From: Gallionellales bacterium RIFCSPLOWO2_02_FULL_59_110
GTDB taxonomy: Bacteria; Pseudomonadota; Gammaproteobacteria; Burkholderiales; Gallionellaceae
DNA: 64,000 nt
Assembly (NCBI GenBank): GCA_001801215.1
Contig: MGXA01000059.1
Location: forward strand, 1 to 64,000
Direction of reading: 5' to 3'
Shown: piece after piece, positions 1-64,000 of the stretch
Layout: each line of letters begins with the position of its first letter
How positions within the stretch are numbered: the first letter of the stretch is position 1
Program-made: the position numbers and the translations under genes
Notes under the pieces: generated by a model
The model's input: only the letters and a program-made list of their open reading frames with translations
Database searches by the model: none
What the model was told of the DNA's origin: nothing

Positions 1-1
1 C

Positions 2-85
2 GTCGATAGCCATGACATCGCCCTCATGAAAGAAGATGACCGGGTTATCGGCAGTATTTGGCATTTATTGACACAGTCAAATTAG
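2..85 (+). CDS. C-terminal tail of an unidentified CDS truncated by the window edge
   Basis: Open frame from the window edge reading VDSHDIALMKEDDRVIGSIWHLLTQSN*; protein-like composition, no family recognised. Confidence 0.25.
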   Translation, partial: VDSHDIALMKEDDRVIGSIWHLLTQSN

Positions 86-197
86 GGAGGCGCTGATTTA
101 TTCGTCATCCCCGCGAAGGCGGGGATCCAGTGCCTTTACTTAACTGGGTTCCCGCTTTCGCGGGAACGACGAAACCGAATAAATCAGCGCGTCCTTA
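84..197. repeat. MITE/REP-like element with near-perfect terminal inverted repeats
   Basis: GCGCTGATTTATTCG (90-104) and CGAATAAATCAGCGC (176-190) are perfect inverted repeats, extendable outward to about 22 bp with 2 mismatches; the interior has CCCCGCGAAGGCGGGG and CCCGCTTTCGCGGG hairpins. Confidence 0.75.
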
Positions 198-309
198 GTG
201 CAGTGTTGCGCATCTTGGCGCTGCATAGCCATTCGACCGGGCCAGCAAGCGGACATGTCGCCGATTAACTCCCGGCGCTAGAAGGAGCGGACGAACCGCT
301 ACGCGAGTT

Positions 310-1386
310 TTATGTTAATGCCGGGTAGTCGGTATATCCCTTCGGCCCCGGCGTATAGAACGTGCCGGGATCGGGCGCATTCAGCGCCGCGCCGGTTTTC
401 CAGCGCGCGACCAGATCCGGGTTGGCGAGGAACGGCCGCCCCACGGCGACCAGATCGCATTTGCCCGCCGCCAGATCGCTCTCGGCACGCGCCAAGTCAT
501 AGCCGCCGGAAAGGATCAGCGTCCCCTTGAACGCGCCGCGGAACGCCGCCTTGATCGAATCGGGTACCGGCGGCGCGCCCATCGCCGAATGATCGACGAG
601 GTGGACATAGGCCAGCCCGCGCATGTCGAGCTGCTTCGCCAGCCAGGTGTACTCAGCCTCCATCGCGTCATACAGCGGCATGTCGTTGAATACGCCGAAC
701 GGCGACAGGCGTATGCCGACCTTGTCCTTGCCAATCGCGACGATCACCGCCTCGACAACCTCGAGCACGAAGCGCGCGCGGTTCTCGATCGAGCCGCCAT
801 AGCGGTCCGTGCGCCGGTTCGAGTTCGGGCGGATGAACTGTTCGAGCAGATAGCCGTTCGCCGCATGCAGCTCGACGCCATCGCACCCCGCCGCCACGGC
901 ATTTTCCGCAGCCTGCACAAACTCCTTGATGGCGGTACTGATGTCCGCATCGGTCATGGCCTGCGGCACGGCGTTCGGCTTCATCCCTTCGGCGTCGGTA
1001 TACATCTCGCCGGCAGCCGCCACTGCCGACGGCGCCAACACACGCCCGCCCGCAGGCAGGTTGAGCTCATGGCCGATGCGCCCGGTGTGCATGAGCTGCA
1101 CGAACAGCTTCGCGCCCTGCGCGTGAACCGCATCGGCAATGCGCTGCCACCCCGCCACCTGCGCCGCAGAAAAGATGCCGGGAATGCGCGGGTAGCCCAG
1201 CCCGTTGGGGGACGGCGATGTGCCCTCGGTGATGATCAGCCCTGCGCTCGCCCGTTGCGCGTAATACTCCACCATGAGTTCGTTCGGGATATTGCCAATG
1301 GCGCGGTTGCGCGTCATCGGCGACATCACCAGGCGATTCTGCAGCGCGAGTTGTCCAAGTGTGGTCTTTGAGAACAGAAGCGACAT
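310..1386 (-). CDS. nemA: Old yellow enzyme family alkene reductase / N-ethylmaleimide reductase
   Basis: OYE family sequence (LFSKTTLGQLALQNRLVMSPMTRNRA, DGVELHAANGYLLEQFIRPNSNRRTDRYGGSIENRARF); start placed at MSLLFSKT behind an AGGAGAAAC RBS. Confidence 0.85.
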   Translation of the reverse strand: MSLLFSKTTLGQLALQNRLVMSPMTRNRAIGNIPNELMVEYYAQRASAGLIITEGTSPSPNGLGYPRIPGIFSAAQVAGWQRIADAVHAQGAKLFVQLMHTGRIGHELNLPAGGRVLAPSAVAAAGEMYTDAEGMKPNAVPQAMTDADISTAIKEFVQAAENAVAAGCDGVELHAANGYLLEQFIRPNSNRRTDRYGGSIENRARFVLEVVEAVIVAIGKDKVGIRLSPFGVFNDMPLYDAMEAEYTWLAKQLDMRGLAYVHLVDHSAMGAPPVPDSIKAAFRGAFKGTLILSGGYDLARAESDLAAGKCDLVAVGRPFLANPDLVARWKTGAALNAPDPGTFYTPGPKGYTDYPALT

Positions 1387-1535
1387 GGTTGTTTCTCCTG
1401 AAAAATGATGATGCTGCGGCTCGGCGGACAATATAACCCAAATCAAATGCAGAAGTTATGAATTGAACTGACAGAAAATGTCCTAGCCCAACTCCCGCTA
1501 ACGAGCCGACAGCTGGCAACAGTGGATGTCATCCC

Positions 1536-1569
1536 CTCGGCCTTATGTAAATCTTCACATAAGGCCGAG
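1536..1569. repeat. Perfect 13-bp inverted repeat / RNA hairpin without a T-run
   Basis: CTCGGCCTTATGT-AAATCTTC-ACATAAGGCCGAG. Confidence 0.7.
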
Positions 1570-1649
1570 AACCGAGCGGTTACAGTGCCACCCATGACGT
1601 TCCGTTGCTGGCACTCTCCCGCCGTTCGCCAAATCTGCTTCCGGTGCTA

Positions 1650-2558
1650 TCAGCGCGGCTCGATCTGCGACAGGTGCCGCGCCACCGACAGCCACGCCCC
1701 AAGCCAGCCGAGGTAGACCGAGAACAACAGCAGCGACAGGCTGTCGCCGAACGACAGCGGGCGCAGCACGAACTGGCTCGCATAGAGCTGCGAGAGCGCG
1801 TCTAGTTGCGTGTTGAGCAGCAGCAGGCTGGCGGCGGCGATGAGCCACGCCACGATGCCGCCGAGCAGGCCTTGTGCCGCGCCGAAATACAGGAACGGAC
1901 GGCGGATGAAGCTATTGGTCGCACCGATCAGTTTGGCAACTTCTATCTCGTCGCGCTGCGTGAGGATTTGCAGGCGGATGGTATTGAAGGTGATGGCGAT
2001 CAGCGCAAGGCTGAGCAGGCTGGCGAGGATCAGCACCCCGATCCGACCAAATTTGAGCAGGGCTTCGAGCTTGTAGGCCCAGGCCGAATCGAGTTGCGCC
2101 TCGCCGACTTTCGGCAGCTTCGCCAGCTCGCCGCGCAACGTATCGAGCGCCTGCGCATCGCCCGGCTTGGGATGGACGATGAAGGCGTCCGGCAATGGAT
2201 TCTGTTGCAGCCCGCCGATCAGGTCGGACAGCCCGGTGCTTTGTTTGAGCTGTTCCAGCGCCTGAGCACGGGGGACGAATTCGACGCCGGCGATGGCCGG
2301 GTGCCGGGCAAGCTGATCGCGTAGCCGCTCGACGTCTTCCGCCTTCACGCTCATCTCCAGAAACAGGCTGATCTGCGGTGTGCCGGAGAATTGCGCGACC
2401 AGCCCCTGCGCATTCTGCAGCAGCAGGTACATGCCGGCTGGCAGGCTGAGCGCGATGCCGATGACCAGGATGTTGAGGAAGCCGCCCAGCTTCGAGGCGA
2501 ACATGCGGCGCAGCACGGCGCGTAGCACACCGAGGTGTTGGGCGAAGGCGCGCGTCAT
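1650..2558 (-). CDS. ftsX: Cell division ABC transporter permease FtsX
   Basis: FtsX-like membrane protein directly downstream of, and overlapping, ftsE. Confidence 0.9.
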   Translation of the reverse strand: MTRAFAQHLGVLRAVLRRMFASKLGGFLNILVIGIALSLPAGMYLLLQNAQGLVAQFSGTPQISLFLEMSVKAEDVERLRDQLARHPAIAGVEFVPRAQALEQLKQSTGLSDLIGGLQQNPLPDAFIVHPKPGDAQALDTLRGELAKLPKVGEAQLDSAWAYKLEALLKFGRIGVLILASLLSLALIAITFNTIRLQILTQRDEIEVAKLIGATNSFIRRPFLYFGAAQGLLGGIVAWLIAAASLLLLNTQLDALSQLYASQFVLRPLSFGDSLSLLLFSVYLGWLGAWLSVARHLSQIEPR

Positions 2559-3205
2559 TGCAGCACGCCCTCTTTCAGCACGAGCCTGCGCACACCGCTG
2601 TCCTGCAGCACGCTCTCGTCATGTGTGGAGATCAGCAGCGTGGCGCCGACCTGGTGGAAGGCGTTGAAGATCGCCATGATCTCCCGCGCATAGTCCGCAT
2701 CGAGGTTGCCGGTCGGTTCATCGGCAAGCAGGATGGACGGGCGGTTGACGATGGCGCGCGCGATGCACAGGCGCTGCTGCTCGCCGCCGGACAGCGCGAT
2801 GGGGTTGGCCTTTTCGCGTTTGAGCAAGCCGACCTTGTCCAGCGCGGCGCGCACCCGCTTGCCGCTTTCGCGGTGGTCGAAGCCGCAGATCTGCAGCGGC
2901 AGCAGCACGTTGTCGAACACGCTGCGGTCGAACAGCAGCTTGTGGTCCTGGAAGATGATGCCGAGGTTGCGGCGCAGATAGGGCAATGCGCCGCCTTTCA
3001 GCGCGCCGACGTTCTGGCCATTCACCAGCACGCTACCGGAGTTGGGGCGCTCGATCGCGGCAATGAGCTTGAGCAGCGTGCTCTTGCCCGCACCGGAGTG
3101 CCCGCTGAGAAACACCAACTCGCCCTCGGCGATGTCAAAAGTAACGCCCTTCAGCGCCTCGTAGCCGCTGGGGTAGCGTTTAATGACCTGGTTGAAGGAA
3201 ATCAT
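2555..3205 (-). CDS. ftsE: Cell division ATP-binding protein FtsE
   Basis: Walker [18 protein letters not shown] signature, ADEPTGNLD; FtsE-type [23 protein letters not shown]. Confidence 0.95.
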
Positions 3206-3444
3206 GTTGCGGGCGACACCATAATGCTGTGCTTCATCAAGCGGCGGAAATCCTTGTCGAAGGCGACCAGTTGCAGATGGCGGGGTTGGGCATCGTCAGC
3301 TGCATCGAGCAGAGAGCGGTGGCTGCGGGTATCGTCTATCGCTGCTTGGAATCTGCCCTTGCCCGCATGGATCGGCAGCGCAAGCCGCTTTGCAGCGGCC
3401 TGCAACTTGGTTTTGGGCGGATTATCAATGGGGAGGTTGTTTTT
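3202..3444 (-). CDS. Small hypothetical protein, C-terminus resembling the end of a PIN domain (possible remnant)
   Basis: Stop overlaps the ftsE start (ATGA); C-terminal HLQLVAFDKDFRRL resembles PIN/VapC C-termini; start (MKNNLPIDNPPKTK) uncertain. Confidence 0.3.
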   Translation of the reverse strand, partial: KNNLPIDNPPKTKLQAAAKRLALPIHAGKGRFQAAIDDTRSHRSLLDAADDAQPRHLQLVAFDKDFRRLMKHSIMVSPAT

Positions 3445-3821
3445 CATGATCTTTGCTTCTGCGGATGCTAGCGGCTCGCTGCGGAGAAAGCAATTCTTCG
3501 CGCCTGCCTTCATTACGGGCGGCGGGGCTGGTTGGCCTGGACTTTGGAGAATGCATGGGCCGAATTGGCTATGTATCTCGGCCGATTGGGGCGGTAGCTG
3601 CGTCGTGCTCACTGAAAACAAAATACGAACCAGGCGTCCATGACAACCGACGGCGCCCGCTGTGCGGCAGCAATTTGGTATCTTGCAGTTCGGCCAAGTG
3701 CAACTCTTGCGGTTGACATAAGTTCCAGATAGCGTGCAACTCTACACTAGAGATTTCGTCATATTGACCATCTGTGCGGTGCGGGTTAGGGTACGCTCTT
3801 TGTCGGCATTGAAAGGGCTTT

Positions 3822-3962
3822 ATGTCGAAAACCATGTGCAAAACAAAGGGTGCGGAGAAACGTGCCAAAAAACAGGCCGATCCAAATTTTGTTTGTGCAA
3901 AGTGCGGCAAAAAAGTGCATAAAGAAAAACACGTATGCAGGCCTGAAAAATTGCCAAGCTAA
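3822..3962 (+). CDS. 46-aa small zinc-ribbon-like protein
   Basis: Short ORF below the track cutoff: MSKTMCKTKGAEKRAKKQADPNFVCAKCGKKVHKEKHVCRPEKLPS*, with CxxC plus H/C metal-ligand pattern. Confidence 0.6.
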   Translation: MSKTMCKTKGAEKRAKKQADPNFVCAKCGKKVHKEKHVCRPEKLPS

Positions 3963-4066
3963 TGGATAAATCCATGGAGCTGCGCTCGAAACATTTTTGA
4001 CCGCCGGGTCGGCGGCCCCGCTTGATCGATCGCTTGGCGAGATTTTCCTCACAATGGGCAAGAGCC

Positions 4067-4765
4067 ATGATCCAGAACATTCTTGAACTGTGGTACTGGA
4101 TGATCGTGCTGGCCATCATGGCCGGCGCGGCCGTTTATTTTGCCGTTTGTTATGTGCGCAATCTGTGGAGAACCCTTAATAATCGTTTGCCTGACGAACA
4201 TTCAGCATTGTCTGCCGAAAGAATCAGGGAGCCGTACAGCAAGCGCATGGTGATAGTTCATTGGCTGTCGTTGGCGCTGCTGGTCGCAGCCTGGTATCTC
4301 GGGGATACTCTGGTCGATGAGCGTAATGAAAAAAGCGCGACGATGGCCGGCTATCTTGCGCACGCGCTGGTGGGCGGCGCAGTGCTGATAGCGACGATCA
4401 TGCGCATGATTTATCGCAGCTTGGACAATATCCCGCAGCCGGTGAGCAACTCATTGATGGGCATGATCGCCAAAGAAATCCATCAAACGCTTTACTTCCT
4501 GCTGGTGTTGCTGCCGCTTACCGGATTCATGACCTTGCTGACGAGCGGCGTGGGCGTAGCTCTGGTGACGATCGACGCCAAGTTGCTACCGGAAAAATAC
4601 TCCGGCCCCAGCGCAATGGCACACGTGACGCACGACACGTTGATGACGGTGCTGATGGCGGTGGCGGCGGCACATATACTGGGAGCGTTCTGGCACCAGT
4701 TCATCATTAAAGACGGCTTGTTGGGGCGGATGTCGCTACGCAGAAAAGGCCGTCGGCCTGTCTGA
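4067..4765 (+). CDS. Cytochrome b561 family membrane protein
   Basis: Four TM segments with b561-type histidines (VIVHWLSLALLVAAWYLG, AHALVGG, EIHQTLYFLLVLLPLTGF, AAAHILGAFWHQFIIKDGLLGRM). Confidence 0.8.
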   Translation: MIQNILELWYWMIVLAIMAGAAVYFAVCYVRNLWRTLNNRLPDEHSALSAERIREPYSKRMVIVHWLSLALLVAAWYLGDTLVDERNEKSATMAGYLAHALVGGAVLIATIMRMIYRSLDNIPQPVSNSLMGMIAKEIHQTLYFLLVLLPLTGFMTLLTSGVGVALVTIDAKLLPEKYSGPSAMAHVTHDTLMTVLMAVAAAHILGAFWHQFIIKDGLLGRMSLRRKGRRPV

Positions 4766-5067
4766 ATAATCAAAAGGGATTCGCACGGCAAAAATTTCCC
4801 CTCAATGACGCAGAGTCAGAAAGCCGGAAGATTGAGCCCCAAAGGGTTGCACTCCATCAGGCAATATCCGTTCGACGGTTTGTTCGGGAAGCGCTGAGAA
4901 TCGGGAATACAATAAATAGATGGTCGTATTCGTTTTTTGGAAGGCGGAATGCAAGGCGTGCAGTTCAAGCAGTTGAACTGAAATATTCGAGCCAGGCGCG
5001 ATGCACCGATAAATAACTGCGGGGATGCCATGTTTGCGTAGCGCGCAATACCCGGCGCGCCCCAGTT

Positions 5068-5901
5068 TCAGTGCCCCGGTGGAAGTTTTTTCAGCAGTTC
5101 GGTTGGGCGCTTCGGATTACGGTATCCGCCTGCCGTGCCGTCATAGGCTTCGAGGGGCATTTCATAGCGTTGACCGGTGGTCGGGTCTTCGAGCCGCGTG
5201 TATCCCATCGTTCCTTCGCGCCGTCCTTGGGAGATACGGTCTTCGGACAAACCTTTCTGGTGCCAGGATTCGATGAGCCCGGAGTTGTCGAGCGGATTGT
5301 TGCGCGGCAGCATCACTGAATCTTGCCCTGCTACCTGCCGCGCATTGGTCACGACGATGGATTGCGCCACTGCGGGCAACCACAACTTGTCGCGCTCCCA
5401 GCTTGCCGCAGGCGCCTGATACAGGTTCATCGTCGCGGAGTAGCGGCCATATCCCGCACTCAATCCGACCGTGGCGCGCATGCGCACGGATGTGCCTTTG
5501 TAGTTTCCGGAGAGAGCGAAATCCTCCAGTTGCCACGGCCCCCATATCCCCGGCTGGCTGGGCAGCGCCTTGGCTCCCTCGATCCGCGCCGAGGGGTTCA
5601 CTTGTCTCATCGTCATGACCAGGAAGTCGCGCGGCGTCATGTGGCCGAAGCTGCCGTGCAGAAGCGCGCTCGAAGCGAACGTTTTTCCGTCAGGCGCAAA
5701 GAGATCCACCCCGTTGGTGGTTTCTTTCGCGATCCATCCCCTGGGAGCGGCCCAGCGGAAGTACCGGCCTTGCTGGGTTTCAAGAGGCGGGCGGTTCAGC
5801 GCAACGGCTCCGGATCGCTCCGCCGCCTGCGCGGAGGGTGCGAGCGCCGCAAACATTGTTCCCCAGACCAGGCTCAAGCAGATGATATTTCGTTTCATCA
5901 T
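5068..5901 (-). CDS. Hypothetical secreted protein
   Basis: Signal peptide MMKRNIICLSLVWGTMFAALAPSAQA; RBS upstream. Confidence 0.6.
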   Translation of the reverse strand: MMKRNIICLSLVWGTMFAALAPSAQAAERSGAVALNRPPLETQQGRYFRWAAPRGWIAKETTNGVDLFAPDGKTFASSALLHGSFGHMTPRDFLVMTMRQVNPSARIEGAKALPSQPGIWGPWQLEDFALSGNYKGTSVRMRATVGLSAGYGRYSATMNLYQAPAASWERDKLWLPAVAQSIVVTNARQVAGQDSVMLPRNNPLDNSGLIESWHQKGLSEDRISQGRREGTMGYTRLEDPTTGQRYEMPLEAYDGTAGGYRNPKRPTELLKKLPPGH

Positions 5902-6189
5902 TATCCCTTTCCTGAAGGCGGGTGCCATGCCAGAACGGCAGCTTACATCCGTTGCCAATCGCCCGGCAAAATTGTGAGAAAGCAAAGCTTAGCAAGCTTG
6001 ACGACAGTATTCCAGCTCTTTGTCGCATCAATCAGGGTGGGCGCGCGCGCCGTCAATTATTCGTTCGAACAGGACATGAATTATCTGGGGTTTGGCGTGA
6101 GCTGCCGATTCTGTTTGAATTACCCAGATTCCGGTCGTGCCGTTCTTGAACCGTGGGGCGGCGGTGTGCCTGCCGATGCACAGTCGGTG

Positions 6190-7050
6190 TTAATGAATCA
6201 GCCCAACGGTGATTATCGCTTCGTAAGTGCCCTTTCTGCCATGACGGGTTGAGAAAGCCTGCCTCGGCAGCGTGGTCATGGCCATGTTCAATTTATCGTC
6301 CAATCCGGAACTGAGCAGAAAAAACTTGTCATGCATATCCGGCTCATCCGGGTTTTCGTACATATGGGCGAATACATGAATTTGATAAAGCGAAGCAAAG
6401 AAAGAGTCGGGGTACTTCACGCTGACCTCGATATCCTTTTCCGGTGCCTTGCCGCCGGAGTTTATTCTGATCTCATACGGCAGGCGCGGCCCCGCTGCGC
6501 CGGTCTGAAAAATATCCCGAACAGCAGGAGAGGCCGCGACAGATATCCTGACTTCCCGCGTATCCTGGAAAGTGCCGGCGGGAAACACGACCGACGCATA
6601 TCCATCGAGATCGACCGCCTTGCCGATAGGCGGTACTTTGGCGGTTACGGTCTGCTCTTTCAGGCTCATTATGGTTACGATAACCGGCGCCGTGATTTCG
6701 CCCGACACGTCGACTGAAATTTGGTTCTGCTTTTGCAGTTGGATGGGCTTCGTGAGCATCTTGTACTTCCCGCCCATTTCATCGACCGCAAAGATTGGCT
6801 TACCGTTTACGGTGATTGTGCCGCAGCCCGCCTCCGGTTCACCGCCTGCTTTGCTTTGTATCGAAATGAAAAATTTCTGGCTGACATCATCGACGGAAAA
6901 GCTCTTCACAATGCGTTGAGTTTTGCCAGTTTCGCTGAAAAACAATTCCGGGCCAAAGACCAGGGAATGGCCATAGGCGCATGGAACCATTCCAATGCAG
7001 CAAAACAGCGCCAGGGCTGCCGCAATACCAGTACCTGAAACCTTTCTCAT
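6190..7050 (-). CDS. Hypothetical secreted protein, possibly beta-sandwich
   Basis: Signal peptide MRKVSGTGIAAALALFCCIGMVPCAYG; internal VVFPAGTFQDTREVRISV segment. Confidence 0.6.
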   Translation of the reverse strand: MRKVSGTGIAAALALFCCIGMVPCAYGHSLVFGPELFFSETGKTQRIVKSFSVDDVSQKFFISIQSKAGGEPEAGCGTITVNGKPIFAVDEMGGKYKMLTKPIQLQKQNQISVDVSGEITAPVIVTIMSLKEQTVTAKVPPIGKAVDLDGYASVVFPAGTFQDTREVRISVAASPAVRDIFQTGAAGPRLPYEIRINSGGKAPEKDIEVSVKYPDSFFASLYQIHVFAHMYENPDEPDMHDKFFLLSSGLDDKLNMAMTTLPRQAFSTRHGRKGTYEAIITVGLIH

Positions 7051-7172
7051 GGTTATGCACTCCTTGTAGTCTGCGTCCCGGATGCACCCGGCAATATACA
7101 TGCAAAGTGAGCATTAACGGAAGCTCAACCCGGACAGGCGTTCTAAACTATAGTACGGGCAGGAGGGTCGGC

Positions 7173-7631
7173 ATGATTTTGATGATGGGCCAGTTGATTT
7201 TGATATCGCTATCTCTATTGCTGAGCGGCTTGGCGTGCGCGGCCCCAAACCACTTCTCGATCGTGATCGGTTCAGCGCTCGTATGTAACGATCAGGTGAG
7301 TGCAGATTATTTCAATGGCTATATGGAGAGATTTTTTGGTGCGCCCGCATTCAGCGCCGGAGGCGCAAACTGGTGGAAAGTGAACGAGAATATTTTTAAT
7401 TCTTCATCTGACTATGTTTTTGTCGGGGTGGGCCGGGATTTTATTGGCGCTACGTTTAAAGACAGCCCCGACAAATTGATTGCAAATGTCAGAAGCGTCA
7501 TGGGGATTGAATATAAGCAGATGGGCGCTGAAAGGTGGCGCGCACCGAGTTCCGGCGTGCTCATCAAGTATTACGACAAAAAAACACCCAGTAAGATGTA
7601 TTGCATCGGCTCGCCATCTAAAGCCTATTAG
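7173..7631 (+). CDS. Small secreted hypothetical protein
   Basis: AGGAGG RBS then MILMMGQLILISLSLLLSGLACAAP signal peptide. Confidence 0.55.
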   Translation: MILMMGQLILISLSLLLSGLACAAPNHFSIVIGSALVCNDQVSADYFNGYMERFFGAPAFSAGGANWWKVNENIFNSSSDYVFVGVGRDFIGATFKDSPDKLIANVRSVMGIEYKQMGAERWRAPSSGVLIKYYDKKTPSKMYCIGSPSKAY

Positions 7632-7867
7632 AACAGGTGTCTGCCGCTTTTGCGCACGGGCCGGGCAACTTGCCTTCCTCGCCCGTTTCTTGCGCATGGA
7701 TTCTGTCGATATAATGCGCGTGGGGGTGAAAAGGCCGTCAAGCATTTTTCCGGTTGTTAAAAAATCCCGCTCGAGCGCGCTGCCGGTTACAGGGCTGCGA
7801 CCGATACCCGGAATAGGCTCTAAGCGGCTGGACTGAAAACCATAAATTTTTTGCTTAGGGGGCAAGC

Positions 7868-8299
7868 GTGTTGAAATGGGGAAAGCACTTGAGTGTCGGG
7901 AATGCGATTATCGATTCGGAGCACAAAAATTTGCTAATTATGGTCAACGATCTGAGCGCCATAATCAAGACAAAGGACAGCGCGGCGCTGCTGCTGGCAC
8001 TGGAGCAGTTCGAACACTGGCTATGCGCCCATTTTGAAAACGAGGAAACAATTGCGCGGGCGGTCAATTACGACTTTGCCCGAAACAAGTTGGAACACGA
8101 AAAATTGCTGAAGGAATTCCAGCGCATGAAGAAGGAAGCGGCGGCGAAGAACCGTTCATGGTCGGGCAGCACCGCGAAGCAGTATTCCAGATTCCTCGGC
8201 GATTGGATAGTCGGGCACATCATGGAAGAAGATATGCTGATGAAAACTGTTTTGCAAACCCATGACTACAGCTTCACGCCAACCGGTCTGGCACAGTAG
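7868..8299 (+). CDS. Bacteriohemerythrin
   Basis: Hemerythrin ligand pattern: IDSEHKNLL, HWLCAHFENEE, HEKLLKEF, WIVGHIMEEDMLM. Confidence 0.9.
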   Translation: MLKWGKHLSVGNAIIDSEHKNLLIMVNDLSAIIKTKDSAALLLALEQFEHWLCAHFENEETIARAVNYDFARNKLEHEKLLKEFQRMKKEAAAKNRSWSGSTAKQYSRFLGDWIVGHIMEEDMLMKTVLQTHDYSFTPTGLAQ

Positions 8300-8540
8300 C
8301 GCGTCGCCAGACGGCCATTATCTCCCGGCCAATTCCCGCGGTCCTGATTGAGAAAGCGGGCGCTTACGGCGTGGCTCGCCACGATGCCGCCCGGGATGGT
8401 GAAGTTCCGATTGTGGGCGGATCAATGCGGGCCGTCCCGGTTCATGCCACAGGCGCTGCCGCCGAATCGAGGGCAGTTGGTGCGACTATACCCTGCTGGA
8501 AAATCGCCCGAAGCGGCAGGCCAAACCCATGCGAAGCGGG

Positions 8541-9146
8541 TCACAGCTCCTTGGCGTGATTGGCCAGGTATTTCGCCACGCCATCTGATGAAGCGTTCAT
8601 GCCCGCCTTGCCTTTGCTCCAGCCTGCCGGACAGACCTCGCCATGCTCTTCGTGGAACTGTAAAGCGTCCACCATGCGCAGCATTTCGTCGATATCGCGG
8701 CCCAGCGGCAGGTCGTTCACCACCTGGTGGCGCACTGTGCCGGCGCGATCGATCAGGAACGAGCCGCGGAACGCCACGCCGGCAACATCGAACTCCACGT
8801 CGTAGGCCTTGCAGATTTCATGTTTGATGTCGGCGACCAGCGGATATTGAACCTGCCCGATACCGCCCTTTTCGACGGGGGTATTTTTCCATGCTAGGTG
8901 GGTGAATTGCGAATCGATCGAGACGCCGATCACTTCCGTGTTGCGTTTCCTGAATTCGTCCAGGCGATGATTGAAGGCGATCAGCTCGGAAGGGCAGACG
9001 AAAGTAAAGTCCAGCGGGTAGAAAAAGATCACGGCATATTTGCCGTTTATATATTTTTTCAGGTTGAATGTCTCGTTGATTTCGTTATTGCCCATCACGG
9101 CAACGGCATTGAAATCGGGAGCAGCTTTACCGACAAGAACGGCCAT
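8541..9146 (-). CDS. ahpC: 2-Cys peroxiredoxin, AhpC/Prx1 type
   Basis: FFYPLDFTFVCPSELIAF and EVCPAGW. Confidence 0.92.
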   Translation of the reverse strand: MAVLVGKAAPDFNAVAVMGNNEINETFNLKKYINGKYAVIFFYPLDFTFVCPSELIAFNHRLDEFRKRNTEVIGVSIDSQFTHLAWKNTPVEKGGIGQVQYPLVADIKHEICKAYDVEFDVAGVAFRGSFLIDRAGTVRHQVVNDLPLGRDIDEMLRMVDALQFHEEHGEVCPAGWSKGKAGMNASSDGVAKYLANHAKEL

Positions 9147-9258
9147 ATTGATCTCCTATTTTGTTTGATTGGGCAGCACAATTTAGACTTTCGCCGCTGC
9201 TGCGTCAACCCGATGCGGCAATACGAGCATATGGCAGCGCGCATTCAGGCACCATGAT

Positions 9259-9753
9259 CTAAATCATGAAACGCGCTGCCGCAAATACGGCAAGCATGGA
9301 AAAAGCCAGCGCCAGCTTGGCGGCGACACCCAGCACCAGCCCGAGCGTGGCACCCACGCCTGCCCGGCCTGCCGCCCCGATATGATGCCGCTCGGAAAAT
9401 TCCCCGATAGCCGCGCCGGCGAAGGGGCCGAACAGCAGGCCGGGCAGGCCGAAAAAGATTCCCAGGATTGCGCCTAGCATCGCGCCCGCCATGGCGCGCC
9501 GCGATGCGCCGAAGTGCTTGGCTCCCAGCATGCCCGCAGCGAAATCTACAACATAAGTCAGAACGGCCAGGGCGGCGATGATCGACAAGACGCCAACTCC
9601 CGCATATGCGAAATCTTCGATCCAGGCCGCCAGAACGAGACCGGCGAAGAGTACTGCGGCGCCCGGAATGGCGGGCAGTGCCAAGCCCGCGATGCCCGCC
9701 ATCACCAGCAGCGCTGCAACCATCCAGAGCAGGACGGTAACCGCTTCCATCAC
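9259..9753 (-). CDS. DUF456-type membrane protein
   Basis: Glycine/alanine-rich TM repeats (GAMLGAILGIFFGLPGLLFGPFAGAAIGE). Confidence 0.75.
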   Translation of the reverse strand: MMEAVTVLLWMVAALLVMAGIAGLALPAIPGAAVLFAGLVLAAWIEDFAYAGVGVLSIIAALAVLTYVVDFAAGMLGAKHFGASRRAMAGAMLGAILGIFFGLPGLLFGPFAGAAIGEFSERHHIGAAGRAGVGATLGLVLGVAAKLALAFSMLAVFAAARFMI

Positions 9754-9760
9754 GGCCTAT

Positions 9761-11506
9761 TCATTTGGCGGCCACCGCAAACTGGATGCTGTGCAACTGC
9801 GCATACACGCCGTCTTTCGTCAGTAGTTCGCGGTGCGTGCCGATCTCGACGATCTCGCCTTTTTGCAGCACGACGATGCGATCCGCCTTTTCGATGGTGG
9901 ACAGGCGATGCGCGATGACCAGCGTGGTGCGCCCCCGCATCAGGGTTTCCAGAGCGGCCTGCACATGGCGTTCGGATTCGGAATCCAGCGCGGAAGTCGC
10001 CTCGTCGAGAATCAGAATCGGCGCATCCTTGAGGATGGCGCGAGCGATGGCGATGCGCTGGCGCTGCCCGCCGGACAGCTTCACGCCGCGCTCCCCGACC
10101 AGGGTATTCAGCCCTGCCGGCCATTCGCGGATGAATTCCATCGCGTGCGCGGCAGTTGCGGCGGCGATGATCTCCGCCTCCGGCACTTCGCGCATCTGGC
10201 CGTAGGCGATGTTGGCAGCAACCGTATCGTTGAACAGCACCACTTCCTGGCTCACCAGCGCGATATTGGCGCGCAGGCTGGCTAGCGTCAGGCCGTTGAT
10301 GTCGTGTCCGTCCAACGTAATGCGCCCGCCGCTCGGGCTGTAGAAGCGCGGCACCAGGTTGGCCAGCGTGGTCTTGCCGCTGCCCGAGGCGCCGACCAGT
10401 GCAATATTCTCCCCGGCAGCAATGCGCAGCGTGATGTTCTGCAAGGCAGGGCGCAGATTCGCCGCGTAGGAGAACTGCACGCTGTCGAACTGCAACTCGC
10501 CGCGCACCCGTCCTATCGGCACCGTGCCATCGTCGGTTTCGCCCTCGGTATCCAGCAGCGCAAACACGCTCTCCGCCGCCGCCAGGCCGCGTTGCAGAAA
10601 CTCGCTCACGCCGGTCAGGCGCTTGATCGGCGCGGTCAGCATCAGCATCGCCATGATGAACGAAACGAAGCCGCCCACCGTGGTCTCGTCGGCCTGCGAT
10701 TGCAGCGTGACGAGATAAACGATGGCTGCAAGGGCGATGGCGGCAACCATCTGCACGATCGGCACATTCGCGGCGCTCGCCGCCGCCTGCTTCATCGCAT
10801 AGCGGCGCACCCAGTTGGCCTGCTCGTTGAAACGTGCACTTTCGTACTGCTGCCCGCCGAACAGCTTGACCACTTTGTGCGCGGAGACGCTTTCTTCGAT
10901 CACCTGAGTGATGTCGCCCATCGCACGTTGCGCATCGCGGCTGCTGGTGCGCATCCGTTTGCTGAGGGTGCGGATGATGAAGGCAATGACCGGCGCCATC
11001 AGCAGCGTGAGCAACGTCAGCTTCCAGTTGAGGTAGAACAGCCAGCCGAGCAGCCCGGCGACAACGATGCTGTCGCGCACCAGAACCGTCACCACCGAGG
11101 TGGCGGCATTGGTTACCTGCGTGACATCGAAAGTCAGCTTGGAAATCAGCGAGCCGGTGGCATGATCGTCGTAATAGGGTGTCGGCAAGGCGAGCAGTTT
11201 GCGGAACATCGTGGCGCGCAAATCCATCACCAGCTTGTTGCCCACCCAGTTGATCGCATACGTGCTGATGAATGTTGCCAGCCCGCGCACCAGAAAAATT
11301 GCGATGATGACCACCGGCACGATGCGCATCATTGCCTGATCCTTATGCACAAACGTCCCGTCCAGCATCGGCTTCATCAGCGCGGGAACCAGCGGTTCGG
11401 TGGCGGCGACGACGATCATGCCGAGCAGCGAGGCGGCAAAGGCCCGCCAGTATGGTTTGACGTAGCCGAGGAGGCGCAAATAGAGCTGGCTGCTGGTCAT
11501 ATTCAT
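9761..11506 (-). CDS. msbA: Lipid A / phospholipid flippase MsbA-type ABC exporter
   Basis: Fused TM and ATPase domains; Walker A GASGSGKTT, LSGGQRQRIAIARAILKDAPILILDEATSALD; start set at MNMTSSQLYLRL. Confidence 0.85.
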   Translation of the reverse strand: MNMTSSQLYLRLLGYVKPYWRAFAASLLGMIVVAATEPLVPALMKPMLDGTFVHKDQAMMRIVPVVIIAIFLVRGLATFISTYAINWVGNKLVMDLRATMFRKLLALPTPYYDDHATGSLISKLTFDVTQVTNAATSVVTVLVRDSIVVAGLLGWLFYLNWKLTLLTLLMAPVIAFIIRTLSKRMRTSSRDAQRAMGDITQVIEESVSAHKVVKLFGGQQYESARFNEQANWVRRYAMKQAAASAANVPIVQMVAAIALAAIVYLVTLQSQADETTVGGFVSFIMAMLMLTAPIKRLTGVSEFLQRGLAAAESVFALLDTEGETDDGTVPIGRVRGELQFDSVQFSYAANLRPALQNITLRIAAGENIALVGASGSGKTTLANLVPRFYSPSGGRITLDGHDINGLTLASLRANIALVSQEVVLFNDTVAANIAYGQMREVPEAEIIAAATAAHAMEFIREWPAGLNTLVGERGVKLSGGQRQRIAIARAILKDAPILILDEATSALDSESERHVQAALETLMRGRTTLVIAHRLSTIEKADRIVVLQKGEIVEIGTHRELLTKDGVYAQLHSIQFAVAAK

Positions 11507-11561
11507 GGCGCGCACTTTAGCAGAAAAAGGCTGCCACCCGGCTGCCGCGCGCAGTTCCGGT

Positions 11562-12173
11562 TCAGAACTCGACGCCTTCCTGCGCCTGGATGCCGGCATC
11601 GAATGCATGTTTGAGCGGACGCATTTCGGTGACGGTGTCGGCGATTTCAATAAGCACATCCGGCGCGCCGCGCCCGGTCAGGATTACATGCTGCATCGCG
11701 GGGCGGTTGTTCAATGCCTCCAGCAGCGGGCCGGGATCGAGGTATCCCAGCTTCAGCGCGATGTTGATTTCGTCCAGCACCACCAGTTGCAGCGCGGGGT
11801 TGCGCAGCATGTCGTGCGCCACTTGCCAGGCGGCCTGCGCCTTGGCGATGTCGCGCTCGCGATCCTGCGTCTCCCAGGTGTAGCCTTCGCCCATCACGTG
11901 ATATTCGACTTCGGGAAAGCGCCGGAAAAAGGTCTCCTCGCCAGTGGCCAAACCGCCCTTGATGAATTGCACCACGCCGACACGCATGCCGTGCCCGAGC
12001 GAGCGTGCGACCATGCCGAACGCCGCGCTGCTCTTGCCTTTGCCGTTGCCGGTATGCACCAGGATCACGCCGCGCTGCTGCGTGGCGGCGGAAATCCTGG
12101 CATCCACGATTTCCTTGTGGTGCTGCTTGCGCGCGCGATGGCGCTCGGCTGCCGCTTCAGTTTTTTCCGTCAT
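11562..12173 (-). CDS. cobO: Cob(I)yrinic acid a,c-diamide adenosyltransferase
   Basis: HTGNGKGKSSAAFGMVARSLGHGMRVGVVQFIKG; next to btuM/btuB behind a cobalamin riboswitch. Confidence 0.9.
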   Translation of the reverse strand: MTEKTEAAAERHRARKQHHKEIVDARISAATQQRGVILVHTGNGKGKSSAAFGMVARSLGHGMRVGVVQFIKGGLATGEETFFRRFPEVEYHVMGEGYTWETQDRERDIAKAQAAWQVAHDMLRNPALQLVVLDEINIALKLGYLDPGPLLEALNNRPAMQHVILTGRGAPDVLIEIADTVTEMRPLKHAFDAGIQAQEGVEF

Positions 12174-12218
12174 GGTTGACTCGCGTGCGAACAGGCTGCT
12201 CGCGGCAAGCGGCAACGG

Positions 12219-12782
12219 TCAGGCGCGGGCGGAGCGCCCGGATAAATTTGTGATGGCGATTTGCACGCAGGCGGCAATCGACAAATACAGGAATGCGCCG
12301 GTCAGGTATTGGCCGTAATACCCCGTCATGCTCTCCGCATATTGCAGCGCGCCCATCCCGGAAAAACGCCCGGAAAACAGGTAGAAGCTGCCGCTGGAAA
12401 TCACGAACGAGGCGCTGGTTGCCAGCCATGCAGACGCGGTAAACAGCGCCAGACCGCGCCAAGATTGGCTATGGCGCGCCGCATAGAAATGCCCCGCATA
12501 CCACATGACGGCGTATGCCGGGATCAGGAACCAGTAGGCGGGCGAGAAGCACCAATCGCTCACGCCGCCGAAGTTGATCGCGAGATAATCCACCAGCCCG
12601 GCTTCGGCCAGCAGCACCGGCAAGGCAATGCGCGGCAGGAAGAGTCCGGCCAGCAGGAAGATCGCCAGCGAAGCATCCGGCAGATGCAGCATGGAGCCAA
12701 AGTGATGGTCGCGCGTCGCCGCCATCAGCACGGTCAGGATGGCGAAAATTGCCATGGTTCTGGTTTGGTTGTTGTTCATCAT
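12219..12782 (-). CDS. btuM: BtuM-type cobalamin transporter (solitary ECF S-component homologue)
   Basis: ~188-aa membrane protein between btuB and cobO; conserved-looking DWCFSPAYWFLIPAYAVMWYAGHF with a cysteine; family assigned from context and topology. Confidence 0.7.
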   Translation of the reverse strand: MMNNNQTRTMAIFAILTVLMAATRDHHFGSMLHLPDASLAIFLLAGLFLPRIALPVLLAEAGLVDYLAINFGGVSDWCFSPAYWFLIPAYAVMWYAGHFYAARHSQSWRGLALFTASAWLATSASFVISSGSFYLFSGRFSGMGALQYAESMTGYYGQYLTGAFLYLSIAACVQIAITNLSGRSARA

Positions 12783-12874
12783 CTCTCCTGAATTTAACGC
12801 TTGCTCAATAGTTGCAACAGTACACGAAGCCGGAAAAAAAGCAAAGGCGGCATGTCCGCCCTTGCCGATATTCA

Positions 12875-14743
12875 TCACGGGCGGTAACTCAAGCCGGCAA
12901 ACAGCGTACGCCCGGCGGTGTCGTATCCATGCGCCAGCATGTAGTCCCTGTCGAACAGGTTGTCCACGCGCAGCGACAACTGGAGTTGCTTGTTCAGCGC
13001 ATAGGCGGCGCTCAGGTTCACTAGGTTGTAGCTTGCCAGCGTGGTACGCGCGAAGGTGTTGATATCGATGTCGGCGCGCTTGCCGCTGTGCTGCCACTCA
13101 CCGCCTGCCTGCCATGCGCCATACTGCCGCGTTATGCCGAGATGGGCGAACGATCTGGCGCGGCGCAGCAGCGTCTGGCCGGATTGGCTATCGCGCGGAT
13201 CTTGCAGCGTCAACGCCGCTTTCACGCTCGTGTCGCCGTACCGCCCGGTATAGGCCATTTCAAAACCGTCGATACGCGCCTCGCTGAGGTTGATCATGGT
13301 GCTGGAGGGCAGGTTGTTGTTGACGATCAGGTCGCGGATGCGATTGTCGAAATACACAATATCCGCGCGCTGGCTGCCCGCAGCATAGTGCAGGCCCAGT
13401 TCGTTGTTGCGCGAACGCTCCGGCTTCAGGTTCGGGTTGCCCGCATAGGAAAAGCCCCAGCCGTAATCGGTGAACGGGTAAAACAAATCGTTCAGCGTCG
13501 GCGCCTTGAAAGCCGTGCCCGTACTCGCCGTTATGCGCCAGGCATTGTTGAGATTGAAGCCGTACCCGAGCAATGCGGTATCCGCATTGCCGAAATCGGA
13601 GTAGCGGTCGTGGCGCAGATTGAGCTGCACCTGCTGCGCGCCATATACGCCGGTATAACCCGCAAACAGGCTATCGTCGCTGCGGCGCGCGTGCGTGAAA
13701 GCCGTACTGCTCGACACGCGCTGTTCCAGATGTTCGATACCGGCATTCAACATGTTGTGCTCGCCCAGTTGCAGCGTGTTCTGCCAGACCACCTGGTCGC
13801 CGGTGGTTTTGAACTGTGCGCCCGACCAGATATCCGGGACGCCGTTCAGGAAGTTCTGCGTTTCGTCCACGCCCTGCGCCAGTTGCAGCCTGCTCTGCCA
13901 TATCTCGCCGAAGCGGTTGTCGGAAGTTAACGCCACCTTGCGGATATTGGCCCTGCTTTCGTTTGCATCGGTCTGCAAACCGAAGGGGTTGTCGGTCTGG
14001 CTGTCGGCACGGCTTTCGAACAGCGAGAGCGACATGCTGTGAGCGCCGCTGAATTTATGGCGCACACTGGCGGAAAAGCTGGTGTTGTCATAGCCGTCCT
14101 CGTCAGGGTTGACCGCCGGCACCAGGCTGGTTTTGATGGACGAAACGCCATCGCTTTTGAACCTGGACAGTTGCACATCGAAGGAGGTGCTCCCGGCCTC
14201 GCCGCCGAACCCCGCCGCCGCACGTTGCGTGTTGTGTGTCCCCATTCCCGCGCTAACATTGAAGGCGGGCGCTCCTTTGCCGCGCCGGGTGAATATTTGG
14301 ATCACTCCGCCGATGCCTTCAGAGCCATACAGGCTGCTGACATTGCCGCGCACCACCTCGATGCGCTCGACCTGATCCAGCATCAACTGGTCGATGGCCG
14401 TCATCCCCGAGGTGGCCGATCCGATGCGCACGCCGTCCAGCAGCACCAGCGCATGGCTGGAGTTGGTGCCGCGCACAAACAGGCTGCTCTGCTTGCCGAC
14501 GCCGCCGCTCTGGTAGATTTCCACCCCGGCCAGTTGCCGCAGCAGCGTGGGGAGGTCGGCGGCCTGGGAGGCTTGTATCTCCTGCCGGTCGATGACCGTG
14601 GTGTGCGCCAGCGATTGGCCGAGCGGCTGCGGCATACGCGACGCCGTCACAACGATCTCACCCAGGCTGGGTGTTTCGGCATAGGCGGCAAGAGGGAAGA
14701 CCATCGCGCCGGATAGCGCGATAGCGATAAGTTTCTGTTTCAT
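12875..14743 (-). CDS. btuB: TonB-dependent cobalamin receptor BtuB
   Basis: Signal peptide, TonB box region (EIVVTASRMPQ), plug domain, C-terminal YRP; downstream of a cobalamin riboswitch. Confidence 0.9.
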   Translation of the reverse strand: MKQKLIAIALSGAMVFPLAAYAETPSLGEIVVTASRMPQPLGQSLAHTTVIDRQEIQASQAADLPTLLRQLAGVEIYQSGGVGKQSSLFVRGTNSSHALVLLDGVRIGSATSGMTAIDQLMLDQVERIEVVRGNVSSLYGSEGIGGVIQIFTRRGKGAPAFNVSAGMGTHNTQRAAAGFGGEAGSTSFDVQLSRFKSDGVSSIKTSLVPAVNPDEDGYDNTSFSASVRHKFSGAHSMSLSLFESRADSQTDNPFGLQTDANESRANIRKVALTSDNRFGEIWQSRLQLAQGVDETQNFLNGVPDIWSGAQFKTTGDQVVWQNTLQLGEHNMLNAGIEHLEQRVSSSTAFTHARRSDDSLFAGYTGVYGAQQVQLNLRHDRYSDFGNADTALLGYGFNLNNAWRITASTGTAFKAPTLNDLFYPFTDYGWGFSYAGNPNLKPERSRNNELGLHYAAGSQRADIVYFDNRIRDLIVNNNLPSSTMINLSEARIDGFEMAYTGRYGDTSVKAALTLQDPRDSQSGQTLLRRARSFAHLGITRQYGAWQAGGEWQHSGKRADIDINTFARTTLASYNLVNLSAAYALNKQLQLSLRVDNLFDRDYMLAHGYDTAGRTLFAGLSYRP

Positions 14744-14884
14744 GATGATTTCCCGAGTAAGTTCCGAGCGTCCCCGCTGGAACGTTAACAATTCAGGAAA
14801 TACCACGGGCAGAAAAAGCAGAAGAGGGACGGCGATGCCGTTCGATTTGTGCCGATGCGCCACCCGCAGCATCTCCTGTTCCTT

Positions 14885-15050
14885 TGCTCCGTGGCCGGTC
14901 TCCGGGCTCGCAAGTCTTGATTTACCGCCTTCCCATAAGATCCCTTGGGGGGATTACTCACAGTGGCATACTGGCAAATCCGCACTCGCTTACCGTTGCG
15001 GGGGCAGCACAGGCATCGGGTTGATTTCCCTCACCTGTTTCCCGTTTAAC
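14885..15050 (-). promoter_or_regulatory. Cobalamin (B12) riboswitch
   Basis: Minus strand contains AATCAACCCGATGCCTGTGCTGCCCCCGCAACGGTAAGCGAGTGCGG, B12-box GCCACTG, and GGGAAGGCGGTAAATCAAGACTTGCGAGCCCGGAGACCGGCC. Confidence 0.93.
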
Positions 15051-15069
15051 TCGTCTGCAAGCAGACGAG
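15050..15069 (-). repeat. Short stable hairpin at the 5' side of the B12 riboswitch
   Basis: CTCGTCTG-CTTG-CAGACGAG on the minus strand: 8-bp stem, CUUG tetraloop. Confidence 0.6.
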
Positions 15070-15203
15070 AACCTCAAAGCAGTGCGCACTTTAGCACAAG
15101 TCCGGCGAACGCAAGCAAAAGGCCCGGGCAAAAATTACAAATCGCTTTCAAAACTCCGGCTTAGCGTTTGACTTATCAGCACTTTTCAAATTATAGTCAG
15201 CAC

Positions 15204-15404
15204 ATGGAAAACGAATTGGCCGCATTGGAAGTCAAACTTGCACTGCTGATACAGGCGAGCGGCAAGTTGCGTGCGGAAAATCATCAATTGCGCCAGGAGC
15301 TGGCGCACGCGCTCAGCAATCACCGCCAATGCAGCGACAAGGTAGATAGCGCAAAGGCGCGCCTGGAAAAACTGCTGACCACCCTCCCTGAAGAGCAAAC
15401 ATGA
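15204..15404 (+). CDS. Small coiled-coil protein upstream of zapA (TIGR02449-like)
   Basis: MENELAALEVKLALLIQASGKLRAENHQLRQELA; overlaps the zapA start. Confidence 0.7.
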   Translation: MENELAALEVKLALLIQASGKLRAENHQLRQELAHALSNHRQCSDKVDSAKARLEKLLTTLPEEQT

Positions 15405-15712
15405 GCGGCGCCACCAAAACGCTGGATATCAAGCTGCTCGACCGCGAATTGCGCGTCGCCTGCCCCGAAGAGGAACGCGGCGAACTGCTCGATGCGGTCG
15501 CCTATCTGGACAAAAAAATGCGCGAAATCCGCGACGCCGGCAAGATCGCCAGCGTCGAGCGCATCGCCCTGATGGCAGCGCTCAACATCACCCACGAACT
15601 GCTCTCCACAAAAATCGGGCGCGGCATTGACGTTGCGGACTTTAAGCGTAGAATGGATTCCATGCAGGCTGCGATCGATGAGGCGTTAGCCGAACAGGAT
15701 TCGCTGTTCTAA
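15401..15712 (+). CDS. zapA: Cell division protein ZapA
   Basis: LDIKLLDRELRVACPEEERGELLDAVAYLDKKMREIRDAGKIASVERIALMAALNITHELL. Confidence 0.88.
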   Translation: MSGATKTLDIKLLDRELRVACPEEERGELLDAVAYLDKKMREIRDAGKIASVERIALMAALNITHELLSTKIGRGIDVADFKRRMDSMQAAIDEALAEQDSLF

Positions 15713-15713
15713 G

Positions 15714-15898
15714 TTGTCCCCTGCGGTGTTCGTCAGGCCCGTAATTCTTTGAGCCAATATGTTAGTTTAGGTCGCGACCCATCAAGCTGCTGTTGTGAAC
15801 GTCCAATCCGGATGAGCCTGATGCGGCAGGGAAACGACCATCTTGGACCGCAGGTTCAAGATGCCGGGTCAACGGCACAGGCGGGGGGCTTTATTTCA
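15714..15898 (+). ncRNA. ssrS: 6S RNA
   Basis: Directly downstream of zapA; complementary ends (CCCCTGCGGTGTTCGTC ... AACGGCACAGGCGGGGGG) and closing-stem/bubble arrangement typical of 6S RNA. Confidence 0.8.
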
Positions 15899-15942
15899 GT
15901 GCGGCCTTAATCGGGCCGCACTTTTTATTTGCGGGCAGCACC

Positions 15943-16407
<465 letters not shown>

Positions 16408-16463
16408 AGGCATGAAGGGCGCGATAAATCACGCCCCTACGATATTTCGCTATCGATTGGAAA

Positions 16464-17270
16464 ATGGAATTTATGGAATGGTATTTAGCCTATCTCCTGC
16501 TCGGCGCTTTCGTCGGCTTCTTCGCCGGATTGCTCGGCATCGGCGGCGGGCTGATTCTGGTGCCGGTATTAAGCTGGATGTTCGACGCACAGCATCTGGG
16601 CGGGGAGCAAAACCTGCATCTCGCGCTGGGCACCTCGATGGCCGCGATACTCTACACCGCTGCTTCCAGCGCACGTACGCACTACGCGCATGGCGCGGTC
16701 AACATGGGCATCGTGCGCGGTATGACGCCGGGCCTGCTGCTGGGCACGCTGCTCGGAACGTTGTTTGCCAGCGGCTCCCCGCAACTTTACCTGTCGGTAT
16801 TTTTCGCGCTGTTCGTGTACTTTGCCGCCGCGCAGATGCTGCTCGGTTTCAGGCCGAAGGCCACCCGGCAACTGCCCGGACGCACCGGCATGACGCTGGT
16901 CGGCAGCGGCATCGGCGCGATCAGCAGCCTGGTTTCCATCGGCGGCGGGACGCTGAGCGTACCCTACATGCTGTGGCACAACATCCCGTTCAAACATGCC
17001 ATCGGCACCTCGGCCGCGCTCGGCTTCCCCATCGCGCTCGGCGGCACGATAGGCTATGCCGCCACCGGTCTGATGCTGCACTCGCTGCCCGCCGGAACGC
17101 TGGGTTTCGTCTATCTCCCCGCGCTGTTCATGCTCATGTTCGGCAGCGCTTTCACCACCCCGCTCGGCGCGAAGGCGACCCACCGGCTGCCACTGCAACC
17201 GCTGCGGCGCGGCTTTGCCATCCTGCTGTTTGTATTGGCGACACGAATGCTGCTGAAGGCTATTGCCTGA
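16464..17270 (+). CDS. TauE/SafE family sulfite exporter-like permease
   Basis: GLLGIGGGLILVPVL and ISSLVSIGGGTLSVPYML repeats. Confidence 0.88.
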   Translation: MEFMEWYLAYLLLGAFVGFFAGLLGIGGGLILVPVLSWMFDAQHLGGEQNLHLALGTSMAAILYTAASSARTHYAHGAVNMGIVRGMTPGLLLGTLLGTLFASGSPQLYLSVFFALFVYFAAAQMLLGFRPKATRQLPGRTGMTLVGSGIGAISSLVSIGGGTLSVPYMLWHNIPFKHAIGTSAALGFPIALGGTIGYAATGLMLHSLPAGTLGFVYLPALFMLMFGSAFTTPLGAKATHRLPLQPLRRGFAILLFVLATRMLLKAIA

Positions 17271-17292
17271 GAGTCAATGTGGCAAGCCGATA

Positions 17293-17382
17293 GGTAGCCC
17301 TGATGCAGGCCGAAGGCCCGAATCCGGGGAATGCTTGCGGGAGACTTCACCCGGATTCCGCTGCGCTTCATCCAGGCTACGG
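17293..17382. repeat. Dispersed inverted repeat, GTAGCCCGGATG family
   Basis: GTAGCCCTGATGCAGG...GAATCCGGGG...CCCGGATTCCGCTGCGCTTCATCCAGGCTAC; second copy at 18797-18866. Confidence 0.75.
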
Positions 17383-17388
17383 ATTTAC

Positions 17389-18333
17389 TCACGCATTGCG
17401 CAGCCTGAAACTCAACGCGACCAGCGCGACCAGCAGCAGCATCGCCGTCGCGTTGTGCAACACTGCGACCAGCAGCGGCAAACCGAAAAGCACATTGGAT
17501 ATACCCAGCGCTGCCTGAAACACAACCAACCCCAGAATGGCCTTGCCGATATTGCGCAAGCCTTTCGCCGCCATAACCCCGAAGGACAGCCAGCCGAGGT
17601 AAACGACGACAAGCAGCGCGCCCACCCGATGCATCCAGTGAATCGCCGTCAGCCTTTCCGCGGAAAGCGCGAGGCCGGAGCGATCGATGCTGTATGAAAA
17701 ATCCATCGGCGGCAACAGCGCGCCATTGCACAGCGGAAACCCGGTGCAGGCCAGCGCGGCAAAGTTGGAGCTCACCCAGCCGCCCAGCATGATCTGGATC
17801 AGCAGCAGCACAACGCCCAGCCACGACAGGCCGCGCCATTTTTGCGCCACATCCGCGTCGATGGCGGCAGGCTGGGCGATCTGGCGCAGCGCGATCCATG
17901 CCAGCAGCATCAGCATCGCCACCCCGCCCGCCAGATGCACCAGCACGATGACCGGACGCGGCAGGTGCGCGAAAGCCCAGATGCCAAACGCCGCCATGAA
18001 GACAATCAGCACCAGCAGCAAGGTCGGCAGCAACGGCGATTGGCGCAATGCATTGCGGTTTTTCCACGCCAGCCCGCATACCGCGATTGCCAGCAATCCC
18101 AGCAGTTGCACTACCTGGCTATGCAGCTTCCACTGCCACGAAGTATGGCCGCGCCCCGCTCCATGCCCCGTACCATCAGCCTGCGGAGGCTGCCGTTCCT
18201 TCAGCGTGTTTTCCTCGTAGCAGGCGGGCCAGTTGGCGCAGCCCAAGCCGGCATCGGCAAGGCGCGCATAAGCGCTCAACACCACCGCGCAAAAAGCGAG
18301 CACACAGGTAGCCAGGACAAGTTTCTGATACAT
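17389..18333 (-). CDS. ctaA: Heme A synthase, COX15/CtaA family
   Basis: LVHLAGGVAMLMLLAW, LIQIMLGGWVSSNFAALACTGFPLCNGALLPP, IHWMHRVGALLV, ATAMLLLVALVALSFRL. Confidence 0.88.
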   Translation of the reverse strand: MYQKLVLATCVLAFCAVVLSAYARLADAGLGCANWPACYEENTLKERQPPQADGTGHGAGRGHTSWQWKLHSQVVQLLGLLAIAVCGLAWKNRNALRQSPLLPTLLLVLIVFMAAFGIWAFAHLPRPVIVLVHLAGGVAMLMLLAWIALRQIAQPAAIDADVAQKWRGLSWLGVVLLLIQIMLGGWVSSNFAALACTGFPLCNGALLPPMDFSYSIDRSGLALSAERLTAIHWMHRVGALLVVVYLGWLSFGVMAAKGLRNIGKAILGLVVFQAALGISNVLFGLPLLVAVLHNATAMLLLVALVALSFRLRNA

Positions 18334-18420
18334 CGTTTAACACCGGAAAAATGACGGCGCGATTGTATGTCATCGCGCCACGCAAGGCGAGCTGCCTCCC
18401 GGATCAGGGAGGCGCTTTTA

Positions 18421-18487
18421 GGTTGGGTTGAACGGAGTGATACCCAACATTCAACGATGGGTATCGCGTTGCTCAACCCATCTACGC
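18421..18487. repeat. Dispersed inverted repeat, TTGGGTTGA...GATACCCAAC family
   Basis: GGTTGGGTTGAACGGAGTGATACCCAACATTCAACGATGGGTATCGCGTTGCTCAACCCATC. Confidence 0.65.
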
Positions 18488-18639
18488 TGGCTCGACGCGC
18501 AACGCGGGCAGGGTGACGGTTTTTATGGGGTACCTCGCGCATTACAAATGTGATGCGCATCACCATCAAAATCGTGGAGAGATGCAAGGGCAGGGTTGGC
18601 AGCAAGTGCGGAAAGCGGAGCGTATTCCGCCTGATGTTT

Positions 18640-18676
18640 TCAAGCGGCGCAATGCCCGTTGGTTATTGCGCCCTAC
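18640..18676. repeat. Dispersed repeat, GGCGCAATGCCC...GGTTATTGCGCC family
   Basis: GGCGCAATGCCCGTTGGTTATTGCGCC inverted repeat abutting the 3' end of a truncated yjdM-like ORF. Confidence 0.6.
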
Positions 18677-18759
18677 TTGGGCTCGGAGCAGACATAGTTG
18701 ATGCCGTCTTCGTAGGTGAATTCCGAATTGCATTTCGGGCATTTGGGTAAACCGCTCAT
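18673..18759 (-). pseudogene. 5' fragment of a YjdM/PhnA zinc-ribbon gene
   Basis: Translates to [28 protein letters not shown]; the YjdM/PhnA N-terminus stops where a dispersed repeat begins. Confidence 0.65.
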
Positions 18760-18796
18760 GGTAGTTCCTGTGATTGATTGGGTAATGTTGGAATGT

Positions 18797-18866
18797 GTAG
18801 CCCGGATGCAGCGTAGCGAAATCCGGGGGAATTATCCCGGATTCCATTGCATTTCATCCGGGCTAG
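18797..18866. repeat. Dispersed inverted repeat, GTAGCCCGGATG family
   Basis: GTAGCCCGGATGCAGCGTAGCGAAATCCGGGGG...CCCGGATTCCATTGCATTTCATCCGGGCTA. Confidence 0.75.
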
Positions 18867-18874
18867 GCTGGCTG

Positions 18875-19348
18875 CTACGGCTCGCGAGTGTATTTTTTCT
18901 CTAATTTTTCGCAATGTTCATAATCTTTATCCGAATAGGATTTTATACTCCCTGCTTCAAACTTATCTTTCTCCGCTTTGATCTGGATAATCTCTTCAAC
19001 TGGGTAAATTCCGGCGCCGTTTTCAATATATCTGCAAACTTCATTGAAAGTAACTGTCAGGTTCTCGCCTTTGTGTAACGCAAGAAAGCAGGAAATATCA
19101 CTGGTTTCAATGAATAGACTCTGTGGTTTCTTCTCGTTGTCAACAAATTCACCGTGTAGAAAATCACCCCATACAAACCCAGTAAGCTTTCCAGCAAACG
19201 TCTTCGTTCTGATAATCTCACCGTCTGCATGATTTGCGCACGTGGGATCAACGTATGAGGCCACTTTTTCTGCAGCAGTGGCGGAGCTAATGCTCGTTAA
19301 GCCGACAGCTAAGATGGCGGAAGAGAAAATCGTGGTCGATTTGCACAT
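18875..19348 (-). CDS. Hypothetical secreted protein
   Basis: Signal peptide MCKSTTIFSSAILAVGLTSISSATAA. Confidence 0.5.
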   Translation of the reverse strand: MCKSTTIFSSAILAVGLTSISSATAAEKVASYVDPTCANHADGEIIRTKTFAGKLTGFVWGDFLHGEFVDNEKKPQSLFIETSDISCFLALHKGENLTVTFNEVCRYIENGAGIYPVEEIIQIKAEKDKFEAGSIKSYSDKDYEHCEKLEKKYTREP

Positions 19349-19438
19349 ATTCTACCCGTTCTTCCAAAATTACCCGCAAACAGAGAATGACAAATACATC
19401 TCAGTAAAACAACCCTGAGTGCATTTGCGAAGGAGGCC

Positions 19439-20170
19439 TTAAAGTTTGTACCCCCGGTGCACAGCGACTACGCCTCCCGTCAAATTAAAATATTCGACGC
19501 GTTCCAGCCCGGCCTCTTCCATCATCTGCTTCAGCTCTTCCTGCCCCGGATGCATGCGGATGGATTCGGCGAGGTAGCGGTAGCTGTCGGCGTCGTTGGC
19601 GACGAGTTCGCCGATCTTGGGCAGCAACTTGAACGAGTAGGCGTCATAGAGCGGCTCCAGCGGTTTGGCAATTTTGGAGAATTCCAGCACGATGACGCGC
19701 CCGCCGGGACGGATCACGCGGTGCATCTCGCGCAGCGCGGCATCCTTGTGCGTGACGTTGCGCAGGCCGAAGGCGATGTTGGCGCAGTCGAAGTAGTTGT
19801 CGGGGAACGGCAGGTGCTCGGCATCGCATTGCGCGACTGGCGTGGCGATGCCTTCGTCGAGCATGCGGTCGCGGCCGACGCGCAGCATCGCGTTGTTGAT
19901 GTCGGTGAGCACCACTTGCCCGCTGCTGCCGACTTTCTTGAGGAACAGTCGCGTCAAATCCGCCGAGCCGCCCGCCACGTCGAGCACGCGCTGTCCTGCT
20001 CGCACGCCGCTGACGCCTATTGCGAAGCGCTTCCACAGGCGGTGCAGTCCGGCCGACATCAGGTCGTTCATCACGTCGTATTTGTCGGCGACCGAGTTGA
20101 ACACGCCCGCGACGCGCCTGGCCTTTTCTTCCTCGGCGACGGTTTCAAATCCGAAATGGGTTTCGGCCAT
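19439..20170 (-). CDS. ubiE: Ubiquinone/menaquinone methyltransferase UbiE
   Basis: [62 protein letters not shown]-terminal [15 protein letters not shown]. Confidence 0.95.
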
Positions 20171-20212
20171 TTTTTGCTCCTCAGAATGCGTTGCGTAATT
20201 TTCCGCTACCGC

Positions 20213-20698
20213 TCATAGCGCGCGTATCTTGTTCAACAGCGCGGTGGTGGAGCGTTCGTGCAGGAACGGGATGCTGTGCACCTTGCCGCCCCAACCTTGC
20301 ACTTCGCGCGCGCCGATAATGTTGTCGGCCTGCCAGTCGCCGCCCTTGACCAGCACGTCGGGGCGGCAGGCGAGAATCAGGTTCAGCGGCGTATCCTCGT
20401 CAAACCCTACCACCAAGCTGACCGATTCCAGCGCGGCCAGCACCGCCATCCTGTCGGGCAGCGGGTTGACCGGCCGGTCACCGCCCTTGCCCAGGCGCTT
20501 CACCGAGGCGTCGCTGTTCACGCCGATTATCAGCGATGCGCCCAATGCGCGCGCCTGCGCGAGATAGGTCACATGGCCGCGGTGCAGCACGTCGAAGCAG
20601 CCGTTGGTGAACACCAGCGGGCGCGGCAGCGCGGCGATCCGCGCGGCGAGTTCGCCGGCCCGGCACAGCTTGCGTTCAAAACCCGGCGCGGAATACAC
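20213..20698 (-). CDS. rfaE2: D-glycero-beta-D-manno-heptose 1-phosphate adenylyltransferase (RfaE domain II)
   Basis: VFTNGCFDVLHRGHVTYLAQARALG; RPDVLVKGGDW; RSTTALLNKIR. Confidence 0.92.
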   Translation of the reverse strand: MYSAPGFERKLCRAGELAARIAALPRPLVFTNGCFDVLHRGHVTYLAQARALGASLIIGVNSDASVKRLGKGGDRPVNPLPDRMAVLAALESVSLVVGFDEDTPLNLILACRPDVLVKGGDWQADNIIGAREVQGWGGKVHSIPFLHERSTTALLNKIRAL

Positions 20699-20707
20699 GA
20701 TGCGTAG

Positions 20708-21882
<1,175 letters not shown>

Positions 21883-21991
21883 TTAGACGTTGGTCGTTAG
21901 TCGTTAGTTGGCGTTGTCCGCTACGCAGGTTTTTAATCAGCGACTAACGGCTAGCAACTAGCAACTGCTCCGGGCGCGAATATTAACCGAA

Positions 21992-22324
21992 TCAGGCCCC
22001 GAACGCATTTTTGAGCCATTGCATGCCGTCATTGTCGATCAGCACAGCATCGAAGCGGCACGGCGGAATGTGCGCGAGACCGGCAAGATATTGTTGCGCG
22101 GTGCGGATGATGCGCTGCTGTTTGCGCGCATCGATGCTGGCCGCCGCACCGCCAAATCCGGTATTGCGCCTCAGGCGCACTTCGACGAACACCAGCGTCG
22201 CGCCGTCCTGCATGATCAGGTCAATCTCGCCGAAACGGCTGCGGCAGTTTTGCGCAACCTGCTTCAATCCCTGCTGGCGCAAGTATTGCGCGGCGCGCTG
22301 TTCGGCTTGCGCGCCGTCATTCAC
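21992..22324 (-). CDS. yraN: UPF0102 / YraN family protein
   Basis: GAQAEQRAAQYLRQQGLKQVAQNCRSRFGEIDLIMQDGATLVFVEVRLRR; GTG start inferred at 22324. Confidence 0.85.
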   Translation of the reverse strand: MNDGAQAEQRAAQYLRQQGLKQVAQNCRSRFGEIDLIMQDGATLVFVEVRLRRNTGFGGAAASIDARKQQRIIRTAQQYLAGLAHIPPCRFDAVLIDNDGMQWLKNAFGA

Positions 22325-23615
22325 GGCTTGCCGCTGGCGCCTGATCCGGAAATACCGGCACAGCGGGAACGGAGCGGCTATTGCCGAACTGCGCCTGCCC
22401 CTGGGTAAATATTGCCGGAATCGCCGTGCGCTGAAAAATTTGTCCGTTGAGCCACAGATCGCCGCTGACGCCGTCCAGCGACAGTTTGTCGCCAACCTTG
22501 CCGGCCAGCATCAATTGAACCAGGCGGAATGCGTCTATGCCCAGCGCATAGAACCGTTCGTGATCGGTGGAAAGCTGCCGGTCGGCACGCGGATAGACCA
22601 TCACTGCCGGGTGGTCGGCTTGCAGCAGCCACGGCATGTCCACAAAGTGGATGCCGTCCAGGTCGAAATTGACAAGCGTGTCGTTATTTCCCAGAAAGAT
22701 TCGCGAAGTGGCGTAGATCGGCAAGATGGCCGGCAGATAGGGGCGGATCAGCCGCGCTTTGTCGGCATCGGCGGCGAGAAATACCATCGCGCCGGGCGTC
22801 TCGGAAATGCCCGCCAGCACTGCCGTGTCCCCGTCGAATTCGATCCGCTGCTGAAGCGTCCCTCCCAGATTCAGCCATTCGTCCTCAAAAGCGAACTGCA
22901 AACGCGTGGACAGGTACGAGTTGGTCGTGACGACGACAGCCGCGCGCAAGTCCTGCTGCCTGGCCAGTTGCGCAACCCGGCGCGCCTCTTCCTCCACCAT
23001 CATGCCGAAAAAATACAACTGCCCGGCAAATTGGCCGTCCGCGATATTCAGCGCCAGGGTCGGCACGGGAATATCCCGCTCGGCCGCCAGCACACCGACC
23101 CCGGTACGTGTCAGCGGTCCGGCCACCGCTCGCGCGCCATTGGCGATGGCCCGGCGATACAGCGTAACGATGTCCTTGCTCTCGTCGAAGCTGCCATAAA
23201 CCCGCACCGGCAAACTGAAGGGGTGCGGGTTGGTTATTTCCAGATTGGCTGCCGCCAGAAAACCCAGTTGCACCGCATCGGCAGCAGCGCCGAAATCGGC
23301 CGATTTCAACGGCAGCAGCAACGCGATATGCGGTGCTGGCTTCTCGTCGCCGGGCGGCAGCGCGGGTTGTTTCCCGGCAGCAAGAGGCTCCAGCGTTTGA
23401 GTCTCTACCTTGATTGGCGCGATTGTCGCAGCGGCAGGCGCAGGCGGTTCCGGCGTTTCGGGGGCCACGGCAACGGGGGCGGGTTTTCCGGTTTTTTCAG
23501 CCGCAACAACGACGGGCTTTGCATCCTCGCGCGTATGCGGTACCGTGGAGGCACAGGCGGAAAGCGCGATTAAAACCGAAGTCCACAGAACTACAGAGAG
23601 GGGTAAGCGTTGCAT
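22317..23615 (-). CDS. lpoA: LpoA/LppC family penicillin-binding protein activator
   Basis: Lipobox (LIALSAC), APHIALLLPLKSADFGAAADAVQLGFLAA; divergent from rsmI and upstream of yraN. Confidence 0.85.
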   Translation of the reverse strand: MQRLPLSVVLWTSVLIALSACASTVPHTREDAKPVVVAAEKTGKPAPVAVAPETPEPPAPAAATIAPIKVETQTLEPLAAGKQPALPPGDEKPAPHIALLLPLKSADFGAAADAVQLGFLAAANLEITNPHPFSLPVRVYGSFDESKDIVTLYRRAIANGARAVAGPLTRTGVGVLAAERDIPVPTLALNIADGQFAGQLYFFGMMVEEEARRVAQLARQQDLRAAVVVTTNSYLSTRLQFAFEDEWLNLGGTLQQRIEFDGDTAVLAGISETPGAMVFLAADADKARLIRPYLPAILPIYATSRIFLGNNDTLVNFDLDGIHFVDMPWLLQADHPAVMVYPRADRQLSTDHERFYALGIDAFRLVQLMLAGKVGDKLSLDGVSGDLWLNGQIFQRTAIPAIFTQGQAQFGNSRSVPAVPVFPDQAPAASRE

Positions 23616-24476
23616 AACGAACATCCGCAAAAGTTGGAACCCGCATTATATGTAGTTGCCACCCCGATTGGAAACCTGCGCGATATTACGTTGCGCGCGC
23701 TGGAAATACTGGGCGCGGCGGACGTAATCGCGGCGGAAGACACGCGCAACACCGCGCACCTGCTCACCCATCACGGTATCGGCGCGCACCGCTTGATGGC
23801 GGTGCATCAGCACAACGAGCGCGGCGCGGCGGAAAAAATTGTCGCGCTGCTGCGGGCCGGACAGAGCATTGCCTTCGTCAGCGATGCGGGCACGCCCGCC
23901 GTCAGCGACCCCGGTGCATTGCTGGTGCGCGCGGTGCTTGAGGCCGGCCTGCGCGTCATCCCCATTCCCGGCGCGAATGCGGCGCTAGCGGCCCTGTCGG
24001 CGGCGGGGCTGGCCGAGCCGCATTTCCTGTTCTACGGTTTCCTGCCCAACAAATCCGCCGCGCGGCTCAGCGCCTTGCAGCCTCTTGCCGGATACCCTTA
24101 CACCCTGGTGTTCTACGAAGCACCGCACCGCATTCTCGAATGCACCGCCGATCTGCAAGCCGTGTTCGGCGCGGAGCGCGAGATCGTCTTCGCGCGCGAG
24201 ATCACCAAGCTGTTCGAAAGCATCCACCGTTGCCCGCTGGGCGCGGCGCTGGACTGGCTGAACAGCAACCCGAACAACCAGCGCGGCGAATTCGTGCTGC
24301 TGGTCGCCGCCGCGCCGCCGCCACAGGCAGGCCTGGATGACAGCGCCAAACGCACCATTGCGCTGCTGCTCGGCGAACTCCCCCTGAAACAGGCCGTGCA
24401 ACTCGCCGTGCCAATCACCGGCGCGAACCGCAATGACCTCTATCAATACGCGCTTTCCCTCAAGACGCCGGATTAG
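23610..24476 (+). CDS. rsmI: 16S rRNA (cytidine-2'-O)-methyltransferase RsmI
   Basis: LYVVATPIGNLRDITLRALEIL, AEDTRNTAHLL, SDAGTPAVSDPGALLVRA; TTG start behind GAGAGGGG. Confidence 0.93.
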   Translation: MHNEHPQKLEPALYVVATPIGNLRDITLRALEILGAADVIAAEDTRNTAHLLTHHGIGAHRLMAVHQHNERGAAEKIVALLRAGQSIAFVSDAGTPAVSDPGALLVRAVLEAGLRVIPIPGANAALAALSAAGLAEPHFLFYGFLPNKSAARLSALQPLAGYPYTLVFYEAPHRILECTADLQAVFGAEREIVFAREITKLFESIHRCPLGAALDWLNSNPNNQRGEFVLLVAAAPPPQAGLDDSAKRTIALLLGELPLKQAVQLAVPITGANRNDLYQYALSLKTPD

Positions 24477-24610
24477 GCCGATCCGACCGGCGGTTGTATT
24501 TCAAACAGGTGTTTGATACGCTTGGTGCCGCGCGGCAATTCGACCGGCATGTGGCGGGAACGGCACTACAATTCGTTGTGTGTGCCAAGACTTAACTTAC
24601 GGAAAATAAA

Positions 24611-25789
24611 ATGGTTTATTTCATCAAGCTGCGCATCATCCCCTTTGCCCTGACCACCCTGCTGGCCGCATGCGGCGGCGGAAAAGACCAAGCCGCCGCC
24701 TCCGGCGCGCCCGGCGCGGCGATGCCGCCGCCCGAAGTGGAAGTGATTACGGTTGCTGTAGGCAGCGCGACGCTCACGCAGGATCTACCGGGACGCTTGC
24801 AGGCTTACCGCACGGCGCAGGTGCGCGCGCGCGTCGAGGGCGTGGTGGAACAGCGCCTGTTTCAGGAAGGCAGCGATGTAAAGGCGGGCGCCCCGCTGTT
24901 CCGCATCGACGCGCGCACCTATAAGGCTGCCGCCGAATCCGCAAGTGCCGACCTGACGATCGCGCGCCAGACGGTCGAGCGCTACAAGCCGCTGCTCGAA
25001 ATCAAGGCGGTCAGCCAGCAGGAATACGACCTGGCCTTTGCCAGGGCCAAGCAGGCGGAGGCCGCGCTGATCCGCGCCGAGGAAGACCTGGACAATGCCA
25101 GCGTCCCCGCCGCGATCTCCGGGCGCATCGGCCGCGCGCTGGTGACCGAGGGGGCGCTGGTCGGCAGGGGCGAGGCCACGCTGCTGGCGACCATCGAGCA
25201 GCTCGACCCGATCTACGTCAACTTCACCCAGCCCGGCGCGGATGCCTTGCGCCTTAGGCAGGCCGTCAAGACGGGCAAGCTCAGGCGCGCCGAATCGGCC
25301 AGCGTGGAAATGCTGATGGATGACGGCAGCGTCTATCCGCAGGCCGGCAAAATATTCTTCACCGACATGGCGGTCGACCCGAACACTGGCGCGGTCAGCC
25401 TGCGCGCCGAATTCCCCAACCCGCAACGCGAACTGCTGCCCGGCATGTTCGTGCGCCTGCGTTTTCCGCAGGCGCTGGCGGACAACGCCATCCGTGTGCC
25501 GCAGCGCGCGGTGCAGGCCAACCCGCAGGGACAGTTCGTGATGGTCGTGACGCCGGAAGGCAAGGCCGCGCCGGTGCCGGTGAAAACCGGCGGCATGGCG
25601 GGCGGTGATTTCATCGTCACCGAGGGCCTGAAGGGCGGCGAACAGGTCATCGTCAACGGCTTGCAGAAGGCGCGGCCTGGGACACAGGTTTCGCCCGTGC
25701 CGGCAGCACCCGCAAGTGGTGCGCCGCCAGACAGAGGACAGAAGACCGGGGACAGAGCGATGCCGCCTGCGGCGAACGTAAAACCATAA
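24611..25789 (+). CDS. RND efflux periplasmic adaptor, AcrA/MexA family
   Basis: Lipobox LLAACGGG; AQVRARVEGVVEQRLFQEGSDVKAGAPLFRID. Confidence 0.92.
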   Translation: MVYFIKLRIIPFALTTLLAACGGGKDQAAASGAPGAAMPPPEVEVITVAVGSATLTQDLPGRLQAYRTAQVRARVEGVVEQRLFQEGSDVKAGAPLFRIDARTYKAAAESASADLTIARQTVERYKPLLEIKAVSQQEYDLAFARAKQAEAALIRAEEDLDNASVPAAISGRIGRALVTEGALVGRGEATLLATIEQLDPIYVNFTQPGADALRLRQAVKTGKLRRAESASVEMLMDDGSVYPQAGKIFFTDMAVDPNTGAVSLRAEFPNPQRELLPGMFVRLRFPQALADNAIRVPQRAVQANPQGQFVMVVTPEGKAAPVPVKTGGMAGGDFIVTEGLKGGEQVIVNGLQKARPGTQVSPVPAAPASGAPPDRGQKTGDRAMPPAANVKP

Positions 25790-25798
25790 GGATCATTC

Positions 25799-28700
25799 AT
25801 GTTCGCCAATTTCTTTATCGACCGCCCGATCTTCGCCTGGGTCATCGCCATCCTCATCACGTTCGCGGGGATACTGGCGCTGCGCGCGCTGCCGGTGTCG
25901 CAATATCCGTCGGTGGCACCGCCCGCGCTGGATATTTCCGTCACCTATCCCGGCGCATCGGCGCAGGTGGTCGAACAGAGTGCGGTGCAACTCATCGAAC
26001 AGGAGATGAACGGCATCGAAAACCTGCTCTACATGGATTCCAATTCTCAGGTGGGCTCCGGGCAGGTGTCGCTCACCTTCAAGCCCGGCACCGATATCCA
26101 GTTTGCCTCGGTCGAAGCGCAGAACCGCATCAAGCGCGTCGAGGCGCGCCTGCCGGACGACGTGCGGCGGCTCGGCGTGACGGTGACGCGCGCCGGACGC
26201 AACTTCATCATGGTGGTGGCGCTGACTTCGCCGGACGGTCGCCTGAACGTCGTCGATCTCGGCAGCTACGCCACCGCCAGCGTGCTGGAGCCGCTGCTGC
26301 GCGTGCCCGGCGTTGGCGAAGTGCTGCTGTTCGGCACCGAATATTCGATGCGCATCTGGCTCAAGCCGGACCGCATGGAGGCATTTTCGATTTCGCCCGC
26401 CGATGTCGGGCGCGCGGTGCGCGCGCAGAACACGCTGCTGCCGCTCGGCGAAGTGGGGCAGTTGCCGGCAGCCGCGGGGCAAGAGATCAACGCCGTGCTC
26501 GGCAGCCGCGGACGCCTTGCGACGCCGGAAGAATTCGGCGACATCGTGGTGCGCGCCAGCCCGGACGGTTCCTCCGTGCGGCTCAGGGATATCGCGCGCA
26601 TCGAGCTCGGCGCGCAGGACTACAACCGCTCCGCGCGCCTCAACGGCCAGCCCATCGCCGGCATGGCAATCCGCATCACGCCGGGCTCGAACGCGCTGGC
26701 GACCGCGCAGGGCGTGCGCGCGAAGATGCAGGAACTGTCGCGCTACTTTCCGCAGGGCGTGGAATGGGTGGTGCCCTACGACACGACGCGCTTCATCGAG
26801 CTGTCCATCCGCGAAGTGATGAAAACCCTGCTGGAAGCGGCGGCGCTGGTGCTGCTGGTGATGTTCGTATTCCTCGGCAGCTGGCGCACCACGCTGATCC
26901 CGGCCATCGTCGTGCCGGTGTCGCTGCTGGGCGGGATGCTCGGGCTGTATGTGTTCGGCTTCTCGATCAACGTGCTGACGCTGTTCGCGATGGTGCTGGC
27001 GATCGGCATCGTGGTGGACGACGCCATCGTGGTGGTGGAAAACGTCGAGCGCAACATGCGCGCCAACCATCTCGACCCGCACGCGGCGACGCGGCAGGCG
27101 ATGAAGGAAATCACCGGCGCGATCATCGCCATCACCCTGGTGCTGATGGCGGTGTTCGTGCCGATGGCCTTCTTCGGCGGCTCCACCGGCGCGATTTACC
27201 GCCAGTTCGCCGTCACGCTGGTGGTGACCGTGGCGTTCTCCGCTTTCCTCGCGCTGTCGCTAATCCCGGCGCTGTGCGCGAACCTGCTCAAGCACGATCC
27301 GGCCAGCATGGAGCGCGGCTTCCACGGCTGGTTTAACCGTTTCTTCGGGCGCGTGACGGAGCGCTACGTCGGCGGAGCCGGTTATGCCGCGCGTCGGCTG
27401 CTGCGCTCGCTGGCGATTTACGCCGCGATCGTCGGTGTCGCAGCATGGACCTATGGCAAGCTGCCCGGCAGCTTTTTGCCGGAAGAAGATCAGGGCTACC
27501 TCATCACCGCCATCCAGTTGCCGCCGGCAGCCACGCGCGAAAGGGCGCAGGCCGTGCTGGAATCGGTCGAGCAGTTCTACCTGAAACAGCCGCAGGTGGA
27601 CAAGGTGATCGGCGTGCTGGGCTTTTCCTTCTTCGGGCGCGGCCAGAACATGGCGCTCGCTTTCGTCAGGCTCAAGGATTGGGACGACCGCCCGGGCAAG
27701 GAAAATTCGGTGCAGTCGCTGATCCGGCGCGCCAACATGGAATTTTTCCGCATGAAGCAGGCCATGCTGTTCGCCATCAATCCGCCGCCGATCCCCGAGC
27801 TCGCCTCCGCTGGTGGCTTCGATTTTCGTTTGCAGGATCGCGGCGGGGTCGGGCGCGACAAGCTGCTCGAGGCGCGCAACCAGGTGCTCGGCATGGCCAT
27901 GGGCGACAAGCGTCTCGCCGCCGTGCGCCCCGAAGGGCAGGAGCCGGCGCCGCAGCTGTTCCTCGACATCGACCGCGACAAGGCGGAAACGCTGGGCATC
28001 GCTTCCGCCGACCTCAACGACACCCTGCAATCGCTGTTCGGCGTGTCCTATATCAACGACTTCGTGCGCCAGGGGCGCGTGCTGCGCGTGCAGATGCAGG
28101 CCGAGGAAGCGACGCGCAAGAGCGAGGCCGACCTGCTGCGCACGGCGGTGCGCAACAATGCCGGGCGCATGGTGCGCCTGTCGGAGTTCGTCAACACCCG
28201 GTGGGTGGCGGGGGCGACCAAGCTCGACCGCTACAACGGCCTGGCCGCGATGAAGATATCCGGAGCGCCCGCACCGGGCGTGTCCAGCGGCGGGGCGCTC
28301 GCCGCAATGGAAGGCATCGCGCAAAAACTCCCGCCGGGCATCGGCTTCGAGTGGTCGGGCATCTCCTCGGAGGAAAAGCTCTCCGGCCAGCAGGCGCCGC
28401 TGCTGTTCGGCGTGTCGCTGCTGGTGGTGTTCCTGGTGCTCGCCGCGCTGTATGAAAGCTGGTCCATCCCGTTGGCGGTGATGCTGGCCGTGCCGCTCGG
28501 CGTGTTCGGCGCGCTGTTCGCGGTGGAGCTGCGCGATTTGCCCAACGACGTGTATTTCAAAGTCGGGCTGATCGCCATCATCGGGCTGGCCGCCAAGAAC
28601 GCCATCCTGATCGTCGAATTCGCGCGCCGCCTCGAGGACGAGGGGCGCGAGCGCCTGGAAGCCGTGCTGGAAGCCTGCCGCCTGCGCCTGCGCCCGATCC

Positions 28701-28915
28701 TGATGACTTCCATCACTTTCATCGCCAGCGTGTTCCCGCTGGCCATTTCCACCGGCGCGGGCGCCGAGAGCCGCCGCGCCATCGGCACCGGCGTCATTGG
28801 CGGCATGTTCGCCGCCACCGTGCTGGCGATATTTCTGGTGCCGGTGTTCTTCATGGCGGTGCGCCGCGTCTTCCCGGGGCATGCGCGCAAGCACAAGGAG
28901 GAACAGCATGACTAA
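25799..28915 (+). CDS. RND efflux inner-membrane transporter, AcrB/MexB (HAE1) family
   Basis: MFANFFIDRPIFAWVIAILITFAGILALRALPVSQYP; GIVVDDAIVVVENVER; full-length 1038 aa. Confidence 0.95.
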   Translation: MFANFFIDRPIFAWVIAILITFAGILALRALPVSQYPSVAPPALDISVTYPGASAQVVEQSAVQLIEQEMNGIENLLYMDSNSQVGSGQVSLTFKPGTDIQFASVEAQNRIKRVEARLPDDVRRLGVTVTRAGRNFIMVVALTSPDGRLNVVDLGSYATASVLEPLLRVPGVGEVLLFGTEYSMRIWLKPDRMEAFSISPADVGRAVRAQNTLLPLGEVGQLPAAAGQEINAVLGSRGRLATPEEFGDIVVRASPDGSSVRLRDIARIELGAQDYNRSARLNGQPIAGMAIRITPGSNALATAQGVRAKMQELSRYFPQGVEWVVPYDTTRFIELSIREVMKTLLEAAALVLLVMFVFLGSWRTTLIPAIVVPVSLLGGMLGLYVFGFSINVLTLFAMVLAIGIVVDDAIVVVENVERNMRANHLDPHAATRQAMKEITGAIIAITLVLMAVFVPMAFFGGSTGAIYRQFAVTLVVTVAFSAFLALSLIPALCANLLKHDPASMERGFHGWFNRFFGRVTERYVGGAGYAARRLLRSLAIYAAIVGVAAWTYGKLPGSFLPEEDQGYLITAIQLPPAATRERAQAVLESVEQFYLKQPQVDKVIGVLGFSFFGRGQNMALAFVRLKDWDDRPGKENSVQSLIRRANMEFFRMKQAMLFAINPPPIPELASAGGFDFRLQDRGGVGRDKLLEARNQVLGMAMGDKRLAAVRPEGQEPAPQLFLDIDRDKAETLGIASADLNDTLQSLFGVSYINDFVRQGRVLRVQMQAEEATRKSEADLLRTAVRNNAGRMVRLSEFVNTRWVAGATKLDRYNGLAAMKISGAPAPGVSSGGALAAMEGIAQKLPPGIGFEWSGISSEEKLSGQQAPLLFGVSLLVVFLVLAALYESWSIPLAVMLAVPLGVFGALFAVELRDLPNDVYFKVGLIAIIGLAAKNAILIVEFARRLEDEGRERLEAVLEACRLRLRPILMTSITFIASVFPLAISTGAGAESRRAIGTGVIGGMFAATVLAIFLVPVFFMAVRRVFPGHARKHKEEQHD

Positions 28916-30473
28916 AAAATCATGGATACGAATTGCGGTGCATTCCCCCCTTTGCAAAAGGGGGGTTAGGGGGGATTTGAGCGTCGCTCAAATGCAGAAA
29001 TCCCCCTCGATCCCCCTTTTGCAAAGGGGGAAGCGGTTTGTGCTTTCCAGGAAGTTATTTGGATCGATTGCACTGGTGACGGCGCTGTCGGGTTGCTCGC
29101 TGACGCCAGACTACCAGCGCCCCGCCGCGCCGGTTCCCGCCGCGTGGCCGGACAGCGTGAAGCTGAAGATCGACAGGGAAATCGTGCTTGCAGATTGGCC
29201 GGACCATTTCACCGATCCGCGCCTGCAAGCCTTGATCGGCGCCGCGCTGGAAAACAACCGCGACCTGCGCATCGCCACCGCGCGCATCGCCGAGGCGCGC
29301 GCGCAATACGGCGTCCAGCAGGCCGAACGGCTGCCCAACGTCAACGCCACCGCCGGGCGTAGCGCCTCGCTGACCCCGGCGGGCGCATCGTCGTTCAGCG
29401 CGAATGCCGTGCATACGCAGCGCTACGACGTGGGCATCAGCCTGGTGTCGTTCGAGCTGGATTTCTGGGGCAGGGTTGCCAGCCTGAGCGAGGCGGCCAG
29501 GGCCGTTTACTTGGCCAGCGAAGCCGCGCAACGCGCCTTCCGCCTGTCGCTGATCGCCGATGTGGCGAATGCCTACCTGACGCTGCTGGAACTGGGCGAA
29601 CGCGCGCAACTCGCCGCTGAGACCGTCGGGGCGCGCGACGAATACCGCGAGCTGACTTCGCGCCGCCGCGATATTGGCGTGTCCAGCGAGCTGGATTTCC
29701 TGCAGGCCGACGGCGCATACCAGGCAGCGCTTGCCGAGCGCGCCAGCCTGGAACGGCAGCAGGCCGGAGCAGCGAACCTGCTCGACTTGCTGGTCGGGCA
29801 ACCGGTCGCGCAGATGAAAGGCCTGCCCGACGCGCGCAACCTCGCCGCGCAAGACATCGAACTCGGCACGAGCGCCGGACTGCCCGCCGAAGTGCTGCTG
29901 CAACGCCCCGACGTGCTGGCCGCAGAACAGCGGCTGATCGCCGCGAACGCGAACATCGGCGCGGTGCGCGCCGCTTTCCTGCCGCGCATCACGTTGACCG
30001 GCAGCGTCGGCACGGCCAGCCGCACGCTGTCGGGCCTGTTCGAGGCGGGCAGCGATGCCTGGAGTTTCCAGCCTGCCATCAGCATGCCGCTGTTCGATAC
30101 GGGGCGCTTTTCCTCCAGTGTGGATGTCGCCGAAGCGCGCAAGATTATCGCGGTCGCCGAATACGAAAAAACCATCCAGCAGGCATTCCGCGAAGTCGCG
30201 GACTTGCTGAATGCGCGCGAAAAGCTCGCCGAGCAGCTCGCCGCGCAGCAGGCCAACGCCGATGCGCAGGGCAGGCGTCTGAAGCTGGTGGAAGCGCGCT
30301 ACAAGGCGGGCATCGCCAGCCATCTGGAAGTGCTGGATGCGCAACGCGAATCGTTCGCCGCGCAGCAGGGCGCGTTGCAGGTGCGGCGCTCCCTGCTGTC
30401 CGCCGCCGCGCAACTTTACAAAGCGCTCGCCGGATACGGCAGCCAGGGCGTGCGCCACGTGGCAAGCCAATGA
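28908..30473 (+). CDS. RND efflux outer-membrane lipoprotein, OprM/NodT family
   Basis: Lipobox LSGCSLTPDYQRPAAPVPAAW; start overlaps mexB-type gene (ATGACTAA); N-terminal region is interrupted by a palindromic repeat. Confidence 0.9.
   Translation: MTKKSWIRIAVHSPLCKRGVRGDLSVAQMQKSPSIPLLQRGKRFVLSRKLFGSIALVTALSGCSLTPDYQRPAAPVPAAWPDSVKLKIDREIVLADWPDHFTDPRLQALIGAALENNRDLRIATARIAEARAQYGVQQAERLPNVNATAGRSASLTPAGASSFSANAVHTQRYDVGISLVSFELDFWGRVASLSEAARAVYLASEAAQRAFRLSLIADVANAYLTLLELGERAQLAAETVGARDEYRELTSRRRDIGVSSELDFLQADGAYQAALAERASLERQQAGAANLLDLLVGQPVAQMKGLPDARNLAAQDIELGTSAGLPAEVLLQRPDVLAAEQRLIAANANIGAVRAAFLPRITLTGSVGTASRTLSGLFEAGSDAWSFQPAISMPLFDTGRFSSSVDVAEARKIIAVAEYEKTIQQAFREVADLLNAREKLAEQLAAQQANADAQGRRLKLVEARYKAGIASHLEVLDAQRESFAAQQGALQVRRSLLSAAAQLYKALAGYGSQGVRHVASQ
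28941..29033. repeat. CCCCCTTTGCAAAAGGGGG palindromic repeat, inverted pair
   Basis: CCCCCCTTTGCAAAAGGGGGGTTAGGGGGGATTTGAGCG / CAAATGCAGAAATCCCCCTCGATCCCCCTTTTGCAAAGGGGG; related sequences at 39679-39697 and 39903-40012. Confidence 0.8.
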
Positions 30474-31108
30474 TCGAAGCAAACTCCGCCAGCGAGCAAA
30501 CCCGCACGCGGCTGCTGGAGGCGGCGCGCGAGGTATTTTCGCAGCACGGTTTTCAGAGTGCGACAGTGCGCGAAATCTGCCGCCGCGCCGATGCGAACGT
30601 CGCGGCGGTCAGCTACCACTTCGGCAGCAAGGACGGGCTGCTCGCCGAAGCCCTGAATTTCGCGCCGCTCAAAGCCATGCAGCTCGCCAACATCCAGACC
30701 GTCGCCAGCCCGGAGATGCGGCTGCACCTGTTTATCCGCGATTTCATGCTGATGCTGCTGGATGAAACGAACGGCTCGCCGCCCTGCCGCATCATGGCGC
30801 GCGAGCTGGCCGACCCCACCCCCGCGCTGGACAAGATCGTGCGCGAAGCCATCGCGCCGCTGCACGAATTTCTCGGCAAGCTGGTGCGCGAAATTGCCGG
30901 CGACGGAATCGCCGAAGCCGAACTGCGCCGCTGCATGTACAGCATCCTCGGCCAGTGCCTGTATTACCGCCACTCCCATCCGGTGCTGCAACGCCTGCAC
31001 CCCAAGTTGCGTTACAGCCGCAAGAAAATCGAGGCTATTGCCGCGCACATCGCGGATTTTTCCGTTGCGGGGATCAGGCATATCTCTGGAAAGACCGGCG
31101 CTGGCTGA
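30470..31108 (+). CDS. TetR/AcrR family transcriptional regulator (CerR-type)
   Basis: TRTRLLEAAREVFSQHGFQSATVREICRRADANVAAVSYHFGSKDGLLAEAL; 4-bp overlap with oprM-type gene. Confidence 0.9.
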   Translation: MIEANSASEQTRTRLLEAAREVFSQHGFQSATVREICRRADANVAAVSYHFGSKDGLLAEALNFAPLKAMQLANIQTVASPEMRLHLFIRDFMLMLLDETNGSPPCRIMARELADPTPALDKIVREAIAPLHEFLGKLVREIAGDGIAEAELRRCMYSILGQCLYYRHSHPVLQRLHPKLRYSRKKIEAIAAHIADFSVAGIRHISGKTGAG

Positions 31109-31148
31109 CGAATGCGGCGGCAACGGTTAGCCTGCATTCACTCTGACA

Positions 31149-32438
31149 TCAGGTCATCTTCAATTCGGGCTTTGCCGCAGGACTGCTCCCGGCTACCCCG
31201 GCAGGCGCCGCAGATGCGGCCTGCGCGACAACACCGGCGGCTTCGTCGGCGGCTTTTTTCCTGGCGGCTTCCATTTCGTCCTGGCCGTCAAAAGACAGCC
31301 CGGCTATCTGGCTGCCCGCATCGCCGCCCATCTCTTCCTGCCTGAACCGCGCGCATTCCAGCTTGAGGCGCAGCATCAGGTCGCCCTTCGCATCGGCGTT
31401 GACCTGTAGCTCATGGAGGGAAATATCGCCCTTTTCGTATAGCTCGTACAGACATTGGTCGAACGTTTTCATGCCCTGCTCGACGGACTTTTTCATGATT
31501 TCCTTCAATGCACCGACTTCGCCTTTGGCGATTGCGTCCCGCGACGATGCGGTGCTCAGCAGAATCTCGATCGCGGCGGCGCGACCGCCCGAGATTTTGC
31601 GCACCAGCCGTTGCGAGATGATGGCGCGCATGTTGAGCGACAGATCGTTGAGCACTTGTTCGCGCTTTTCGATGGGAAAGAAGTTGACGATGCGGTCGAT
31701 GGCCTGGTTGGCGCTGTTTGCGTGCAGCGTCGCCATGCACAGGTGGCCGGTCTCGGCGAAGTTGAGCGCGTATTCCATGGTTTCGTGATCGCGGATTTCG
31801 CCGATCAGGATGACGTCCGGCGCCTGACGCAGGGTGTCCTTGAGCGCGTCGAACCAGCCCACCGTATCGATGCCCACCTCGCGGTGGGTGATGATGCAGT
31901 TCTGGTGGGTATGCACGTATTCGACCGGGTCTTCGATGCTGATGATGTGGCCGTGCGAATCGCGGTTGCGCACGCCCAGCATCGCCGCCAGGGTGGTCGA
32001 TTTGCCCGACCCCGTGCCGCCGACCAGCAGGACCAGCCCGCGTTTTTCCATGACGACACTCTTCAGGATCGGCGGCAGGTTCATCTTGTCGAAATCCGGT
32101 ATCTCGGTGGTGATCACGCGCGCCACGATGCCGGTGCGCTGCTGCTGCGTGAAGATGTTGATGCGGAAGCGACCGATGCCTTCCGGGGCGATGGCGAAGT
32201 TGGCGCCCTTGCTTTCGCTGTACTGGTGCCATTGTTTCTCCGTCGAAATGGAGTGCGCTATCTTGCGTGTCTGTTCGGCGGTGAGCGGCGTTTCGTTCAG
32301 CTTGGTCAGTTTGCCGTTCAGCTTGACCGCAGGGGGATAATCCGCCGTGAGGAACAGGTCGGACCCCTTCATTGCCATCATCGCCGCAAGCATCTTGTGC
32401 ATGATGGTTTGGTATTGCAGTCTTTCCTGTTGTTCCAT
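31149..32438 (-). CDS. pilU: Twitching motility ATPase, PilT/PilU family (PilU-like)
   Basis: GGTGSGKSTTLAAMLGVRN, IEDPVEYVHTHQNCIITHREVGIDT, GEIRDHETMEYALNFAETGHLCMATLHANSANQAIDRIVNFFP. Confidence 0.88.
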   Translation of the reverse strand: MEQQERLQYQTIMHKMLAAMMAMKGSDLFLTADYPPAVKLNGKLTKLNETPLTAEQTRKIAHSISTEKQWHQYSESKGANFAIAPEGIGRFRINIFTQQQRTGIVARVITTEIPDFDKMNLPPILKSVVMEKRGLVLLVGGTGSGKSTTLAAMLGVRNRDSHGHIISIEDPVEYVHTHQNCIITHREVGIDTVGWFDALKDTLRQAPDVILIGEIRDHETMEYALNFAETGHLCMATLHANSANQAIDRIVNFFPIEKREQVLNDLSLNMRAIISQRLVRKISGGRAAAIEILLSTASSRDAIAKGEVGALKEIMKKSVEQGMKTFDQCLYELYEKGDISLHELQVNADAKGDLMLRLKLECARFRQEEMGGDAGSQIAGLSFDGQDEMEAARKKAADEAAGVVAQAASAAPAGVAGSSPAAKPELKMT

Positions 32439-32661
32439 CTGTCAACTCCCGCATATCGATAATCGTTTGCGACCGCAATCGCCCGGTCCGGCAGGCGGGC
32501 CGCAGCAGCCGTTCCGCCGAGGGCGGCATTATATCAGCCGTGGCCGGGGCGCATGGCCCGGCGCAGGGGTTGCAGGAAGTGCGCCCTCCCACGAGGCGAG
32601 ATGCCGCGCCGGTCGTTCGTAGTAAAATGCGCGCATCGTTTTTTCACCGCATATCTCCAAT

Positions 32662-34692
32662 TTGTCCATGAACCCATTACTCGATTTCACCGGTCTGCCG
32701 CGCTTTGCGGAGATCAAACCCGAACATGTCGCACCCGCGATCGATCGGTTGCTCGCGGAGAACCGCGCGCTGATCGAACGGCTGCTAAGCGACAGCGCGC
32801 CGCCGACCTGGCAGGACTTCATCGTGCCGATGGAAGACGCCAACGAACGGCTGTCGCGCGCCTGGGGGCCGGTCGGGCATCTGAACGCGGTGATGAATTC
32901 GCCCGAGTTGCGCGAGGCGTACAACGCCACGCTGCCGAAGATCACCCAGTATTACGCCGAGCTCGGGCAGAATCTCGCGCTGTTCGGTAAATTCAAGGCG
33001 CTGCGCAACGGGCCTGAATTTGCCGGCTTGAGCGCCGCGCGCAAGAGGATCGTCGAGAACGAGCTGCGCGATTTCCGCCTCGGCGGCGCAGAGTTGCCTG
33101 AGGACAGGAAGGCGCGCTACCTGGAGATTCAGGAACGCCTGGCGGCGCTGTCGTCGCGCTTTTCCGACAATTTGCTCGATGCGACCAACGATTACACACT
33201 GGTCATCGAGAACCGCGATGAATTGAGCGGCCTGCCGGAAGACGTGTTGCAGGCTGCACAGGAAGCCGCACAAGAGAAGGAAAAAACCGGCTGGCTGTTC
33301 ACGCTGAAGGCACCGTCGTACATGCCGGTCATGCAATTCGCCGACAACCGCACATTGCGCGAAGCGATGTATCGCGCCTATGGCACACGCGCCAGCGAGT
33401 TCGGCAAGCCCGAGCAGGACAACACGCCGCTGATGGACGAGATCGTGAGATTGCGCGGCGAGGAGGCGAGCCTGCTGGGCTTCGCCAACTACGGCGAAGT
33501 GTCGCTGGCCACCAAGATGGCTGAGTCGCCGCGACAGGTAGCCACATTTATGCGCGAGCTGGCACAGCGCGCGCGGCCCTTTGCCAAAAAGGATTTGTCC
33601 GAGTTGCGCGGGTTCGCGCGCGCCGAGCTGGGACTGGCGGAATTGCAGGCCTGGGACATCGCCTACGCCAGCGAAAAATTGCGCGAGCAGCGCTACGCCT
33701 TCTCAGAGCAGGAAGTGAAACAGTATTTTCCGGAAGACGCTGTGCTGCCCGGCATGTTCAGGCTGGTCGAGACGCTGTATGGCTTGCGCATCGTGGTGTC
33801 CGCCGCGCCGGTGTGGCACGAGGACGTGCGCTTCTTCGACATCTGCGACGCGCAGGGGCAACTGGTCGGGCAGTTCTATCTCGATATGTACGCGCGCAGC
33901 AGCAAGCGCGGCGGTGCGTGGATGGACGATGTGATCGGGCGTCGCCGCCTGGCTTCCGGCATACAGACGCCGGTCGCTTATTTGAACTGCAATTTCTCTC
34001 CGCCGGTCGGCGGCAAACCGGCAGTCTTTACGCACGACGAGGTAATCACGCTGTTCCACGAATTCGGCCACGGCCTGCACCATTTGCTCACCGAGGTGGA
34101 AGACCTTGCCGTGTCCGGCATCAACGGCGTGGAATGGGATGCGGTGGAATTGCCCAGCCAGTTCATGGAAAACTTCTGCTGGGAATGGGATGTGCTGCAT
34201 GGCATGACGCGGCATTCCGAAGCAGACGAAAAGCTGCCGCGAGCCCTGTTCGACAAGATGCTCTCCGCAAAAAATTTCCAGAGCGGCTTGCAGACGTTGC
34301 GCCAGATCGAATTTTCGCTGTTCGACATGCTGATGCATAGCAGCTTCGAGGCGGGCGGCGGTAAGTCCATCCTTGAGCTGCTCGACGAGGTGCGCGCCGA
34401 AGTGGCGGTGCTGATTCCGCCCGCGTTCCACCGCTTTCCGCACAGCTTTTCGCATATCTTCTCCGGCGGCTATGCGGCGGGCTATTACAGCTACAAGTGG
34501 GCGGAAGTGCTGTCCGCCGACGCGTACAGCCTGTTCGAGGAAAACGGTGTGCTGAACCCCGACGTGGGTGCGCGCTTCCGTGCCGAGATCCTGGCGGTGG
34601 GCGGCAGCCGCGGCGCGATGGATTCGTTCAACGCGTTCCGCGGGCGCGAGCCGAACATCGACGCGTTGTTGCGGCATAATGGGCTACTGTAA
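32662..34692 (+). CDS. prlC: Oligopeptidase A (M3 metallopeptidase)
   Basis: Zinc motif FHEFGHGLHHLLTEVE; MNPLLDFTGLPRFAEIKPEHVAPAID. Confidence 0.95.
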   Translation: MSMNPLLDFTGLPRFAEIKPEHVAPAIDRLLAENRALIERLLSDSAPPTWQDFIVPMEDANERLSRAWGPVGHLNAVMNSPELREAYNATLPKITQYYAELGQNLALFGKFKALRNGPEFAGLSAARKRIVENELRDFRLGGAELPEDRKARYLEIQERLAALSSRFSDNLLDATNDYTLVIENRDELSGLPEDVLQAAQEAAQEKEKTGWLFTLKAPSYMPVMQFADNRTLREAMYRAYGTRASEFGKPEQDNTPLMDEIVRLRGEEASLLGFANYGEVSLATKMAESPRQVATFMRELAQRARPFAKKDLSELRGFARAELGLAELQAWDIAYASEKLREQRYAFSEQEVKQYFPEDAVLPGMFRLVETLYGLRIVVSAAPVWHEDVRFFDICDAQGQLVGQFYLDMYARSSKRGGAWMDDVIGRRRLASGIQTPVAYLNCNFSPPVGGKPAVFTHDEVITLFHEFGHGLHHLLTEVEDLAVSGINGVEWDAVELPSQFMENFCWEWDVLHGMTRHSEADEKLPRALFDKMLSAKNFQSGLQTLRQIEFSLFDMLMHSSFEAGGGKSILELLDEVRAEVAVLIPPAFHRFPHSFSHIFSGGYAAGYYSYKWAEVLSADAYSLFEENGVLNPDVGARFRAEILAVGGSRGAMDSFNAFRGREPNIDALLRHNGLL

Positions 34693-34752
34693 AAATTTGT
34701 TTGCGGGAACGTAAATTGATGCGGGCCGGTCTATGTACGGCAACCCTTAACC

Positions 34753-34769
34753 GGCGGGCAAAGCCCGCC
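34753..34769. repeat. GGCGGGC-AAA-GCCCGCC dispersed hairpin
   Basis: CCGGCGGGCAAAGCCCGCCCTAC. Confidence 0.6.
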
Positions 34770-34792
34770 CTACAAATCAGCAAGGAGGCCAA

Positions 34793-35407
34793 ATGAAACG
34801 CATCGTTTTGTTGTTGTGCTGCCTGGCGCTCATGCCGTCCGGCGCGCTGGCAGGAAAGCTGTACCGCTGGGTGGACGCGCAGGGCAAGGTGCATTACGGC
34901 GACGCGCCCCCGGCGGATGCGGCGCAGGTCGAGGCCAAGAAATTATCCGACAGCGTCACGCCGAACGAGGATTTGCCCTACGAAACGCGCCGCGCGCAGC
35001 AGAATTTCCCGGTCACCCTGTATGTCGCAAAGACTTGCAGTGCGCCGTGCGATCAGGCGCGCAGCCTGTTGAGCAAGCGCGGCATCCCGTTCAGCGAAAA
35101 ATCGATAGGCACCCAGGAAGAGCTTGATTCATTCAAGGCGCTTTCCGGGAGCGACAGCGCGCCTACGCTGGCGGTGGGCAGGACTTTCCTGAAGGGCTTT
35201 CTGGCGGCGCAGTGGAATAGTGAACTCGATGCCGCCGGTTATCCGAAGACCGCACCCTATCGTGCGCCGCGCCCGCTTCCTGTACCTGCGCCCGCTGCGG
35301 CGAGCGAAGGTGCGCCTGCCAATCCTGAATCCCCGAGCTCCGAACCAGCCGGAGAAACCGCACCGCCGCCGCAGGAAGCCGCGCCAGACAACACCGCCGC
35401 GCAATAG
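34793..35407 (+). CDS. DUF4124 plus glutaredoxin-like domain secreted protein
   Basis: Signal peptide; GKLYRWVDAQGKVHYGDAPP (DUF4124); VTLYVAKTCSAPCDQARSLLSKRGIPFSEKSI (glutaredoxin-like). Confidence 0.8.
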   Translation: MKRIVLLLCCLALMPSGALAGKLYRWVDAQGKVHYGDAPPADAAQVEAKKLSDSVTPNEDLPYETRRAQQNFPVTLYVAKTCSAPCDQARSLLSKRGIPFSEKSIGTQEELDSFKALSGSDSAPTLAVGRTFLKGFLAAQWNSELDAAGYPKTAPYRAPRPLPVPAPAAASEGAPANPESPSSEPAGETAPPPQEAAPDNTAAQ

Positions 35408-35444
35408 CAAGGGTTGCTAAACTTGCCGAAAATGCCTTGCCGTA

Positions 35445-35996
35445 TCAGGCGGTGTGCTTTTTCACCCACGCGGCATACCGATCCATCCAGTTTTGCAGGA
35501 ATGGTTTGCTGCCTGCGCCGATGTTCCCGGCCTCATCAAACAACCCTTCCTTTACCTGGATGAATGCTTCGGGCTGTCCAAGCGTCGGGATGTCCAGGTA
35601 AGCGAAAATATTACGCAAATGTTGTTGCGCCATGGCCGTTCCGGCGGCACCGGGCGATGCGCCCAGCACGCCGGCGGGCTTGCCTGCCCAGGCACTCTGG
35701 CCGTAGGGGCGCGAGGCATGGTCAAGCGCGTTCTTGAGCACGCCGGGAATCGAGCGGTTGTATTCCGGGGTGACGAACAGCAGGCCTTGCGCGGCCAAGA
35801 TTTCGCCTTTCAGCCGCTTGACGGGCTCGGCCTGGTTCGCGTCATCGTCCTGGTTGTAAAGCGGCAAGTCGCCGATTTGCACCTGCTTGAACGAGAATTC
35901 CGGCGGTGCCAATCCGGCAACGGCGCTTGCCAGTTTGCGGTTGAACGAATCCTGGCGAAGGCTGCCGACGACAACGGCGATTTGATATTTGCTCAT
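35445..35996 (-). CDS. NAD(P)H-dependent FMN reductase (ChrR/YieF-like)
   Basis: IAVVVGSLRQDSFNRKLASAV; GLLFVTPEYNRSIPGVLKNALDHASRPYGQSAWAGKPAGVLGASPG. Confidence 0.88.
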   Translation of the reverse strand: MSKYQIAVVVGSLRQDSFNRKLASAVAGLAPPEFSFKQVQIGDLPLYNQDDDANQAEPVKRLKGEILAAQGLLFVTPEYNRSIPGVLKNALDHASRPYGQSAWAGKPAGVLGASPGAAGTAMAQQHLRNIFAYLDIPTLGQPEAFIQVKEGLFDEAGNIGAGSKPFLQNWMDRYAAWVKKHTA

Positions 35997-36032
35997 GACG
36001 ATCTCCGGTTAAGGTTACGGTTAGAAAGGCTG

Positions 36033-36407
36033 CTAGGCCTTCCTTACCCACAAAATGCACCACCCTGTGGAGCTTATCTGTCCATCGACCAGTTTGCAGG
36101 TGCTCGACTCGGCGATGAAATGCAGGCAATCGCCGCATTTTTGCTCACCCTTCGGCTGTTCCTGATACTGCACGCTGGCCTGCGACATTTTTCCGGCCGC
36201 TGCCGGGGTGGTAGAGACTGCGGCGGCGGCAGATGGTGTAGCTGATGGGGTGGCGGCTGGCGGTGTGGCCGGAGCCGATCCACCGGCGGAGCTTGCGCCT
36301 CGCTTTGAATCGCACCCCGAAAGCAAGCCCGGCAGCAACAGGCCGCAACCAAGTGCCAGCGCTCCGCGCAGTACAGCCCTGCGTGGAAGATTTTCTACCT
36401 TCATCAT
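36033..36407 (-). CDS. High-potential iron-sulfur protein (HiPIP) with Tat signal
   Basis: RRAVLRGALALGCGLLLPGLL Tat-like signal; CGDCLHFIAESSTCKLVDGQISSTGWCILW fits the HiPIP cysteine pattern. Confidence 0.85.
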   Translation of the reverse strand: MMKVENLPRRAVLRGALALGCGLLLPGLLSGCDSKRGASSAGGSAPATPPAATPSATPSAAAAVSTTPAAAGKMSQASVQYQEQPKGEQKCGDCLHFIAESSTCKLVDGQISSTGWCILWVRKA

Positions 36408-36767
36408 GCACTCTCCTTCGGGTGGTTCCACCCGTATCTTGTTTATCGATTCGGCGTGTTCGCCGGAGCCAGTCTCCCGCCACTTATACAACCCGCCCGG
36501 CGGCGAACCAAACCGGTTGAATTTAAACTCTGTTGCGGGCATGAGGCTAGCCGCATGCCCGGGTGAATTCTGTACGGTGCCGTACATAAATCTGCGCTCA
36601 TCCGCTGGCGGCGGCGATGATCTTTGGCTGAATAACCCAATAGGCGCACGCTGCCTTCTGGCTATCGTATAGAATGAAAGAGCCGGGGCGATATCGTGTG
36701 CAGATGGTTGCGCAGCCGGGGGAAATAACCGGACATAAACCTTCCCAGCCTTTACTTTCAGAACATC

Positions 36768-37535
36768 ATGAAACTTGCGACCTGGAACGTCAATTCATTG
36801 AAAGTGCGCCTGCCGCAGGTGCTGGACTGGCTTGCCGCCAATCCGGTCGACGTGTTGTGCTTGCAGGAAACCAAGCAGCAGGACGGCGATTTCCCGCAAG
36901 CCGAGTTGCAGGCGGCGGGCTATCATAGCGCATTCAGCGGACAGAAGACCTATAACGGCGTGGCGATCCTGAGCCGCGAACCCGCACGCGATGTGCAAAC
37001 GGGCATCCCGGATTACCCCGACGAACAGAAGCGCGTCATCGCCGCCAAGGTCGGCGATATTCGCGTGGTGTGCGTATACGTGCCGAACGGGCAGAGCGTC
37101 GATTCCGACAAGTATCAATACAAACTCGCATGGCTCGCCGCGCTGCGCGGCTGGCTGGAGCGGGAACTGGAACGCCATCCGAAACTGGCGCTGCTGGGCG
37201 ACTACAACATCGCGCCGGAAGACTGCGATGTCTACGACCCGGTGGCCTGGCAGGGCAACGTGCTGGTCAGCGAGCCGGAGCGTCAGGAGTTCCGCAAGCT
37301 GCTGGAGCTGGGCCTGCGCGACGGCTTCCGCCTGTTCGAACAGCCCGGTAAATCCTATTCCTGGTGGGACTACCGCATGATGGCATTCCGCCGCAACCTG
37401 GGGCTGCGCATCGACCACATTCTGGTCAGCGAGCCTCTGGCGGCTCAAAGCAAAAACTGCGTGATCGACAAAGCTCCGCGCAAACTGGAGCGTCCTTCCG
37501 ACCATACGCCGGTGATCCTGGAGCTTGTCTCTTAG
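36768..37535 (+). CDS. xth: Exodeoxyribonuclease III
   Basis: MKLATWNVNSLKVRLPQVLDWLAANPVDVLCLQETK; SYSWWDYR; RIDHILVSEPL; RPSDHTPVILEL. Confidence 0.95.
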   Translation: MKLATWNVNSLKVRLPQVLDWLAANPVDVLCLQETKQQDGDFPQAELQAAGYHSAFSGQKTYNGVAILSREPARDVQTGIPDYPDEQKRVIAAKVGDIRVVCVYVPNGQSVDSDKYQYKLAWLAALRGWLERELERHPKLALLGDYNIAPEDCDVYDPVAWQGNVLVSEPERQEFRKLLELGLRDGFRLFEQPGKSYSWWDYRMMAFRRNLGLRIDHILVSEPLAAQSKNCVIDKAPRKLERPSDHTPVILELVS

Positions 37536-37700
37536 TTTCTTACCGGTCAAATGATGTCAAAACATGACAAGAATTTTGCAACGAAAGCGTAGGGTGGGCC
37601 GTGCGTGTGTTGTTGGGGCTTCAGCCCCTTACAACCACGGCCTACCCCTTGCGGATGCCGCCCACCATGTCCGGGCAGGCTTTGCTTAGCCATTATTCGA

Positions 37701-37868
37701 CTAGCAGCCTGTCTGACTTGAAGAATCGAAGCGAAAATTCGGCTGGGCGAGGACAGATTTTGCCGGTTTTGCAGGTCAATAGTCGTTCTATTGACCAAAA
37801 AATCGGTGAAATATGGCCCGGCCAGGCGGATTTGCAGCCGATTTCCTTTAAGTCAGACAGGCTGCTAG
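37701..37868. mobile_element. MITE-like element, 168 bp, 19-bp perfect terminal inverted repeats
   Basis: CTAGCAGCCTGTCTGACTT (37701-37719) and AAGTCAGACAGGCTGCTAG (37850-37868); internal hairpin GGTCAATAG-TCGTT-CTATTGACC. Confidence 0.8.
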
Positions 37869-37934
37869 GCCGCCAAAATACGGCAGCCAAGTCGCTGGTT
37901 AAGCCCGACCTACATTTTGGTTACGGCTCGTCCG

Positions 37935-38203
37935 GCTTAGGATTTCACACTCCCGTTTCAGCCGAATGTTCTCGGCTCACAGCCGGTACAACTCCATCTG
38001 CTCCGGTGTCACGACCTTGCCGCCAGCCTTGTTCAGCTTCCCGACACCCGCTGCCTTGACCCAGTTGCGCAGTATCTGCTCGATCGGCCCAGCTCCTTCT
38101 CATCCACGCTTATCGGATGACCAGACTTGACGCGCTTGACTGCCAGCCCCTTGAAAGCTTGGGCGTATTCCTGTTTCGCTATCTTCATCGTTTTGTTCGC
38201 CAT
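37935..38203 (-). pseudogene. Degraded IS3-family OrfA transposase
   Basis: Minus strand MANKTMKIAKQEYAQAFKGLAVKRVKSGHPISVDEKEL, then after a frameshift IEQILRNWVKAAGVGKLNKAGGKVVTPEQMELYRL*AENIRLKRECEIL. Confidence 0.75.
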
Positions 38204-38264
38204 CGTGCGAGAGGCGCATGGCGCCATGCCAAATGAGTTTTGTGTTAAGCCTGCGTTTACACCC

Positions 38265-38297
38265 AAAAAAAAACGGGCATCCGAAGATGCCCGTTTC
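38265..38297 (-). terminator. Intrinsic terminator of the porin gene
   Basis: Minus strand CGGGCATC-TTCG-GATGCCCG followed by a T9 run. Confidence 0.85.
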
Positions 38298-38400
38298 AAA
38301 CCTGCTGCTTATTAGCGCCTTCCCTGCATCCCCCTGCGGGGTAACCGGAACGACGCCAATCAGAGAGAGTGGTTTAGCTTTCCATCAAGTAATACGTACC

Positions 38401-39417
38401 TTAGAAATCGTGAACCATGCCGACTGAGAAGGCGCTCGACTCTTTACCCATGCCTGGAGTGCCGACGGCAGTGCTAAGGCCGTGGCCGGAACCGGTCACA
38501 GACTTGTTCTGGTGATCATCGTTGTCGGCCAGCGAGTAAAGGGCATAAACGGTAGTGCGCTTGGACAGGCTGTAGTCGTAACCGACGGTGATCATGTCGG
38601 CATCTGCATTGTCTGCATCATCAGCCCAAGTCGTGTATTGTGCCTTGAGGGTGCCGTTGCCCATCTTGTAGCTGCCGCCGAGGGTAAACACGTCATTGTC
38701 TTTGTTGTTGGTTTCTTCATAGCGCACGAATTGACCGAGCACTGCGGCGTCGCCGAAGGAGTAACGGGCTGCGATAGAGGTGGACTTCAATGCTTCCTGA
38801 GTGCCAGCCACATCTTCGTCAAGATAAGCAACGCCAACATACAGCGGGCCGGCGCTGTAGTTCAGCTTCAGGGCGAAGGAATCGTCATCGTTGCCGCCAG
38901 TCATCTGGTTGGCTTCGGTGTAAGTCACGCCGCCTTCAGTAAAATAGGTGAAAGAAGCATCGAAACCGCTCATGTTCGGAGTCGCATACTTGATCGAATT
39001 ACCCTTACGGCCACCACGATCAATCCACACTGACGGGGCACCGATGCGATCGCTGAAGAGGTTAGCATCGTGAGCATACAGGTTATGGAAAGCCTGGACA
39101 CCAACGGTCACGGCACCAAAACCGCCGGCCAAGCCAACGAATGCATCGCGAGCTGCCGTAGCAGTGGCATGCTGATCCATGGTAACGCCCGCTTCATACT
39201 GCCACACTGCCTTCAGGCCATCACCCAGATCTTCGGTGCCCTTGAAGCCGATGCGGGAAGAGTTGCTGGAAACGAAGCCGCCGGTTTCGGCGTCATTGTC
39301 GACGCGGTCATAAGACAGATGTGCCTTGCCATAAACGGTTACATTGCTGGTATCAGCCATTGCTGCTGCAGGCGCCAAAGCGGCAGCTACCACGATTGCT
39401 ATAAGTTTCTTTTGCAT
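38401..39417 (-). CDS. Gram-negative general porin
   Basis: MQKKLIAIVVAAALAPAAAMADTSNVTVYGKAHLSYDRVDND; C-terminal SVGMVHDF. Confidence 0.92.
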   Translation of the reverse strand: MQKKLIAIVVAAALAPAAAMADTSNVTVYGKAHLSYDRVDNDAETGGFVSSNSSRIGFKGTEDLGDGLKAVWQYEAGVTMDQHATATAARDAFVGLAGGFGAVTVGVQAFHNLYAHDANLFSDRIGAPSVWIDRGGRKGNSIKYATPNMSGFDASFTYFTEGGVTYTEANQMTGGNDDDSFALKLNYSAGPLYVGVAYLDEDVAGTQEALKSTSIAARYSFGDAAVLGQFVRYEETNNKDNDVFTLGGSYKMGNGTLKAQYTTWADDADNADADMITVGYDYSLSKRTTVYALYSLADNDDHQNKSVTGSGHGLSTAVGTPGMGKESSAFSVGMVHDF

Positions 39418-39603
39418 TTAAAACTCCTTTTTTGTTGAATTAAACTCCAAGCGCGCTGATGGCATGTACCACCCCATGCCACCGCATTCAGAAAACCTCG
39501 CATTTACGGGGATTCTTGAAGCGATTATCATCGCAGAGAAAATAGTTCACAAGCGAAATTTAATTTGTGTTGTTTTTTCGCAACATGGACTTTTACATCC
39601 TTA

Positions 39604-39762
39604 TAACTACTCAGGTCGAAAAAACTCCCCCGCCAAATACCAACGCCCAGCCACCCCTGCGCGCCAAGCGCTTCGCTTCCCCCTTTGCAAAAGGGGGTAT
39701 CACCCCTCACAACCTTCCTCATGCAAGGTGGGAAGGAGAAAACTGCCACACCTGAGTAGTTA
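39604..39762. mobile_element. MITE-like element, 159 bp, 13-bp terminal inverted repeats
   Basis: TAACTACTCAGGT (39604-39616) and ACCTGAGTAGTTA (39750-39762); contains CCCCCTTTGCAAAAGGGGG. Confidence 0.7.
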
Positions 39763-39902
39763 CACAACCCTATGCCAGTGTCACTGACAAATCGGCTGGC
39801 TGAGCGGCGCCACCCAGAAATTTCTGGTGCCAAGTTTCGCATTTCACGTTCCCGCTGAAATGGATAATTTTAACCCAAATAATCCATTGGCAAATTCAAC
39901 CC

Positions 39903-40012
39903 GCCTCCCCCTTTGTAAAAGGGGGATAGCTTGCGAGGGGGCCGAGGGGGATTTTTGTATCCGTGCGACATCCAAATCCCCCCTCACCCCCCTTTTTCAA
40001 AGGGGGGGATAC
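39903..40012. repeat. CCCCCTTTGTAAAAGGGGG palindromic repeat, inverted pair
   Basis: CTCCCCCTTTGTAAAAGGGGGAT ... CCCCCCTTTTTCAAAGGGGGGG; same family as 28941-29033. Confidence 0.75.
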
Positions 40013-40262
40013 CCCGCCACGACCCAATTCATGGCTAATGGACAATCTGGGTTGAAGGCAATCATTGTGCTGTGATAGCGGTCTGCTGCTGAGAAATTGG
40101 GCAAATCCTACGCTTTGGCTGTGGGCCATGGCAGACGCAAGCCAGCTTAAAATCAATGAGTTGGAGGCGCGCCCATGCGGAGATGACCACTTAACCGGTA
40201 CTGCACCAAGCTCTCCTGCGGAAGATTACCCGCAATTTCCATGCCTTGACCGCCCGATCTTG

Positions 40263-41648
40263 TCATCGCGTTGCTTCGCTGTCATCGGCGCAGTCGCATG
40301 CTTCCACCTCGTTTCTGATGCCTAGCTTTTTTATTTTTTCCCACAGGTTTTTTCGGCTAATGCCTAATTCGGCAGCGGTTTTATTCATCTGCCACTGATG
40401 TTCATTGAGCATATTCAGAATATGCAGCCTCTCGCAGGCATGCAGATAATTTGCCAGTTTGGCTGTACTCTCTGTGGCTATGCTTGCTTCATTTTGAGGG
40501 GCACAATCGAACAGGTCGCCAGTCATGAGCGTAGTTCTTGCTGTCAGGATACATGCGCGTTCGATGTGATGCTTTAATTCGCGAATGTTGCCTGGCCAGC
40601 CATACGCAAGTAGCGCTGCTTCTGCCGATGGGTGTATGGATTTTTGCTCCTCATCGTGTTGTTCTGCAAATTGCTTGAGAAACATCCCGGCAAACCACAA
40701 AATATCTTCCTTGCGCTCGTTCAACGGCGGGATCTTGAGGTGTATCACGTTGATCCGATAAAACAAATCTTCGCGGAAGGCGCCCTGCTCCGCCATTTTT
40801 TTCAGATCGCGATGCGTCGCGCAAATCAGGCGCAAATTGACCGGAATGGAGGTTTCGCCACCAACACGTACGATGCAGCGCTCCTGAATCGCTCGCAGCA
40901 GCTTGACCTGCATCGATAATGGCATATCGCCGATTTCATCCAGAAACAATGAGCCGCCGTTTGCCTGCTCAAAAAAGCCTTTCTTGGTGCGCGTGGCGCC
41001 GGTAAAAGCTCCCTTTTCATAGCCGAACAATTCAGCTTCCAGCAAACTTTCGGTAATCGCGCCGCAATTGACGGCGACGAAAGGTCTGCCGTCATGCCCC
41101 GGGGAACTGCAATGCAGCTCCTTTGCGACGACCTCCTTGCCGACGCCGGATTCTCCGGTAATTAATATGGTGTTCGCATGGCTGGAAAGGCGCGGCAGCG
41201 CATCCGCGATGCGCCGCATCTCCGCAGAAATGCCCAACACGCTCGAACGCTGGGAAATTTGATTTGCCTGCGCCGATTTCGATAGCGAACGGATTTTTTC
41301 CAGCAGCAGATCGAGATCGAACGGCTTGGTGATATAGTCTTCGGCGCCCTGTTTGAGCAGCTCGACAGCGGTATCGATCGAGCCGTATCCGGTGATGAAA
41401 ATAAAGGGCGGCAGCGGCAAACCCGTCAGTTTCAGTTGTGCAAACAGCTCCATGCCGGAAGCATCGCCCAGGCGAATATCGCTGATGGCGACGGCATATT
41501 TTTTCTTCCCTATGCTGGCCAGGGCGCTGGCGGCCGTTTGGTGCCAGTCGCAGGCAAAACCCTCCAACTCAAAGCGGTCGCACAGCGACTCGCCCATGAT
41601 CGGGTCGTCTTCAACCAGACACAGGCGTAGGGCGGTTGTCGCACTCAT
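40263..41648 (-). CDS. Sigma-54-dependent response regulator (NtrC/AioR/ArxR-like)
   Basis: REC ([31 protein letters not shown]); AAA+ GESGVGKE and GAFTGA; C-terminal Fis-type HTH. Confidence 0.93.
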
Positions 41649-43090
41649 GCGTGCATCTCCACAGGCAAGGTTACGGAAAACTGGGTTTCCCCCGGCTGGC
41701 TTTGCATGGTTATCATCCCGTTCAATTGCGATACGATTTGATAGGTCATCCATAGCCCCAAGCCATAGCCCTCTTCACGTCCTGTGGCAAAAGGCTCGAA
41801 CAGGTAATCCATCTGTTCCTGCCCGATGTGCTTGCCGTCATTTTTAACGCCGATGATCAGGCTGCCGCAATCGTAGCAAATATGACAATGCACATAATTC
41901 TCGCTTGCCTGAATGGCATTCAGCAGCAGGTTTATAAGCACTTGGCGCACCATGGTCGAGGGCAGCGGCAAAGTTTCCACGATGTCGTTTTCCCAAACGA
42001 GTTCTGCCGATTTATCGTACGCATTCGCCAGCACCAGGGTGCGTGTGTCTTCAATATCCTGCACGGTGAGGGGATGACTCTGAAGTTTGGCTTCCACCAG
42101 CAATGCGCCGATAATGTTCTTGATTTGCAGCAGGCCCCGCTCCAGCAGAGATATGGTTTTCTGCATTTGCGGATCCATGCTGCCATGCCTTTTAGCGGTG
42201 TTGATGGCATTGAGCATTCCGCCCAGCGGATTGTTGATTTCATGCGCTATGCCTGCGGTCAACCGCCCTACTGCGGCCAGGCGTTCGGAAATGAGAACCT
42301 GTTTTTCCAGGCTCTCCTTGTGTTTCAAGTCGCACAACATGCGCTTGAACGCGCCGCTCATGCGGCCGATTTCGTCGCTGGATTCATATAAGCGAAACTC
42401 CTCCGGCTCGGGCAATGATGAGCCCGCACCCACTTTCGCCATGCTGCTGGAAAGCTGGGTAAGCGGCAACGCCATGCGCCATGCCCAGAACCAGGACAGC
42501 GGCAGCAATATTGCCGCCACGATCAGCGTGGTATAAACGGAGCGCCAGGCGATGTCGTAAAAGTGCGGCAGGAACGTCGAACTGGAATAGCCCATCACGA
42601 GCGTGCCCAAAAACACTTCATCGGAAACGATCGGGGTCACCATATAGGATTTGCCGGATTGCACGATTTCCACCGCTCTGGGGGCGCCCTCGCGGTGTTT
42701 GGATATGACCGAATTCAATTGGGACAAGCGGGGATAGATGCGCGCAAATGCCGCAAGGGCGGGATGCTGTTTCGGATGCGAGGAAACATAAACCTGCTGT
42801 TGCGCATCCAGGATCAGGATTTCATCGATGACGTAACCGCTCTTTTCGCCGGACGATTGCAGGGGCGAGGCGATGGCTTCATACGCGCGCCACACATCGT
42901 CCCGCAGCAACAGCGGCTTGAGCGAATGGGTCAGAATCCGGCTCACTCGCTCGGCGTTCTGCTGCGCATCATATTTCAGATCGTGATAAATTCCGTACAT
43001 CAGCGAGCCGGAAACCGCAATGGCGGTAATGGCGATCAGCAGGCTGGTGCGGAGGGGGATTTTATAGCGTAAACTGAGGTTGCGAAACAT
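41645..43090 (-). CDS. Membrane sensor histidine kinase (AioS/ArxS-like)
   Basis: Two TM segments and periplasmic loop, HAMP, HisKA AGIAHEINNPLGGML, HATPase; 4-bp overlap with the regulator gene. Confidence 0.9.
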   Translation of the reverse strand: MFRNLSLRYKIPLRTSLLIAITAIAVSGSLMYGIYHDLKYDAQQNAERVSRILTHSLKPLLLRDDVWRAYEAIASPLQSSGEKSGYVIDEILILDAQQQVYVSSHPKQHPALAAFARIYPRLSQLNSVISKHREGAPRAVEIVQSGKSYMVTPIVSDEVFLGTLVMGYSSSTFLPHFYDIAWRSVYTTLIVAAILLPLSWFWAWRMALPLTQLSSSMAKVGAGSSLPEPEEFRLYESSDEIGRMSGAFKRMLCDLKHKESLEKQVLISERLAAVGRLTAGIAHEINNPLGGMLNAINTAKRHGSMDPQMQKTISLLERGLLQIKNIIGALLVEAKLQSHPLTVQDIEDTRTLVLANAYDKSAELVWENDIVETLPLPSTMVRQVLINLLLNAIQASENYVHCHICYDCGSLIIGVKNDGKHIGQEQMDYLFEPFATGREEGYGLGLWMTYQIVSQLNGMITMQSQPGETQFSVTLPVEMHA

Positions 43091-43091
43091 G

Positions 43092-43937
43092 CTAGTCGCC
43101 CAGCTTGCGGACCATATAGGCGACGCTGTCGAACATTTTGTCGTTGCCGGGGACGAAGCCATCCAGATTCAGCAGCGCCAGCAGTTTCCTGCCTTCTTCT
43201 TCGTTCTGCATGGCCAGCAGGGCGCTGCGCAAGGCATCCGCATCCGCCTTGGCCAAGCCTTTGCGCACCACGAATGGCGGAAAACCAAAATCCTGGGACT
43301 TCCAGACGATGCGCGTCTGCGCTGTCAGCTCAGGCCGCAATAGCACCAGGGAATCCCAGATGTAGCCGTCTACCGCACCGCCATGCGCCAATTCGGAAGC
43401 CACCGCCTCAACGACTTTGCTGTGGGACCAGGTAAAGAAAGCCTTGCCGAAAAAGGAGTTGGGCTGCTGTTTCAGAAGGCTGAGTTGATACAAAGGAACC
43501 AGATAGCCGGAGTTGGAATCGGGGTCGGAAAAGGCGAACAGCTTGCCTTTCAAATCGGCAATCGAACTGGTTTTCCGGTCTGCTGCCGGAACGATCAGAT
43601 AAGACTGGTAAACGGGTTCACCTTTATAGACGGGCACCGCCAGAAGCCGCAGATCCTTGGTGTTGGTGATGTAAGGGTAGCTGCACAACCATGCCGAATC
43701 GAGCTTGCCGTTTTGCAGCAAGGTCACGATTTCCCGGTAGTTGGCACGTTGTACGAACGATACGGGACGCTTCAGTCGGTTTTGCAGATAGTGCTGCCAT
43801 GCATGAACAAATGCCGTCTGATCCTCCAGTAACACTGCGGACAAACCTATGCGCAGCGGGGCGGGTTCGGCGGCCAGAAGATTGGCCGGGCCGCACAGGG
43901 CCCAGCATAGTAGCGCCAGTTTTATCCAATGTTGCAT
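43092..43937 (-). CDS. PhnD-type periplasmic oxyanion-binding protein (AioX/ArxX-like)
   Basis: Signal peptide; LRIGLSAVLLEDQTAFVHAWQHYLQNRLKRPVSFVQRANYREIVTLLQNGKLDSAWLCSYPYI; adjacent to HK and RR genes. Confidence 0.85.
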   Translation of the reverse strand: MQHWIKLALLCWALCGPANLLAAEPAPLRIGLSAVLLEDQTAFVHAWQHYLQNRLKRPVSFVQRANYREIVTLLQNGKLDSAWLCSYPYITNTKDLRLLAVPVYKGEPVYQSYLIVPAADRKTSSIADLKGKLFAFSDPDSNSGYLVPLYQLSLLKQQPNSFFGKAFFTWSHSKVVEAVASELAHGGAVDGYIWDSLVLLRPELTAQTRIVWKSQDFGFPPFVVRKGLAKADADALRSALLAMQNEEEGRKLLALLNLDGFVPGNDKMFDSVAYMVRKLGD

Positions 43938-44031
43938 TTGAGTTCCACGAATGATAATGATAACCAAGCGATTCAGTATAGCCGAGATTGTTTACCGTTG
44001 TGGCCGCGAATCCAAGGTGGGCAAAGGACTG

Positions 44032-44045
44032 TTACAGTTCTGTAA
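44032..44045. promoter_or_regulatory. Palindrome upstream of the ferredoxin/oxidoreductase operon
   Basis: TTACAG-TT-CTGTAA in the arxX-arxB' intergenic region. Confidence 0.35.
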
Positions 44046-44073
44046 TGTCTTTTTTGCAGCCGAGGAACAAATC

Positions 44074-44089
44074 GTTACCGGGCGGTAAC
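44074..44089. promoter_or_regulatory. Candidate enhancer (UAS) for the sigma-54 activator
   Basis: GTTACCG-GG-CGGTAAC, about 145 bp upstream of the candidate -24/-12 promoter at 44228. Confidence 0.45.
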
Positions 44090-44227
44090 TTGATATGAAA
44101 TGTTACTTTGCACATACAGGTTTTGCGTCCGGCCACATAATGTTGCTTGGATCAGTCATGTTTTCGAATAGTTTCAACTGTGCCAAAATTTGGCGAAAAC
44201 ACAGCCTGTTCGTGATTATATTCATGC

Positions 44228-44242
44228 TGGCGCGTTTTGTGC
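44228..44242 (+). promoter_or_regulatory. Candidate sigma-54 promoter for the ferredoxin gene
   Basis: TGGCGCGTTTTGTGC: GG-N10-GC, near TGGCACG-N4-TTGC. Confidence 0.5.
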
Positions 44243-44275
44243 GAGAGGGCTTAAGCAATCATCGTCTGTTCTGCC

Positions 44276-45466
44276 ATGCCTGACCAGGAAATACAATACA
44301 AGAAGCTGCGCGAGGAGCGTCCTTTGGGCTTGCGCGAGGATGCGTGCCTCGTGCTGCGCGCTCCCCGCTATGCTACATGCCGTGCCTGCGAGACCGCATG
44401 CCCTGTGCAAGCTATCAAGGTGGGAGAGATCACGTTCGAACTGGGCGACGCCTGCATCGACTGCGGGCGTTGCGCCGCCGCCTGCCCGATGGGGGCGCTG
44501 GGCCTTCCCGGTTTCGTGGTACCGGAGGTCAAGCCAGTTCAGGGCGAGCTGTCCTCCGCTAAACCCGTCCCGGTAGAGTGCTGGAAAGTGCCCGCAGAGT
44601 CGTCTTTGCCTGATGCGGTGCGCGTCCCATGCACAGGGGGGTTGAGCACAGGTCGCTTGGTGGAGTTGGCAGCCGCTGCCGGGGATCGCCCGGTGCAGAT
44701 ATGGGATCGGGGCTGGTGCGCCGCGTGCCGCGCCGGGGGTGGCCCGGAGCACCCGGTTAGCGGGGCACTGGAAGCGGCCCGGGGCCTGTTGGCTGGAGCA
44801 GGCGTGCGCCCCGAAAAGTTGCCCGGAATAGCGTTCATGCCTCTGCCCGCGCAACTCATGCCCGCCGAGATTCCCTCTTCCACGAGCCAGCAGACTTTAA
44901 GCCGCCGTGGGTTTTTTTCGGCGTTCATGCGGGAGACGACGGCAGCCATCGACCAGGTGCGGCCGCTGGCACCCAAAAGCGAAATCCGGCGTAAACGAGG
45001 TTTCGAGCGCACCCCCATGCCTTCCCGTGAACGTGAGCGCCTACTCCTCGGGTTGAGTATTCTTGGCAAAAGCACGGACAAGCCTCCCCCCAGTGAGGCA
45101 TTCTACCGGGTGCAGATCAGCCAGGCCTGCCGCAGCCACAACATATGCGTCGGCATTTGCCCAACGGGCGCCTTGGATATTTATGAGGAAGATGCCCAAA
45201 ACGGGGTGGTTTTCGATTCTTACCTGTGTATCGGCTGCGGTCAATGCGTAACAGTTTGCCCTGAAAGCGCCATCGAGTTATCACCAAACGGTAACGACCT
45301 GATGACAATCGGGCAGCTTCGGCTGACCCGCTTCGGCGTGCAGGATTGCCCGGTGTGCGGCCAGACCTTTACCGCGCAAGGTGGCTCAGACTGCTGCCCC
45401 CAGTGCGCCAAGCGCCGCCAACTGGCCAGTTCGGCGTTTGCCAGCCTGTTCGGAAACAACCGCTGA
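44276..45466 (+). CDS. Multi-[4Fe-4S] ferredoxin-like protein (ArxB'-like)
   Basis: CRACETACPVQAI, CIDCGRCAAACPMGAL, internal SRRGFFSAF, CRSHNICVGICPTGAL, CIGCGQCVTVCPESAI, CPVCGQTF...CCPQC. Confidence 0.85.
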   Translation: MPDQEIQYKKLREERPLGLREDACLVLRAPRYATCRACETACPVQAIKVGEITFELGDACIDCGRCAAACPMGALGLPGFVVPEVKPVQGELSSAKPVPVECWKVPAESSLPDAVRVPCTGGLSTGRLVELAAAAGDRPVQIWDRGWCAACRAGGGPEHPVSGALEAARGLLAGAGVRPEKLPGIAFMPLPAQLMPAEIPSSTSQQTLSRRGFFSAFMRETTAAIDQVRPLAPKSEIRRKRGFERTPMPSRERERLLLGLSILGKSTDKPPPSEAFYRVQISQACRSHNICVGICPTGALDIYEEDAQNGVVFDSYLCIGCGQCVTVCPESAIELSPNGNDLMTIGQLRLTRFGVQDCPVCGQTFTAQGGSDCCPQCAKRRQLASSAFASLFGNNR

Positions 45467-45475
45467 AGAGTTATC

Positions 45476-45490
45476 TGGCACACTCCTTGC
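45476..45490 (+). promoter_or_regulatory. Sigma-54 -24/-12 promoter of the molybdoenzyme operon
   Basis: TGGCACACTCCTTGC matches TGGCACG-N4-TTGC with correct GG-N10-GC spacing. Confidence 0.8.
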
Positions 45491-45572
45491 GTAATTAACC
45501 TCTGCCCTAGTCGCAACGATCCGATTTAGATCGGAAGACTGGGTATTACTTTAAACCAAGGAGGATTACTGA

Positions 45573-48071
45573 ATGAACATCCTGAATACCCTGATTACCC
45601 GACGCCGTTTCCTGCAGGCCGCCGGGGCAACCAGCGCCGGGGCAGTGGCTCTGGGCAGCGGCAAGATCGGCGGCTTTGCCACCCTGTCTGAAGCCCAGGC
45701 AGCGGCGCCCGAGGCATCTGGCGGCGCAACGGTGACCAAGAGCATTTGCGGTCAATGTCCGGCTCGTTGCGGCATTGACATCTACAACACCAATGGCCGC
45801 GTCCACGCAATTTACGGCAACAACGACCACCCGATCGCCAATGGCAAGGGTTGCCCCAAGATGCACCTCGGCACCTACATGCTCTACGATCCGGATCGTT
45901 TCAAGGGCCCGATGAAGCGCACCAACCCCAACAAGGGGCGCAACGAGGATCCCAAGTTTGTGCCCATTTCCTGGGACGAAGCCTACAAGACGGTGGCCGA
46001 TCGCCTGAATAACCTGCGCGACAAGGGCGAATCGCACAAGTTCGGTTTGTTCTTCGGCCGCGGCTGGGGCGCTACTGACGTGGGTCTCACCATCGTGCCG
46101 TTCGGCGAACTGTACGGTTCCCCCAATGCGCCTATCGGTCACTCCTCCATCTGTTCCGATGGTTCCGTGCTGGCCAAGCAGTGCACCGACGGCAATGCTT
46201 CCTATTCCTCCTACGACTATCGTCATTCCAACTACCTGCTGATATTCGGCGCGAACTTCCTGGAAGCCTTCCGCCCCTACAACAATAACCTGCAGGTTTG
46301 GGGTTACATCCGTGGCGTGAAGACCCCCAAGACCCGCGTGACTTACGTGGATGTGCACATGAACCAGACCGCAGCAGCAGCCGACCGCGCGCTTCTCGTC
46401 AAGCCCGGCACCGACGGCGCTCTGGCGCTGGCCATCGCGCATGTAATTCTCACCGAGGGCCTGTGGGAAAAGAGCTTCGTTGGCGACTTCAAGGACGGTG
46501 CCAACCTGTTCAAGACCGGCCAGACGCTCGACCCGGCCAGCTTCAACGAAAAATGGGTCAAGGGCCTGATCGAGTGGTGGAACGCGGAACTCAAGGATCG
46601 CACCCCGAAATGGGCCGCAGGAGTGACCACCATTGCCGAGGATCTAATCACCCAGACGGCGCGCGAGTTTGGCTCCACACGCCCGGCGATCGCCCTGTTC
46701 GAGCGCGGCGCTCACGTGCACAGCAACGGCGTGTTGAACGGCATGGCGATCCACTCGCTGAATGCGCTGGTCGGCTCCCTGTTCGCCGAAGGCGGCCTGG
46801 GTTACCAGATGGGGCCTTCCTATGGTCCGTCGCCTGCCAATGCCGCCGACTACATGGACGACTACGCCAAGAACGGCCCGCACAAGAAAATGCCGCGCAT
46901 CGACCTGAAAGGGCACGAAGACGGCTATCTGATGGCCAAAAACATGATCCAGGAAGTGGGCAAAAACCACCTGTCCGGCAAGGCCGGCTACAAGCTCGAT
47001 ACGGCATTGTTCTACATGACCAACCCGGTCTTCTCGACCCCCAATGCGAAAAACGAGTGGGAAGAAGCCGTGAAGACGATGTTTGTCATCGATACTTCGC
47101 CGTTCCCGAGCGAAGTCGCCATGATGGCCGACATCATCCTGCCGGACAACACCTACATCGAACGCTATCAGGATGCGCCAACCTATCCGTTCCAGGGCTT
47201 CCCTCTGGCCCAGCTGCGCGTACCGGCGATCAAACCCCTGTACGATACCCGAACCTTTGGCGATTCGTTGATCGCGATCGGCAGCCTCATCAAGGGACCG
47301 ACGAGCGAGTATTTCAAGAAGCTGGAAAGCGCCGAGAATATCGTGCGCCACCTGGCCAAGGGCTTCGAAAAAGACCCGGGCGACAACGGCGTCAAGGATT
47401 TCGAGACCTGGAAGGCCAAGGGCTGCTGGTTCAAGAAACCGTACGTCTACCGCCAGGTGCGCGGCGAGTTCCTGAAGTGGGACGGCAAGGGCTACAACAA
47501 TCCGATGAGCGCCGAAGACGTCAAGAAGGATCTGCTCATGACAGATTCGGGCAAGTTCGAGTTTGTGTCTTCCTACATGGAGCACAAGAAGGACTGGGTA
47601 CTCGCCAAGACCGGTCGCGATCCCGTCAAGTACAACATGCCGCACTGGGAAGAGCCCAAGTACACCGGCGGGGGCGACGTGCACTTCATCTCCCCGAAGA
47701 CCGCGATGCATGCGGAAGGGCGCGGCGGCAACATCCCGCACGCCATTACCCTGCTCCAGCCTGCTGCCGGCGGCAACAAGGGCGCTCTGGCGGAAATTCA
47801 TCCGAGTTTGGCCAGCGCCAAGGGCATCAAGGATGGCGGCCGCATCAAGATCAAGTCTGCCGTGGGCGAAATCATCGCAACCGCGCGCGTCACCGAGCTG
47901 ACCCGTCCTGACACCATCGTGCTGCCGTTCGAGCATGGTCACTGGGCATGGGGCCGCTGGGCCAAGGCGCTGGGCGGTTCGCACGTGGACGAAATCGTGC
48001 CGCAACAGTCGGATCGCATTTCCGGTATGTGCAACTACTACACCGGCAAGGTGACGGTAGAGCGCGCATAA
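45573..48071 (+). CDS. arxA: Tat-exported molybdopterin oxidoreductase, candidate anaerobic arsenite oxidase catalytic subunit ArxA
   Basis: Tat signal TRRRFLQAAGAT; [4Fe-4S] motif CGQCPARCGIDIY...GKGCPK; FGRGWG (46053-46070); HSSICSDGS Mo-ligand region; operon partners and divergent XSR genes. Confidence 0.75.
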   Translation: MNILNTLITRRRFLQAAGATSAGAVALGSGKIGGFATLSEAQAAAPEASGGATVTKSICGQCPARCGIDIYNTNGRVHAIYGNNDHPIANGKGCPKMHLGTYMLYDPDRFKGPMKRTNPNKGRNEDPKFVPISWDEAYKTVADRLNNLRDKGESHKFGLFFGRGWGATDVGLTIVPFGELYGSPNAPIGHSSICSDGSVLAKQCTDGNASYSSYDYRHSNYLLIFGANFLEAFRPYNNNLQVWGYIRGVKTPKTRVTYVDVHMNQTAAAADRALLVKPGTDGALALAIAHVILTEGLWEKSFVGDFKDGANLFKTGQTLDPASFNEKWVKGLIEWWNAELKDRTPKWAAGVTTIAEDLITQTAREFGSTRPAIALFERGAHVHSNGVLNGMAIHSLNALVGSLFAEGGLGYQMGPSYGPSPANAADYMDDYAKNGPHKKMPRIDLKGHEDGYLMAKNMIQEVGKNHLSGKAGYKLDTALFYMTNPVFSTPNAKNEWEEAVKTMFVIDTSPFPSEVAMMADIILPDNTYIERYQDAPTYPFQGFPLAQLRVPAIKPLYDTRTFGDSLIAIGSLIKGPTSEYFKKLESAENIVRHLAKGFEKDPGDNGVKDFETWKAKGCWFKKPYVYRQVRGEFLKWDGKGYNNPMSAEDVKKDLLMTDSGKFEFVSSYMEHKKDWVLAKTGRDPVKYNMPHWEEPKYTGGGDVHFISPKTAMHAEGRGGNIPHAITLLQPAAGGNKGALAEIHPSLASAKGIKDGGRIKIKSAVGEIIATARVTELTRPDTIVLPFEHGHWAWGRWAKALGGSHVDEIVPQQSDRISGMCNYYTGKVTVERA

Positions 48072-48103
48072 CCGGGACTAATGAGAATTAAGGAGATATA
48101 GCT

Positions 48104-48868
48104 ATGGCTAAATGGGGAATGGTAATTGACCTGGAAAAATGCACCGGGTGTCAGGCTTGCAGCACCGCCTGCCAGATGGAGAACAACCGCCTGCCCGGCG
48201 AAAACTACCAGGATGTGTTGTATTACACGGAAGGCAAGCAACCTACGCCGACCCTGAAATGGTTTCCGCGGCCTTGCATGCATTGCGAGGAACCTTCGTG
48301 TTTGCATGTGTGCCCGACCAAGGCCACTTTCAAAACCGCGGATGGGGTGGTGCTCATCGACTGGAACAAGTGTATCGGCTGCAAGTTCTGCATGATCGCC
48401 TGCCCGTACGGTGTGCGTTTCTACACCGACGAGAAGCCGCTCATCGAACCCAATATCAAGGATGTCTTCAAGGGATCGGGCGACCTGTCCTGGAATCCGC
48501 CGTATAAGGGCCCGCAGCAGGACAACGCACACGGCGTCGGCATCCAGCCGAATGGCGTGGTGTCCAAGTGCACCTTCTGCTACCACAAAATCAGCAAGGC
48601 GCCTGCCGGCACTGCCAATCTGACCAACGAGGACGAGGCAACACGCGAGTTCACGCCGGCCTGTGTGCGCACTTGTGCGCCCACAGCCCGCTACTTCGGC
48701 GACCTCGACAACCCCAATTCGGAAGTCAGCCGCATGATTTCGTCGAAGAAGGGCACTCGCCTGCTGGAGCACACGGGCAACAAGCCCCAGGTGTATTACG
48801 TGACTGGTTCCGGCGCGGGCGGCGGGGCAGCGGTGCCCATGGGCCGCAACGGCATCAACAAGGTATAA
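48104..48868 (+). CDS. arxB: [4Fe-4S] electron-transfer subunit (ArxB-like)
   Basis: CTGCQACSTACQ-type cysteine clusters (CTGCQACSTACQMENN, CMHCEEPSCLHVCPTKA, CIGCKFCMIACPYGVR, CTFCYHK). Confidence 0.8.
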   Translation: MAKWGMVIDLEKCTGCQACSTACQMENNRLPGENYQDVLYYTEGKQPTPTLKWFPRPCMHCEEPSCLHVCPTKATFKTADGVVLIDWNKCIGCKFCMIACPYGVRFYTDEKPLIEPNIKDVFKGSGDLSWNPPYKGPQQDNAHGVGIQPNGVVSKCTFCYHKISKAPAGTANLTNEDEATREFTPACVRTCAPTARYFGDLDNPNSEVSRMISSKKGTRLLEHTGNKPQVYYVTGSGAGGGAAVPMGRNGINKV

Positions 48869-48880
48869 GGAGAAAAAACT

Positions 48881-50014
48881 ATGACTACGCAAGTTGAAGC
48901 AAAAGGGCCGGTCGGTATGGCCATGATGGCGGGCGTTGCCGGGCTGGTGATCAGTTTGGGCATTGTCTTCAGTAATCTCATGTCCAGCGGTCATGCCTCC
49001 TTTAACACCGGCAGCAACGGTGTGACCTGGGGGCTGCCCGTGGTGAACTACGTGTTCTTCGTACTCACCTCGACGGGATTGACCTTCGTGGCCTCGCTGG
49101 CCATGGTGTTCGGGTTCAAGGAGTTCTACCCGATCGCCAAGCGCTGTGTCTGGCTGGCGGTGGTGACGCTGATCGCAGGTTTCGCCTCGCTGGCGCTGGA
49201 AATCGGCCACCCGTTCCGCATGCTGTGGGCGATTCCCCTGTCGTTCCAGTATCTGTCGCCGCTTAACTGGATGGGCGTGTTCTACCTGGCCTATCTGGTG
49301 CTGCTGCTGCTCAAATTCCAGAAGGTGAACGCCAACGACTGGGACAGCAGCGGTTCGCGCACTCTGGGCATTGCCTCCTTCGTCGCCGTGGTTATCGCCC
49401 ACGGCACGCTGGGCGGCGTGTTCGGCGCGATGATCATGCGTCCGATGTGGTATGGCCCTCTGGTGCCCATTTACTTCCTCCTCACGGCGGCAGTATCGGG
49501 TGCGGCTTTTGCGGTGCTGATTACCTACCTGACCTACGGCAGCGCCGGCAACATGCCAGAGAAGGTGCGCAATCTCATGGCCGGCTCCATGTCCAAGGTG
49601 TTCGCCGCCGTTCTGGCGGTAGTCATCCTGGCGGTCGTTTCGCGCACTGTGATCGGCCTGTGGACCAACGCCGACGGTATGCAGGTGTGGGATCACGTCG
49701 TGGCTTCGCCCTGGTACTGGATCGAAATCGTTCTGATGGTGGCGGCATTCCTGATGCTGGTTAACGGCAGTTCGCCGATGTTGCCCGCCCTCATGGTGAT
49801 CGTCTCGCTGTTCATCGGGCGCTACGAGTTCATCATTTCCGGCCAGTTGGTTCCGCTGTTCAAGGGCTCCTGGGTGCCGGGGCTGATTCAGTACACACCC
49901 TCGCTCACCGAGTGGATGACGACTCTGGTGGCGTTTTCCATCGCTCTCGCTGGATGGGCGGTAGGCGAGAAAATGCTGAATCTTGCCGCAGCACCAGAGG
50001 GGAAGAATTCGTAA
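48881..50014 (+). CDS. arxC: NrfD/PsrC-family membrane anchor, quinol-interacting (ArxC-like)
   Basis: NrfD-family multi-TM protein following the FeS subunit. Confidence 0.8.
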   Translation: MTTQVEAKGPVGMAMMAGVAGLVISLGIVFSNLMSSGHASFNTGSNGVTWGLPVVNYVFFVLTSTGLTFVASLAMVFGFKEFYPIAKRCVWLAVVTLIAGFASLALEIGHPFRMLWAIPLSFQYLSPLNWMGVFYLAYLVLLLLKFQKVNANDWDSSGSRTLGIASFVAVVIAHGTLGGVFGAMIMRPMWYGPLVPIYFLLTAAVSGAAFAVLITYLTYGSAGNMPEKVRNLMAGSMSKVFAAVLAVVILAVVSRTVIGLWTNADGMQVWDHVVASPWYWIEIVLMVAAFLMLVNGSSPMLPALMVIVSLFIGRYEFIISGQLVPLFKGSWVPGLIQYTPSLTEWMTTLVAFSIALAGWAVGEKMLNLAAAPEGKNS

Positions 50015-50043
50015 GATACACCTCCCAGTGTCAAACGAAGCTG

Positions 50044-50079
50044 CCGGATAAAGGGGAAACCCTTTATCCGGTTTTTTTT
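50044..50079 (+). terminator. Strong intrinsic terminator between arxC-like and chaperone genes
   Basis: CCGGATAAAGGG-GAAA-CCCTTTATCCGG then TTTTTTTT. Confidence 0.92.
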
Positions 50080-50113
50080 GTGTTTTGCTTTTTAATGTAA
50101 TACCATAAGGATT

Positions 50114-50977
50114 ATGAATAAGCCTGATTTATCACTGCAAGACAAGTCCGATTTCTACCTGATGCTGGCGCGAGCTTTCATGGCGCCGATGGACCAGAAC
50201 ACTTATCAGGCCATAGTTGAATTTCTGGCCGACGACCTGGCCGAATTGGATGTGGAGCTAGGTTACGGGTTGGGGCCGCACATAGCAGCCCTGCGCGAGC
50301 AGTTGGCAAAAGTCCCCAGCCAGGAAGAATTGTTGATCATTTACAGCAGAATTTTTTTGCAACCTCCCCGCGAGGCCCAGATCAACCCCGGCATGTATCT
50401 GGATGGCGCCCTGATGGGCGGCACGGTTGCCGAAATGGAAGCGTTCTACCGGAAATTCAATGTGATGCGCGGCGAGCATTTCAGGGATTTGCCGGATCAT
50501 GTTGCGATCCAACTGGAATTTGTTGCTTACCTCTATGCGCGCGCCGCCGAGGCTCGCGAAATGGGCAGGCACGATAATGAAGCAGAAGCGGGTGCGGGAC
50601 ATTTCCTGTTTCAGTTCGTAAATCGCTGGATGCCGAAATTCCACGCCGACCTGGAAAAAGTAACCCGCGAACTGGATGAAATCATGCTGCCGGCCAATCC
50701 CTATCTGCCCCTAGCCAGCATCCTGGGGGATGCAGCAGCCCGGGATGCGCTTGCCAATCCGGAATGGCTGCCGGTAAAAAAACGGGTCGATAAGGCCATA
50801 GATAAGGCTAGGGCCGACTATGCCGCGCGCGGTATCACGGAAGAGGATATGGCCGAAATGGAACGCAAGCTCAAGGAAAAGGGTCTCAGCGTCGATCACC
50901 TGAAAATACCGGCCGAGAACCGTGATGCGGTTATGGGCTGGACAGCGAAAACGCCGCCCGATCCACGGCGCAAGTGA
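50114..50977 (+). CDS. arxD: TorD-family molybdoenzyme chaperone (ArxD-like)
   Basis: All-helical TorD-like: SDFYLMLARAFMAPMD, EELLIIYSRIFLQPP, DLPDHVAIQLEFVAYLY, HFLFQFVNRWMPKF. Confidence 0.75.
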   Translation: MNKPDLSLQDKSDFYLMLARAFMAPMDQNTYQAIVEFLADDLAELDVELGYGLGPHIAALREQLAKVPSQEELLIIYSRIFLQPPREAQINPGMYLDGALMGGTVAEMEAFYRKFNVMRGEHFRDLPDHVAIQLEFVAYLYARAAEAREMGRHDNEAEAGAGHFLFQFVNRWMPKFHADLEKVTRELDEIMLPANPYLPLASILGDAAARDALANPEWLPVKKRVDKAIDKARADYAARGITEEDMAEMERKLKEKGLSVDHLKIPAENRDAVMGWTAKTPPDPRRK

Positions 50978-50980
50978 AAC

Positions 50981-51550
50981 ATGGGGTGGTCGGGCGGCTT
51001 GATTATGCCCCTGTTGTTAAGTCTGGCTTGGGCGGGCACGGCTCACGCCGATATTGACACCTCCGAGTATGAGCTGAAATCCTCCATACGCTCGGAAAAG
51101 GAGCGCGAGCAATTCAGGGCGCAGTTGGAAAAGAGCAGGGTGGAGGAGGTCGAGCGCGAGCGCGCGCAAGCCGAGGCTGAGGCGCGGCGGCATGCGGAAG
51201 AAATGGAGCGGTTGGCGGCGCGACCCTATCCGGTCAGGCTCCTTGAGGCGCGCTGCACCGTCTGCCATGCGGCGACCAACTATGAAAACCAAAATCACAC
51301 TTGGTTGGGCTGGTGGCTGGTGGTGTCGCGCATGGAATACTTTAGCAAGGTCGCATTAAATTCAGGCGAACGGGGCGTGATTGTGGCTCACCTGACTGAA
51401 ACAAGGCCCGGAGACACGCGGATCGTGTTGATGGAATATGGTGCGCTGGCCGTTTCGCTACTAGGCGCAGCACTGCTTGTGTGGCAGGGGGTGCGCCGCA
51501 TCCGGCAGAAACGACAAAGGAACAGTTATGCGGGCGATCAGGGGCAGTAA
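50981..51550 (+). CDS. Membrane-anchored monohaem c-type cytochrome with coiled-coil segment
   Basis: Signal peptide, charged coiled-coil (REQFRAQLEKSRVEEVERERAQAEAEARRHAEEMERL), single CTVCH, C-terminal TM. Confidence 0.7.
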   Translation: MGWSGGLIMPLLLSLAWAGTAHADIDTSEYELKSSIRSEKEREQFRAQLEKSRVEEVERERAQAEAEARRHAEEMERLAARPYPVRLLEARCTVCHAATNYENQNHTWLGWWLVVSRMEYFSKVALNSGERGVIVAHLTETRPGDTRIVLMEYGALAVSLLGAALLVWQGVRRIRQKRQRNSYAGDQGQ

Positions 51551-51962
51551 GGTGACATTAAAGTGCCGGGTAACGGACAGGGATCAGAATGCCCTGCTCG
51601 ACGACGGCAGCAAACCCATGTCTTTCGTGGTGGGCATGGGCCAGGTCGTCGCTGGCCTGGAAAAAGCCATAGAGGGTAAAGAGGCGGGGTATCGAAACCA
51701 ATTTACGCTGGATGCAGAAGATGCCTACGGCCTGTACCGCCCCGAGCTGGTGTTCGAGGCAGTACGCGAAAACCTGCCGCCCGGTCTCGATATACAACCC
51801 GGCATGAACCTCTCCCCAAGCGGCAGCGATGGCCGATTCCAGTTGAAGGTACTTTCCCTAACGGAACAGGGCGCCATGCTGGACGGCAACCATCATCTGG
51901 CGGGAAAGCGGCTGGATTTCGAAGTGGAGGTAATTGATGTACAAATGGCCGGCACTCACTAG
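51528..51962 (+). CDS. FKBP-type peptidyl-prolyl isomerase, SlyD-like
   Basis: KVTLKCRVTDRDQNALLDDGSKPMSFVVGMGQVVAGLEKAIEGKEAGYRNQFTLDAEDAYGLY. Confidence 0.85.
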   Translation: MRAIRGSKVTLKCRVTDRDQNALLDDGSKPMSFVVGMGQVVAGLEKAIEGKEAGYRNQFTLDAEDAYGLYRPELVFEAVRENLPPGLDIQPGMNLSPSGSDGRFQLKVLSLTEQGAMLDGNHHLAGKRLDFEVEVIDVQMAGTH

Positions 51963-52206
51963 CGCGGTTCTTCTGGTATGGCTGACCGGTTCGGGCATTG
52001 CTCTGGCCGAGGACAATCCTCCACCTTCCGGCCAAACCGTCGCAGATAACAGCACGGGCCAGACAATCCGCACAGACGCGGTAGAAAAGCTGCTGGCTCC
52101 CAACGACAAGACCGGCAGGAACGCGTCTCGTCCCCCGGCCCGCCAGACTGCCTTTCGCTTTCTCGATGAAAAGAATTTGGGGCTGGGTTGCTCCAAGGGA
52201 GAATGA
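51937..52206 (+). CDS. Small secreted protein at the end of the oxidoreductase locus
   Basis: Signal peptide MYKWPALTSAVLLVWLTGSGIALA; overlaps the PPIase gene; lone mature Cys near the C-terminus (GLGCSKGE). Confidence 0.6.
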   Translation: MYKWPALTSAVLLVWLTGSGIALAEDNPPPSGQTVADNSTGQTIRTDAVEKLLAPNDKTGRNASRPPARQTAFRFLDEKNLGLGCSKGE

Positions 52207-52218
52207 GCCGATCCTGAC

Positions 52219-52248
52219 TTGACAGTTGCGGCATCAAGTTTGTGATAA
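52219..52248 (+). promoter_or_regulatory. Sigma-70 promoter for the his operon
   Basis: TTGACA-18 bp-TGATAA upstream of hisC. Confidence 0.6.
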
Positions 52249-52294
52249 GCTGCGCGCCATTGTGGTGCCACTCGATTATTGAGCGATTCTTTTC

Positions 52295-53383
52295 ATGCCT
52301 TCCGCTTTTTCCCTCGCAAGCACATTGCTGCGCCGCGAAATCCTTGATCTGCATGCCTACCATGTGCCGGACAGCACGGGCTATATCAAGCTGGATGCGA
52401 TGGAGAACCCCTATCCCGTACCATCGGCACTGCGCGGCGAGATTGCCGGAGTAGTCGCGGCCGCAGCCATTAACCGTTATCCCGATCCCGGTGCCGCCTC
52501 GCTCAAGGAAAAAATCCGCTGCACACTCGACCTGCCGGACGATATGGGAGTATTGCTTGGCAATGGCTCGGATGAGCTGATCCAGTTGCTGGCGCTGGCG
52601 CTGAATAAACCCGGCGCAACTTTGCTGGGCTTGGAACCGTCGTTCGTAATGTATAAGATGATCGCGACGTTTACCGGGATGCGTTATGTGGGCGTACCGC
52701 TGGCGGCGGATTTCTCACTGGATTTGCCGACGACCCTCACAGCGATCCGGCGCGAGAAACCCGCGCTGGTTTTTATCGCCTATCCGAATAATCCCACCGG
52801 CAATTTGTTTTCGGCACCGGATGTGATGCAGATCATCGAAACGGCACCGGGGCTGGTGGTGGTGGATGAGGCCTATTACGCCTTTGCCGCCGACAGTTTT
52901 ATCCCGCGCCTGGCGGACTATCCGAATCTGCTGGTGATGCGCACCTTTTCCAAGCTCGGCATGGCCGGGCTGCGCTTGGGTTTTCTGGCGGGCAGGACGG
53001 CATGGCTGGAACAGTTGGAAAAGCTGCGCTTACCGTATAATGTCGGCGTATTGCCTCAGGTGGTTGCCGAAAAATTATTGGGGCACCACAAAATACTGCT
53101 GCAGCAGGCAGAGCAGATCAAGCTGGATCGCGCCGCGCTGCACCGCCAGTTGGGCGCAATTGCCGGGGTGCAGGTTTACCCCAGCGAGGCAAATTTTCTG
53201 TTGTTCCGCGCGGCGCGCGCTACAGAGGTGTTCGACGGCCTGAAACGGCGTGGTGTGCTGATCAAGAATCTGAATGGCGGGCATCCGATGCTGAATAACT
53301 GCTTGCGTGTGACAGTCGGCACACCGGATGAATGCGCGAAATTCGTTGCTGCATTGCTGGATACCCTTAACCAACTCGCATAA
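52295..53383 (+). CDS. hisC: Histidinol-phosphate aminotransferase
   Basis: [54 protein letters not shown]. Confidence 0.95.
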
Positions 53384-53393
53384 GGCGATAATC

Positions 53394-53981
53394 ATGCGTA
53401 GCGCGAATGTTTCACGCAGCACGTTGGAAACCCAAATCACCGTCGAGTTGAACCTGGACGGCAGGGGCAAGACAAAATTCGATACCGGGCTGCCGTTTCT
53501 CGATCACATGCTCGACCAGATCGCCCGGCATGGACTGCTGGACATTAGCGTTCTCGCCAAAGGCGATTTGCACATCGATGCGCATCACACCGTGGAGGAC
53601 ATCGGCATCACGCTCGGGCAGGCCTTCAACCAGGCCATCGGCGACAAGAAAGGCTTGCGCCGTTATGGCCATGCCTACGTGCCGCTGGACGAATCCCTGT
53701 CGCGCGCGGTGCTGGACATTTCCGGACGACCAGGCCTGGTGTTCAATTGCGAATTCGTGCGCGACAGCATCGGCGAATTCGATGTGGATCTGATCAACGA
53801 GTTTTTCCAGGGCTTCGTCAATCACGCGTTGGTGACTTTGCATATCGACAATCTGGCAGGCAACAATGCCCACCATCAGGCCGAAACTATTTTCAAGGCA
53901 TTTGGCCGCGCGTTGCGCATGGCGCTGGAGCTTGATCCGCGCATGGCCGGCGTAATGCCTTCCACCAAGGGAACGCTATAA
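53394..53981 (+). CDS. hisB: Imidazoleglycerol-phosphate dehydratase
   Basis: [55 protein letters not shown]. Confidence 0.96.
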
Positions 53982-53987
53982 GTTGAA

Positions 53988-54620
53988 ATGGTTGATGTTG
54001 CGGTTGTAGATTACGGGATGGGCAACTTGCGCTCGGTCGAACAAGCCCTGCGCAAAGTGTCGCCAGATGCCGAAATCGTCGTCAGCGACGATCCCGGAGT
54101 GATCGCAGAAGCCGGGCGCGTGGTATTTCCGGGCCAGGGGGCAATGCCGGACTGCATGCGCGAACTGGATGCGCGCGGCTTGCGCGACGCCGTGCTGATG
54201 GCCGCGCGCGATAAGCCATTTCTCGGCATCTGCATCGGCCTACAAATGCTGTTTGAGCACAGCTCCGAGGGCAATGTGGCGGGGCTGGGCGTTTTGCGCG
54301 GCGAAGTGGTGCGCTTTGCCGGTGACATGAGCGATGCGCAGGGCAGCAGACTCAAGGTGCCGCACATGGGCTGGAACCGGGTTCGCCATGGTGATCACGT
54401 GTTGTGGAACGGCATCGAGCAAAATTCGCGTTTTTACTTCGTGCATAGCTATTATGTGTTGCCGCAGGACCCATCCTTGGTGCAGGGCACCAGCGACTAT
54501 CCGCAGCCTTTTGTCTGCGCGATGTCGCGTGACAATCTGTTTGCGGTGCAATTTCACCCGGAAAAAAGCCAAACAGCAGGGCTGAAGCTGCTGCAAAATT
54601 TCGTGCATTGGAACCCTTAA
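53988..54620 (+). CDS. hisH: Imidazole glycerol phosphate synthase subunit HisH
   Basis: VVDYGMGNLRSVEQAL; FLGICIGLQMLFEHSSEG; VPHMGWN; VQFHPEKSQ. Confidence 0.96.
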   Translation: MVDVAVVDYGMGNLRSVEQALRKVSPDAEIVVSDDPGVIAEAGRVVFPGQGAMPDCMRELDARGLRDAVLMAARDKPFLGICIGLQMLFEHSSEGNVAGLGVLRGEVVRFAGDMSDAQGSRLKVPHMGWNRVRHGDHVLWNGIEQNSRFYFVHSYYVLPQDPSLVQGTSDYPQPFVCAMSRDNLFAVQFHPEKSQTAGLKLLQNFVHWNP

Positions 54621-54636
54621 CTTTTGACGTACTGCC

Positions 54637-55389
54637 ATGCTTATTATTCCCGCGATTGATTTGAAAGACGGTCATTGTGTGCGCCTCAAACAGGGCGTGA
54701 TGGAAGATGCCACGGTATTTTCCGAAGATCCCGCCGCCATGGCGCAGCATTGGCTGGAGCAGGGCGCGCGCCGCCTGCACCTGGTGGACCTGAACGGCGC
54801 TTTTGCCGGCAAGCCGAAGAACGAGGCTGCGGTGCGCAGCATCATCGAGGCGATGGGCGGCAGCGACGTGCCGGTGCAACTGGGTGGCGGTATCCGCGAC
54901 CTGGAAACCATCGAACGCTACCTCGACATCGGCGTAACCTACGTCATCATCGGCACGGCGGCGGTTAAGGTGCCGGGATTCCTGCACGAGGCGTGCGATG
55001 CCTTTCCCGGCCACATCATGGTCGGGCTGGACGCCAAGGGCGGCAAGGTTGCCGTGGACGGCTGGTCTAAGCTGACCGGCCACGACGTGGCGGATCTGGC
55101 GCAACGTTTCGAAGGCTACGGCGTCGAAGCGATTATTTACACCGACATCGGTCGCGACGGCATGTTATCCGGCGTAAACATTCCGGCCACAGTTGAATTG
55201 GCCAGCCCGCTGCATGTACCGGTGATTGCCAGCGGCGGCATCACTAACCTGGACGATGTGCGCGCGCTGTGCGCGGTGCAGCCCGAGGGTATCACTGGGG
55301 CGATCACCGGTCGCGCGATTTACGAGGGCACGCTGAATTTCCGCGCAGCACAAGCGCTGGCTGATGAATTGACAGGTGCAAAGCAATAA
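54637..55389 (+). CDS. hisA: ProFAR isomerase HisA
   Basis: [49 protein letters not shown]. Confidence 0.96.
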
Positions 55390-55392
55390 CTC

Positions 55393-56151
55393 ATGCTGGC
55401 GAAGCGTATTATTCCCTGTCTCGATGTCACTGCAGGGCGCGTGGTCAAAGGCGTCAGCTTCGTCGAATTGCGCGATGCCGGCGACCCGGTGGAAATTGCG
55501 CGCCGCTATGACGAGCAGGGCGCGGACGAACTGACTTTTCTCGACATCACCGCCAGCTCGGACGACCGCGGGATCATTTTCCGCATCATCGAACAGGTCG
55601 CCTCGCAGGTGTTCATTCCGCTGACTGTGGGCGGCGGGGTGCGCGAGGTCGGCGACGTACGGAACCTGCTGAATGCCGGCGCGGACAAGGTCAGCATCAA
55701 CACCTCCGCCGTGCTGAATCCGCAACTGGTTGCGGATGCCGCGGGGCGTTACGGTTCGCAGTGCATCGTGGTGGCGATCGATGCCAAACAGACCGGAGCG
55801 AACCGCTGGGAAGTGTTCACTCATGGCGGACGCAGGTCGACAGGGCTGGATGCCGTGGAGTGGGCGAAAAAAATGCAGCAGTTGGGCGCGGGTGAAATCC
55901 TGCTGACCAGCATGGATCGGGACGGACAAAAAAACGGCTTTGATCTGGCCCTGACGCGCGCGGTAACGGATGCACTGGAAATCCCGGTTATTGCCAGCGG
56001 CGGCGTGGGTAACCTGCAGCACCTTGTTGACGGCGTGAAACTCGGCGGCGCTGATGCGGTACTGGCTGCGAGCATTTTCCACTTCGGCGAATACACGGTG
56101 CGGCAGGCCAAAGAGTTTATGGCTCAACACAATATCGAGGTGCGGCTATGA
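55393..56151 (+). CDS. hisF: Imidazole glycerol phosphate synthase subunit HisF
   Basis: [53 protein letters not shown]. Confidence 0.96.
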
Positions 56152-56537
56152 GCGAGGCATGGTTAAACAAGGTGAACTGGTCGGGGGACGGCCTGGTGCC
56201 TGCCATCGCGCAGGACGCGGCGACGGGGCGGGTACTGATGGTCGCGTGGATGGATCGCGATGCCTTGAGGCTTACATGGCAAAAAGGCGAGGCAGTGTAT
56301 TGGTCGCGTTCGCGCAAAAAACTGTGGCACAAGGGCGAGGAGTCGGGACATATTCAGAATGTAAAGGAAATCCGGCTGGATTGCGATAGCGATGTCATAC
56401 TTCTGCAAGTTGAACAACAGGGCGGCATTGCATGTCACACCGGACGCGCAAGCTGCTTTTTCAGCCGCCTGGAAAAAGGGCAATGGGTAGAAACGGATGT
56501 TGTGTTGAAATCTCCCGACGAGATTTATAAAAAATGA
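56148..56537 (+). CDS. hisI: Phosphoribosyl-AMP cyclohydrolase
   Basis: [54 protein letters not shown]. Confidence 0.96.
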
Positions 56538-56857
56538 ACAAGGATATACTGCTGCGACTGGCGGAAACGCTCCAAACACGCAAACACGCATCGCCGGACA
56601 GCTCTTACGTCGCCAAGCTGTTCAGCAAGGGCGAAGACGCGATTCTGAAAAAGATCGGCGAGGAAGCGACTGAGGTCATACTGGCCAGCAAAGGGGGCGA
56701 CAAAACTCATCTTGTTTATGAAACCGCCGATTTGTGGTTTCATTGCATGGTACTGCTGGCGAAGCACGACCTGAGCGCGGACGATGTATTGGACGAGCTG
56801 GCGCGCCGCGAAGGCTTGTCGGGCATTGCCGAGAAGGAATGCAGGGAAAAGGATTGA
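56534..56857 (+). CDS. hisE: Phosphoribosyl-ATP pyrophosphatase
   Basis: [46 protein letters not shown]. Confidence 0.95.
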
Positions 56858-56859
56858 GC

Positions 56860-57207
56860 ATGGATAACTGCATTTTTTGTAAAATTACGCGCGGCGAAAT
56901 TCCTTGTCGCAAGGTGTATGAGGACGAAGAAATCCTGGCGTTCCACGACATCAACCCGGTGGCACCGGTGCATTTCATGCTGGTCCCAAAGCTGCATCTG
57001 GCTTCACTGGTGGAGGCAGAGGGTGCACATGCCGCACTGCTCGGCAGGATGCTGTTGCTCGCTCCCAGGCTTGCAAAAGAACAAGGCCTGGAAAACGGTT
57101 TCCGCACCGTGATCAATACCGGCAAGGGAGGCGGGCAGGAGGTATTTCATTTGCACATTCACATTATCGGTGGCGGCAATATTCCACCCATGGTGCGGCA
57201 CAATTAA
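56860..57207 (+). CDS. hinT: HIT family protein (HinT-like)
   Basis: CIFCKITRGEIPCRKVYEDEEILAFHDINPVAPVHFMLVPKLH; HLHIHIIGG. Confidence 0.93.
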   Translation: MDNCIFCKITRGEIPCRKVYEDEEILAFHDINPVAPVHFMLVPKLHLASLVEAEGAHAALLGRMLLLAPRLAKEQGLENGFRTVINTGKGGGQEVFHLHIHIIGGGNIPPMVRHN

Positions 57208-57225
57208 TTTTAAGGAGAAACTAAA

Positions 57226-57456
57226 ATGGGTTCATTCAGTATCTGGCATTGGTTGATTGTATTGCTGGTCGTTATTTTGATATTTGGCACCAAGAAACTG
57301 CGCAACATCGGCAGCGACTTGGGCGGTGCTGTGAAAAACTTTAAGGAAGGGGTGCGCGACGACGAACCCAAGCAGGCCCAGCAGGATGGCCAGGCCATCG
57401 AAGGCGAAGTAACTTCAAGAACGCAGACGAAGGACAAGTCTAATACGCATGTTTGA
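57226..57456 (+). CDS. tatA: Twin-arginine translocase subunit TatA
   Basis: [42 protein letters not shown]. Confidence 0.95.
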
Positions 57457-57805
57457 CTTCGCATTCACTGAACTGATTGTTATTTTGCTGGTGGCGCTGG
57501 TCGTCATCGGCCCGGAACGGCTGCCGAAAGTTGCGCGTACGGCTGGGCATTTGTGGGGCCGGGTGCAACGCTATGTGCATAGCGTCAAGAACGATATTGC
57601 AAACGACATCGCCATTGAAGAAGTGAATCAGCTGCGCGGCACAATCCGCAATGAAGTCAGCGCCATCGAGAAAGCATCAAATGAAGCTAGGCTTGCTCTG
57701 GAGCAAAAAATACTAGATGCGCAGACCGGCAAATCTTCCGCAACACCCGACGAACAGAAGCCGTCGGTTACACAACCTTCCACTACGCCAGGCAAGCCAG
57801 TTTGA
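57449..57805 (+). CDS. tatB: Twin-arginine translocase subunit TatB
   Basis: [38 protein letters not shown]. Confidence 0.95.
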
Positions 57806-58533
57806 TGGGCAAAAATGAAAGATTTATCGCGCACCTGATCGAATTGCGCTCGCGCTTGCTGAGAAGCGCAGTGGCTTTGCTGTTGGTATTTATTTGTCTG
57901 TTTCCATGGGCGTCCGACCTGTACGCCATCCTGGCTGAACCGCTGCTGGCGAAACTGCCCAAAGGCGGACAGATGGTCGCAACCGATGTCACTACGCCGT
58001 TTTTTGTGCCGCTCAAGGTGGCGATGATGGCCGCCTTGCTGATTGCGCTGCCTTACATCCTTTATCAGATATGGAGATTTGTCGCGCCGGGCCTGTATGC
58101 GCACGAGAAGCGCCTGGTCATGCCGCTTATATTCGCCAGCACCCTGCTGTTTTTCAGTGGCATGGCATTCGCCTACTTTGCTGTGTTTCCGGTGGTGTTC
58201 GGTTTCATCACTGCCTCGGCCCCGCAGGGTGTGGCGGTAATGACCGACATCGACAAATATCTCAGCTTCGTGCTTGGAATGTTCATGGCATTCGGGGTAA
58301 CTTTTCAGGTACCGGTGGCAGTGATACTTCTGGTGCGCATGGGTATTGTCAGCGTTGCGAAACTCCGGGAAAGCCGCTCATACGTGATCGTCGGCGCGTT
58401 TATCGTCGGTGCGATTTTCACGCCGCCGGACGTGGTATCGCAATTCATGCTGGCGATCCCGCTGTGGCTGCTATATGAGGCAGGCATCGTGGTTGCCGCG
58501 TGGATGGGCAAAGTCAAGGCAAACGAGGCGTAA
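57802..58533 (+). CDS. tatC: Twin-arginine translocase subunit TatC
   Basis: FIAHLIELRSRLLRSAVALLLVF; FVAPGLYAHEKRLVMPL; SRSYVIVGAFIVGAIFTPPDVVSQ-type motif. Confidence 0.95.
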   Translation: MMGKNERFIAHLIELRSRLLRSAVALLLVFICLFPWASDLYAILAEPLLAKLPKGGQMVATDVTTPFFVPLKVAMMAALLIALPYILYQIWRFVAPGLYAHEKRLVMPLIFASTLLFFSGMAFAYFAVFPVVFGFITASAPQGVAVMTDIDKYLSFVLGMFMAFGVTFQVPVAVILLVRMGIVSVAKLRESRSYVIVGAFIVGAIFTPPDVVSQFMLAIPLWLLYEAGIVVAAWMGKVKANEA

Positions 58534-58801
58534 AGAACCTATCGCGCTTGGAATAGATATATAGCACCATCCCCTTTCAACTCGCGTTGGCATTATCTGG
58601 ATGAAATGCTGACTTCCGCTTCGTGCCTGCGGAAACCCTGCCAGCACCCTGTAAACCTTCACTGTCCTGATATTCCGGGGCGAACCCAGCCGGCGTGTGT
58701 TATTGTCATTTCAACCAGCCCGCATCCCGGTATTCATGCCTGCTTCCCGCGATTTCAGGGCGATTCTTATACAATTTGGCGTCATCATAGGAAGGCCAGC
58801 G

Positions 58802-60172
58802 ATGGAAGAGACCTCCCTCAATCTAACCAGAACTCTGATTGCCAGCCGGATAGGCTTGCTGGTGCGCGAACAGGACGATACGTTGCTGCGCAAGATGGTC
58901 GCCGAGCGGGTGCGGGCGCTGAACCTTTCCAGTACGGAGCAATACTGCCAGTTTCTCGGCTCGGATGCGGACATCCGGCGTGAACGGAAAGAGCTCACCA
59001 CCCTGCTGAGTACGGGTGAAACCTATTTTTTCCGCGACCGTGAGCAGCATGTGCTGCTTCAGGACGTCATCCTGCCGGAATTGCTCGAACGCCGGAAGGC
59101 GGAGCGCTCTTTGCGCATCTGGTGCGCCGCCTGTTCCAGCGGCGAGGAGGCCTACTCCCTGCCCATCCTGCTGGATGAGCTGATGACCGACCAATCCCGG
59201 TGGAATATTTTCATCATCGGCACGGACATTAACCAGGATTTCATCGAGAAGGCGCGGCAGGGGATTTACACCGAGTGGTCTTTTCGGGGCATGAGCGACG
59301 CACGGCGGCAGCGCTATTTCCATCCGCACAAGAACACATGGGTGCTGGACGGCGCCATCCGTAACAGGGTGACATTTCGTGCGGGTGACCTGGTAGCCGA
59401 CGAATTTCCGGATTACGCCTCCGGCCTGTACGGCATGGATCTGAGCCTGTGCCGCAACATGTTCATATACATGGAACCCCACATAGTTTTCCGCATCGCG
59501 GACAAGTTCACCGAGACACTGAACGAAGGCGGAATACTGGTCACCGGCCACGGCGAACTGTATGCCCACCATCTGGGGAAGCTGCGCACCAGGGTGTTTC
59601 CTGCCTCCATCGTTTACCAGAAAGGCGCAACTCCTTTCGCCCTGCCAGCCCCTGTCCAAGTCTTTGAAACACCGCACGCTGCCCCAATAAAACCGGCAGC
59701 AGCAAAGCCCGCCACACGGAAAACCAATGCCGCTGAAGCTTCACCGCCGGCAGTTGTAGCGACAGGCAAGGAAACGGCGGTTACGGAAATGGAGATGGCC
59801 TGGCAGTATGCGAACCAGGGTCAACGGGACAAGGCCGCGAAGGTTTGCGGTGAAATAATTGCAAAAAATCCGCTGATCGCGGAAGCTCATTACCTGCTGG
59901 CGCTGCTGGCACAGGAGCGAGGGGAGTTTACGGAGGTCAAAAGCCTGCTGAAAAAGGTCATTTATCTCGACCCTTCGTTCATCGCCGCCTACCTCGATCT
60001 TGGCGACCTGTATGCACGGGAAGGCGATGATGCGCGCGCCGGCAAGATGCGTGCGACCGCGCGCGACCTTCTGCAAACGCTGCCCGGCGACAGCCAGGTC
60101 AAATTTTACGGTGTTTCTACAGTGAATGCCGTATTGCAGTATATTGAGCATCTGCTGAGTATCCGACACTAA
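58802..60172 (+). CDS. CheR-type methyltransferase with C-terminal TPR (WspC-like)
   Basis: CheR core (TYFFRDREQH, IWCAACSSGEEAYSLPILLDE, GTDINQDFIEKARQGIYTEWSFRG, DLSLCRNMFIYME); C-terminal TPR repeats. Confidence 0.85.
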   Translation: MEETSLNLTRTLIASRIGLLVREQDDTLLRKMVAERVRALNLSSTEQYCQFLGSDADIRRERKELTTLLSTGETYFFRDREQHVLLQDVILPELLERRKAERSLRIWCAACSSGEEAYSLPILLDELMTDQSRWNIFIIGTDINQDFIEKARQGIYTEWSFRGMSDARRQRYFHPHKNTWVLDGAIRNRVTFRAGDLVADEFPDYASGLYGMDLSLCRNMFIYMEPHIVFRIADKFTETLNEGGILVTGHGELYAHHLGKLRTRVFPASIVYQKGATPFALPAPVQVFETPHAAPIKPAAAKPATRKTNAAEASPPAVVATGKETAVTEMEMAWQYANQGQRDKAAKVCGEIIAKNPLIAEAHYLLALLAQERGEFTEVKSLLKKVIYLDPSFIAAYLDLGDLYAREGDDARAGKMRATARDLLQTLPGDSQVKFYGVSTVNAVLQYIEHLLSIRH

Positions 60173-60241
60173 CGCCATTCATGGCGCGTATCCGGAGCGG
60201 CCCGGAAGCAATTCTTACAGGGCGGCAATGAAGGAGGCTAC

Positions 60242-62350
60242 ATGGGCATCCAGGTTACAGAAGCGGTCACCGAAGAAATAGCGCACCCGATCATGGTCAT
60301 GCTGGTGGACGACCAGCCGTTCGTTGCCGCGTTGCTGCAGCGCGAGCTTGCCGATGAAAAAGACATCAGCATCCACTATTGCCAGGATTCGTCCTAGGCG
60401 GTCTGCACCGCCGAAAAAGTCGGCCCCACCGTCATCCTGCTCGACCTCAACATGCCGGGGATCGACGGCCTCACCGTTTGCCGCTTCATCCGCGCCCATC
60501 CCGCCACCCGCGACATCCCCGTCGTCATGCTTTCCAGCAACGAAGATCCCGCCACCAAGGCGGCTGCCTTTATGGCGGGGGCCAACGATTACATCGTCAA
60601 GCTCCCCGACGCGATCGAACTGGTAGCGCGGCTGCGCTACCACTCCGCCGCCTATGTCAACAAGCTGCAGCGGGACGACGCCTACCGCGCGTTGCGCGCG
60701 AGCCAGGTGAAGCTGGCGGAGATCAACTCGCAGTTGCAGCAACTGGCATCCTTCCCCAGGATGGATCCGAACCCCATTCTCGAGGTCTATATGGATCCCA
60801 ATCCTGTCCTCGAGGTCAATGCCGCCAGAGAGATCACCTACCTGAACCCCGCAGCCGAAAAAATGTTTCCCGGCCTGGCAGCAAAGGGGCTGGAGCATCC
60901 TTTGCTGAAAGGGCAGCAATTACCGTTCGAGCTTTTCGAGCAAGGGCAGGAGCGGGAGTCCGTGTTGGAGACCGTGCTCGGCGAACGCACCTTCGAGCAG
61001 CATGCTTATTACGTTGCGGAAAGCGGCCTCATCCGCATTCGTGTGCTGGACATCAGCGCGCGCAAGGCCGCAGAGGCCGAGCGCCGCCGCCTGAGTGAGG
61101 CTGTCGAGCAGGCTTTGGAAGCCATTGTGCTGACCGATGCGGAGCTGCGCATCGTTTACGCCAACCCCGCCTTCGCTCGGCTGTTCGGCTACTCCGCGCA
61201 GGATGTGATCGGGCAACACGTCGAATTGCTGACGGTGGCAGACGGTCCCTATCCCTCGCCGCTGCAGATTTCGGATGTCGCGCGCGAGCAGGGTGCCTTC
61301 AGCGGCGAAACGCTCCTGCGCCGCAAAGATGGCGCAGCCACCCTGGTGTTGCTCAACGTCGCTGCCATCCGCGATGAGCACAACGAGATTTCCGGCTACG
61401 TCGGCACGATGGCCGATCTTACCGAGCTTAAGCGTATCGAAGCCGATGCGCGGCAGCGCATGGAGGAACTCACTCATGCCAACAATGAACTGCGTGAACT
61501 CAACGCCAAGCTGGAACAGGCGCAAAGCCAGTTGATGCAATCCGAGAAAATGGCTTCCATCGGCCTGCTTGCGGCAGGGGTGGCGCATGAGATCAACAAC
61601 CCCATCGGCTATATCAAGTCCAATCTGGGCGCGCTCGAAACATATATCAAAAAATTTCTTGCCGTGCTTGATGCGTACGAACAGGCGGAGCTGTTGGCGC
61701 CCGAAGGAAACAAGCTGCCAGCCGGGCTGGCGGAACTGATAAAAGGGGAGGAAATTGCTTACCTGAGGCAGGATGCGGTGGCGCTCCTGTCCGAATCCCA
61801 GGAGGGGATCGATCGGGTGAAAAATATTGTGGAAAACCTCAAGGAATTTTCGCGCATCAGTACTGGTGAGAAATGGAGCCATGAGGATATTCATCGCGGA
61901 CTCGACAGCACGCTTAACGTGATCTGGAACGAACTCAAGTACAAGTGCGAAGTCGTAAAAGAATACGGCGTGCTGCCGCCGGTGGAATGTCTGCTTGCCC
62001 AATTGAACCAGGTGTTCATGAATCTTCTGATCAACGCCGCCCAGGCGATCGAAACCCGTGGCACGATCGCTATCCGCACGGGAACCCGTGATGAGCAGAT
62101 CTGGATCGAGATTGCCGACAGCGGCAAGGGTATCCCGCCGGAAAATCTGAACCGGTTATTCGACCCTTTCTTTACGACCAAGCCGGTTGGCACGGGAACG
62201 GGACTTGGACTTTCCGTTTCCTTCAGCATCATCAAAAAACATCATGGGCGGATCGAGGTCGAGAGCACCGAGGGAAAAGGCAGCGTATTCCGGGTATGGC
62301 TACCGGTCAGGCAGCCCGTGGGCGATGACGGCGCCCTCACTAATGAGTGA
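60242..62350 (+). pseudogene. WspR-type receiver / PAS / histidine kinase, interrupted by in-frame amber codon at 60395-60397
   Basis: MGIQVTEAVTEEIAHPIMVMLVDDQPFVAALLQRELADEKDISIHYCQDSS*AVCTAEKVGPTVILLDLNMPGIDGL... in one continuous frame through PAS, HisKA (AAGVAHEINNPIGYI) and HATPase. Confidence 0.8.
60761..60820 (+). repeat. Tandem 30-bp in-frame duplication in the kinase gene
   Basis: ATGGATCCGAACCCCATTCTCGAGGTCTAT / ATGGATCCCAATCCTGTCCTCGAGGTCAAT (MDPNPILEVY / MDPNPVLEVN). Confidence 0.85.
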
Positions 62351-62433
62351 TAGCCAGATATGACATGCGCAGCGCAAAGGATGTGTTGGCTGGCTTGAGG
62401 GCAAGTTTTCCTGGAAAAAAATTCGTCACGTGG

Positions 62434-63591
62434 CTACTGCTCCCTTGGCTTTGGCCGCTTGCCGATTTTAACCGGCAAACTTGTCGCTACTCCGTTGCGC
62501 ATCAGCCTGGCCGTGACAATCTTGCCGGGCGGCAGGTTGGCCACGGTTTCCAGCATGGTGTTCCAGTCGTCGATGGCTTGATCGTCTATCGCAATCAGGA
62601 TATCGCCGGTCTTGATGCCTGCCTGTTCCGCAGGGCTGTTGCGTATGATTTCGGTGATCAGCACGCCCTTGGTGCTGCCCAGCTTGAAGGATTCGGCCAG
62701 TTCCGGCGTCAGCTCCTGCACCCCCGCGCCGATCCAGCCGCGCGTCACCGAGCCGCTCTGGATAATTTGTTCCATGGTCTTTTTGACGATGCTGGCGGGA
62801 ATGGCGAAACCGATGCCGAGCGAGCCGCCATTCGGCGAATAGATCGCGCTGTTGATGCCGATCAGGTTACCGCTCACGTCCACCAGCGCGCCGCCGGAAT
62901 TGCCGGGGTTGATTGCGGCGTCGGTCTGGATGAAGCTTTCAAAGGTGTTCAATCCCAGATGATTGCGCTTGAGTGCGCTGATGATGCCCATGGTCACAGT
63001 CTGCCCCACGCCGAACGGGTTGCCGATCGCGAGCACCATATCGCCCACCTGCGCCTGCTCCGGGTGGCCGAAGGTGATGGCGGGAAGCTGGCCGGGCAGT
63101 TCGACCTTGATGACGGCGAGGTCGGTTTCCGGGTCTGAGCCGATCACATGCGCCTTGGTCTTGCGTCCATCCGCCAGCGCGACTTCGATCTGGTCGGCAG
63201 CCTCCACGACATGGTGGTTGGTGAGAATGTAGCCGTCCGGGCTGACAATCACGCCGGAGCCCAGGCTGGAGCTGCTTTGCGGCTCCATGTCGCGCGGGTC
63301 GCCGAAGAAAAAACGGAAACGCGGGTCTTCCATGAAGGGGTGGAGCGGCGTCTTGATGACGGTGCTGGTAAAGATGTTCACCACGCTGGGCATGGCTTTT
63401 TGCGCGGCGGCGCTTAACCCCATCATGGCAACCGGTTTTCCTTCCGTTGCCTGCGGCGCGCTTTCCTGCAGCGTAACCACGCCGCTGCGCGCTGAACTCG
63501 GCAGCAGTTCCGGCTTGAGCGTCTGTACTATAAACAGCAGCGCCAACGCGACCGTGACCGCCTGGGTGAACAATAGCCAGTGTTTACGCAT
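62434..63591 (-). CDS. Membrane-anchored HtrA-family serine protease (DegS/AlgW-like)
   Basis: N-terminal TM; ILTNHHVVEAADQIEV, DPETDLAVIKV, GNSGGALVD, one PDZ domain. Confidence 0.92.
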   Translation of the reverse strand: MRKHWLLFTQAVTVALALLFIVQTLKPELLPSSARSGVVTLQESAPQATEGKPVAMMGLSAAAQKAMPSVVNIFTSTVIKTPLHPFMEDPRFRFFFGDPRDMEPQSSSSLGSGVIVSPDGYILTNHHVVEAADQIEVALADGRKTKAHVIGSDPETDLAVIKVELPGQLPAITFGHPEQAQVGDMVLAIGNPFGVGQTVTMGIISALKRNHLGLNTFESFIQTDAAINPGNSGGALVDVSGNLIGINSAIYSPNGGSLGIGFAIPASIVKKTMEQIIQSGSVTRGWIGAGVQELTPELAESFKLGSTKGVLITEIIRNSPAEQAGIKTGDILIAIDDQAIDDWNTMLETVANLPPGKIVTARLMRNGVATSLPVKIGKRPKPREQ

Positions 63592-63655
63592 GGTATGATT
63601 GGTGCGCCTGTTTCATGTCCTGTTTCTTATCATGTTCCATATCTGGGGAAAACTC

Positions 63656-64000
63656 ATGCTGCTCAATGAATTGTGCGATTATAGCGCAAGCCTGCTGCAA
63701 ACCAGCCTGTTCAAGGATTACTGCCCGAACGGCTTGCAGGTGGAAGGCCGCATGGAAGTGCGACGCATTGCAACCGGCGTGACCGCTTCACAACAGGTGC
63801 TGGATGCGGCAATAGCGTGGGGCGCGGATGCAATTCTGGTACATCACGGCTATTTCTGGCGCAACGAGGATGCCACGATCACCGGCATCAAAAAGCGGCG
63901 CATCGCCCAATTGCTGCGCAATGACGTGAGCCTGCTGGCCTACCATCTGCCGCTCGACGCGCACTCCGAGCTGGGCAACAACACGCAACTCGGCAAATTA
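63656..64000 (+). CDS. NIF3-like / YbgI dinuclear metal protein, truncated by window end
   Basis: [103 protein letters not shown]. Confidence 0.9.

Follow-up and report, generated by a model that had tools for sequence, protein, structure and literature searches.

How an operon for a predicted anaerobic arsenite oxidase is switched on is the question raised by a region of Gallionellales bacterium RIFCSPLOWO2_02_FULL_59_110 in which two sequences resembling sigma-54 promoters lie downstream of palindromes, one of them within coding sequence. The original prediction, made from the window (the whole stretch analysed, 64,000 nucleotides at positions 1 to 64,000 of contig MGXA01000059.1), was that two sigma-54 promoters, one ahead of a ferredoxin gene and one ahead of a molybdoenzyme gene, are paired with palindromic enhancers and controlled by a regulator of the sigma-54 type encoded next door. 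All four of the sequences that it cited are in place, and the distances that it quoted are correct. Judged from sequence comparison, the most likely explanation is that the palindromes and promoters are real switches through which the regulator ArxR activates the genes for anaerobic arsenite oxidase. We give a probability of roughly 0.8 to the reading of this region as arsenite-responsive control of the arx operon, consisting of an upstream sigma-54 module and a separate promoter for arxA.

Control by sigma-54 together with AioXSR is established for the arsenite oxidase genes aioBA of aerobic arsenite oxidizers (PMC2848651; PMC6011840; PMC5335332). In H. arsenicoxydans, aio expression requires rpoN, and the transcription start has been mapped (PMC2848651). 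The AioR motif has been described along with a 16-bp DNase footprint, GTTCGGATTTCCGAAC (PMC5335332), as has an RpoN promoter of aio, TGGCACAACGATTGCA (PMC6011840), and tandem palindromic sites are typical upstream of aioBA promoters (PMC3834237). The AioXSR systems of Rhizobium NT-26, Agrobacterium GW4/5A and Herminiimonas resemble the window in having a PhnD-like sensor, a kinase, an NtrC-type regulator and tandem palindromes. The window differs from them in that the target is the unrelated oxidase ArxA, the half-site is GTTACC whereas the alphaproteobacterial half-site is GTTCGG, a second promoter lies within the operon and has an enhancer-like box in coding sequence, and control by ArxR is a prediction. 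For Alkalilimnicola ehrlichii MLHE-1, homology-based prediction placed an RpoN promoter and a single ArxR site upstream of arxB' (PMC5908839, in the accessible part of that report). The operon is the same as that of the window, and both kinds of element lie in the same intergenic region; however, the MLHE-1 prediction, as given in that accessible part, concerns one locus and a 14-nt site (gtaacaattcaagc), without a tandem palindrome consensus, an internal arxA promoter or an intragenic box. The predicted upstream module of the window is the arx counterpart of the known aio control, as already predicted for MLHE-1. The literature consulted describes a role of ArxXSR in arx expression as not demonstrated.

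By its predicted gene content, the arx cluster of the window is complete, with arxXSR divergent from arxB2-A-B-C-D. Three genes lie on the minus strand. arxX (43092-43937) encodes a PhnD-like periplasmic binding protein (Pfam PF12974) presumed to be the arsenite sensor; the accessible part of the MLHE-1 report states that ArxX of that strain binds arsenite (PMC5908839). arxS (41645-43090) encodes a HAMP sensor histidine kinase (Pfam HisKA and HATPase_c) and adjoins arxR and arxX in relatives too. arxR (40263-41753) encodes an NtrC/AtoC-type response regulator (Pfam PF00072, PF00158 and PF02954), and because its open reading frame overlaps arxS, the true start is probably closer to 41645. On the plus strand are arxB2 (44276-45466), which encodes a ferredoxin-like protein and has the intragenic box in its 3' end, and arxA (45573-48071), which encodes the predicted molybdopterin subunit of the anaerobic arsenite oxidase, with a Tat-type signal. 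The further cluster genes arxB (48104-48868), arxC (48881-50014) and arxD (50114-50977) follow on the same strand, and the cluster ends with arxD. ArxA proteins are told apart from ArrA proteins by XGRGWG in place of (R/K)GRY (PMC6549141). The window protein carries F-GRGWG, with G162-R-G-W-G166 invariant in the alignment; an ArrA model also matches it, but far under the model cut-off. The genome, 2.81 Mb in size and 99.7% complete, encodes RpoN (TIGR02395, 451.5 bits, above the cut-off). A model of the aio small subunit has zero matches across this genome, and an aerobic oxidase as the true target was rejected on this ground. An ArxA match at E 1e-100 is absent from all six genomes sampled from the same genus, and his genes lie near the cluster (52295 onward); these two observations suggest that the cluster was acquired horizontally.

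The divergent intergenic region between arxX and arxB2 holds three candidate elements, all given on the plus strand. The proximal ArxR box, GTTACCGGGCGGTAAC (44074-44089), is a perfect GTTACC-N4-GGTAAC. It agrees with the published AioR motif at 15/16 positions and is the sole GTTACCN4GGTAAC with at most one mismatch in the 2.81-Mb genome, on which ground a wider regulon defined by this box was rejected. A distal box, GTTACAGTTCTGTAAT (44031-44046), was absent from the original prediction. It precedes the proximal box by exactly 43 bp, or about four helical turns, which is the most frequent tandem spacing among relatives. By the 16-bp dyad GTTNC-N6-GNAAC, the proximal box is exact and the distal box has one mismatch; the distal box is weak by itself, with 27 sites of at most one mismatch in the 64-kb window. 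The candidate sigma-54 promoter of arxB2, TGGCGCGTTTTGTGC (44228-44242), reads TGGCGCG-N4-GTGC. Promoters were recognized by a -24/-12 element like TGGCACG-N4-TTGC with invariant GG and GC, and against this pattern the arxB2 site is a moderate match and the arxA site discussed below a strong one. The arxB2 site scores 12.5 of 20 on a sigma-54 matrix that approximates the published consensus, so that its scores are relative only. TGGCGCGN4GTGC has 17 copies genome-wide, which makes the motif weak by itself; about 0.001 copies are expected in this intergenic region. Two other loci, L113 and L114, have the unusual -12 element (GTGC) at the corresponding position, again as TGGCGCG-N4-GTGC. Within 43850-45600, a search for sigma-70 promoters gave one match, no more than in shuffles. 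Directly upstream of arxX, at 43945-43966, the sequence GAATGATAATGATAACC resembles a Fur-type repeat (NATAAT units).

A search for the palindrome near related loci, which the original prediction had proposed as a check, supports the upstream promoter. The survey covered 93 arx loci, made up of the window, 80 loci from species genomes, 11 from related genomes and one annotated plasmid locus. A GTTACC-N4-GGTAAC box with at most one mismatch is present in 42/48 divergent arxX-arxB2 intergenic regions (mean of 0.0 in shuffles), at least two boxes are present in 27/48 (0.0 in shuffles) and an RpoN-like site in 34/48 (0.8 in shuffles), counts that come from loci that are kin and therefore not independent. 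Among the 23 loci without arxX, one has a box, none has two or more and two have an RpoN-like site. Tandem boxes are spaced by 43 bp (16 cases) or by 30-34 bp (13 cases), ahead of the -24/-12 site. Distances between the proximal box and the -24 element cluster about every 11 bp (58-59, 70-71, 79-83, 92-95, 102-103 and 111), and in 22 loci with near-duplicates removed this helical phasing exceeds that of every one of 4000 random sets, a result inflated by relatedness. The corresponding distance in the window, 154 bp, is the longest among all the loci measured; this distance and the moderate match of the arxB2 promoter count against the proposed module. L103 has tandem boxes upstream of arxB2, with them a strong RpoN site, and no arxX within 2.2 kb upstream; its regulator may be elsewhere in its genome. 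In the betaproteobacterial loci L068, L077 and L082, for which no arxX was found, GTYGCC-N4-GGCAAC palindromes lie at -15 from the estimated arxB2 start, and these perhaps belong to a different regulator or are due to chance.

The box sequence can also be compared with the protein predicted to read it. ArxR of the window has a receiver domain with the phospho-acceptor Asp, an AAA+ domain and a Fis-type helix-turn-helix with the recognition helix ISRKNLWEK. Across about 58 loci, the half-site tracks the helix of the adjacent ArxR or AioR: SRKN, SRKS and SRKT go with GTTACC, TRKT with GTTACG, GRST with GTCCGG, and SRTT and GRTT, found in alphaproteobacterial AioR and ArxR, with GTTCGG. None of 5000 label shuffles gave as strong an association, a figure that overstates its strength because clades are not independent. 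This covariation bears on whether the palindromes could instead be sites of another regulator, such as a repressor, or terminators or RNA hairpins. Read on the minus strand, the inverted repeat at 44074-44089 does give a weak terminator-like match, but such matches number 3 against a mean of 2.4 in shuffled sequence, which is within noise. Moreover, box presence follows arxXSR, box sequence varies with the recognition helix of ArxR, and tandem spacings of 43 and 30-34 bp fit dimers on one face of the DNA, all of which makes these alternatives very improbable.

Evidence for the involvement of sigma-54 comes from the AAA+ domain. In ArxR of the window both the GAFTGA loop and the Walker motifs are found, in agreement with the original description of the regulator as a sigma-54 type. 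In five Rhodobacterales-type ArxRs (L073, L075, L091, L097 and L110), the GAFTGA loop and the acidic pair of Walker B are lost; no RpoN site was found in these five loci, while their boxes are retained, and in most of them an AT-rich stretch resembling TATAAA lies 21-31 bp from where the proximal box begins. L051, whose ArxR has GAFSGA, retains its RpoN site. NtrC of R. capsulatus is known to have lost GAFTGA and moved to sigma-70 (PMC10274813). The Rhodobacterales ArxRs have lost the same loop as the GAFTGA-less NtrC proteins of Rhodobacter capsulatus and Caulobacter, and a switch from sigma-54 to sigma-70 is probable in this group. ArxR of the window keeps the loop and is therefore assigned to the sigma-54 type, unlike those NtrC proteins. 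That RpoN sites disappear together with GAFTGA argues for the box-plus-RpoN arrangement of the window as a true sigma-54 module. Given the conservation of the box, its match to the AioR footprint and its covariation with the recognition helix, binding by ArxR and sigma-54 control of the predicted upstream module are well supported, and for the upstream promoter the original prediction has strong support.

These data can be assembled into a scheme in which we infer binding, phosphorylation, transcription starts and induction by arsenite. Periplasmic arsenite would bind ArxX, after which ArxS would phosphorylate ArxR. Dimers of ArxR would occupy both upstream boxes (44031-44046 and 44074-44089), and the AAA+ ring, acting via its GAFTGA loop, would open the sigma-54 RNA polymerase at 44228-44242 for transcription of arxB2 and the operon. 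For arxA there would be a separate start at the second sigma-54 promoter (45476-45490). Its activator would be ArxR bound to the intragenic box (45280-45295), ArxR looping in from the tandem boxes about 1.4 kb upstream, or both.

The candidate internal promoter, TGGCACACTCCTTGC (45476-45490, plus strand), is a strong, near-consensus TGGCACA-N4-TTGC just past the arxB2 stop codon, 83 bp ahead of arxA. TGGCACRN4TTGC has five copies genome-wide, the same number as a control pattern, so that about 1e-4 copies would be expected on one strand of the 106-bp gap between arxB2 and arxA. Equivalent sites lie at -80 to -102 from arxA in seven relatives (L032, L033, L035, L036, L038, L044 and L048), and Sulfuricella-type loci (L027, L117, L118, L120, L122 and L123) have sites at -62 to -89; the two sets are separate clades on the ArxA tree. 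Most arx loci have no internal promoter. This last observation favors a model in which the upstream module alone works, transcripts reach arxA by read-through from the arxB2 promoter, and the internal site and its box are relics or chance matches. The box within arxB2 of the window is indeed degenerate, with its partner half-site lost, and RpoN binding sites inside genes are described as common in bacteria in the accessible part of a published study (PMC4591121). However, read-through alone is unlikely given that the near-consensus site recurs in the seven relatives and separately in the Sulfuricella-type loci, and that a box inside arxB2 always accompanies a strong internal promoter where the adjacent arxB2 is intact: in the 79 loci with an intact arxB2 ahead of arxA, and allowing at most two mismatches, such a box is present in 11/11 loci with a strong internal promoter versus 8/68 without one. 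In addition, L032 and L033 keep the promoter and the box region even though the arxB2 adjoining arxA is a 3' remnant that starts at about the intragenic box; L032 has its intact arxB2 at a distance of 3.3 kb. We therefore consider the candidate internal promoter of the window probably functional, as the original prediction held.

The enhancer assigned to this promoter fared less well. The original prediction placed a related palindrome in the ferredoxin coding sequence, and the 19-bp palindrome, GTTATCACCAAACGGTAAC, is present at 45277-45295. A conserved element does lie here, but in another register. The arms of the 19-bp palindrome are 3 bp too far apart for a box in its own right, and a gap-free codon alignment with relatives places the ArxR-box homologue, ATCACCAAACGGTAAC, at 45280-45295 (plus strand); the 19-bp palindrome is rejected on both counts. 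With 10/12 box positions, the element at 45280-45295 counts as no more than a degenerate homologue. The idea that one codon had been inserted into a perfect box (GTTA[TCA]CCAAACGGTAAC) was abandoned, because ArxB2 aligns gap-free from its last Fe-S Cys to the box, so that the change is one of Leu TTA to Ser TCA. TTA CCA of the clade is TCA CCA in the window; the left half thereby lacks T3, and the right half-site is perfect. A second half-site, 33 bp downstream in relatives, is missing in the window after a short deletion.

Intragenic boxes occur at three places relative to arxA: at about -290 (the window type), at -242/-254, and at -932 to -961 as perfect copies. The -290-type element lies at -285 to -300 in its eight loci, with at most three mismatches. 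Strong evidence that selection has acted on DNA, and not on protein, comes from codon usage in five relatives (L035, L036, L038, L044 and L048). There, TTA occurs only twice among the Leu codons of the matched arx reading frames (about 190 such codons, or 101 in the truncated L044), once in each of the two intragenic half-sites, which are 33 bp apart. The window box is not significant alone, with an equally good box in 14% of synonymous-codon shuffles of arxB2.

Enhancers for sigma-54 promoters can work across more than 1 kb, and the upstream boxes could serve the arxA promoter by looping. In one form of this model the arxA promoter is genuine but takes its activation solely from the tandem boxes 1.4 kb upstream, the intragenic box of the window no longer binding ArxR. 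The absence of T3 from its left half and of the second half-site is consistent with this. Against it, the box has a perfect right half-site and matches at 10/12 positions, as do the boxes of L035, L044 and L048, where TTA usage points to selection. Looping alone is a tentative alternative, more plausible than read-through. We retain the reading in which arxA has its own sigma-54 promoter. With 10/12 positions and a lost partner half-site, the activity of the putative intragenic box in the window is uncertain, and we put its chances of being functional at about even. The part of the original prediction that concerned arxA thus gains from the recurrence of the promoter in two separate ArxA clades and loses by the misregistered palindrome.

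A broader interpretation, which we favor by a small margin over its negation, is that in at least two arx lineages arxA gained its own sigma-54 promoter together with an ArxR enhancer in the arxB2 coding sequence (at about -290, -245 or -950), so that arsenite would drive the oxidase apart from arxB2; that ArxR and its box would form a readable helix code; and that the Rhodobacterales ArxRs would have left sigma-54 altogether. An intragenic enhancer would mean that regulatory sequence constrains codon choice in a bacterial operon, and it would let arxB2 and arxABC be expressed separately. Induction in Thioalkalivibrio jannaschii was seen for arxB2 and not for arxABC (PMC6620896); the internal promoter was not found in the Thioalkalivibrio loci examined. 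The box consensus, the helix covariation and the natural loss of sigma-54 control in GAFTGA-less ArxRs make the role of ArxXSR precisely testable. In a literature search that covered few subscription papers, no description was found of an internal promoter with an intragenic enhancer, of the recognition-helix code or of the ArxR switch from sigma-54 to sigma-70, and the internal promoter with its putative intragenic enhancer appears to be new.

Boxes inside arxB2 are also found in other settings. In six Azoarcus/Aromatoleum loci (L039, L040, L041, L042, L043 and L045) there is a perfect or near-perfect box at about -714 from arxA, and such boxes lie at -654 in L086 and at -1142 in L103; no strong internal RpoN promoter was seen in any of these eight loci, and the Azoarcus-type cases count against the reading given here. 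The Azoarcus/Aromatoleum box may be a downstream element acting on the upstream promoter, or it may be a leftover.

Follow-up and report, generated by a model that had tools for sequence, protein, structure and literature searches.

An arx arsenite-oxidase cluster extended by genes for a predicted membrane-tethered cytochrome c, a SlyD-type FKBP and a small exported protein

In the AioAB arsenite oxidase, cytochrome c serves as the acceptor. The arx cluster has been described as arxB2ABCD together with arxXSR, in groups 1-3, with a Tat-exported ArxA, an NrfD-type ArxC, a TorD-like ArxD and divergent arxXSR genes; extra genes appear in the main text of that survey as "hypothetical" only, and no cluster cytochrome or prolyl isomerase is named there (PMC6549141). 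SorB, the haem subunit of the molybdenum sulfite dehydrogenase SorA, stays permanently bound to its partner and wraps an extended segment around it (PMC4760952). The chaperone SlyD of E. coli binds Tat signals via the pocket and the negative surface of its IF domain (PMC11198818).

We analysed a stretch of 64,000 nucleotides from a Gallionellales genome (contig MGXA01000059.1, positions 1 to 64,000), hereafter called the window. Open reading frames and matches to Pfam and NCBIfam identified a complete arxRSX/arxB2ABCD arsenite-oxidase cluster (Table 1), in which arxA, arxB, arxC, arxD, arxB2 and arxXSR are all present in the described order and with all the features listed above. ArxA of the window is 56-82% identical to the ArxA of 28 GTDB loci and 57% identical to that of Sulfuricella pSCD. 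Compared with the known cluster, the window adds three genes at its end, coding for a cytochrome, an FKBP and a small exported protein. The first-pass annotation had placed these genes directly 3' of the chaperone gene, overlapping one another and outside the core arx set. The coordinates bear this out: the cytochrome gene starts 3 nt behind arxD (stop at 50977, start at 50981), overlaps the FKBP gene by 23 nt, and the latter overlaps the gene of the small protein by 26 nt. Good ribosome sites precede the FKBP gene (aaaggaac) and the small-protein gene (tggagg). Other genomes have homologues in the corresponding position, which shows that the three tail genes are real. They also lie outside the core set as described, and a search limited to the open-access literature found no name for arx-linked tail genes. 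The locus is thus an extended variant of the known arx system with apparently unnamed tail genes. An Rfam search gave no match within the operon. A his operon with hinT and tatABC adjoins the arx tail (window 52295-58533); the his-hinT-tatABC order is probably the usual betaproteobacterial one, with arx inserted beside it. In several genomes moaA, a gene of molybdenum cofactor synthesis, lies directly or closely 3' of the arx tail (L193:13553-14524, L015 and L016).

Table 1. Features of the arx locus in the window, with the insertion-bearing ArxA genes of other loci in the last line.
Feature	Position	Strand	Description and evidence
arxR, sigma-54 response regulator	40263..41753	-	ORF reading; true start possibly later
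arxS, HAMP sensor histidine kinase	41645..43162	-	ORF reading and Sulfuricella gene order
arxX, PhnD-type periplasmic sensor-binding protein	43092..43967	-	PF12974 6e-59
arxB2, polyferredoxin	44276..45466	+	family profile
arxA, molybdopterin arsenite oxidase catalytic subunit	45573..48071	+	Tat signal RRRFLQ
arxB, four-cluster ferredoxin-like subunit	48104..48868	+	family profiles
arxC, NrfD/PsrC-type quinone-interacting membrane subunit	48881..50014	+	PF03916 7e-23
Terminator-like hairpin, arxC-arxD gap	50043..50072	+	13-bp stem, GAAA loop, T-run (predicted)
arxD, TorD/NarJ-like redox-enzyme chaperone	50114..50977	+	PF02613 (Nitrate_red_del) 9e-19
Cytochrome, provisionally "ArxE"	50981..51550	+	189 aa; ORF, PF09098, alignment of 14, AlphaFold2 model, hydropathy
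SlyD-type FKBP, provisionally "ArxF"	51528..51962	+	144 aa; signature RPELVFEAVRENLP
Small exported protein	51937..52206	+	89 aa; signal peptide, Pro/Ala/Lys-rich linker, C-terminal FLDEKNLGLGC-SKGE
Insertion-bearing ArxA	L003:1544-4333; L039:10010-12796; L098-L100, L102, L104		

The cytochrome contains a single haem motif, CTVCH, in a haem domain that belongs to PF09098 (Dehyd-heme_bind; E=1e-6, 28.9 bits for a cut-off of 25.2); some cytochromes of the arx family do not reach this cut-off. Its layout comprises a signal peptide (~1-24), a charged helix (~39-80), the haem domain (83-141), a membrane helix (~148-172) and a basic cytoplasmic tail. From hydropathy and the model, the predicted topology is that of a membrane-tethered cytochrome c, with a cleavable signal peptide, a C-terminal transmembrane helix and a basic inside tail, and these three elements are kept across the alignment. 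Eight residues are invariant in the 14 aligned cytochromes: C92, C95 and H96 of the CxxCH motif, W111, R117, M118, L138 and E152. M118 is the presumed distal haem ligand. Behind the signal peptide lies a D-[IV]-D-x-x-[ED]-Y stretch (D-I-D-x-x-E-Y in the window), whose Tyr is kept in 12/12 of the cytochromes having this region. The AlphaFold2 model (mean pLDDT 87.6) showed residues 39-80 as a single helix (pLDDT ~94-98) and a C-terminal helix of 41 residues (146-186) that includes the membrane segment. Charged residues make up 50% of positions 35-84. The first-pass annotation had called this protein coiled-coil. No convincing heptad register was found in residues 39-80, so that "charged helical spacer" describes the long modelled helix better. 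Across the family the spacer is a charged helix in most cytochromes, is Pro-rich in L005/L006 (identical with L041/L042) and is absent in L003/L007.

We compared the cytochrome with proteins of known structure. Profile matches were obtained with the alpha subunit of quinohaemoprotein amine dehydrogenase, QHNDH (1jju, 3e-10; another structure, 1e-9) and with SorB (2blf_B, 2e-5), and the only sensible Foldseek matches, with weak E-values (0.02-0.14), were 1jmx, 1jju and 2blf_B. Class-wide, profile matches were detected in 31 of 369 genomes, the window's own included, and in ten of these genomes the cytochrome-like gene directly adjoins that of a SorA homologue, identified as such by Pfam in L107. 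The sequences thus point to haem subunits of another molybdoenzyme as the nearest relatives outside arx, and these SorA-adjoining, SorB-type proteins are the main ground on which we read the Arx cytochrome as an electron acceptor. A reading as a common soluble cytochrome was rejected, the class-wide matches proving to be no orthologues but either dihaem proteins or proteins of the SorB type encoded next to SorA. Small SorB-like cytochromes adjoin SorA-type sulfite dehydrogenases in L106-L108, L110-L112 and L115-L117; the one in L107 also stands beside a SoeABC-like molybdoenzyme cluster, whose anchor is of the DmsC type.

The Arx cytochrome shares with SorB of SorAB the monohaem fold and profile, a gene adjoining those of a molybdoenzyme and an extended segment outside the haem core. 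It differs in its C-terminal membrane anchor, in its longer spacer, in an RM motif in place of KM or DM, and in its presumed partner, an enzyme of the DMSO-reductase family instead of one with the sulfite-oxidase fold. It scored 13.9 bits with the SorB equivalog NF052246, whose cut-off is 93, and its neighbour is arxD behind arxABC, not SorA. By fold and profile, the protein is therefore best described as SorB-like and not as a SorB. Haem domain I of QHNDH alpha (PF09098) is the best sequence match, including GW..V.RM, but the Arx protein has a membrane anchor, only one haem and none of the other QHNDH alpha domains; with 189 aa and 25 bits it is far from TIGR03908, for which ~500 aa, two haems and >274 bits are expected. 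A transfer of arsenite electrons to cytochrome c would be an outcome analogous to that of AioAB, although the small subunit of AioAB is unrelated and Arx also has an NrfD quinone subunit.

The distribution of the cytochrome was followed first in 61 relatives and then in 398 genomes of the order. A match was found in 8/398 genomes; in six of these, all arx genomes, the gene lies behind arxD. The other two matches were discarded: both proteins are long, have two CxxCH motifs and are of the alpha type of amine dehydrogenase. In the same sample 14 ArxA genes were counted (54-100% identity; a fifteenth match, at 39%, was left out), and the cytochrome occurred in 6/14 of the arxA genomes and in 0/384 of the others (Fisher p = 6e-10, a value that ignores kinship among the genomes). 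The notion that the tail genes usually lie elsewhere, with no link to molybdoenzymes, thus found no support: in the order sample the cytochrome was restricted to arx genomes, and neither the FKBP subfamily nor the small protein was encountered other than beside arx. A plasmid search gave no homologue of the cytochrome or of the small protein. Since the cytochrome occurs almost only beside the arsenite oxidase, it probably takes part in the bacterial uptake of electrons from arsenic, as a component that has been overlooked.

We also read the neighbours of 28 ArxA loci from GTDB, together with loci from the genome searches. Seventeen arx loci have the cytochrome behind arxD, one of these copies being frameshifted; among the carriers is the culturable Magnetospirillum sp. 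SS-4 (L035). The clade of 13 that contains the window in the ArxA tree has it in 11/12 decidable loci; L015, of the same clade, is without the cytochrome and has kept the FKBP. Outside this clade, the carriers are a Halorhodospira MAG (L028) and three more lineages (L003/L039, L041/L042 and L105 with L040). It was absent, both from the cluster and genome-wide, in Ectothiorhodospira, the Sulfuricella-type clade and others, while Thioalkalivibrio has no cytochrome in its arx cluster and only weak matches away from it. Its absence from many arx clusters, including L015, indicates that it is not essential for Arx. No other sampled genome of the window's genus carries it, as expected if the cluster moves between lineages. 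Degenerate-looking copies were seen in L010, L011 and L018. In the L039 island (genome G185), a frameshifted copy lies behind arxD and an intact one directly after arxXSR (6866-7261 and 17017-17427). All three tail genes occur together in three sampled loci only (the window, L014 and L017), and they are therefore not one fixed unit.

The hairpin predicted between arxC and arxD in the window (z -5.4) has counterparts at the same site in most loci of the clade, with z from -1.9 to -6.2; their sequences differ and some are without a T-run. Besides the window, hairpins at this site were found in L011, L012, L013, L014, L016, L017, L028 and L035. L015, where the gap is short and the cytochrome absent, has none. 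The arxB2-arxA gaps mostly gave a weaker hairpin score than the arxC-arxD gaps, L017 being an exception. The position of the hairpin groups the tail genes with arxD, and its recurrence suggests differential expression of structural and accessory genes, the tail genes probably being made in smaller amount than arxB2ABC. With such a lower predicted amount, a shuttle or an assembly factor fits better than a 1:1 subunit.

The second tail gene had been annotated as an FKBP-type prolyl isomerase apparently without signal peptide, and indeed no hydrophobic leader is present. The protein is of the SlyD type (PF00254, 1e-8; PDB SlyD match over the full length, 1e-27), matches the structures 2k8i, 2kfw and 3cgm over their full length, and has an FKBP domain with an inserted IF domain of 57 aa. 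It scored 66.8 bits with the SlyD equivalog PRK10737, against 174 required, and ends in ..VQMAGTH, without the His-rich nickel-binding tail of the housekeeping copies. A separate housekeeping SlyD, 31% identical to the arx FKBP, is encoded in the same genome. The arx-linked FKBPs share the signature RPELVFEAVRENLP (RLVFTAPRENLP in L028), which is the same in copies of beta- and gammaproteobacteria; a DNA signature for VFEAVREN gave an exact match in the window genome only, among 398 genomes. In trees, the arx FKBPs came out together or nearly so, apart from the housekeeping set, with weak support; a single origin is likewise weakly supported (67/61 without one long branch, 2 changes with it).

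Besides the missing metal tail and the linkage to arx, these FKBPs differ from SlyD in that Tyr13 is replaced by Cys in the betaproteobacterial forms, that Phe84 and Phe96 of the IF pocket are replaced by Leu, and that the charge of the IF domain is low (-1 to -3, and -7 in L028, versus -4 to -14 in housekeeping SlyDs). The FKBP of the window is an additional SlyD paralogue that is linked to arx and whose chaperone domain has changed. The altered pocket and charge suggest that its client is probably narrower or different, which weakens the simplest maturation model, binding of a Tat signal peptide. That the FKBP binds the Tat signal of ArxA as E. coli SlyD does is a possible but doubtful reading, compatible with our preferred explanation of the cytochrome. 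Binding of Tat signal peptides by the IF domain of E. coli SlyD (PMC11198818) and the RRRFLQ signal of ArxA are in its favour; the Leu residues at 84 and 96, the mostly lost negative surface and the presence of ArxD, which already supplies the usual signal-binding chaperone, weigh against it. The roles put forward in the first-pass annotation, maturation factor for the FKBP and electron-transfer partner for the cytochrome, are inferences.

The third gene had been taken to encode a small secreted protein, and hydropathy showed a signal-peptide-like leader. No match was found in Pfam, NCBIfam or PHROGs. Four members were collected (window, L014, L016 and L017), each directly behind the cytochrome or the FKBP gene and each overlapping the preceding gene. 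Apart from Met1, invariance is limited to P28, A48, P67 and LGLGC at the C-terminus. When 19 arx genomes were searched with a profile, the significant matches were these four arx-linked copies alone. A copy elsewhere in the genome was rejected: of 10 DNA matches of the LGLGC type, the arx match is the sole one with the end of an ORF no more than a few residues away. As judged from its sequence, the protein thus represents a new four-member family ending in LGLGC. We guess that it would act as a disordered, flexible exported linker with LGLGC as a C-terminal docking peptide. In L020 (after 11665) and L021 (after 5502), a different small exported protein of low complexity (AKQDETEGMAGMSG...) is encoded directly behind the cytochrome.

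The explanation that we prefer, with confidence and doubt about evenly balanced, is that the SorB-like tethered cytochrome provides an exit to cytochrome c beside the quinone exit of ArxC, with the FKBP aiding assembly. In this model the extended arx operon would have an accessory module made up of arxD and the three tail genes, set apart from arxB2ABC by the hairpin, which would probably lower the expression of this module. The cytochrome would be exported by the Sec pathway and would carry one His/Met-ligated haem, held by the C-terminal helix close to ArxC, on the side of the membrane that faces the periplasm, while its N-terminal arm would probably dock on ArxA/B. ArxA/ArxB, or else quinol at ArxC, would supply the cytochrome with electrons, which would pass on to the cytochrome-c pool in the manner of SorB with SorA. 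The cytoplasmic FKBP, as a dedicated paralogue, would assist the folding of an Arx subunit, or hold it, ahead of its export by Tat; pre-ArxA is the most likely candidate. Several observations count against this explanation: the cytochrome is dispensable (absent in Ectothiorhodospira, Thioalkalivibrio, Sulfuricella and L015), ArxC already gives a quinone exit, the hairpin upstream of arxD argues against a 1:1 structural subunit, the Foldseek E-values are weak, and the charge loss and Phe to Leu changes of the FKBP speak against ordinary Tat-signal binding.

Some of these observations would suit a different reading, in our opinion rather unlikely, in which all three tail genes serve enzyme assembly and not electron flow. 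The cytochrome would then be a factor of low abundance, linked to redox or haem, that works in assembly or quality control together with ArxD and the FKBP, in agreement with the module shared with the chaperone gene arxD behind a recurrent hairpin, the overlap with the gene of a folding helper and the many arx clusters that do without the cytochrome. However, its nearest relatives (SorB and the haem domain of QHNDH) accept electrons, and its invariant residues mark a redox haem site. The electron-accepting character of SorB-type relatives also disfavours a cytochrome working in reverse, by which electrons of the cytochrome/quinol pool would feed Arx as an arsenate reductase, or acting as a redox sensor to ArxXSR. 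We consider this quite improbable, even though Arx is reported to be bidirectional in vitro, as cited in PMC6620896, and though in L039 it is the copy directly after arxXSR that is intact and the arxD-side copy that is frameshifted; in other loci no link of the cytochrome to sensor genes was seen. Finally, the patchy distribution, with all three genes in the window, L014 and L017 only, and the degenerate-looking copies of L010, L011 and L018 could suggest chance passengers on mobile arx islands with no role in Arx. This is very unlikely, as place, order and overlapping frames are kept in divergent genomes, arx-negative genomes of the order have no cytochrome, and haem, anchor and signature residues are conserved.

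An extension of the electron-exit explanation comes from ArxA itself. An insertion of ~100 residues, ~40% charged, is present near residue 320 in the ArxA clade of L003, L039 and L098-L104, L103 excepted, and is missing from the ArxA of the window. A model of an insertion-bearing ArxA was unreliable overall (pLDDT 38.5), the insertion alone being helical at ~75-86. Loci with this insertion have either a cytochrome without the charged helix (L003, L039) or none. We tentatively propose, as an idea that we hold to be rather unlikely, that freshwater betaproteobacterial Arx is a dual-exit enzyme with ArxC/quinone on one side and the SorB-like cytochrome on the other, the tethered cytochrome taking arsenite electrons directly to cytochrome c. 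The charged helical arm needed for docking would sit on the cytochrome in the clade of the window; in the other clade it would be the ArxA insertion, with the cytochrome armless or missing. The pattern amounts to one evolutionary contrast and thus serves as a lead instead of a test. For strain M52, a long insertion in ArxA has been reported without a function (PMC6549141), and in M52-like bacteria this unexplained element would gain a possible role.

In the standard picture, electrons leave Arx through ArxC and quinone only. A tethered cytochrome that is conserved and specific to arx suggests another route for the electrons. With the FKBP, a molybdoenzyme exported by Tat would have a second folding helper dedicated to it, and the tail genes provide added markers for the low-salt arx type of groundwater and lakes.
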